Part shown: piece by piece, positions 1 to 33,815 of the stretch
Layout: each line of letters opens with the position of its first letter
Numbering within the stretch: the stretch's first letter is position 1
From: an uncultured Chlorobiaceae bacterium
Lineage (GTDB): Bacteria > Bacteroidota > Chlorobiia > Chlorobiales > Chlorobiaceae
Assembly: GCA_903871235.1 (NCBI GenBank)
Contig: CAIQGA010000006.1
Location: forward strand, 1-33,815
Direction of reading: 5' to 3'
DNA length: 33,815 nucleotides
Position numbers and translations under genes: made by a program
The notes under the pieces: generated by a model
Databases searched by the model: none
What the model was told of the DNA's origin: nothing
The model's input: only the letters and a program-made list of their open reading frames with translations

Positions 1-1
1 A

Positions 2-253
2 CCGGCAGCAGGAGCGAAACCGGCAGCAGGAGCGAAACCGGCAGCAGGAGCGAAACCGGCAGCAGGAGCGAAACCGGCAGCAGGAGCGAAACCGGCAGCA
101 GGAGCGAAACCGGCAGCAGAAGCGAAACCGGCAGCAGGAGCGAAACCAGCAGCAGGGGCGAAACCGGCAGCAGAAGCGAAACTGGCAGCAGGAGCGAAAC
201 CGGCAGCAGGATCGAAACCGGCAGCAGGGGCGAAACCGGCAGCAGGGGCGAAA
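2..253 (+). repeat. 14 tandem 18-bp units encoding PAAGAK-type hexapeptides
   Basis: Fourteen contiguous 18-bp units (consensus ccggcagcaggagcgaaa) run in frame through the PscB N-terminal extension. Most are identical. Variants give PAAEAK (units at 110 and 164), LAAGAK (182) and PAAGSK (200), and others are silent. The array starts before the window, so the copy number here is a minimum. Near identity at the nucleotide level suggests recent expansion by slippage or unequal recombination. The peptide is basic, disordered and Pro/Ala-rich. Confidence 0.97.
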
Positions 254-658
254 CCGGCAGCTCCAGTCGCAAAAGTGGCGCCTGCGGCAAAAGCAGCACC
301 GGCAGAGGCTGCTGTTCAGCCTGTTTTGAAAAAGGCCGCACCAAGAGTGAAATCACACTATTTTATTCTTGAAAATCTCTGTGTTGGTTGTGGACTCTGT
401 CTTGACAAGTGTCCGCCGAAAGTGCAGGCCATTGGTTACAAGTTTTACGGCGATGTTCAGGAAGGTGGTTTCAGAGCTTATATCGACCAGGATGCATGTA
501 TTTCCTGTTCAGCCTGTTTTTCTTCGGATGAATGCCCTGCTGGAGCCCTTCTCGAAGTTCTTCCTGACGGTCAAGTGCTTGATTTTACGTACACTCCCCC
601 GAAAAGACTTGATTTTGATTTAAGGTTTCTGCACCGCTTTCATCGCGAAGTGCGCTGA
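2..658 (+). CDS. pscB: Photosystem P840 reaction centre iron-sulfur protein PscB, 5'-truncated by window edge
   Basis: The frame is open from base 2, so the start lies upstream of the window; the GTG at 275 is only an internal codon. The product has a long low-complexity part (six-residue PAAGAK-type repeats), a short Pro/Ala/Lys linker, and a two-cluster ferredoxin domain. The clusters are CVGCGLCLDKCP and CISCSACFSSDECP, enough for two [4Fe-4S] centres. The end, DFDLRFLHRFHREVR, is what I know from PscB of Chlorobium. PscB carries FA and FB and passes electrons from the PscA homodimer to soluble ferredoxin on the cytoplasmic side. In this phylum pscB normally follows pscA, so pscA is expected just upstream. 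The spacing in the second cluster (five residues before the last Cys) departs from standard ferredoxin. A generic two-cluster ferredoxin is the only alternative and is unlikely. Confidence 0.93.
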   Translation, partial: PAAGAKPAAGAKPAAGAKPAAGAKPAAGAKPAAGAKPAAEAKPAAGAKPAAGAKPAAEAKLAAGAKPAAGSKPAAGAKPAAGAKPAAPVAKVAPAAKAAPAEAAVQPVLKKAAPRVKSHYFILENLCVGCGLCLDKCPPKVQAIGYKFYGDVQEGGFRAYIDQDACISCSACFSSDECPAGALLEVLPDGQVLDFTYTPPKRLDFDLRFLHRFHREVR

Positions 659-688
659 GAGTAGTCTGGTTTTGTGAATGGTTTTATT

Positions 689-726
689 AAAAGCATTGCC
701 TCCCCGGAAGCAATGCTTTTTTTTTT
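689..726 (+). terminator. Intrinsic terminator after pscB
   Basis: A perfect 11-bp inverted repeat (689-699 with 710-720, loop of 10 nt) is followed by an uninterrupted run of T to 726. It lies 30 bp after the pscB stop, as expected for a rho-independent terminator of the reaction-centre transcript. It also overlaps the codons of an upstream-extended start for the next gene, which argues that the next gene starts after it. Confidence 0.9.
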
Positions 727-736
727 AAAATATTTA

Positions 737-1531
737 ATGTCAATGTTGGAACAAAATAACGTTACCCTGAACACTTCTTGTCTCTCACCCTGCGATGAAG
801 CTGCGCCTGCAGGCCAGGCACTTGTCATTATACCAACCTTTAACGAGGCAGATAATATTGGTCGATTGATTGCTGACCTTAGAGAGCGTTATGCGCTTGC
901 GGCTGATATTCTTGTCATTGATGATAATTCTCCTGACGGAACGGCCGGGATTGTTCGTTCTCTGCAACTGACAATGAGAGGAATTTATTTGATGACGCGG
1001 GAGCGAAAGCTTGGGCTTGGTACCGCATATATTACCGGTTTTTTGTTTGCACTGCAGAATGGTTACCGCCATATCATGGAGATGGATGCAGATTTTTCGC
1101 ACGATCCTGCAATGGTAGCGCGTTTTTTTGATGCCATGAGTCACGCTGATCTGGTTATCGGGTCGCGTTACATGAACAATACCGTCAATGTTGTCAATTG
1201 GCCGCTTGGCAGGTTGATTCTTTCAAAAATGGCGAGCATCTACACGCGTTTTGTTACTGGAATGCCTGTGGCCGACCCGACAAGCGGCTTTAAATGTTTC
1301 AGCAGAGAGGTATTGCAGGCGCTCGATCTTGAAAAGATCAACTCTCAGGGCTATTCATTTCAAATTGAGATGAACTTCAGAGTCTGGAAAAAAGGGTTTG
1401 TCATCAAGGAAATTCCCATTGTCTTTGTCGACCGGACAGTTGGCAAGTCGAAAATGAGCCGTCACAATATTCGTGAGGCAGTTTGGATAGTGTGGTGGCT
1501 CAAAATAAAATCGATTATCGGCCTCCTGTAG
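737..1531 (+). CDS. GT2 glycosyltransferase, polyprenol-phosphate mannose synthase-like
   Basis: This predicted 264-residue GT-A enzyme resembles dolichyl/polyprenyl-phosphate mannose synthase, which moves a hexose from a nucleotide sugar to a polyprenyl phosphate at the inner membrane face. Visible motifs are VIIPTFNEADNI near the N-terminus, VIDDNSPDGT, the metal-binding EMDADFSHDP, GSRY, and the acceptor-loop region with DPTSGFKCF. There are no C-terminal membrane helices, as in soluble or peripheral DPM1 types. The frame is open upstream to a GTG at 674, but that would put the pscB terminator inside the coding region. ATG at 737 (or 743) is therefore preferred, although no clear Shine-Dalgarno is visible. 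Expression may depend on read-through of the terminator or on a promoter within it. Donor sugar and acceptor are not shown by the sequence. Confidence 0.88.
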   Translation: MSMLEQNNVTLNTSCLSPCDEAAPAGQALVIIPTFNEADNIGRLIADLRERYALAADILVIDDNSPDGTAGIVRSLQLTMRGIYLMTRERKLGLGTAYITGFLFALQNGYRHIMEMDADFSHDPAMVARFFDAMSHADLVIGSRYMNNTVNVVNWPLGRLILSKMASIYTRFVTGMPVADPTSGFKCFSREVLQALDLEKINSQGYSFQIEMNFRVWKKGFVIKEIPIVFVDRTVGKSKMSRHNIREAVWIVWWLKIKSIIGLL

Positions 1532-1668
1532 GGGTAATCCTCGTGGTTGCTGGATGTTACTCCGCTGAACAACGCCACTTGGGCCATCGAGTGAAGCTCT
1601 CTCCTCCATGAAAATCGTAACATTCTTTCATCTTCTTGCGGAATTGGTAGAACACCGGGCAGGGGACA

Positions 1669-1974
1669 TCATAAAGTAGCTTGTTTGCACTCCCAAGCAC
1701 CCCAAACAACATAGTGCCAGAACGGGTTGGGATTAGCATTTTTAATATCTTCATAAGCATCCAAATATCCTCGCGTCTCGAAATCGTCCGACGGGTTTCT
1801 TCCTTCGCGCCACCCGTGTTCGCAGTAATGACGTATAGGATCTGCTGGCTGCGGCAGTATATCCGGACACATCCCCAGGTAATAGGCGGCATCAAACAAT
1901 CCTGATTTGCCTATGGCTTCAACTTCAGCGTCGATGCAATTGAGTTGTTGTTGCTGTGAAACATTTACCGTCAA
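1669..1974 (-). CDS. Detached C-terminal repeat module of the adjacent glycosyltransferase
   Basis: This 101-residue frame starts with TTG inside the stop of the large upstream gene (TTGA overlap). It carries two copies of the sugar-enzyme tail repeat seen at the end of that gene: SGLFDAAYYL, then DPIRHYCEHGWREGRNPS, then a second FETRGYLDAYEDI / NPFWHY unit. It has no catalytic motif. In related proteins these units follow one another in one chain, so the most likely reading is that a -1/+2 shift near 1971-1985 separated them. The alternative is real translational coupling through the TTGA overlap. Downstream on the same strand (1557-1668) another frame stays open for about 39 codons. I do not recognise it, and it may be further decayed tail sequence. 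Confidence 0.55.
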   Translation of the reverse strand: MTVNVSQQQQLNCIDAEVEAIGKSGLFDAAYYLGMCPDILPQPADPIRHYCEHGWREGRNPSDDFETRGYLDAYEDIKNANPNPFWHYVVWGAWECKQATL

Positions 1975-4900
1975 ACTATCTTACGCCCCTCTACTTGACC
2001 GTGCTCGATGTAATGCAGTAGCGGATTCATGCCCGAAATGGCAACATCTGGGTTGTTTTGCAGATAAAAGCGAGTACAAAAGTGTTCTGAAGGATCTCGA
2101 TGCTCCTTCCATCCAAATAAAAAGTAGTGCATGGCAGGGTCAATCCTTGCCGTGCGGACATCTGAATTTTGTTGTTTATAGAACCACTGATCGAAAAGTG
2201 GGCTAAGTCGTATACGGTGTATCGAAATATGCTGGAATATCGTGAGCCGTTGCGGACTTTGATTGATAGCTACCCGCAAGAGCATAATGCATAACCGTGC
2301 ATAGCTGCTAATGAGCCATAAGCGCTTGCTCCATCTCCATGAATGCGACTGAAGAAGTGCCTGGATACGCTCTCCTTGAAAGTTGATTTGCCCGTCTCGT
2401 TCGCATAATGCATCATTCAGGTTGGCGATCTGCCCGTCTCGTTCGCATAATGCATCATTCAGGCTGGCGATCTGCCCTTCACGCTCGGCCAACTGCTTAT
2501 TGCGCAAAGCGATGAAGTCGTTTATCTTGTTCGTTGACAGCTCAAGTAACTTCGCATGGATGCGAATAATTCGGATTGGGCTATTTGCTTCGATAACTAT
2601 TTGAGGATCAAGTGTAAAAAAATTCCACGCATATTTTTTGCAAGCAACTCCGTTCGCAGTAATCGTCATATCCTCCATGTTCAGGGTTTGGCCATGTACG
2701 CACTCCGCTGTAATACGAAATAATTCCAGAAATACAAACTTTCCCGCTATCGGTTCTAATCGTAGACAAACACAATCATCCAGCGTTAACTCAAATGTCT
2801 GTTCAAATAAACCATAGTCCACCAAACAGCCCGCAATCAGCCGCTTTTCTGAGAACCCAAAAGCAGTGCTGGCAAAATATAATTTTGGCTTAAATCGAAA
2901 AGAGCGAGAACCTCCGATCAGATTCGTAATTGCATCGGCATGAGATCCGCGTTTCTGAGGTAAAAGTGCAATCTCCCGCAGTCGGGGGACAATACGTTCA
3001 ATGTAGGCATCTGTACTGAAATTCTCAGCGATATACTTTGCGCCATGGGCCGTGCGGGCTTTAGCGGCGTCCGGGTTTTCGATAATATTCTCTATCAAGC
3101 TGGCAAGATTTGAAAAATCACCAGGTTCATACGCCAACCCATGTTCACCATGATGGAATATTTCACTCGGGCCACCGGTATTTGTATAAATGATCGGAAC
3201 GCCTACAATGAGCGCCTCAATCAAAGTTCTCCCCAAGGCCTCAAGTATCGAACACGATACAATCACGTCCATTTGGCTCATCAACGCATAAGGGGACTCT
3301 ACGAAACCGACATTCACAAAGAGATCAGCAAATCCGGATGAATCGATTTCACGCTGTATTTCTGTCTGGTAGGATTTATCCGCCATGAGGCCGGCAATGT
3401 AACAAATAATCTGACGGCCACATTTCGCCAACAAAATACAAGCGCGGATCAAATCCAACTGCCCCTTGCCCGGCGCCACTGAAGCGAAAATTCCAATCTT
3501 AAATTTGTTATTGGTTAGCAACTCTTGATGCTGATGGATCGTATTCGCCGACAGCCCTGCTCCGTTACTCGGTATATCAACTCCACAATAAACCACATCC
3601 GCTTTGCTTCGCGTATCTGGACCAAAAAGCGTTAGCCGCACATCTTCGCTGATACAAAACACTGCTTCGCTGCTTTCGTACAACGCCTTCATGCTGCGTT
3701 CAAAGCCCAATGCAAATATAAATCGATGATCCAACTGACCATACTCGCGTGCTGCGACTGCGTGCGGAACACCAAGCCGTTCAGCACAAAATGCCCCCCA
3801 GGGGGAAACGATTGTTTGTGAGTAAATTACATCGGGCGCTAAAGCACGTAACTCTGGAAGGAGCACTTTTTCAACCTCGTCCATTGTTTCAGAGAGCTTG
3901 TCGCAGGTGAGATCGCCCACCGTGTCCGCCCACCACCACCCTTCTCTCATCAGGCTGGATTCATCCGGAATATATATACCCGAACCACAGGCGAGCAATT
4001 TATCGGTTAAGGGTCCATGATAAGGCATTATGATGTTACAAATAATACCGCGAGACGTAAGGCCTCGAACCAGGTCCAGCAAAGAACGTTCAGCTCCACA
4101 TAATTCAGCCGAATGAGAAAAAAACGCTACGGAAAGGGCGAGTTCCTTACGCAGACACAGCACATTGCAGGAGGACGTATATCGTGACTCCATCATGGCG
4201 AGGGTTAGCACATTGGTTAGCGGGTATAAACGGCGCTCCTGATCGTCGATGGCAAACAATCTGTAACCATGAGTCATCAACCCTTCAATGACCGAGCGAA
4301 GCCGATCCTCGCCATACCCCTCACTGTACGGGCGGACTTCGAACAGTACATCGTAGTCAGGTGTCAGGTCCAGAATTCCATCTTTAAGAATCTGTTCAAC
4401 ACAGTCAACACGACCCGGCACCAGAAGCTTGTCTGGAGCAAAGCAAACCGCCGGGCTCAAATTACCCCCGTTGCGAACAAGATCAATTTTTTGTGTATCA
4501 AACGGAGCGTGAACAAGATGCGGTTCCAATTTTGATATTTCGGCACCATAAGCCTTGAATATATCTATCAGCGCCGACCCGTCTTCTTGAGCATCCACAA
4601 TGCAGCGATAACTCGGCAGCCTTGACGTAAGCACGCTCGTTGAAAAAAGGCTTATTTGTTCGACTACGTCACGCAAATGGTTTACGGAACCCTGATATAG
4701 CCTCCCGTTGCTTTCAATCATGTAGGATTTCGGCAAGCACAGATACTCGCCAAGGCGATAATCCCACTCTACAGGATCAAACCTTAGCATGCCATTTCCC
4801 GGACCAAATGTTATTTCCCCGACGTAGGGACGACCATCCACTTCGTAAAAATCGATTCGAGCGAAGGGAAAATGTTCCGCCAGCCTGCTGGCGAGACAAA

Positions 4901-5558
4901 TCATCTCATCCAGCGTCACAGGGGGGGCTATGGGCAGCTCACTACGTTTGTGGACGCGCCTTACTGGCAATAGGTTCCATTGCAAATCAAAGAAGGTGAC
5001 CTTCACTTCTCTGCTGTGCTCTGTGCTGGCATAAGCCAAGCGCGGCTTGCCATTGAAACACCAGATTTTGTAGTCGACAATGTCGTCTGCAAGAAATTTT
5101 TCACAAATGATGCGGGAGGGCACATTCTTGTACCACCACTCGTAAGAGTAGTAATAATGATTTCGGGCAGGTTCAAGCCATGATGCAAGGATCTCCTTGA
5201 TACCAACAATGCGATCCTTATCTTCAGGATTCCAAAAAAGCACCTCGCCAGAACCGTTGGTCAGCTTGAACACCACCGGAAAATGCAAGTCATCAAACGG
5301 GATCTTTTCAATGTCATCATACACACCGACTGCAGGGACAAGAAATTCATCACCGATAACGCTCGAAATAAAGTCGCGTACAGTCCATTTGTCTGAGCAG
5401 GTTTCAAGCAGAGGATGATTGTAAAACAACTTTAACCACTGAATTTTTTGATTGAATGTTTTTGGATTAAAAACATCAAGTTGATATCCGGTTCGATCCA
5501 TAAACTGGGTATCAATAACATTTATGATTTCTTTGATTGAGGGAGTATCAGGACGCAT
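1971..5558 (-). CDS. Multidomain glycosyltransferase: TupA-like ATP-grasp, FkbM-like segment, GT4, tail repeats
   Basis: The protein has 1195 residues. Residues about 15-275 look like the TupA-like ATP-grasp family found in polysaccharide clusters (KLTNGSGEVLFW, then DYKIWCFNGKPR, then FARIDFYEVDGRPYVGEITF). Residues about 310-470 resemble the C-terminal half of FkbM methyltransferases (LFEVRP ... GYRLFAIDD ... NVLCLRK), but I see no SAM-binding glycine motif. Residues 474-860 form a GT-B, GT4-type transferase: AELCGAERSLLDL in the N-lobe, SVAPGKGQLDLI, and the EX7E pair E773/E781. A beta-rich stretch (about 885-1005), a heptad-like repeat (1020-1065), SHSWRWSKRLW (1071-1081) and two tail repeats (about 1122-1193) follow. 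It is cytoplasmic or peripheral by prediction. The gene stands alone, upstream of the detached tail, and has no recognised operon partner. Substrates are unknown. Confidence 0.85.
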   Translation of the reverse strand: MRPDTPSIKEIINVIDTQFMDRTGYQLDVFNPKTFNQKIQWLKLFYNHPLLETCSDKWTVRDFISSVIGDEFLVPAVGVYDDIEKIPFDDLHFPVVFKLTNGSGEVLFWNPEDKDRIVGIKEILASWLEPARNHYYYSYEWWYKNVPSRIICEKFLADDIVDYKIWCFNGKPRLAYASTEHSREVKVTFFDLQWNLLPVRRVHKRSELPIAPPVTLDEMICLASRLAEHFPFARIDFYEVDGRPYVGEITFGPGNGMLRFDPVEWDYRLGEYLCLPKSYMIESNGRLYQGSVNHLRDVVEQISLFSTSVLTSRLPSYRCIVDAQEDGSALIDIFKAYGAEISKLEPHLVHAPFDTQKIDLVRNGGNLSPAVCFAPDKLLVPGRVDCVEQILKDGILDLTPDYDVLFEVRPYSEGYGEDRLRSVIEGLMTHGYRLFAIDDQERRLYPLTNVLTLAMMESRYTSSCNVLCLRKELALSVAFFSHSAELCGAERSLLDLVRGLTSRGIICNIIMPYHGPLTDKLLACGSGIYIPDESSLMREGWWWADTVGDLTCDKLSETMDEVEKVLLPELRALAPDVIYSQTIVSPWGAFCAERLGVPHAVAAREYGQLDHRFIFALGFERSMKALYESSEAVFCISEDVRLTLFGPDTRSKADVVYCGVDIPSNGAGLSANTIHQHQELLTNNKFKIGIFASVAPGKGQLDLIRACILLAKCGRQIICYIAGLMADKSYQTEIQREIDSSGFADLFVNVGFVESPYALMSQMDVIVSCSILEALGRTLIEALIVGVPIIYTNTGGPSEIFHHGEHGLAYEPGDFSNLASLIENIIENPDAAKARTAHGAKYIAENFSTDAYIERIVPRLREIALLPQKRGSHADAITNLIGGSRSFRFKPKLYFASTAFGFSEKRLIAGCLVDYGLFEQTFELTLDDCVCLRLEPIAGKFVFLELFRITAECVHGQTLNMEDMTITANGVACKKYAWNFFTLDPQIVIEANSPIRIIRIHAKLLELSTNKINDFIALRNKQLAEREGQIASLNDALCERDGQIANLNDALCERDGQINFQGERIQALLQSHSWRWSKRLWLISSYARLCIMLLRVAINQSPQRLTIFQHISIHRIRLSPLFDQWFYKQQNSDVRTARIDPAMHYFLFGWKEHRDPSEHFCTRFYLQNNPDVAISGMNPLLHYIEHGQVEGRKIV
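2391..2474 (-). repeat. Two tandem 42-bp units encoding a 14-residue heptad repeat
   Basis: Units 2391-2432 and 2433-2474 differ at a single base. Together with a diverged third unit they encode successive ER(E/D)GQIASLNDALC-type segments, that is two heptads per unit, within the coiled-coil linker of the large glycosyltransferase. The near identity implies recent duplication and a linker whose length can vary. Confidence 0.95.
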
Positions 5559-5812
5559 TGAATACCTATGAATGTGTAATTATGGATTTTGCAAATAGTG
5601 TCTGAAAGAAAAGTTACTATTGTTATATAAAACAATATCTTACATTGCTTTTTGATTGTTGAAGATATTTGACTGAGCGCTCCATGGTAATTGATTCCGT
5701 AATAAAATAGTCAGGATGCTCATTATTCAAGCGATGCTCAATGCGGGATTACGGAGCGACTTTTGCAAAGCACTTAACCCTGAGCTTAAGCGTAATATGG
5801 AGCCTGCCCCAT
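5559..5812. other. Gap upstream of the large glycosyltransferase, no gene seen
   Basis: This AT-rich 254-bp stretch lies 5' of the minus-strand glycosyltransferase and should hold its promoter. I could not pick a convincing -35/-10 pair. No credible protein, tRNA or repeat is visible. Confidence 0.4.
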
Positions 5813-6015
5813 TTACTGTAATACCTGGAGTTGGAAATTCTCCTCAAATTGAGCGGCAAATTCTGTCGGAGTTAACCCATACAATGCTCGTAGTTATCAA
5901 AATAGTGAATCCACTTGTGCAGGCGCTTATCGGAGTTGTTGAGAAAATATCTGTGCAGAAAGCAATCACTCATTTTGATCATCCTGTTTTTTATGCCCTA
6001 CATTGCTTAGACTGA
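5813..6015 (-). pseudogene. Decayed 3' end of a transposase-like gene
   Basis: On the minus strand two frames join across a shift near 5875 to give a tail like KRLHKWIHYFDNYEHCMG, then LTPTEFAAQFEENFQLQ, ending at a stop at 5813-5815. The pattern (aromatic WxxYFDNYEH, then LTPxEFA) resembles the C-terminal end of DDE transposases of the IS3/IS481 type (compare their FYNxxRPHxxLxxxTPxEF). No upstream catalytic part and no terminal repeats are seen. The plus-strand frame over 5716-6015 shows no family features and is treated as spurious. Confidence 0.4.
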
Positions 6016-6079
6016 TCGGCCTGATTCCGTGTTCTTGATGTTCCTGTCAGTAATCGCCCAATATCAGGAAACGCTGACA

Positions 6080-6796
6080 TTATAACCTGAATCCAGCCGC
6101 TACGGCATCATTATAAAACATCTTTACCGTATCAAGGGAGTAGGCATCAAGATCATAATCGACCAAGGCTAATTTTTTAAGAATATCATTGGTAACGGTA
6201 ATCACATGACAACCAATTTCATTGGCATGAAAGATATTCAGCAATTCACGTGGGCTTGCCCAAATCAATTCAGCGGATGGAGCTTTTTTAAGCTCTTCGA
6301 CGGCTGCGGCCATCATCGGAACCGGATCACGGCCGGTATCGGCAATCCGGCCGGCAAATACCGAAACATAACTTGGAACATCTGGATCAAGAGAAGCGAC
6401 CACATCACGAACCTGAGTCAAAGTCATCAGTGCCGTCACATTCAATTTGACTTTCAGTGCAGCTAACTTTTTAACGAGATCATAACAGGTTTCCTGCCTG
6501 GTGTTGGTCACCGGAATCTTGACGTAAACATTTTCACCCCAACCGGCAATTTCCATTGCCTGTCGCTCCATTTCGGCAAAATCATCCGAAAAAACTTCAA
6601 ATGATAGCGGCTTATCCTTGATATGGGTAAGAATATCCTTGCAGAAAGCCCGGTAATCAGTAATGCCCACTTTTTTCATCAAGGTCGGGTTGGTTGTTAA
6701 TCCTTTGATGTAGGGTTTTTCGTACATCTCAAGCATGCCGTTTTTATCTGCGCCATCTGCAAAAATCTTAACCTTCAGGGTTTCAATGTTTGTCAT
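6080..6796 (-). CDS. Transaldolase / fructose-6-phosphate aldolase family protein
   Basis: A 238-residue class I aldolase of the small transaldolase (TalC/FSA-like) type. Visible features are GLTTNPTLM at 32-40, the Schiff-base lysine in YVKIPVT (K93), NVTALMTLTQV near 118, the VSVFAGRIADTGRD phosphate-site region, and WASPRELLNI. Transaldolases move a dihydroxyacetone unit between sugar phosphates and can yield sedoheptulose 7-phosphate. It is the last gene of the heptose operon and overlaps gmhB by 14 nt, so translation is probably coupled. Its position suggests it supplies sedoheptulose 7-phosphate to the GmhA-HddA-GmhB-HddC route. That role is inference: the enzyme could instead cleave or form another sugar phosphate that is a precursor of the glycan. 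Confidence 0.88.
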   Translation of the reverse strand: MTNIETLKVKIFADGADKNGMLEMYEKPYIKGLTTNPTLMKKVGITDYRAFCKDILTHIKDKPLSFEVFSDDFAEMERQAMEIAGWGENVYVKIPVTNTRQETCYDLVKKLAALKVKLNVTALMTLTQVRDVVASLDPDVPSYVSVFAGRIADTGRDPVPMMAAAVEELKKAPSAELIWASPRELLNIFHANEIGCHVITVTNDILKKLALVDYDLDAYSLDTVKMFYNDAVAAGFRL

Positions 6797-7325
6797 AGAG
6801 GATTTCTCCTAAAATAAGTGTTGAGGCATCTTTTAATGACTTTACGCTGAAAGTGAAGGATTCCGGCTGTTGTTCATCGTAGCCGTAATCAATAAAAATT
6901 GTTGTACAGCCAGCTCGCGTTCCTGCTTCGAGATCCCGCCATCGATCACCAACCATATAGCTCTCACCAAGATCAATACCATGCTGTTGTGCTGCTGCCA
7001 ACAGTGCTCCGGGCAGTGGCTTGCGGCAATCGCAACCATCAGCCCCATCATGGTAACAGGTTCGGAACTCATCAATAGGCAAACAATTTTCCAGATAATG
7101 GTTGATCTCCTCAACAACAGCCAACGGTGTTGTCCCACGGGCAACATCAGGCTGGTTTGTAACCACAATCAGCATGAACCCTGCATCATGCAGCGCAACC
7201 AATGCCTCAAAAACACCCGGCAAAATTTCAACCTCAGTGATATTAGCTGGCGGGTACGGCTTGCCGTTACGCACCATGGCGCGATTGATAACACCATCCC
7301 GATCGAGAAACACAGCCCGTCGCAT
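6783..7325 (-). CDS. gmhB: D-glycero-D-manno-heptose 1,7-bisphosphate 7-phosphatase
   Basis: A 180-residue HAD-superfamily phosphatase of the GmhB / histidinol-phosphatase type. The nucleophile motif is FLDRDGVIN (residues 6-14), motif II is VVTNQPDVARG, the zinc-binding loop is CYHDGADGCDC followed by RKP, and the last motif is MVGDRWRDLEAGTRAGC. The enzyme removes the 7-phosphate from heptose 1,7-bisphosphate in the cytoplasm. Its start codon directly follows the gmhA stop, and its end overlaps the transaldolase. The heptose kinase and guanylyltransferase beside it make the heptose role much more likely than histidine biosynthesis. Confidence 0.92.
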   Translation of the reverse strand: MRRAVFLDRDGVINRAMVRNGKPYPPANITEVEILPGVFEALVALHDAGFMLIVVTNQPDVARGTTPLAVVEEINHYLENCLPIDEFRTCYHDGADGCDCRKPLPGALLAAAQQHGIDLGESYMVGDRWRDLEAGTRAGCTTIFIDYGYDEQQPESFTFSVKSLKDASTLILGEILYDKH

Positions 7326-7925
7326 CTATTTAACCGCAGATTCCCACTTGGTCTCGTTTGACTTCAGCTTGGGATGTGAAACCAGCAGATGCCAGATCAA
7401 AGCCTGAAAGGCCTCTGAATGCGGGGTTATATTATCGGGATTCACTGTCGGCACGATGACGCAGACATCGGCAACCTGCGCTGTATAACCGCCATCACGC
7501 CCAACCACTCCAGTCACCTTTGCCCCAACAGTTTTTGCATATTTGAGGGCTTCTACCAGATTCGGGCTGATATTCTTTTCTTGATTACCGCCACCGACAG
7601 ACAAGATAAAAAGGGCATCTTTGGCAGAAAGCCTGCTCGTTTGCAGCCATCCCGCAAAAATCGTTGCCCAACCCTCATCATTGGTACGCGCAGTCAGTTC
7701 AGAAACATTATCTGTCGGTGCATAGGATTCAATCCCGACAATCTTGCGGAAATCGTTCACTGCATGAGAGCAATTACCCGCACTGCCGCCAACACCCAAA
7801 AAGAAAATCCGGCCACCTTCAGCTTTAATCGTCACCAAGAGATCAGCCATCTTTTCAATGGCAGTAACGTCCATGTTCCGGATAATTTCAAGAGCTTCGT
7901 TTAAATGCTGCTCGGCATAACTCAT
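7326..7925 (-). CDS. gmhA: Sedoheptulose 7-phosphate isomerase (SIS domain)
   Basis: A 199-residue single SIS-domain protein, the usual GmhA size. Sugar-phosphate-binding signatures are FFLGVGGSAGNCSHAVNDF at 41-59 and ILSVGGGNQEKNISPNL at 107-123, with a conserved-looking TNDEGW at 81-86 and a C-terminal helix with His (PHSEAFQALIWHL). The family converts sedoheptulose 7-phosphate to D-glycero-D-manno-heptose 7-phosphate, the first committed step. The second loop has GGGNQEKN where classic GmhA has an SGNS-like sequence, so this belongs to a divergent branch. The gene overlaps hddC by 4 nt (ATGA). Confidence 0.9.
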   Translation of the reverse strand: MSYAEQHLNEALEIIRNMDVTAIEKMADLLVTIKAEGGRIFFLGVGGSAGNCSHAVNDFRKIVGIESYAPTDNVSELTARTNDEGWATIFAGWLQTSRLSAKDALFILSVGGGNQEKNISPNLVEALKYAKTVGAKVTGVVGRDGGYTAQVADVCVIVPTVNPDNITPHSEAFQALIWHLLVSHPKLKSNETKWESAVK

Positions 7926-8626
7926 TCTTTTTCTCCCTTTTGAAAATATTTAACGGTCTCCTCCAAACCCTTGAGTGAACCAATCTCATAAAAACGCTTA
8001 AACACCTCATACCCTGCCAAATCGCCCTGAACTGACAGACTGTGGTAAATATCAGCCAGATCAAATGGCTCGTTAAATGGCACATCTTTCAGAGCTACCG
8101 CAGAAAATATTCCCAGACCGTAATCAATATACGCCATTTCAGGACTTGGTATCATTTTGTTATACTCTATCAAAGAGCTATTTCGAAATAACACGTTACT
8201 TTTATCCCACAGATCCTCGTTACGAAGCACAGTCATCAATGCAGGCTTGCCGCTATGACGAAAACCCTCTTCCACCTTTCTGAAATCAATCGGCAAATAG
8301 GAGTCCCCATAAAAAACAAAAAACTGCTCCCCCAATAATGGCAACGCCAGCCTTAATGCTCCCCCAGTTCCCATTACCTTGGGGCCATCCCATGAGTAGG
8401 TAACTTTCAACCCAAAAGAGGAGCCATCACCCACAAGTGCTTTCACTTGTTCACCAAGGTAGCCAATACACAGAATGACATCGGTAATGCCTTGGCGCTG
8501 AAGGTAGTCGAGCTGACGAACGATAAATGGTATGCCAGCTACTTCAACGAGCGACTTCGGAATTGTCTGAGTAATCGGATGTAACCGGGTTGCCAACCCT
8601 CCAGCAAGAATTGCTACCGGCAGCAT
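7922..8626 (-). CDS. hddC: D-glycero-alpha-D-manno-heptose 1-phosphate guanylyltransferase-type nucleotidyltransferase
   Basis: A 234-residue sugar-1-phosphate nucleotidyltransferase. The N-terminal signature AILAGGLATRLHPIT ... PKSLVEVAGIPF (residues 5-34) binds the nucleotide, and VFYGDSYLPID carries the metal-binding Asp. There is no left-handed beta-helix, so it is the short HddC/RmlA-like form. Next to hddA, gmhA and gmhB the expected product is GDP-D-glycero-alpha-D-manno-heptose. The nucleotide (GTP versus another NTP) is inferred from context and cannot be read from the motifs alone. It has a 1-nt overlap with hddA (TGATG) and an ATGA overlap with gmhA. Confidence 0.88.
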   Translation of the reverse strand: MLPVAILAGGLATRLHPITQTIPKSLVEVAGIPFIVRQLDYLQRQGITDVILCIGYLGEQVKALVGDGSSFGLKVTYSWDGPKVMGTGGALRLALPLLGEQFFVFYGDSYLPIDFRKVEEGFRHSGKPALMTVLRNEDLWDKSNVLFRNSSLIEYNKMIPSPEMAYIDYGLGIFSAVALKDVPFNEPFDLADIYHSLSVQGDLAGYEVFKRFYEIGSLKGLEETVKYFQKGEKE

Positions 8627-9609
8627 CAGGATGACATCACAACTTTGCTCCCTTCAAAATCGAAGCGGAAACGAACCTCTTCCAGACCGGCAACAGCCAT
8701 TGCTGAGCGCAATTTACCCCTGTCTTGGGCCATAAACATCAGAAAGCCTCCGCCGCCTGCTCCAACAAGCTTACCGCCAATAGCGCCATTGCTCATGCCC
8801 AACTCATACCATTCATCAATTTGAGGATTGCTCATACCTCCCGAGCGACGCTTTTTATGTTCCCAATGTTCATGCATCAACTCACCAAAAAGCGTGGTAT
8901 CTCCATTTTCCAGAGATGATTTGCTGCGGTAACCCAGGTCCTTGACATAGTGCAGGTTATTGAGCATATCCCCGTCGTTTTTCTGGGAACGTATCTGCTG
9001 GTCTTTCAAAATACCGCTCGCACTGCGCGAAAAACCTGTAAAAAACAGTAACAGATTGTCCTCAAGATCAAGCAAGGTGTCCATACTGATATCAAGGGGC
9101 ACGGCAGTCACCTTGTCATCCTTATGAAACGTAAAACAGGTAATTCCTCCAATGGCTGCTATGTACTGATCCTGTTTGCCAATAGGTTCCCCAAGGCGAT
9201 CAATTTCGATGTGACACGCCAATTCAGCTAACTCTTCCTGATGCAAATGGCGCTTGCGATGGGTATACAGTGCTTTCAACAAGGCGGTCGTAAAACTGCC
9301 GGAAGAACCAAGTCCAGTGCTAGCCGGGATGTCCGCAAGAGTGGTAATTTCAATCTGTGGAGTTCGCAGATTCTGCATGATGAGGGCTTCACGAATAATT
9401 CTGTGTTCGATTTCGCTAACTTTTTTGACGCTTTCAAGCGCGGAATATTTTAAAAAAATTCCCTCAACAAAAGGCCGATTAATGGTGACATAAACATATT
9501 TATCTATCGCTCCTGCAATCAGAAAGCCTTCAAATTGGCAGTAGTAAGAGGGCAAATCCGTACCACCGCCACCTAACGAAATACGCAATGGGCTGCGTGC
9601 AATAATCAT
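8626..9609 (-). CDS. hddA: D-glycero-alpha-D-manno-heptose 7-phosphate kinase (GHMP family)
   Basis: A 327-residue GHMP kinase when started at ATG 9609. A longer frame exists to 9726, but its extra 39 residues overlap the upstream gtrA-like gene. The chosen start has an AGAGG-type ribosome site just upstream and places the family N-terminus RSPLRISLGGGGTDLPSYY at residues 5-23. The ATP-binding motif PASTGLGSSG is at 95-104, and the C-terminal motif GKLVGAGGGGFLMF is near 280. HddA phosphorylates O-1 of D-glycero-D-manno-heptose 7-phosphate to the alpha-1,7-bisphosphate. L-fucose kinases share this fold, but the four-gene context favours heptose. Confidence 0.91.
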   Translation of the reverse strand: MIIARSPLRISLGGGGTDLPSYYCQFEGFLIAGAIDKYVYVTINRPFVEGIFLKYSALESVKKVSEIEHRIIREALIMQNLRTPQIEITTLADIPASTGLGSSGSFTTALLKALYTHRKRHLHQEELAELACHIEIDRLGEPIGKQDQYIAAIGGITCFTFHKDDKVTAVPLDISMDTLLDLEDNLLLFFTGFSRSASGILKDQQIRSQKNDGDMLNNLHYVKDLGYRSKSSLENGDTTLFGELMHEHWEHKKRRSGGMSNPQIDEWYELGMSNGAIGGKLVGAGGGGFLMFMAQDRGKLRSAMAVAGLEEVRFRFDFEGSKVVMSS

Positions 9610-9986
9610 TCGAAACCTCTTTTTTTGAAAACCCAGAAATTCATTAAAAAATATCCAGTAATCATGGTTGACAGAACACCCATAAATGCGCTGATATAAA
9701 AATTGATTCCATAAATTCCATAGCAAAATTTAATGGTAAATAATTGAATCACATAGTTTAATAAAGCAAGAAGAATGTAACGAAAAAGTTGTTGTCTAAA
9801 TTTTGATCCATAAGCATTAAAAGTGATTTTTTTATTTCCGAAAAAGTGAAAAATAATTGCTGCAGAATACGCGATTGCCACCGATAGAGGATATGGAATA
9901 GTTGCATAGTCAAAACATATCCATAAAATTGAGTAATAGATAATAAATGTTAAACCTCCGATGAGTAAAAATCGAAATATTTTCAC
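9606..9986 (-). CDS. GtrA-family membrane protein
   Basis: A 126-residue protein that is almost all membrane: four predicted helices starting at FLLIGGLTFIIYYSILWICF, with the typical GtrA elements FHFFGNKKITF between helices 2 and 3 and NFWVFKKR at the end. GtrA proteins are thought to flip polyprenyl-phosphate-linked monosaccharides across the inner membrane for side-chain modification of O-antigen or other glycans. It overlaps hddA by 4 nt (ATGA). The same operon encodes a membrane-anchored GT2 and a YfhO-like protein that could be its synthase and periplasmic transferase partners. Confidence 0.88.
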   Translation of the reverse strand: MKIFRFLLIGGLTFIIYYSILWICFDYATIPYPLSVAIAYSAAIIFHFFGNKKITFNAYGSKFRQQLFRYILLALLNYVIQLFTIKFCYGIYGINFYISAFMGVLSTMITGYFLMNFWVFKKRGFE

Positions 9987-10019
9987 GCAATAAAGTGTCG
10001 AAATGTTAGCTCTGTAAAA

Positions 10020-10811
10020 TCAAGTTGGGCAACGAGCAACAGCAAAAATTTGCCAGCCAAATCTCGAATGACCAGTGTTAAGTTTAAATAATAAATAGAA
10101 TACATTCATAAAAAAGCTAACTGCTAACCCTAAAGACAAACCTTTCGTATTGGTATCGATGTCCGAAATCAAACGCTTTCCTCTCAAAATTACTATCTTT
10201 CTGTAGATATTAAAAAAAGGAAATCCCAGAAGAGAGACCTTTTCTAAATTAAACCCTGATTTCTGAAGAAGCTCCGAGATGGAAGCCTTGTCGTAATGTT
10301 TACGGTGTCCGATATGCCGATCAAAATCAGACATAGGGCCACCGGGTACCGTAAGTAATAGATATGCGCCAGGTTTCAGATAGGATTTAAGCAGATGACA
10401 AAACATTTCTGGTTCATCGACATGTTCAATAACCTCTAGACATACAGCGACGTCCCCTTTGCCTATAAACCGGGAGACTTCCGCAGGCGGAGTAAATAAA
10501 TTAACCTGAATAAATTCGGCCTCCGGCACCTTGGCGCGAGAAATGCTTACTCCAGTGCTACTCATTTCGAATCCGACATATTTTTTTGCACAATGGTTTG
10601 CGGTAGCTTTAAACAAAAAGTCACCTTGGCCACTACCAATATCCAGAACTAACTCAGGTTTTTCCGTCAAGCTCATCAGTTTTTCAAGAATGATATCATG
10701 ACGCATTTTTTGCGCAGGATTTTCACTGGCAGCCGTTGCGTATGCCTGCCAGTGTTCAGACCAATTGTTTCTGTCATGTTCTGTCTGGATGTCTTTTTTT
10801 AATAATCTCAT
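10020..10811 (-). CDS. Class I SAM-dependent methyltransferase with hydrophobic C-terminal segment
   Basis: 263 residues. SAM motif I is LVLDIGSGQGDFLF (about 54-67), then YVGFEMS, and the post-motif VAVCLEVIEHVDEPEMF; GAYLLLTVPGGPMS matches the strand-5 region of UbiG/Methyltransf_11/23 enzymes. A hydrophobic stretch near 225-245 (LGLAVSFFMNVFYLLFKL) may associate with the membrane. It is fourth from the 3' side of the sugar/glycan part of the operon and overlaps the next methyltransferase by 4 nt. Probable role: methylation of a sugar, lipid-linked sugar or glycan end. The substrate cannot be told. Confidence 0.85.
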   Translation of the reverse strand: MRLLKKDIQTEHDRNNWSEHWQAYATAASENPAQKMRHDIILEKLMSLTEKPELVLDIGSGQGDFLFKATANHCAKKYVGFEMSSTGVSISRAKVPEAEFIQVNLFTPPAEVSRFIGKGDVAVCLEVIEHVDEPEMFCHLLKSYLKPGAYLLLTVPGGPMSDFDRHIGHRKHYDKASISELLQKSGFNLEKVSLLGFPFFNIYRKIVILRGKRLISDIDTNTKGLSLGLAVSFFMNVFYLLFKLNTGHSRFGWQIFAVARCPT

Positions 10812-11446
10812 AGCGCCCTGTTGCTGATAGATGCAAAAAGATTTAGATGAAATTTGTGATAATGCATTTTGATATTACTTGGCAGAAAGCCGCTTTTAAT
10901 AAGTATTGGCCAAAGATCACGCTTATCATAGTACATTTTATGGTCGTCCATCTCTTCCTTTGGACTGAGTTTAAGACTAAAAGCAGCATATTCCAGAAAA
11001 CTTTTTCCAAGCCAGGTTGGGACGTTAATCAATAATATCCCTTTTGGATTCAGTAGTGTCCGACATGACTGAAGTATATTGACCGGATTATGCAGATGTT
11101 CAAGCACTGAGATAAGCATGATCAAGTCAAATTTCTGTCCGTACAAGCGCTCTATGGCTTCTTCAGCCGGACATTCAAGGCAGAGAAATTTAGGGTGCAT
11201 TTTGACTTCCTCTGATAAGTTGAAATCTACGCCAACTAGTTTTATTGCGTGATTTTCAATCGCCAATAAATTCCGTGCTGAATAACCACACCCTATTTCA
11301 AGGACTATTAGGTTGTCTCGTTCAGCAATATCCTTGTAAATGGCTCTACATGAAAGCCAAGTACCAAAACGATCCGCTAAAGATAAGCGATGAGTTCCAA
11401 ATGAAGCCTGCCGGCGGCTGGCGTTTTTAAATCCTGATGCATTCAT
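10808..11446 (-). CDS. Class I SAM-dependent methyltransferase
   Basis: 212 residues. SAM motif I IVLEIGCGYSARNLLAI lies around 48-64, followed by LVGVDFNLS and the LIMLISVLEHLHNPVNIL segment typical of Methyltransf_11/23. GILLINVPTWLGKSFLEYAAF follows. It is coupled at both ends by ATGA overlaps to the GT2 upstream and to the second methyltransferase downstream, so the pair probably acts on the same glycan. The acceptor is unknown. Confidence 0.85.
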   Translation of the reverse strand: MNASGFKNASRRQASFGTHRLSLADRFGTWLSCRAIYKDIAERDNLIVLEIGCGYSARNLLAIENHAIKLVGVDFNLSEEVKMHPKFLCLECPAEEAIERLYGQKFDLIMLISVLEHLHNPVNILQSCRTLLNPKGILLINVPTWLGKSFLEYAAFSLKLSPKEEMDDHKMYYDKRDLWPILIKSGFLPSNIKMHYHKFHLNLFASISNRAL

Positions 11447-12663
11447 ATACTGGTCTGTCCAAGTCTTCGACCCAGTTCAAGTAATAAAGTAAATGAGAAC
11501 GTCTGCACGCCAAGAATCATCAAGAGTAAACCGAAAATGGTGGAGCGTGATAAACCACTGATAAAAAAGCCGTTGGCAATATAGTCTGTAAGGAAATGAA
11601 GATCCAGCACAAAGCCAACTATGCAGAGCAATACAGCGATGATCATGCCACGATCGTAAGTAAGGTTTAACAAAATAGATCGTTCAATACCATTTCGAAG
11701 ACCATGAACATTTCTTGCTATGATTCCAACCTGAAAGAGGGAGTAGCCGAGTACTGAAGCAGTCATTCCCGCCAATAACATGTGAGTGGAAAAGCCGATT
11801 GGCCCAATTGCAATCGAACCTGCCAAGGAAAGTAATGAAATAACAAGGCCTATCAAGAGAAAGGATATACCAGGCTTGATCAAAAACGAGTCTGGGCTGT
11901 ATACGAGCATGACCTTCAAGTTAATCCAGCCAGCCACCCATGGAGACCAAAAACCAGCACGCCTGTGATGACTGAATCTTCCTTCGCGATCTTTATAAAA
12001 AGTGACGGGGACTTCATCTATGTGTAAGTTAATTCGAGATGCTTTCAGTACCATCTCTGAAGCGTATTCCCAGCCTTTTGACGTTAAGTTGATTTTAAGC
12101 AGAGCATCTTTTGTTAGGCCACGCATACCACAATGAATGTCACTAAAATTGCTGTGGTAGATTTTGTTCAGAATCCATGTAGTAAAGGGTGTCCCAAAAT
12201 AACGATGGAGGGGTGGCATTGCTCCCTTTTCTATGGAGCCTGCAAAACGTGAACCCATTACAAATTCATTACCAGCAAGAAAACTATCGACAAACACTTT
12301 AATTTTCCTAAAATCATAAGTTAAGTCACAATCGCCCATAATAATAAAACGTCCTCGAATTGAAGGGATAACATCAATATAGGCTTGACCAAGCCCTTTC
12401 TTTGGCGTGCGGAGAACTCGTGCACCTTTATTTAGAGCAATATTTGGCGTATCATCAGAAGAGCTATCTACAATAATGATTTCGCCAGACACTCCAGCTC
12501 GCTTTAACCCTTCCCAGCACCAGTCAACAAATTCCCCGATGGTGATTTCTTCGTTCAGCGCAGGCACTACAATACTGACTTCCGGTAATTGATCAAAAGT
12601 CACTTCACCTTCAGGAATAAGTAACTCAATATGTTTTGGATCATTAAAAAATTTGTTTGTCAT
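11443..12663 (-). CDS. Membrane-anchored GT2 glycosyltransferase (polyprenyl-phosphate sugar synthase-like)
   Basis: 406 residues. The N-terminal GT-A domain (about 28-250) has VSIVVPALNEEITI, IIIVDSSSDDTPNIA, the metal site MGDCDLTYDF, and VMGSRF. The C-terminal part has about four membrane helices (starting around 265 with FLLIGLVISLLSLAGSIAI). This is the layout of synthases that charge polyprenyl phosphate with a sugar on the cytoplasmic face (GtrB/DPM-like with anchor). It overlaps the epimerase upstream and the methyltransferase downstream by 4 nt each. With the GtrA-like and YfhO-like proteins of the same operon it could form a three-part side-chain glycosylation system. Confidence 0.88.
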   Translation of the reverse strand: MTNKFFNDPKHIELLIPEGEVTFDQLPEVSIVVPALNEEITIGEFVDWCWEGLKRAGVSGEIIIVDSSSDDTPNIALNKGARVLRTPKKGLGQAYIDVIPSIRGRFIIMGDCDLTYDFRKIKVFVDSFLAGNEFVMGSRFAGSIEKGAMPPLHRYFGTPFTTWILNKIYHSNFSDIHCGMRGLTKDALLKINLTSKGWEYASEMVLKASRINLHIDEVPVTFYKDREGRFSHHRRAGFWSPWVAGWINLKVMLVYSPDSFLIKPGISFLLIGLVISLLSLAGSIAIGPIGFSTHMLLAGMTASVLGYSLFQVGIIARNVHGLRNGIERSILLNLTYDRGMIIAVLLCIVGFVLDLHFLTDYIANGFFISGLSRSTIFGLLLMILGVQTFSFTLLLELGRRLGQTSI

Positions 12664-13637
12664 TGTATGTTACCTTGAATTTCGTTACTCATTGCCGTAA
12701 TAGCGGCTTCAATTGCCTGAGCTGAAGTGCGTTGTGCACGCCAACCAGTGGCTTTGATTTTTGATACTTCGAATAAAACTTTTGGAACATCACCCTTCCA
12801 GCCACGATCACCACCTGTATACTGGTAGTCAACAGAGGCTGGCTCAAGACCGGCTACACGACAGGCAATATCCGCAATTTCAGTTACAGAGATATAGTCG
12901 TCAGTAGCAACATTGAATACGTCGAAACAAAGAGCTCGATTTACTCTAGATTGCCGTTCTACCAGCAGCATTGCATCAATGACATCATCAACATAAATAT
13001 AAGCTTTTGATTGGGTGCCATCCCCAAGGATACGAAGTTTGGTTGGTTCCTGCTTAAGCCTTCGGATAAAATCGTAGCCAACACCGTGGGTTTGCTTTGG
13101 GCCTACTACGTTAGCGAATCGAAATGCACGGCCGTGTATTGAAAACATATGGCAATAAGATGAAATAAGAGCCTCACAGGCCATCTTGCTTGCACCATAA
13201 GTTGAAATAGGGAAACAGGGGCCATAAGATTCATGGAATGCTATACCGGGAACCTCACCATAAATCCCACTACCAGATGTATAGAGGATCGCAGGCACTC
13301 CATTGATACGCATAGCCTCTAGAATATTTTGAGTCAGATATGTGCCTTCCCAAAAATCAATATCAGGCTGTTTTACAGCTTTGGCTATATCAGGATTTGC
13401 AGCAAAATGGATTACCAAATCGGCACCCGACATTGCATGTGTTAGCATACCAAGATGCTTAATATCCTCTTCAATAATTTTAAGCTTTAGATTTGATTTT
13501 ACTTCATGTAAGTGATTAAAGCTTCCCGAAGTAAAATTATCATATACTACGATTGACTCTACTAGTTCATCATGGATTAAACGCTGAACGATATGAGAAC
13601 CAATAAAGCCAGCTCCTCCTGAAATAAATACTTTCAT
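12660..13637 (-). CDS. NAD-dependent sugar-nucleotide epimerase/dehydratase
   Basis: 325 residues, extended SDR. It has the NAD-binding glycine motif FISGGAGFIGSH (4-15), LVIHFAANPD, the catalytic YTSGSGIYGE, and the YxxxK pair in YGASK (about residues 151-155). The C-terminal segment FNVATDDYISVTEIAD and GDRGWKGDVPKV is usual in UDP-glucose/UDP-GlcNAc 4-epimerase-like and GDP-heptose-like enzymes. It acts on nucleotide sugars in the cytoplasm. The exact reaction (4-epimerase, dehydratase or reductase) cannot be chosen from sequence alone. A GDP-heptose-modifying role is possible given the operon. Confidence 0.87.
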   Translation of the reverse strand: MKVFISGGAGFIGSHIVQRLIHDELVESIVVYDNFTSGSFNHLHEVKSNLKLKIIEEDIKHLGMLTHAMSGADLVIHFAANPDIAKAVKQPDIDFWEGTYLTQNILEAMRINGVPAILYTSGSGIYGEVPGIAFHESYGPCFPISTYGASKMACEALISSYCHMFSIHGRAFRFANVVGPKQTHGVGYDFIRRLKQEPTKLRILGDGTQSKAYIYVDDVIDAMLLVERQSRVNRALCFDVFNVATDDYISVTEIADIACRVAGLEPASVDYQYTGGDRGWKGDVPKVLFEVSKIKATGWRAQRTSAQAIEAAITAMSNEIQGNIQ

Positions 13638-13670
13638 AACTGATCTAATATTATGTTAAAATATCCTCTT

Positions 13671-16600
13671 TCATAACTGTCTGTTTAATTTAGCAGGAAT
13701 TTTAACAGAGTTTTGAATGAGCAGTAAGAACAATAACACGAACCCAAAGAAGCTAATCCATAATGCCTGATCAAGTTTCTCGGGTCTGTAGGTAAAACTG
13801 ACGTTATATTTCCCTGCTTTATCTATCCATAATCCCTTGAAGGCTTCATTCACGCGGATATATTCAACGTTCTTTCCATTAAGTAGTGCAATAAAGTCAC
13901 CAGGATAATAAGTTTCACCAAGTACAATGATACCTGGACCGTTCGCCTCCACAGAGAAACTTGTGATGTTGTTGGTTAATTTATACTCATTAGCTGGTAT
14001 AACGTGGTAAGTGGCATTATTGTTTAGCCTTCCTTGTGGTATAAACTGACGTTGAACCATGGCAAAAGGCTGATGTAATGTATCCGCCAATGCATCTAAA
14101 ATATCTGAAGGTTTATGCTCTTCTTTGATGGTATTGACGAAAAAAGCTCTCGGCCAGACAGTTTCTCTTTGCCAGACATCAAGATCGTTAGAGTCAACTA
14201 ATTTCATTTCTTGAGGCATATTAATTCCGGGCGTAGCGACTATATAGCCAATACCCAGCATATCCAATGATGCCGAACGACTGTTAATTTGATCGCTTTT
14301 AATTAAACGTAACCAGTTCCAACCCTGGTCAGGGTAGTCTACAAGCGTTAACAATTTCTCGTAATGTTCATTTCGTAATGGCTCAACAGATACAATGCCT
14401 TCAAGGCCGAATCCTGAGTTATATCCGGGAAACAATACAGATCCTTCGCCAATAACTCGTGTTGGGTTATTATTATTTTCAATTTTCTTTTTTACGAATT
14501 CGATTGCATTAGACTTGGCGGAGAAATTTCCTCGTAATGTCGGATTCATGACATACTCGTCTATCCCCTTTATTCCTGTTACTAAATGCATTCCGTGACG
14601 GATGTGTATAAAAAGAAAGCAAAAAACCAATAGTATGAAAGTATTGTTGTGTGCTTTGGCTGTTGGGTTGGCAATTCTATATAACAGCGCAAGTGCGATA
14701 AACGCTATAACTAATGTTATAATAATCAAGAAGTTAATTTTTCTCCATCCTTCAGTTTGTGATGAATAAACCAGCAGTAATACTATGGTACTTACACATG
14801 AAAAGATTAAAATGTTTTTTTTTGTCTTTTCAGAATTTATTAAGTAATCTCGAATTCCATACCCGACAATTATTAATGCAAGAATCATCATTGGCATTGA
14901 AAAAACATCGCCTATATGCTGTATTTTGTTTATAAAAGGAATAGAAATCAAGATAAATTTAGGGATAAATCCATAGGCAGTTGCCATGGCAATCATAAAT
15001 AATGTCCAGCTTCCATATACCATAGCGGATTGCCGGAATTGCAGATTATAAAAAGCACACAACATTCCAAAGAGAATAAACAAGTTTACTGTCGGAGCTG
15101 AAAGGCCGTCTTTTAATATTTGAAAAAAGAAGTTTTCAAAAAAACAGAGAATCATCCATGGATCAAATGTTGATGCGCCAGGATTGTCATAAACGGTATA
15201 TGATTTGCCCAATGCATCAAGAAAAAGCAACCAATGAGGTGCTGTAATCATGATAAGTGAAAATCCTAGTCCGCAGACAAAAAGAATAGATTTGATTTGC
15301 CCGAACTTTGGTGAGATATGTATAAAAAATGACAATGCACCCAACGCATGCATAAAACATGCGGTGATAACCCCCTCTTTTGGTGCTCCAGCGTTAAGTT
15401 GCAACCAGGTAATTAGAGCCAGAAAAATGCCTTGTAAGATACAACTCTTTTTTCGAAGATTTGTCAAAGCAAAAGTTTGTCCCAACCGATCCCATTGAAG
15501 AACAATCCATGGTGAGTAGGTTAGGACAAAAAAAGCCGGATGGTTAAATCGAAAAGCAAAAAACCCAAGAAAACAACTTGAAATAGTAATTAATAATGCG
15601 GATGCAAGTTTATCGGTCAGCCGAAAAACAAGCAGGCCGATTCCAACAGCAAAAATGGTTTTGGATAGAACAAATTTTATATCCCATCCGACTGCATTGC
15701 CATCCAACAGTACAGGAATCCAATGCAGCACATCCCCGATCATTGATTGGCCTTGGGCAAAAAGTGGTGTTCCACCACCAACAAATCGAGTCCAGAAAGG
15801 AAATTCAAAAAAATTAAATAATGATTTATGCTGAACTATGGTATTAGGGACTATACTCCATCCTGTTGCTCCAACATCTGAACGACGAAAATTTTCACTG
15901 ATAACATCGATTGGAAATTCCGGTATCCATGGTGAACCGCCATACAAACAAGCTATTCCCGCTGGAGATACAAAGCTCATACCAAAAAAAACAACAGGAT
16001 AACAACTTACAAGGGATGAAATAATTCCTGTCAGCAGTATCGATTTTTGGGGGTTGTTGATTGAATAATCAACTATATGTGAAATAATGAAATTTATTTC
16101 TTGACTGCAGTGCTTTGTTATTCCGGCAAAAAAAATAAAAATTATTCCAGCACCACATGCATATATCCATCCGCGTTGCAAAAGAAAATAGATGTAACTA
16201 TTGTTAAGCAGGAATGAAGAGTTTTCTATTACAGTTATTGGGTCATTGGCGTTTTCCGTTGTCTGTATTGTCAATATATCGTTTTTGATTTGCATTTCAA
16301 TAATATCGTTTTCGGCTTTAAAAGAGTCTAAAGGAAAATATTTAAGTTGTTTTCCAGTCGTGTTCTTAATGGCGGCTTTTTTAATGCTGATTACTGACGT
16401 AACATTTACTGGATCAAAGCGAATAGATTTTATTGCGGCTTTAGGTAAAATAAATGAGTAAGTACGATAACCTCCAGATTGAGCATTTAATAAATAAGAA
16501 TCTTCTTGGTTGTAACCATGGCCGATATCAAAAAATATTTGAGTAATCCCTGGTCTTGAAGTTGCCATCTCAAGACTTAAGTAACAGGATGTGCGCTCTG

Positions 16601-16721
16601 AATAATCTTTGTAACCTAATGCTCCTGCAATCAGAAGTGAAATCAGGGCGAATAAATATATGTTAAAACGAGTTAATTTAGTGCTTTTAGTTTTCAAAAT
16701 ATCAGCATGTAGTTGTTGCAT
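13671..16721 (-). CDS. Large polytopic membrane protein, YfhO/GT-C-like
   Basis: 1016 residues. One N-terminal helix (about 19-37) is followed by a soluble beta-rich domain (about 45-170), then many hydrophobic helices between about 180 and 700, a second soluble domain (about 715-985) containing RVIGEGSVLFPGYNSGFGLEG and EANGPGIIVLGETYYPGDFIALLNGK, and a last helix near 990-1008. GDFIALLNGK with the WPRAFFV segment is typical of the YfhO/DUF family of putative periplasmic GT-C transferases that use polyprenyl-phosphate sugars. It is the first gene of the heptose operon, 33 bp before the epimerase. A likely job is transfer of a lipid-phosphate-linked sugar to a surface glycan or protein. Function is inferred. 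Confidence 0.78.
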   Translation of the reverse strand: MQQLHADILKTKSTKLTRFNIYLFALISLLIAGALGYKDYSERTSCYLSLEMATSRPGITQIFFDIGHGYNQEDSYLLNAQSGGYRTYSFILPKAAIKSIRFDPVNVTSVISIKKAAIKNTTGKQLKYFPLDSFKAENDIIEMQIKNDILTIQTTENANDPITVIENSSFLLNNSYIYFLLQRGWIYACGAGIIFIFFAGITKHCSQEINFIISHIVDYSINNPQKSILLTGIISSLVSCYPVVFFGMSFVSPAGIACLYGGSPWIPEFPIDVISENFRRSDVGATGWSIVPNTIVQHKSLFNFFEFPFWTRFVGGGTPLFAQGQSMIGDVLHWIPVLLDGNAVGWDIKFVLSKTIFAVGIGLLVFRLTDKLASALLITISSCFLGFFAFRFNHPAFFVLTYSPWIVLQWDRLGQTFALTNLRKKSCILQGIFLALITWLQLNAGAPKEGVITACFMHALGALSFFIHISPKFGQIKSILFVCGLGFSLIMITAPHWLLFLDALGKSYTVYDNPGASTFDPWMILCFFENFFFQILKDGLSAPTVNLFILFGMLCAFYNLQFRQSAMVYGSWTLFMIAMATAYGFIPKFILISIPFINKIQHIGDVFSMPMMILALIIVGYGIRDYLINSEKTKKNILIFSCVSTIVLLLVYSSQTEGWRKINFLIIITLVIAFIALALLYRIANPTAKAHNNTFILLVFCFLFIHIRHGMHLVTGIKGIDEYVMNPTLRGNFSAKSNAIEFVKKKIENNNNPTRVIGEGSVLFPGYNSGFGLEGIVSVEPLRNEHYEKLLTLVDYPDQGWNWLRLIKSDQINSRSASLDMLGIGYIVATPGINMPQEMKLVDSNDLDVWQRETVWPRAFFVNTIKEEHKPSDILDALADTLHQPFAMVQRQFIPQGRLNNNATYHVIPANEYKLTNNITSFSVEANGPGIIVLGETYYPGDFIALLNGKNVEYIRVNEAFKGLWIDKAGKYNVSFTYRPEKLDQALWISFFGFVLLFLLLIQNSVKIPAKLNRQL

Positions 16722-16772
16722 AAAATATAATAGTGCGGTTATAGAAAAATTCCATTCTCATAATTGTAGAAG

Positions 16773-16802
16773 AGTATAAGGTATTGAAAACATGATAGTG
16801 AA
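16773..16802 (-). promoter_or_regulatory. Possible sigma-70-type promoter of the heptose operon
   Basis: On the minus strand TTCACT (16797-16802) and TATACT (16773-16778) are separated by 18 bp, about 50 bp before the start of the YfhO-like gene and inside the largest gap on that strand between 6080 and 20266. The -35 match is weak. Confidence 0.3.
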
Positions 16803-16850
16803 CAGATTCTGTTAACAACAATAATTCGGAGATATTATTTGTAAAACGTT

Positions 16851-17798
16851 TTATAAAACAGATGTTTTTTTAATTAAATTCATTGTTATCCAATTCAAGT
16901 TGTGAAAAACCCCGTCTTTTAATGACATATTTGGCTTCCAACATAATTCATTTTTTGCTAAAGTGTTGCAAAGAATGCTTGCTGGTACATCAAAAAGGCG
17001 GGGCGGATGGAAAGTGTGCAGCACTTTCCGGTCAAGAATTTGTTCCAGTATTGTGATTATTTCGTTCAGGCTTGTTCCAATTCCTGTAGCTATGTTGAAA
17101 ACAGATATTGATCCATCGTAAACAACAGCTTGGGCAAATGCATCAGCAACATCCTTGATATAGATATAATCACGAGTGGCACTCCCGTCTCCCCAGATAT
17201 CTATTGTTTTATTGTTTAAAGCGTGTTGTATAAAAACGCTAATTGCGCCTTGTGCGGTATCTATACGCTGCCTCTCTCCATAAGGATTAGCAACACGCAA
17301 GATAGTTGCTTTAATTCCATGCAGTTGTTGATACATCAGCATAAACTTCTCAATTGCAAGCTTAGTGATACCGTACGAGACATTTGGCTCAGTAGGGTGC
17401 TGTTCATCTATTGGTAAGTATTTTGAATGACCATACACGGTACCTCCTGAGGAAATAAAAACTATCTTTTTAACGCTTTGAGCTACCATGGCATCAAGTA
17501 ACTGAATGCTTGCTATTAAATTACTCTGAACATCGTAGACAGGGTTGTCGTTAGAGCTCTTTGGAATGGTCGTGGAAATCAGATGAATAACGGCATCCAT
17601 ACCTGTAATAGCCTCATTGATATCATGAGTGCTCATGAATTCGCCAGTGACCCATTCAAGCTTTTCTTCCAGAGAGAATGAGCGGTATGGTTCAACATGA
17701 GGACGTTCAAAAACCCTGATCTGATGACCATCGAGCAACAGTCGATCGACTATTGCTGAGCCAATAAAGCCTCCACCGCCTAAAACAATGATTTTCAT
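16851..17798 (-). CDS. NAD-dependent epimerase (UDP-glucose 4-epimerase-like)
   Basis: 315 residues from the ATG at 17798. A frame opening at 17852 would add 18 residues in front of the glycine motif and overlap the upstream gene more. Signatures are IIVLGGGGFIGSAI at the N-terminus, VIHLISTTIP, the catalytic FISSGGTVYG, the YxxxK pair in YGITK, and DIWGDGSATRDYIYIKDVADA. It is an extended SDR acting on nucleotide sugars; GalE/WbpV-like activity is likely. It overlaps the GT4-RgpF gene by 4 nt (ATGA) and probably provides a sugar for it. It is a different enzyme from the epimerase at 12660. Confidence 0.87.
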   Translation of the reverse strand: MKIIVLGGGGFIGSAIVDRLLLDGHQIRVFERPHVEPYRSFSLEEKLEWVTGEFMSTHDINEAITGMDAVIHLISTTIPKSSNDNPVYDVQSNLIASIQLLDAMVAQSVKKIVFISSGGTVYGHSKYLPIDEQHPTEPNVSYGITKLAIEKFMLMYQQLHGIKATILRVANPYGERQRIDTAQGAISVFIQHALNNKTIDIWGDGSATRDYIYIKDVADAFAQAVVYDGSISVFNIATGIGTSLNEIITILEQILDRKVLHTFHPPRLFDVPASILCNTLAKNELCWKPNMSLKDGVFHNLNWITMNLIKKTSVL

Positions 17799-20266
17799 CT
17801 TGTTACTCCCGGAACATGTGTTACCGCATATCGCATATTCTCCGAAGTACACACTATACCAAAAAGACGCTCAATTGCATGCAGTATTGATCCATCGTAT
17901 GGTAATGGCTCTGTCGGATAGTCTTCCCACTTTAGATCAAGTTCAACAATGCGCTTAAGCATGGGTGAGCAAATCCAGAACATTGTTCCGATCGGAAAAT
18001 TAAACTCGTCAGGAAGTGTAGATATACCTAATTGTTTTGCTATTTTTTCTCCAATCTGACGATTATTAGACCAACCAATTACAAAAGGATCATCTGGAAA
18101 TACAATTCCTGTTTTGATATCATTATTCATTGCAGAGATAATTGCATCTGCCATACGCCCTCCTTTATTGCCTCCCAAAAGGTTTTCCAATAAAAAGTTG
18201 TTCCAGATAGAACCTGTAGAGCGGTCTGTAATATCCAGACTTTTTTTTGTATGTATATGTCCTATGATATCATAATCTTTAACAAGTTTTTTGCCAAAAA
18301 CTGTCAAAAATGGGCCTATATCGCGTCCTCTGTTTGGTACGATTTGGATATCAACAATTTTGCCTAAGTAATTTGATAAGGTTTTTGACACTAAACTCAT
18401 TGACTTTTTATCTTTAACGCTAATAAACAAGTCCGGACGAATAGTATTTACTTCCAGGCGGTTAATAATTTCATTCAACATATCAGGGTAATATACGTGT
18501 AAATGAAGTGCTACGCGTTGGTTATCTATTTTATATTTTGTCTTGGATTGGGCACTGATTATGGTGTAGTTCCACGCCCCTTGTGGTTGGCCATTCCGTA
18601 AATAATCAGCGAATGGGTCGGATTCTTTATTTGTCAGTCCATGCTGTTCTAAATATATTCCGGGGTGAAATCCGGAAAATGGCTTGCGCCGGTTTATTTT
18701 TGTTTTCCAGTTCCGAATATAGCTTCTAATTGCCGAAAAATCTGACATATTACTGTTCTGCTGGAGCGAAAATGTGCTTACGAAAAGGCCTGACGCAAGA
18801 ACTTCCTGAGTATCAAGCTTTTCCTGTATCATTTGTTGTTGAGCCGAAAGTGCAAGAACATTTATGCTTGATGCATACTCTTGCATACAGAATGAGGCGA
18901 GAGAAGCCTCTTTACTCAGATCACTGATTTGTTTCCATAGCGTATCAGATTTAACCAGTGCCAAAACTTTCTGCGATAATTCCATCGTATCGAGGTAATG
19001 AGCAACGCAATAGTCACCAAGCCCATTCTGAATCAAGAAATCAGCAATGCCTGTTGTTTTGTTAAAACATAGAACGGGTAACCCGCAATGCATCGCATCA
19101 ATAGCGACATTTGGCAAAGGATCAAGGCGTGAAGAAAGCAGGAGAAGGTCAGCTAATTGATATGCAAATTCAATTTCTTTCGTCTCGCCTGTAAATACAA
19201 TATGTTTTTCAAGACCCGCTCTCTGAATTTGATCCGCTAAATATACGGAATAATTAATGTCATAATCCGGATTGTATCCTTTCCCAACCCATACGAAACG
19301 GCATTTATCCCCACCTGGTGATCGCAAGACGCGAGATGCACATTCAATAAAAAGATCTACTCCCTTGCGTAGATCCACAGTTCCTACACCTAATACAACA
19401 AAAATGCCATCCGATTTTTGTTCGGGTCTAATCAAAAGGCTTAGGCGTATCCGTTCAACTTCCTGATCATCTGCCGAAATACCCTCGTGTGGAACAATAC
19501 ATTTTCCTTGTGGAATGACTTCAGCCGAAAATTTTTGGATATGGGTATATTCGTTCAAAGCATTTTCTAACGTCAACTGTGTCGAAAATACTGTTTTTGA
19601 TGACCATAAAAAAGCATCGAGGAACGCATTTCGTGGTCTGGTGTACGAGGCAAATTCGTGCAGCAAGCTGATTGTTGGTACGTAGAGCAACGCAAGTGAT
19701 TGTAGAACACTTCTTGATTCAATGCTATTTATTATGGCAAAAAATATGTTATGACGGTTGCAAACCTTAGTAATAAATGGCAATAAAATTTGTGTGTTTT
19801 TGCGAAGAGCGGGCTCAAAGATAACCTCTGTTGCAGCAGCTTGAAAAGCTGTTATGAGTTCACCATCGCCTAAAAGTAATACTACGACGTTATAGTGTTG
19901 TGAGAGTGATTGAACCAGGTTCAGAGCCAAGATCGGGGCTCCAGTTAGCGAAGCCTCATGGCTGACAATTAAAATCGTTAAACGTTTATGGGTGAGATCA
20001 TTGCCTGGTAAAATATTTAATTCAGGATATTTGTATAATCTATTTTCATGTCGTCCATATCTGCAATAATGTATTGATGGATCTATCCCTGCTTCTCTGA
20101 CGTCTGAATTTAGCTGCAGGTAGGTTTTTCTGTCAAATCCTTTTGGTAAATTATAAAAATAATCAACAAACTTTTTTCTTGTTAAATTCAAATAAATATG
20201 ATGCAATAACTGAGAGGCTTTTAGATTTGGATTTAGATAGTGCAAAAATTTAGATTTATTAGGCAT
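17795..20266 (-). CDS. Bifunctional glycosyltransferase: GT4 plus RgpF-like (rhamnan synthesis) domain
   Basis: 823 residues. An N-terminal sugar-enzyme repeat (FDRKTYLQLNSDV ... DPSIHYCRYGRHENR, about 44-76) precedes a GT-B GT4 domain: SHEASLTGAPILAL (102-115), GVGTVDLRKGVDLFI (293-307) and the donor-site stretch SRLDPLPNVAIDAMHCGLPV (379-398). A second repeat (FHPGIYLEQHG ... DPFADYLRNG) lies at 533-559. Residues about 583-815 match the RgpF family: VALHLHVYYPDML, NRGRDIGPFL, DIIGHIHTKKS, and FPIGTMFW. RgpF proteins add rhamnose or related sugars in cell-surface polysaccharides. Two catalytic units in one chain suggest sequential sugar additions. It lies just upstream of the epimerase at 16851. 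Confidence 0.88.
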   Translation of the reverse strand: MPNKSKFLHYLNPNLKASQLLHHIYLNLTRKKFVDYFYNLPKGFDRKTYLQLNSDVREAGIDPSIHYCRYGRHENRLYKYPELNILPGNDLTHKRLTILIVSHEASLTGAPILALNLVQSLSQHYNVVVLLLGDGELITAFQAAATEVIFEPALRKNTQILLPFITKVCNRHNIFFAIINSIESRSVLQSLALLYVPTISLLHEFASYTRPRNAFLDAFLWSSKTVFSTQLTLENALNEYTHIQKFSAEVIPQGKCIVPHEGISADDQEVERIRLSLLIRPEQKSDGIFVVLGVGTVDLRKGVDLFIECASRVLRSPGGDKCRFVWVGKGYNPDYDINYSVYLADQIQRAGLEKHIVFTGETKEIEFAYQLADLLLLSSRLDPLPNVAIDAMHCGLPVLCFNKTTGIADFLIQNGLGDYCVAHYLDTMELSQKVLALVKSDTLWKQISDLSKEASLASFCMQEYASSINVLALSAQQQMIQEKLDTQEVLASGLFVSTFSLQQNSNMSDFSAIRSYIRNWKTKINRRKPFSGFHPGIYLEQHGLTNKESDPFADYLRNGQPQGAWNYTIISAQSKTKYKIDNQRVALHLHVYYPDMLNEIINRLEVNTIRPDLFISVKDKKSMSLVSKTLSNYLGKIVDIQIVPNRGRDIGPFLTVFGKKLVKDYDIIGHIHTKKSLDITDRSTGSIWNNFLLENLLGGNKGGRMADAIISAMNNDIKTGIVFPDDPFVIGWSNNRQIGEKIAKQLGISTLPDEFNFPIGTMFWICSPMLKRIVELDLKWEDYPTEPLPYDGSILHAIERLFGIVCTSENMRYAVTHVPGVTR

Positions 20267-20384
20267 TTGTAATCGTACTTAATGAAAAAAAAGGTACTCT
20301 ACCAACTACTGTAAAAAAAAGTTCTCTTTTATCAGGTATTACCAAAGACAAAATACCTTTAGGCCTAAGTAATAGAACGCATTG

Positions 20385-20670
20385 TTATAAATACGATATT
20401 AAATCAGGTACATGTTCTCCATTCCAAACAAAATCAACTTTTTTAATGTTGTCGGTGTTTACACCATATATTTCGTTGCAAGTGTACATAAGCAGAAGTT
20501 TCTCTGCTGTTGCATGATCAAGGATATGTACATTAAATCCATTTTTTTTAGGTGTTAGCGGATTGTGAGATGGTCATATTTCTGAGCCAAGACCTTTCTT
20601 GTTAATAAGATAAAAGACTTTATCTTCTTTTGTCAGTATGAATAACGTATTTAATGGTTTCACGCAGCAT
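20385..20670 (-). pseudogene. Decayed gene fragment, family not identified
   Basis: The minus strand holds a frame MLRETIKYVIHTDKRR from 20670. It then shifts frame and continues as KVFYLINKKGLGSEI, an in-frame TGA, PSHNPLTPKKNGFNV, then HILDHATAEKLLLMYTCNEIYG and KVDFVWNGEHVPDLISYL, ending at 20385. The amino-acid quality on both sides of the shift and of the internal stop is that of a real protein, so at least two inactivating changes are present. It lies between two intact glycosyltransferase genes in the same orientation, so a former sugar-pathway gene is the natural guess. The rest of the 20267-20688 gap is AT-rich and shows nothing else. Confidence 0.6.
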
Positions 20671-20688
20671 GTAAATATTCTTTTCAGT

Positions 20689-23304
20689 CTACTTTAAATT
20701 GATGAGTGAATTTTCTCTTGGAGGCCAGGCCAGTGAGAAATCTTCATGATCCAGAGTAAGATTCGGGCTGTATGCTGGGTCATGTGAAATTATATTGGCC
20801 CAGCGCTTTTTTATATATTCAGCTTCTCTGTTAAAGCGATTTTGTTTTTCTGGAGTGTTGTCTAATCCTCTCGATGCTGATTCGTGATGGTACATTTCAG
20901 CATAAGGTGTCCAAAGATTGCGCAGTCCTTTTTCTCCAAGTTTCAAGCAGAAGTCGACGTCATTATATGCAACGGTCAGGTTGGTTTCGTCAAAGCCGCC
21001 CACGCTCAGATAATGTGCTTTCTGTACAAGCAGACATGCTGCAGTTACTGCCGAAAAATCCTGCTGCAGAATGGCTCTGGAACAATAACCAGGGTCTCCT
21101 TTTTTAATATATCTTAAAGCATGTCCTGCAATGCCTCCCAAACCCAGAATAACTCCTCCATGCTGCAGCGTTTCGTTCGGGTACCAAAGCCTTGCTCCAA
21201 CAACACCAACGCCTGCCTGCAACGCATGGCCCATCATTTCCTCAAGCCAATGCGGGGAAATGATGGTAATATCGTTATTCATCATACAGATAAATTCCGC
21301 TTTTGAGCGTTCAACAGCTTTATTGTTGAGTCTTGAAAAATTGAATTCTGTATCATCCCTGAGAACAGTGATACGGTGGTGTTGTTTCCATGTTGAAAAC
21401 AGGCCATGCGTTTCCGGTTCTTCTGAGCCGTTATCAACAATGGTGATTGAGTAATTTTTGTAGGTTGTTTGTTTCAGGATTGATTCTATACAAGATTGTA
21501 TCAGAGCTGGTTTGTCTCTTGTCAAGATGATGATTTCAACCTCAGGTTGATTTATGGGTAAATGGTAACGTACCCGATTCATGCCAGGAGCTTCCGTGGC
21601 AGCTTCAGCCGTGGCGGCAATGCCCATTCTTTGCAGATGTTCATTAATGGCTTTCAAAGCAGCAATCTGAGTATAAGGTATTTTTTGGGATAACGCAGTA
21701 CTTTTTTCGTTTACACGCCAATTGTATAGCACTTTTGGAATATGCCGTATCATGGAACGATGAACTATTTCAATCATTCGTAATACAAGATCATAATTCT
21801 GTGCTCCTTCAAAGCCTTTTCTGAAACCACCGACCTGCCTAAGCAGGCTGGTTTTGTATGTTGCCAAGTGGCATATCATGTTATGGCTCAGCAAAAGAGA
21901 GTAATTAAAGTCGCACTTGAAATACGGGTCGCATCTTTTTCCATTTTCATTCAGTTTATCTTCATCAGAATAGATAAGTGCAGCATCGGGATAGTGTATG
22001 ATTTCGTTTGCTATCCAATAGAGTGCATCAGGAGTGAGCAAATCATCCTGAACCAGCATGGCTGTATAGTCACCGGTTGCAAGTTCCAGTGCTGTATTGC
22101 TTGCAGCGGAGATATGGCCTTTGTGCGTTCTGAATGTGTATTTTATCCGGGGCTCAATATTCGCATGTTTTTTTATCAACAGTTGTATTCCCGTATCTGT
22201 TGAGTTGTCATCAGCAATACACAACTCCCAGTTTGGGTAAAGCTGGTCTTTAACGGATTGTATGGCTTTTTCCAGAAATACCGGGGAAGAATTATACACA
22301 GGCATCAGAACTGAGATCAACGGCATTTGCTCCATACGGCTGACCCTTATTCTGAGGTTATTTATTTTTTCCTCAGTCAGGGTATCGTACCGCTCAATCC
22401 AGTTTTCATACTCCCCGTTTTTTCCTTTTTTTTTGTTCCAATTTCCAGAGATCAAGTTATGGATTTTCCGTGAGCGCTTCCATACAGAATTTGCCCACTT
22501 TCGAACTGGCTTGGTCATCCTCCAACTGCTGGAGTTGATCATTTTCTTGATCTGCTCATCATGATCCGCAACAGCACGAGCAAGTGAGTTGGTTTGGTAT
22601 TCAATCGTCACTAAATGGCCGATTCTTGCAAAAAAAGATTTTCTAGTCTCTTGACTTGATGTATCCTGAAAATCACGAATGAGCGCCTTGATGACAGAGT
22701 TTTGTTCATTTCCGACAAAAAGAATGCCAAGCCCATGTGAGTGATCAAATTCAATATGCGGATATTTGACCGACACTTCTTCCCAGAATTTCCACACTCC
22801 AAAATCATGTTCATGCACCTTGATAGCATAAAAAAGCACAGCACCTCTTGGTGACATTTTAGGGAGCCAGTTTTCAAAATCGTGCCTGACTGCGTCATAG
22901 GTGTACAGTCCATCAATATGAAGAAGATCAACTGAGCTGTCGCGGAAGTTTGCACGCGCCTGGTCAAAAGTCATCCGCAAGAGAGAAGAGAATGCGTGGT
23001 AGTGCGTGTTATTATATGAATCGACATCTTCAAAAACACTATCGTCATAAAAACCTGCATGAGCATCGCCCTCCCAGGTATCAACGGCATAACAGCGAGT
23101 CGGTAACCGGTTCGTGGCGACACTCTGGCAAAAAGAGAAATATGAATTTCCGGAATGTGTGCCGAGTTCCACAAAAACGGCTGGTTTTAGGGCCTCAGTG
23201 ATCCAGAAGGCAAATGGGATATGACCAACCCAACACAGAGGGAAGGTTATCCTTGCTGGTTCAAGGAAGAGGGATGCGGATTGTTTGACGGTTGAAAATA
23301 ACAT
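20689..23304 (-). CDS. Fusion protein: SAM methyltransferase plus two GT2 glycosyltransferase domains
   Basis: 871 residues. Residues 1-200 look like a class I methyltransferase of the Methyltransf_24 type (VFVELGTHSGNSYFSF at 43-58, VDTWEGDAHAGFY, LLHIDGLYTYDAVRHDFENW). A short linker with SSSWRMTKPVRKW (258-270) follows. The first GT2 domain starts at about 328 (ISVLMPVYNSSP, IADDNSTDTG, MLVQDDLLTP). The second starts at about 585 (VEIIILTRDKP, IVDNGSEEPETHG, MNNDITI, ending with YNDVDFCLKL). The first domain has QDD where DHDD is usual. Such fusions build O-antigen or capsule chains in the cytoplasm. Gene order suggests an operon with the downstream GT4-RgpF gene, now separated from it by a decayed gene. 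Confidence 0.88.
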   Translation of the reverse strand: MLFSTVKQSASLFLEPARITFPLCWVGHIPFAFWITEALKPAVFVELGTHSGNSYFSFCQSVATNRLPTRCYAVDTWEGDAHAGFYDDSVFEDVDSYNNTHYHAFSSLLRMTFDQARANFRDSSVDLLHIDGLYTYDAVRHDFENWLPKMSPRGAVLFYAIKVHEHDFGVWKFWEEVSVKYPHIEFDHSHGLGILFVGNEQNSVIKALIRDFQDTSSQETRKSFFARIGHLVTIEYQTNSLARAVADHDEQIKKMINSSSWRMTKPVRKWANSVWKRSRKIHNLISGNWNKKKGKNGEYENWIERYDTLTEEKINNLRIRVSRMEQMPLISVLMPVYNSSPVFLEKAIQSVKDQLYPNWELCIADDNSTDTGIQLLIKKHANIEPRIKYTFRTHKGHISAASNTALELATGDYTAMLVQDDLLTPDALYWIANEIIHYPDAALIYSDEDKLNENGKRCDPYFKCDFNYSLLLSHNMICHLATYKTSLLRQVGGFRKGFEGAQNYDLVLRMIEIVHRSMIRHIPKVLYNWRVNEKSTALSQKIPYTQIAALKAINEHLQRMGIAATAEAATEAPGMNRVRYHLPINQPEVEIIILTRDKPALIQSCIESILKQTTYKNYSITIVDNGSEEPETHGLFSTWKQHHRITVLRDDTEFNFSRLNNKAVERSKAEFICMMNNDITIISPHWLEEMMGHALQAGVGVVGARLWYPNETLQHGGVILGLGGIAGHALRYIKKGDPGYCSRAILQQDFSAVTAACLLVQKAHYLSVGGFDETNLTVAYNDVDFCLKLGEKGLRNLWTPYAEMYHHESASRGLDNTPEKQNRFNREAEYIKKRWANIISHDPAYSPNLTLDHEDFSLAWPPRENSLINLK

Positions 23305-23536
23305 AAAACAATAAGCGTCACCGATCTTAGGTTGCGATTACAAATCCTTGTTGCTAATCTGGAAAAAGAAAAAAAAGATCCAAACAGTCTAACACATACG
23401 GCTTGTCTTCGTTTAACACCATCTGTACCGCAGATATTACGGTATAATCCTTAATTATACAAGGTTTATTGCCGTCAGATTCTTGCCAGTGCTTGTTTGT
23501 GTACTTTTCACTATCGACCAACTGTTTTAAACCTTT

Positions 23537-23665
23537 GTTGTAAAGGAGGGTGTGAAGCAGTAGATTAAGGTTGAAAAAACGTTTGAGAACGGGTAACTAT
23601 GGGATTTAATTTATAAGATTTGTGCGTTACCTCCTTCCTTCGAAAGGGCTGGTTGGGATGGCTAT
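23537..23665 (+). pseudogene. Orphan copy of the leader and first codons of the ABC exporter gene
   Basis: This stretch aligns base by base with 29299-29433, the leader and first codons of the intact exporter. Shared blocks include gtttgagaac, then taac, and cgttacct.cttccttcgaaaggg. The frame is kept over FVRYLLPSKG against LVRYLLPSKG in the intact gene, but the start region now has an early stop. Nothing homologous follows; a GT2 gene begins 46 bp later. The rest of the 23305-23710 gap shows no other gene. Confidence 0.75.
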
Positions 23666-23710
23666 GGGTAAGGTGCAGCAAAATGTAACATTCATCCTTT
23701 AACCGTGCGC

Positions 23711-24700
23711 ATGGATTCGATGTCAGGCAATAGTTGCATATCAGTTTCAGCACTCATAGCGGTTTATAATCCCGATCTCTGTTTTTTTGAAAAAGCGGTT
23801 GCGTCGGTGCTCACCCAGACCTGTCCGGTGCTGGAACTTGTTGTGGTCAATGATGGGGGGAGTGAGGCATTTAGGAGCATCTTGCCTGATGACGACCGAA
23901 TCAGGGTTTTCTCAAAGCAGCATGAAGGGGTCGCAGCTACTCGCAACTTTGCTCTTCAGCAGTGCAGGGGAGAGTATATTGCTTTCCTTGATCAGGATGA
24001 TTACTGGTATCCCGACAAGCTACATGAGCAGATGGCCATGATCCCGCTGCCATCAGAACCCTGTATGGTTACTTCACCTGTCGATATTGTTCTCTCTGAT
24101 GACAGCATTCTGGATACATTATCACGACAAGTGTCTGAGGCGTATCGTTGGAAAACCGGTCAGGCAAATGCCGGTTTGAATCTATTTGAAGGAAATTTTA
24201 TCTACTCTTCGACGCCGCTGATACATCGTGCAGTGTTTGACAAGGCAGGACGGTTCGATCCCAGGGTTCAGCCTCATGATGATTGGGATATCTATCTCAG
24301 AATCGTTCTTGCCAGCATTCCCCTCTATTGCTATCGTGAGCGGCCCCTTTCTGTCTGGAGAAGTCATGCATCGAATGAATCAAATAAGGGGACTAAGATG
24401 ATGCATTCAAAGTGTCTGGTTGAGAAGAAGCTTCTCGAAACAGTGATGGATGATGTGACAAAAGGGTTATTGTCGACAAATCTGCTTATTGACTTTTTGG
24501 AAAGAGTTAATTTGCTTTATAAGCAGAATGAGTACAGGCGTTTCAGAAGATTGGTGAAAGGTTATATTTTTTTGCTGTTACGGTACAAATACCATTTCAG
24601 GGGAGTGGAAGTCGAGCTTCGCCGGGCGTATTCGGGTCGTGTTCGTAACATTGTGCTTAAAAGTGCAAGAAGATATCTTGTTTCTTGTTTCCTGAGTTGA
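23711..24700 (+). CDS. GT2 family glycosyltransferase
   Basis: About 329 residues from ATG 23711 (a GTG at 23705 and an ATG at 23720 are also in frame; no strong ribosome site separates them). GT-A motifs: VSALIAVYNPDLCFFEKAV, LVVVNDGGSEAF, the metal-binding FLDQDDYWYPDKL and the late HDDWDIYLRI element that positions the acceptor. There are no membrane helices. It would add a sugar to a growing lipid-linked glycan in the cytoplasm. It lies directly after the orphan ABC-transporter head and 100 bp before a second GT2 on the same strand. Donor and acceptor are unknown. Confidence 0.87.
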   Translation: MDSMSGNSCISVSALIAVYNPDLCFFEKAVASVLTQTCPVLELVVVNDGGSEAFRSILPDDDRIRVFSKQHEGVAATRNFALQQCRGEYIAFLDQDDYWYPDKLHEQMAMIPLPSEPCMVTSPVDIVLSDDSILDTLSRQVSEAYRWKTGQANAGLNLFEGNFIYSSTPLIHRAVFDKAGRFDPRVQPHDDWDIYLRIVLASIPLYCYRERPLSVWRSHASNESNKGTKMMHSKCLVEKKLLETVMDDVTKGLLSTNLLIDFLERVNLLYKQNEYRRFRRLVKGYIFLLLRYKYHFRGVEVELRRAYSGRVRNIVLKSARRYLVSCFLS

Positions 24701-24800
24701 ACAGACAGAGATGTTGCAAATAAGTAACCTGTTTTTCAGGTGCAGAAAAAATTAATAAAAGAAACATGGTTGTTCAATTGGTAGATATTCATTTATCATC

Positions 24801-25745
24801 ATGGAAACAATTGCATTAATAATCCCGTTTTATAATGGGTCTAAATATATAAAGGATGCAATACTTTCAGCCATTCATCAAACATTACCTTTTGATGAGA
24901 TTATCGTAGTTAATGATGGCTCGAATGAAAAAGAGTCTGATTATATTAAAATTCTTGCGTATAGATATAAGCTGATTTACGAAACAAAACAAAATGGCGG
25001 GCAAGGTAGTGCCAGAAATGCGGGCGCCAGGATTGCAAACTCACAATACCTTTGTTTTTTGGATCAGGATGATATCCTCCTGCCAGACCATAACAAAATA
25101 TTGATTGATGGCATAAAAAAGCAACCGACGTATATGCGGGGTGTTGTTTATGCGAACTTTTGCCGTGCTGAAGCTGATGGAATCATATACTCCAGAATGT
25201 CAAGACCAAAAAACCGACTTATTGATGTAAATAACAGGACTATCTATTCTTTCTTGTCTCAGGATATACATGTGCTGCCCTCTGCAATGATGATATTAAA
25301 AAGTACATTTATTGATGTTTGTGGTTTCGACGAACAGTTTAGAGGATATGAGGATGATGATTTGTCACTACGCATTTTCATGCGAGGTTATCATATCACC
25401 TATGTTGACAAGGACGTCTCTGTTTGGCGCAGGCATGGAAATCAAACAATAAATTCTGAAGCTATGATGATCAGCAGATTACAGTATATTAACAAGTGGT
25501 GTGATTACTTGTATAATGACACTGTTGATGTCAGAAAAGTAAGGATGTCGTTATACAGAAGATTTAGATCAACAGTTTATCATGATCTTGTGAAAGTATC
25601 TTCTTTGAGTGAATATATTTTAGTCAATAATATTGTGCAACTATTCTATAATAAATTTATTGATTTACATTCCCTGGATTATAAAATAAAATATTATTAT
25701 AGAAAAAAAATCAGCTCAAAAAAATGGGATAAAGTATTGAGCTGA
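24801..25745 (+). CDS. GT2 family glycosyltransferase
   Basis: 314 residues. GT-A motifs are IALIIPFYNGSKYI at the N-terminus, EIIVVNDGSNEKES, NGGQGSARNAGARIA, the metal site CFLDQDDILLPD, and the acceptor-side GYEDDDLSLRIF. Compared with the GT2 just upstream the coding sequence is visibly more AT-rich, with many AAA/ATA/TTA codons, which suggests a different origin. It has no signal peptide or membrane helix. It ends 98 bp before a convergent gene. Specific sugar unknown. Confidence 0.87.
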   Translation: METIALIIPFYNGSKYIKDAILSAIHQTLPFDEIIVVNDGSNEKESDYIKILAYRYKLIYETKQNGGQGSARNAGARIANSQYLCFLDQDDILLPDHNKILIDGIKKQPTYMRGVVYANFCRAEADGIIYSRMSRPKNRLIDVNNRTIYSFLSQDIHVLPSAMMILKSTFIDVCGFDEQFRGYEDDDLSLRIFMRGYHITYVDKDVSVWRRHGNQTINSEAMMISRLQYINKWCDYLYNDTVDVRKVRMSLYRRFRSTVYHDLVKVSSLSEYILVNNIVQLFYNKFIDLHSLDYKIKYYYRKKISSKKWDKVLS

Positions 25746-25842
25746 ATGTTGGCGTACTGGGTATACATATTCAGTGAAGTGAGAGGTCGGTGCACAATCC
25801 TTGACGTATGTGAGATATTGGTAAAGCCTGGTTTAGCCTTTG

Positions 25843-26607
25843 CTATTTAAATAAGTTTGGATTGTCGAAATATATCGCAATTTTTTTAAAAAAGTCATGC
25901 TTTGTAAAATTTTTGTGTCTATAACTCCCGTGTTTATAGGTCGCCCGCAAAAATTTATTTTGCCGCATCCATGAATCAACTCTTTTTTCAAATAGCTCAC
26001 CGCCATATTTTGGATAGCGTTCAGATGCCTTGTCGTAATATTCGTATATCCGTTGTTTAAAATCTGTTGTTCTGATCAAGTACATTTGATCAGAAAAGCC
26101 GTATCCAAAATAAAAATCTTTGTCTTCGTATTCGGATTCATCTTTCGCATCTTGATAATCGTAATTCCACGCAAGATTAAATACCTTGACGTCAGGTTTT
26201 TTTTCCAGTACATCAATTCCGGCTTCAAGCCAATCGTTTGGCACATCAGGTGTTACGGTCGTATCACCTGAGAAATGGAGAATGTATTTCGTTTCACTTA
26301 AATATATTGAAACTAATTCAGCGATTGAGTAATAATATCCTTTGCTTAATTTCTCTTTGTTGAGATTGAAGTGGCATAATGCTCTGTCGGCATAGTCATT
26401 GACATTAATATATTTATCAATAATGCCAGTTTGAATCATCTCTTTGGCAGCGCTTTCAACCGCCGCAAAGTTATTGACATTGTTGATGTAGAGAAACTTG
26501 TTTGTAAAACGATAATGGCAGTTTTTAATTGTTTTTCGCATTCTGGATGTTTTTAAGAGCAACTCCCAGTCGTTTTCCCAGACTTTTGTTTCGAACGTAA
26601 CGGACAT
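25843..26607 (-). CDS. Putative glycosyltransferase-like protein, family not identified
   Basis: 254 residues from ATG 26607, giving a natural N-terminus MSVTFETKVWENDW. A TTG at 26703 would lengthen it by 32 residues but overlap the upstream gene by 46 nt. HFSGDTTVTPD looks like the DxD-type metal site of a GT-A fold, and KFLYINNVNNF and FNLAWNYDY are compatible with that fold. The late YRHKNFTKHDFFKK is basic. It is AT-rich, soluble by prediction and probably co-transcribed with the two genes upstream (26658 and 27453). I do not recognise the family with certainty; glycosyltransferase is the best guess from the metal site and neighbours. Confidence 0.6.
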   Translation of the reverse strand: MSVTFETKVWENDWELLLKTSRMRKTIKNCHYRFTNKFLYINNVNNFAAVESAAKEMIQTGIIDKYINVNDYADRALCHFNLNKEKLSKGYYYSIAELVSIYLSETKYILHFSGDTTVTPDVPNDWLEAGIDVLEKKPDVKVFNLAWNYDYQDAKDESEYEDKDFYFGYGFSDQMYLIRTTDFKQRIYEYYDKASERYPKYGGELFEKRVDSWMRQNKFLRATYKHGSYRHKNFTKHDFFKKIAIYFDNPNLFK

Positions 26608-26657
26608 AAAGTTATTCGTCAGATTATATTTATTTTGTAATTCTCTTACGATGTTAC

Positions 26658-27431
26658 TCAATCCCGCCTTGATTTTGGAGTATCCGCTATCAATGCAGTA
26701 CAAGACCTATCCATTTTTACCAGAAGGCGCTTTGTCCAGTTATGTACTTTATCCGTGAATGCGTAGTTGTTTTCTGATCCGGATGTTCCTGATACTCCGC
26801 AAACGATCGGTGCAACAGGGAGCATAAATTTCGCAAGGTTATTGGCAATAACGATATCCTTGAAAGAGTGTTCAAGCCAATACGTTTGTTTTTCTCTGAC
26901 ATGCAAGTGCGCCGACAAGAAGTTTTTTATATAATACTTTTTGTCAACAATATAAAAGGAGGTGTCAACAGATTTGAAGGTAATAAGCTTGTGGTTTTTT
27001 CCGTATGAAAAATCACAGTCACATAAAAAAGTTCCGTTCCAAAAATGCAGGCAATCAAAAAAATTATCAACCCAAAGCTTAGCTGTGCATTTGGTAAAGT
27101 ATTCCGTTTTCTGCAGAAAAACTGAGTTTTCAAGTGCGTATTGTATAATTTCCCCTTCTCCATATCCTTTGCCATACAATGCCACTGATTCGCTGTCGTT
27201 ATTAAAGTGGAGGCACTCAATATCGCTGGACGGAAAGTTTTTAGCTATGATTGAAGAAAAATCATAGTTTGCTCCATCACAAATAACGATTTTTAAGTTA
27301 TTTGAAATATTCAGCCATTTTTCTATTGATCGAACCGTCAGTGCTATGCGATTATTTGGATCCCGTATTTGTGTGGATGGGGCAGATACCATCACACAGG
27401 ATGTCAAAAGTAACGGCGGTAAAGTAGTCAT
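26658..27431 (-). CDS. Putative glycan biosynthesis protein, glycosyltransferase-like
   Basis: 257 residues. The N-terminus LLLTSCVMVSAPSTQIRDP and then RIALTVRSIEKWL has the look of a GT-A beta1-alpha1 unit. Further on are IVICDGANYDFSSII (a nucleotide-site-like VxDG), GKGYGEGEIIQYALENS, FTKCTAKLWVDNFF and WLEHSFKDIVIAN. No strict DxD is seen except CDCDFS near the middle. I do not know a named family with this set. It starts 21 bp after the GT10 gene and precedes a second unfamiliar gene, so all three probably act on one glycan. The C-terminal end (LIADTPKSRRD) overlaps the longest possible start of the next gene. Confidence 0.6.
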   Translation of the reverse strand: MTTLPPLLLTSCVMVSAPSTQIRDPNNRIALTVRSIEKWLNISNNLKIVICDGANYDFSSIIAKNFPSSDIECLHFNNDSESVALYGKGYGEGEIIQYALENSVFLQKTEYFTKCTAKLWVDNFFDCLHFWNGTFLCDCDFSYGKNHKLITFKSVDTSFYIVDKKYYIKNFLSAHLHVREKQTYWLEHSFKDIVIANNLAKFMLPVAPIVCGVSGTSGSENNYAFTDKVHNWTKRLLVKMDRSCTALIADTPKSRRD

Positions 27432-27452
27432 ATAATTGATGGAAAACGGCCA

Positions 27453-28403
27453 TTATAGTGCTTCAAGCAGGAGATTGCGCAAAAAGTCTTGAAATGGTTT
27501 AATTGACGGCTTTTTAAGCAGTAAAGGCTGTTCAGCATAGGATGCTAATTGTTGTTCGGAATGGAGCAGTTCATACAAGAGGTCCAAATTATGCCAGTCC
27601 AATAGTTCGAGATTGATAAAAGCCTTAGGGTTAAAATCAATGGAGACCTTTGGATCAGCCCATGTCAATGGCAAGGAGTTTCCGAGAAAGGCTTCAGGAA
27701 TTTTTTCTGTATAATAACCGGACTGTATTTTGTTTTCCGGACAGAGGTTAAATGCGTAGTCACTGAGGATAGTCTGTTTTTCAAATCCGCTTGTACTGTG
27801 GCTGAAAATATTTTTGTTAAAATATTTTCCGAATCCGTCGATAGCAATGACTTCATTGACTGCTCGATACATATTTTTTCTTTGTCCATTGAGGTGTGAT
27901 GCAAATATCACCGCTTTTCGAGGCTTGGATAAAAATGTACTCCCAAGTGGCTCCATCATCCTCTTTATACTGAATAGTTTTCCAAATCGTTTATTGTTAT
28001 TTCCAACCAGCCCTTCGTGTGACCAGTCAACCATTTCCATCCAGTACGGCAGCCTGTAATGTGTGCGTTTATGGTCTGTCAGGTCAAAAGATATCGAATA
28101 ATCGGTTTTGACACTATTGTGTCGTAAGTTTTCGCAGGTGTGAAAAAGTGTTAAAGGCTTATAATGTCTGCTATTAATATGTTTCTTAATAAAATTGTGA
28201 TAGTGATTGGGCAGCATAACAAATGCTCCCTTTTTTAAAACCCATTTTAGTGGGCTCATAGGTTTGCCTATGATCAAAAGGTCACATTTGTCAGGTTCAA
28301 CCCATACAATATCATAGCCTGACTTGGCTATCAGCAGTGGCACTATTGACTCTTCTTTATACGTGTAATATTGCCCTATAATTGACAGTTTTATTTGCTT
28401 CAT
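27453..28403 (-). CDS. GT10 family glycosyltransferase (alpha-1,3/4-fucosyltransferase type)
   Basis: 316 residues from ATG 28403, which sits in a TAATG overlap with the stop of the upstream chimeric ORF. A start at 28448 would run further into that ORF. The C-terminal half carries the GT10 donor-binding signature: FNLCPENKIQSGYYTEKIPE, then AFLGNSLPLTWADP and FNPKAFINL. GT10 enzymes mostly transfer L-fucose from GDP-fucose to GlcNAc or Glc in alpha-1,3/1,4 linkage; bacterial members decorate O-antigens. No GDP-fucose synthesis genes are in the window, while GDP-heptose genes are, so another GDP-sugar as donor is a fair possibility (inference). Confidence 0.88.
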   Translation of the reverse strand: MKQIKLSIIGQYYTYKEESIVPLLIAKSGYDIVWVEPDKCDLLIIGKPMSPLKWVLKKGAFVMLPNHYHNFIKKHINSRHYKPLTLFHTCENLRHNSVKTDYSISFDLTDHKRTHYRLPYWMEMVDWSHEGLVGNNNKRFGKLFSIKRMMEPLGSTFLSKPRKAVIFASHLNGQRKNMYRAVNEVIAIDGFGKYFNKNIFSHSTSGFEKQTILSDYAFNLCPENKIQSGYYTEKIPEAFLGNSLPLTWADPKVSIDFNPKAFINLELLDWHNLDLLYELLHSEQQLASYAEQPLLLKKPSIKPFQDFLRNLLLEAL

Positions 28404-28939
28404 TAAGAGAGATGTTTGATGCTGAATCTGTCCACCAGTGCCAACCACTCTCCTGTTTCAGTCTGATGCTGCCACTCGTCGAAAAAATGGTTTGCCTGGT
28501 AGAGTTGTATCCTGCTGGAACCACAGCATTCCGGGATCGTGTAGAGGTGGTCTTCATGGGTGAAGAGATAAGGGGCGTAGAGGCTAAAGGCAAAAACAAA
28601 CAGTTCAACTTTTTTATGGGTGCTTCGAACAATCGCTGAAATTTCAATCAGTGCCCAGTTTTTCAACTTTTCTGCACTGGTGGTCGTGTTTGAGAGTTGA
28701 AGCGGTTGTTGCTGGGGAGTGGATGATTTTGTGGCGATGCTTTGCAGACCGTTTCGGTTGCTCCCTTGTCCCTGTTGAGCAGTGCTTTGCTGTGCTGCAG
28801 GTATAGTTGAAAAAACAGTATGCAGCAGCGGAAGGATGGAGTAGAGCGATACAATGCTGAACAACGAAGTCAATACGCTGACAATAACCACCAAAATAAT
28901 ATTGCCCTTTGACGGGGCCATGTACCGCAGCATTCTCAT
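28403..28939 (-). CDS. Chimeric ORF: ABC exporter N-terminus joined to an unidentified tail
   Basis: 178 residues from ATG 28939. Residues 1-120 parallel the intact exporter at 29367: MRMLRYMAPSKGNIILVVIV against LRLVRYLLPSKGKVVLVVVV, then SLYSILPLLHTVF against SIYSVLPLLNAVF, a diverged Gln/Ser-rich periplasmic loop, and AEKLKNWALIEI against TEKLKASLTGQF. Homology stops near 28580. The last about 58 residues (YAPYLFTHEDHLYTIPECCG ... ALVDRFSIKHLS) have no counterpart in the exporter and are of unknown origin. No nucleotide-binding domain is present. The stop overlaps the GT10 start (TAATG), so the tail probably belonged to a gene coupled to GT10. It is probably non-functional as a transporter. 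The start region itself may be shifted relative to the ancestor. Confidence 0.55.
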   Translation of the reverse strand: MRMLRYMAPSKGNIILVVIVSVLTSLFSIVSLYSILPLLHTVFSTIPAAQQSTAQQGQGSNRNGLQSIATKSSTPQQQPLQLSNTTTSAEKLKNWALIEISAIVRSTHKKVELFVFAFSLYAPYLFTHEDHLYTIPECCGSSRIQLYQANHFFDEWQHQTETGEWLALVDRFSIKHLS

Positions 28940-29250
28940 AAAATTGCAAACTTCATAGCCTGAATTATACATCAAAAACAATAAAAAAAGGGAGAAAAAA
29001 CATCGCAATTGCTTATATTGTTGGTACTTAATCCAATGGCTAAGCCGCAATATTTATGTAACCTCTTCAGGCGAATATAGTCACATCAGAGAGTACGCCA
29101 CAAACATTATTTTTATACAATTCTGCATCAGTCATAGCTCCGCTAACAGGCAAAAAAGCGGCGTCGGATTTTGATTTTTGTAGCTATCATGAATTCTTCA
29201 CGTTAATCCAACTCCACTGCATCGAGGTTTAATGATTGATCACAGCATAC

Positions 29251-29279
29251 TTGACAAGTCTGTTTTAGCTGCGTTTACT
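29251..29279 (+). promoter_or_regulatory. Candidate promoter of the ABC exporter
   Basis: A perfect TTGACA (29251-29256), a 17-bp spacer and TTTACT (29274-29279) lie about 90 bp before the exporter start. The 28940-29366 gap between the divergent chimeric ORF and the exporter shows no other gene. Confidence 0.45.
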
Positions 29280-29366
29280 TAACTCTTTTCACCCGTTTTT
29301 TGTAAAGAAGAGGGTGAATCGGTAGATTGAGGGCTGAATGATTGTTTGAGAACAGATAACGTTAGT

Positions 29367-31262
29367 ATGAAATTATTTTTAAGGCTTGTTCGTTACCTTC
29401 TTCCTTCGAAAGGGAAGGTTGTGCTCGTTGTGGTTGTCAGTATGATCTCCTCACTGCTTGGCGTTGTGTCAATTTACTCCGTGCTTCCTCTTCTGAATGC
29501 GGTTTTTACCGCCGACAGGAGCATTGTTGCTTCAGTAAATCCTGCAGCAGTTTCTCTGGAGGTCAAGAAACCAGAAAAGAAAGAGAGCACTGGCAAGGTT
29601 TCATTCCAGGGGTTTGATACGGAAAAGCTGAAAGCCTCGTTGACCGGGCAGTTTGAGAAAATCTTTCATGCCGAAACAAAGGAGCGTACGCTACTCAATA
29701 TCTGTCTTTTTCTGATTGGCTCATTTGCCGTAAAGAACTTTTTTGTTTACCTGAACGGCCAGCTCATTTTCAGGATACAGACCAAGGCTGCCAAAAAACT
29801 CCGCGACGATGTTTTCAGCAATATCATCGAAATGCACCTCGATTATTTTAACAAGAACCGCGTTGGCAACCTGATGAACCTGGTGAACAACGATGTTGGT
29901 GCGGTTAATGGTACGGTGAGTGCAGTCTTTGTCAACTTTCTCCAGAACCCTTTTTCAGTTTTTGTTTACGCCACGGTGCTTGTGATGTTGAGCTGGAAAC
30001 TCACCCTTTTTGCCTCCTTCACCTCACTGCTTATCTTTTTTGTTATCCGCATGATTGGCAAAGAGGTCAAGGGCCTTGCCACCTCCTTTCGCAACTCGAT
30101 GGGGGATATGAACTCCGTTTTGCAAGAAAAATTCAGCGGCATCAAGGTTATCAAATCGAGTGCATTCGAAAATGTTGAACTTGAACGCTTCCAGGAATTC
30201 ACACGCGGCTTCCGCAACCTCGACATCCGCATCACCCGACTGCGCAACATCATCGGCCCCCTCAATGAAACGCTGCTTGTTTCCGCCATTGCCCTTGTTC
30301 TCTGGTTTGGCGGGTTGCAGGTCTTTGAAGGAAGTATGACCTCATCGGAGCTGATCCTCTTTGCCTTTACCCTCTATTCAACAATGGGGCCCATCAAGAT
30401 GTTCGGCGACGTCAACACCCAGTTGTCAATGGGCATGATCTCCGCAGAGCGTCTCTTTGAACTGCTCGACTCTGACCCTCATATCATCAATGGAACACGC
30501 ACCATCAGTGGCTTTTCTCACACTATCCGGTTTGAAAATGTCTGTTTCAAATACAACAAGGATGTGGATGCTCCCCCCGTGCTCGATCATGTCTCTTTTG
30601 AGATCAAAAAAGGGGAGATGGTTGCTCTTGTCGGGCAGTCCGGTTCAGGAAAATCGACCACAGTTGACCTGCTGCTGCGCTTCTACGATGTCGATTCAGG
30701 CCGGATTACCATTGACGGCGTCGATATCCGTGAGCTTGACTTCAAGCAGTTGCGCCGCATGATTGGCGTTGTCAGCCAGGAGGTGATACTCTTTAACGAC
30801 ACCATCAAGGCAAACATTGCTTATGGCACTCATGATACGGTTGGCCAGGAAAGGGTTATTGTGGCGGCCAAAATGGCAAATGCACATGACTTTATTCAGG
30901 AAAAGCCTGAGAAGTACGAAACCCTCATCGGCGACAGGGGAATCCAGCTTTCGGGCGGACAGCGCCAACGTATTGCCATTGCACGCGCAATGGTCAAGAA
31001 CCCTGAACTGCTCATTTTTGATGAAGCGACCAGCGCCCTCGACAACGAATCAGAAAAGGTGGTGCAGCAGGCCATCGACCATGCCCTCAAAAACCGTACG
31101 GCCCTTGTTGTGGCCCACCGCCTCTCAACCGTCAGAAATGCCGACAAAATCATCGTCATGGAGCGCGGCAAAGCGGTCGAATCAGGTAATCATGAAGAGC
31201 TGCTCAAGGTTGGCGGCCTTTACAAGCATCTTTACGATATACAGTTTTCTGGGAAGAAGTAG
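29367..31262 (+). CDS. MsbA-like ABC exporter, fused membrane and ATPase domains
   Basis: 631 residues from ATG 29367 (a TTG at 29346 is in frame but precedes the homologous start KLFLRLVRYLLPSKG). Residues about 1-330 are the six-helix membrane domain, with an unusually long hydrophilic, Lys/Glu-rich segment (about 45-105) between helices 1 and 2. The ATPase domain has Walker A GQSGSGKST (near 424), the signature LSGGQRQR (near 527), Walker B LLIFDEATSALD (near 548) and the H-loop VAHRLST. The family exports lipids or lipid-linked sugars across the inner membrane as a homodimer. In this setting it may flip a lipid-linked glycan or lipid A. Two broken copies of its front part lie nearby. It is probably transcribed alone and is followed by a candidate terminator. 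Confidence 0.9.
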   Translation: MKLFLRLVRYLLPSKGKVVLVVVVSMISSLLGVVSIYSVLPLLNAVFTADRSIVASVNPAAVSLEVKKPEKKESTGKVSFQGFDTEKLKASLTGQFEKIFHAETKERTLLNICLFLIGSFAVKNFFVYLNGQLIFRIQTKAAKKLRDDVFSNIIEMHLDYFNKNRVGNLMNLVNNDVGAVNGTVSAVFVNFLQNPFSVFVYATVLVMLSWKLTLFASFTSLLIFFVIRMIGKEVKGLATSFRNSMGDMNSVLQEKFSGIKVIKSSAFENVELERFQEFTRGFRNLDIRITRLRNIIGPLNETLLVSAIALVLWFGGLQVFEGSMTSSELILFAFTLYSTMGPIKMFGDVNTQLSMGMISAERLFELLDSDPHIINGTRTISGFSHTIRFENVCFKYNKDVDAPPVLDHVSFEIKKGEMVALVGQSGSGKSTTVDLLLRFYDVDSGRITIDGVDIRELDFKQLRRMIGVVSQEVILFNDTIKANIAYGTHDTVGQERVIVAAKMANAHDFIQEKPEKYETLIGDRGIQLSGGQRQRIAIARAMVKNPELLIFDEATSALDNESEKVVQQAIDHALKNRTALVVAHRLSTVRNADKIIVMERGKAVESGNHEELLKVGGLYKHLYDIQFSGKK

Positions 31263-31344
31263 CTTTCGGTACCAACGTAAACTCATCATTCTCTTGCCGG
31301 GTGCAAGGGGATACAGTTATTGAAACCGATTATAATGCTGTTGC

Positions 31345-31364
31345 AGCTTCGAAAGCTTTTTTTT
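31345..31364 (+). terminator. Candidate intrinsic terminator after the ABC exporter
   Basis: A short stem AGCTT/AAGCT (31345-31349 with 31353-31357, three-base loop) runs into eight T, about 85 bp after the exporter stop. The stem is short, so confidence is moderate. The rest of the 31263-31509 gap holds a 15-codon minus-strand frame at 31398-31445 with a GGAGGAG ribosome site and no other recognisable content. Confidence 0.45.
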
Positions 31365-31509
31365 GCACGAAAAATAGCATATCCAGAATCATCGCCTTTA
31401 ATTGAGCGACTCGATATAACCTTGTATCAAGGTAAAATGCTTCACTAATATCTCTCCTCCAAAAAAAGTTGCGTTACGACGGGTTTTGAAGAATGAACCA
31501 CAGGTACGC

Positions 31510-32097
31510 TTATTCGAATAAACTGTTTTTGAAGTAGGCAATTGTTTTTGTCAATCCCTCTTCGAGAGTAATTGTTGGAGACCAGTTGAGTTCTTTTTTT
31601 GCCAATGTTATGTCCGGTTGACGTTGTTTTGGATCATCAGAGGGTAGTGGACAGAAAACGATTGTCGATTTGCTCCCGGTAAGGGCAATCACCTGCTCAG
31701 CAAGTTCGAGCATGGAGAATTCGCCTGGGTTTCCGATGTTGACAGGGCCTGTGAAGCCTTTGGGTGTTTCCATCATGCTGAGCATGGCGGCAATAAGATC
31801 ATCAACATAGCAGAAACTGCGTGTTTGATTTCCGTTGCCATAAATGGTTATATTTTCACCTTTCAGAGCCTGAACAATAAAGTTGCTGACAACTCTGCCG
31901 TCATGTGGCTGCATTCTGGGACCATACGTATTGAATATCCGGACAACTTTTATATCGACGTTGTGCTGGCGGTAATAATCAAAAAAGAGCGTTTCCGCGC
32001 ATCGTTTTCCTTCGTCATAGCAACTGCGGATTCCGATGGGATTGACCTTGCCCCAATACTCCTCTGTTTGAGGATGAACTTCAGGGTCACCATACAC
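31510..32097 (-). pseudogene. UDP-glucuronate decarboxylase / SDR family, 5' part removed by IS insertion
   Basis: About 195 residues of the C-terminal part of an extended SDR. It has [16 protein letters not shown], the YxxxK pair in [29 protein letters not shown], and [13 protein letters not shown], which are diagnostic of UDP-xylose synthase-type enzymes that turn UDP-glucuronate into UDP-xylose. Family members usually have about 310-340 residues; the NAD-binding glycine motif is missing. Homology stops at the V of VYGDP, exactly where the insertion sequence begins (32098). The open frame runs on to 32142, but those first residues are IS sequence. The missing N-terminal half should lie beyond the right end of the window. 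Confidence 0.9.
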
Positions 32098-32110
32098 CCT
32101 AATTTCCCGA
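32098..32110 (+). repeat. Left terminal inverted repeat of the IS
   Basis: CCTAATTTCCCGA matches the right end perfectly in inverse orientation. Partial similarity continues for about another 10 bp. Confidence 0.9.
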
Positions 32111-32190
32111 GCGATATATAACCATGAGAAGCATATCCTCATAAAATAGTTGGGTTTATCACAAAATAACTCTTGGTTTTGTCGTTTTTA

Positions 32191-32210
32191 ATAGTTATAA
32201 TTGTAACTAT
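32191..32210. repeat. 7-bp stem inverted repeat in front of the transposase gene
   Basis: ATAGTTA and TAACTAT flank a six-base loop, 18 bp before the transposase start. Within an IS leader such a hairpin may limit translation from outside transcripts, or act as an operator; neither is shown. Confidence 0.5.
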
Positions 32211-32228
32211 GAATTAAAAGCGAAAATC

Positions 32229-33797
32229 ATGGCATATCAAGTTCGTCAGGTCAATAAAAAAACCGGAGTCACCTATGTTTACGAGGCAGTCTCTGTCTGG
32301 AACAAAGAACTCAAGCAGGCACGTAACAAGCAGGTGTGTATCGGCAAAATTGACCCGACCAACGGCAAGATCATTCCCTCGAAACGGCTGAGCCCACAGC
32401 AGGCTGCGCTTCGGGATCCGTCGGTTACTGCAACAGCTCAAATCGTCGGGCCTGCAGTAGTGCTCAATGAGCTATCCAAAAGCACCGGTTTGGATAGCTT
32501 ACTGAAGTCCTGCTTTCCGAAAACTTACCGCCAAATACTGGCGATGGCCTCCTATCTTGCTCTCCAAGACGGGGCGCTCAGCCACTGCTCATCATGGGCG
32601 AAAAGCCATGAACCTGGCCTTGCGACATCCCTCAGCAGTCAGCGAATCAGCGAGATAATTTCCTCCATTGGGCTCGATGAGAAGCAGACATTTTTGGTCA
32701 AATGGATTAAAAAAGCCTTGGAAGATGATTACATATGCTATGATATAACCTCCATTTCCTCGTACTCGGAGTTAAATGAATTCATCAAATATGGCTATAA
32801 TCGTGACGACGAGAAGCTTCCACAGCTCAATCTTGCCATGCTGTTCGGTCAAAAAACAGCGCTGCCCCTCTATTACCATCGCGTTCCGGGCAGTATAAAC
32901 GATGTCTCAACGCTGCACAATCTTGTGCTGACCTTCAAGGCGCTTAACGTAAAACGGATGCATTTTGTTATGGATAAAGGGTTCTATAGCAAAAAAAACA
33001 TCGACGAACTGGTGCAGCACCGTGATCGCTTCACGATCGGTATACCATTGAATAACAAGTGGTTACAAAAGGCTATTGATGACGTATACGAAACGATACA
33101 TGGGCCTGCTGGGTATCGCAAGCTTGATGACGAAGTACTGTATGTTCACTCGCGACTCTATCCTTGGGGAGAGGAAAATCGTCGTTGTTATCTTCACCTC
33201 TACTATAATGCGAGCAATCATGCCAAAGATGTAGACTCCTTTAATGAAGAATTGCTCCAGTACAAACTGGAAGTCGAATCGGGCAAGCCTGTGGCTGAGC
33301 ACAAGAAGGCCTATACAGATTTTCTTATCCAGAAAAGAACGCCCAAGCGCGGTCTGGTGGTCACGTACAACAATGAAGCAATAAGCCAACATATCAACCG
33401 GTATGCGGGATTCCAGGCACTGCTTTCCAATGGAATCAAGAATCCTCTGGATGCCATAAAGGTTTACCGTGACAAGGATGCAGTGGAGAAGTGCTTCGAT
33501 GATTTGAAAAACTCGCTAGACATGAAGCGTTTGCGGATGCACAAGTCAGCGACGTCTGACGGTAGACTTTTCATCCAGTTCATTGCTCTGATTCTCATCA
33601 GCGAACTACGTCAGAGGATGCGGACATCTGGACTGATTGAAAAATACACGGTGCGTGAGCTCCTGCGGGAAATGGAGACTTTCACCAAAGTGACATACAC
33701 TGGTAAGTATGGGCACATTCACACCGAGCTTACCAAGGCTCAGAGGGATATTCTCAAGGAGCTCAAGATTGAGATACCAGACATGGCCTCGTCATAA
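32229..33797 (+). CDS. IS1634-type DDE transposase
   Basis: 522 residues, full length for the family. Catalytic residues fit D172 in CYDITSIS, D249 in FVMDKGFYS and E420 in KDAVEKCFDDLKN (the Y-(2)-R-(3)-E-(6)-K-type motif of IS4 relatives, here YRDKDAVEKCFDDLK). The long insertion between the second D and the E is beta-rich, as usual in IS1634. The frame is intact and the gene lies between matching terminal repeats, so the element may be active. The ATG at 32229 has no strong ribosome site, which is common in IS. Confidence 0.95.
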   Translation: MAYQVRQVNKKTGVTYVYEAVSVWNKELKQARNKQVCIGKIDPTNGKIIPSKRLSPQQAALRDPSVTATAQIVGPAVVLNELSKSTGLDSLLKSCFPKTYRQILAMASYLALQDGALSHCSSWAKSHEPGLATSLSSQRISEIISSIGLDEKQTFLVKWIKKALEDDYICYDITSISSYSELNEFIKYGYNRDDEKLPQLNLAMLFGQKTALPLYYHRVPGSINDVSTLHNLVLTFKALNVKRMHFVMDKGFYSKKNIDELVQHRDRFTIGIPLNNKWLQKAIDDVYETIHGPAGYRKLDDEVLYVHSRLYPWGEENRRCYLHLYYNASNHAKDVDSFNEELLQYKLEVESGKPVAEHKKAYTDFLIQKRTPKRGLVVTYNNEAISQHINRYAGFQALLSNGIKNPLDAIKVYRDKDAVEKCFDDLKNSLDMKRLRMHKSATSDGRLFIQFIALILISELRQRMRTSGLIEKYTVRELLREMETFTKVTYTGKYGHIHTELTKAQRDILKELKIEIPDMASS

Positions 33798-33802
33798 TTT
33801 GT

Positions 33803-33815
33803 TCGGGAAATTAGG
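33803..33815 (-). repeat. Right terminal inverted repeat of the IS
   Basis: The last 13 bases, TCGGGAAATTAGG, are the exact complement of the left end, 5 bp after the transposase stop. Confidence 0.9.

Follow-up and report, generated by a model that had tools for sequence, protein, structure and literature searches.

The window analysed here, a stretch of 33,815 nt, is one contig of a 3.3 Mb metagenome-assembled genome (MAG) from the family Chlorobiaceae. Eleven genes on its minus strand (16721–6080) form one operon (Table 1), in the order YfhO-like protein, SDR enzyme, GT2, two methyltransferases, GtrA, the HddA-, HddC-, GmhA- and GmhB-like enzymes and transaldolase. Consecutive frames from SDR through transaldolase overlap by 1–14 bases or abut, with the only exception of a 33-base gap before gtrA; another gap of 33 bases precedes the SDR gene. 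The start of the hddA-like gene at 9609, an ATG common to its relatives, overlaps the stop of gtrA by 4 bases; a longer HddA frame, from a TTG at 9726, was examined and rejected as the gene. The original prediction had singled out three components in this operon, a GT2, a GtrA-family protein and the large membrane protein, and all three are indeed open frames on the minus strand at the positions given for them; the operon reaches further down, to 6080, and includes the GmhB-like and transaldolase genes. The GC content is 43–48% in the sugar genes and 29–41% in the upstream part, a contrast that would be expected if the two halves of the operon differ in history.

Table 1. Genes of the eleven-gene operon, in the order of transcription, and the basis for their annotation.
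Product	Position	Strand	Basis
1016-aa YfhO-like polytopic membrane protein, proposed periplasmic GT-C glycosyltransferase	13671..16721	-	YfhO profile-profile, orthologs
SDR-family NAD sugar epimerase/dehydratase	12660..13637	-	PF01370 2.8e-40
TM-anchored GT2, proposed polyprenyl-phosphate sugar synthase (DPM/AglJ-like)	11443..12663	-	PF00535, AglJ model, PDB 5mlz
Class I SAM methyltransferase	10808..11446	-	PF13489 2.8e-12
Class I SAM methyltransferase	10020..10811	-	PF13489 4.9e-17
GtrA-family small membrane protein, proposed flippase	9606..9986	-	PF04138 1.4e-20
HddA-like GHMP sugar-phosphate kinase	8626..9609	-	PF00288/PF08544, HddA model, PDB 3k85
HddC/MurU-like sugar-1-phosphate nucleotidylyltransferase	7922..8626	-	PF00483, MurU and HddC models
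Divergent GmhA-like SIS isomerase	7326..7925	-	PF13580, TIGR00441 below cut-off
GmhB-like HAD phosphatase	6783..7325	-	TIGR01656 over cut-off
Dedicated transaldolase	6080..6796	-	TIGR02134 322 bits, over cut-off

The first gene codes for a protein of 1016 residues with an N-terminal beta domain (residues ~45–170), around 13 transmembrane (TM) segments and a C-terminal soluble domain. The protein showed no sequence match in Pfam, NCBIfam or the PDB, a profile of its family retrieved no relative from the PDB, and a scan of viral contigs did not find any relative either. The Pfam model for YfhO, PF09586, did not match it even at E 10, and we thus designate the protein as YfhO-like and not as a member of YfhO. 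Nevertheless, an hhalign comparison of its family profile (5 sequences) with a profile of 20 Chlorobial YfhO-like proteins, including L060, which is over the Pfam YfhO cut-off, and L061 and L078, which are under it, aligned residues ~234–1000 with a probability of 99.4% (E 3e-21), and the reversed and block-shuffled controls stayed below 1%. Most of this signal corresponds to the C-terminal domain, which alone gives 99.1%; the TM core, taken by itself, reaches 40.5% (E 3e-4; 0.5% when reversed). The YfhO-like nature of the protein, already suspected in the original prediction, is therefore well supported by profile comparison. The first outer loop of the YfhO-like family does not contain a literal DxD motif, and shows conserved D272, D282 and E306 instead. 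AlphaFold models, built with five sequences only, had a pLDDT of 38.8 for the full protein and of 33.4 for residues 222–735, values too low to support any claim about the membrane part; the label GT-C derives from the literature, which treats YfhO as GT-C (PMC8035078), and not from structure, and by this analogy we propose that the protein acts as a GT-C glycosyltransferase. For the N-terminal beta domain the model reached pLDDT ~65–84, and the best structural matches of model residues 43–168 were CBM60 chains with weak Z scores (8.8 and 8.6), barely over the usual background, so that a carbohydrate-binding role for this domain is suggestive only.

The GT2 (PF00535, 9.4e-16) has lipid-phosphate sugar synthases as its nearest curated models, AglJ (5.2e-36), haloarchaeal dolichyl-phosphate hexose transferase and PpgS, although all these matches are below the membership cut-offs. 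It also matches the archaeal DPM synthase 5mlz (7.3e-7) and contains three hydrophobic segments C-terminal to the GT domain. By sequence, it is a putative membrane-anchored polyprenyl-phosphate sugar synthase, as initially proposed. The GtrA assignment was equally borne out, because the 9606–9986 product is a clear member of its Pfam family, over the cut-off, and a candidate flippase; the genome holds two GtrA genes, including that of the block.

The operon contains a SIS isomerase, a GHMP kinase, a HAD phosphatase and a nucleotidylyltransferase, the same set of four enzyme types as the GDP-heptose pathway (PMC10680097), plus a transaldolase. All four enzymes scored below the corresponding NCBIfam equivalog cut-offs (53/209, 164/600, 114/178 and 75/300 bits). 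The kinase matched the HddA model (5e-48, below its cut-off) and PDB 3k85 (1.8e-47), and the nucleotidylyltransferase was closer to MurU (1.9e-30) than to HddC (5.6e-21), both below cut-off. The phosphatase matched PRK08942 (3.8e-33, below cut-off) and GmhB from the PDB (6e-19), and was over the cut-off for TIGR01656. The isomerase reached 53 bits with TIGR00441 (cut-off 209), and its closest PDB chains are phosphoheptose isomerases. Compared with E. coli GmhA, it keeps His61, has Asp in place of Glu65 and aligns to His180 only across a 2-residue shift. Given these altered residues and the presence of a canonical GmhA elsewhere in the genome, a sugar other than D-glycero-D-manno-heptose is conceivable. 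The transaldolase (cut-off 282 bits) could be the source of sedoheptulose 7-phosphate. Of the heptose pathway originally attributed to the operon, the functional link to heptose-type genes stood, whereas heptose itself, with a divergent isomerase and the equivalog cut-offs missed, is our best guess and a likely one, another higher sugar being possible.

The methyltransferase genes are present in every Chlorobial locus, and in loci L003–L005 methyltransferase and GT2 are one polypeptide; the methyltransferase domain of the L004 fusion is ~30% identical to methyltransferase 10808. The conservation of two methyltransferases and the fusion with the GT2 make methylation by enzymes of the block plausible, the sugar being one possible target. 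The transfer of a methylated heptose, also anticipated for this operon, is plausible for the methylation and likely for the heptose. We found no paper on polyprenyl- or undecaprenyl-phosphate heptose in the open-access literature, and nothing useful on heptose in Chlorobium lipopolysaccharide in the literature searched.

The large protein has few full-length relatives: they appeared in four of 98 genomes of the order, in one Methylococcales MAG and, through its HddA, in locus L087. HddA orthologs with at least 86% identity were found in six of the 98 genomes, the window genome included, and the four genomes with the large protein are all among these six. L087 belongs to a gammaproteobacterium from the same order as the Methylococcales MAG and contains all 11 genes with unchanged order and orientation, at 61–83% identity (large protein, 61%; SDR, at the matching position, 81%; GT2, 83%; methyltransferases, 76 and 69%; GtrA, 69%; HddA, 77%; HddC, 65%; GmhA, 80%; GmhB, 63%; transaldolase, 74%). 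The large protein of L087 lacks the N-terminal beta domain, its start corresponding to residue ~190. Reading of the translations, rather than a family search, places rpoD- and mltB-like genes at one end of the block there and panB, folK, pcnB and kdp genes at the other. By the same reading, no glycosyltransferase was seen in the ~51 kb stretch other than the GT2 and the YfhO-like protein, and the block therefore looks self-contained. In genome G437, a close relative of L087, the first gene of the block is also situated after mltB (88.6% identical) and the sugar genes precede panB, with genes for SDR and Gfo/Idh enzymes upstream of hddA replacing gtrA, and a contig break between. The first gene occupies the equivalent site in L095, and neither panB nor the block was found within 1.5 kb beyond mltB in L096–L099; this comparison, a search for an empty site, gave no evidence of an insertion there. 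Two related genomes (L087, 8585–19103, and L108, 1–5630) retain the block's first gene and its sugar genes next to mltB and panB and diverge in what immediately precedes hddA, resembling a surface-antigen switch.

We considered as informative those loci with an HddA of at least 75% identity, which are the window, L003, L004, L005, L054 and L055, all from Chlorobiaceae, and L006, L085, L086, L087 and L106, covering two phyla overall. The sugar genes lie beside a GT2 of the polyprenyl-phosphate-sugar-synthase type and a large multi-TM protein in all eleven loci, and a flippase candidate is present in ten (nine GtrA and, in L006, one PF03706); in L003, neither the surroundings nor the rest of the 80%-complete genome yielded a GtrA. 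The transaldolase gene closes the sugar genes in ten loci, the L106 stretch stopping before that point, and L085 does not have the GmhB-like gene. Orthologs of the large protein head the block in six of the eleven loci, occurring outside the window in L003–L006 and L087. The components are of different types. The window and L087 (type A) are partially matched by L106, which has a type A GT2 (68%) and SDR (69%, also at the matching position) but a different GtrA (35%) and multi-TM protein. Type B (L003–L006) combines a YfhO-like protein with the methyltransferase-GT2 fusion (L003–L005) or with separate genes (L006), and type C (L054, L055, L085, L086) contains GtrB-like GT2s that are 83–88% alike, GtrA and other large TM proteins. 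The GtrAs of the Chlorobiaceae loci show 31–36% identity between types. Since GT2 types and GtrAs vary by locus, the association with the sugar genes probably formed more than once; the eleven loci do not equal eleven independent events, and represent at least two, and probably at least three, separate associations. The maintenance of the whole 11-gene block across phyla and the recurrence of the sugar genes with GT2, flippase and large-TM partners that are not orthologous give good support, from comparative sequence data, to a functional link of the three-component architecture with heptose-type sugar genes, as foreseen in the original prediction. In L006 (17917–22047), L004 (15149–19298) and L054 (9902–14054), hddA is preceded by genes for a UGDH-like dehydrogenase, a Gfo/Idh oxidoreductase and a short SDR, so that the type B and C loci may make the same sugar in an oxidised or otherwise more modified form.

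Three ordinary HddA loci from the same genus (L056–L058; 38–40% HddA) contained no GtrA in a tblastn search with the window GtrA, a search that detects GtrAs at 32–33% identity in other loci. One of them, L058, is held by genome G082, whose sole GtrA sits in the block, and among four other Chlorobium-group genomes sampled, three have no GtrA and one has a single one. We had predicted in advance that new HddA orthologs of at least 70% would be preceded by the three parts, and this was so for L106, the only one found; in L107 (64% HddA) there are only hddA–hddC and none of the three components.

The gene content, the operon layout, the families to which GT2, GtrA, the methyltransferases and the SDR enzyme belong and the linkage conserved in two phyla are established; every reaction, the sugar identity and the acceptor in the following model are inferred. 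It is rather probable, in our opinion, that the block encodes a self-contained system for glycosylation outside the cytoplasm that supplies its own donor sugar, passed from the GT2 through GtrA to the YfhO-like protein. The transaldolase, isomerase, kinase, phosphatase and nucleotidylyltransferase would produce an NDP-sugar, most likely GDP-heptose; the SDR enzyme would alter its stereochemistry and one or both methyltransferases would methylate it. The GT2 would then move the sugar onto undecaprenyl phosphate, GtrA would expose the lipid-linked sugar to the periplasm, and the YfhO-like protein, as a GT-C and perhaps with a carbohydrate-binding N-terminal domain, would pass it to a periplasmic acceptor. 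The O-antigen side chain, named in the original prediction, did not gain support, because the acceptor cannot be read from sequence. A bolder version, in which a horizontally mobile, self-contained cassette makes, epimerises and methylates a heptose, or another higher sugar derived from the transaldolase, that is carried on undecaprenyl phosphate and attached outside the cytoplasmic membrane, being the first polyprenyl-phosphate-heptose donor system, with synthase, flippase and transferase as exchangeable parts, is possible, although we advance it tentatively.

A difficulty for a system with its own sugar is that different GT2 families would each need to accept one unusual sugar; the altered isomerase beside a canonical GmhA, the missing literal DxD, the lack of GtrA in L003 and the bare hddA–hddC pair of L107 also speak against the model. 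Alternatively, the three components could move an ordinary hexose made elsewhere, with the NDP-sugar of the operon entering a polysaccharide backbone via cytoplasmic glycosyltransferases encoded at other places of the cluster or genome. The variation of GT2 types by locus is what would be seen if side-chain systems were swapped around a constant sugar, the window contains several further glycosyltransferases, and Glc, Gal or GlcNAc is what the characterised systems of GtrB/CsbB type transfer (PMC8035078). Yet there is no other recognisable glycosyltransferase in the ~51 kb at L087, the ordinary heptose clusters of the genus are devoid of GtrA, and methyltransferases and epimerase directly accompany the GT2, so we consider this explanation unlikely, though not negligible.

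The system could also operate as proposed with a sugar other than heptose, the transaldolase and the divergent isomerase making, for instance, an eight-carbon sugar on a pentose phosphate. Transaldolases also accept other aldose phosphates, and the scores of the four sugar enzymes below equivalog cut-offs, the proximity of the HddC-like enzyme to MurU, the altered active-site positions of the SIS isomerase, the canonical GmhA elsewhere and the constant inclusion of a transaldolase all point in this direction. Against it, heptose enzymes are among the nearest solved structures for kinase, phosphatase and isomerase alike, and the four enzyme types are those of the GDP-heptose pathway (PMC10680097); we regard it as having a small probability. 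Much more improbable is that the 1016-aa protein is not a glycosyltransferase, with GT2 and GtrA feeding an unlinked GT-C and the YfhO-like protein having another role in the envelope. The AlphaFold models were too poor to show a GT-C fold, the YfhO signal resides mostly in the C-terminal domain and YfhO-like proteins are widespread in the order without the sugar genes; however, in over half of the informative loci the block begins with an ortholog of the protein, which is also retained in the isolated L087 island, and in the known CsbB/GtcA/YfhO systems of Listeria, Bacillus and Staphylococcus the GT-C partner is a YfhO protein (PMC8035078).

The proposed self-contained system has in common with those CsbB/GtcA/YfhO systems a GT2 lipid-phosphate sugar synthase, a GtrA-family protein and a YfhO-type third component; these, however, add GlcNAc to teichoic acids and have no sugar-synthesis, epimerase or methyltransferase genes listed as members (PMC8035078), whereas the block carries its own sugar pathway and the YfhO-like protein of the window is only remotely related and has a beta domain added at its N-terminus. 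The GtrA/GtrB/GtrC systems for O-antigen glucosylation in Salmonella and Shigella follow the same three-part logic, but with a glucose donor and no dedicated donor pathway (PMC11127046); GtrB-like enzymes occur in the sister type C loci, while the window GT2 is DPM/AglJ-like and has more membrane segments. The three-component systems for pentofuranose (GT136; Kelly et al. 2024, PMC11127046) also have an accessory epimerase next to their three components, and their GT-C enzyme bears a carbohydrate-binding domain, to which the N-terminal domain of the YfhO-like protein may correspond; they differ in the phosphoribosyl-type synthase using PRPP, the MATE flippase and the pentofuranose sugar. The GDP-heptose pathway of the Campylobacter capsule shares the isomerase, kinase, phosphatase and guanylyltransferase logic and epimerase-type modifying enzymes (PMC10680097); no lipid-phosphate donor is described for it, and the enzymes of the block are divergent and include a transaldolase. 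The types of parts are thus known, and their pairing with a heptose-type sugar is absent from the literature searched, so the block is probably a new form of three-component glycosylation system.

The three-component systems known so far move hexoses or pentofuranoses, and a higher-sugar cassette, if real, would enlarge the set of donors used in extracytoplasmic glycosylation. Divergent HddA/SIS genes accompanied by a transaldolase would in that case be a genomic marker for finding more systems, and the block would likely be a further case of an epimerase within a three-component system; Kelly et al. (2024) knew no other case of an O-antigen side-chain epimerase than theirs (PMC11127046). The isolated 11-gene version from L087 makes the idea directly testable as one block.

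Other features of the window lie outside the operon. A second DPM-like GT2 (674–1531), 24% identical to that of the operon, adjoins a ferredoxin gene (275–658). At 25843–27431 there are two adjacent frames (286 and 257 aa) with a 46-base overlap and no Pfam match. Part of the 28403–29050 frame is similar to the beginning of the MsbA-like ABC transporter next to it (29346–31262), like a truncated copy joined to another frame. Finally, in 31510–33797, a 210-aa frame matches only the C-terminal half of an epimerase/dehydratase and adjoins a DDE transposase (32229–33797), and the epimerase gene therefore looks broken there.
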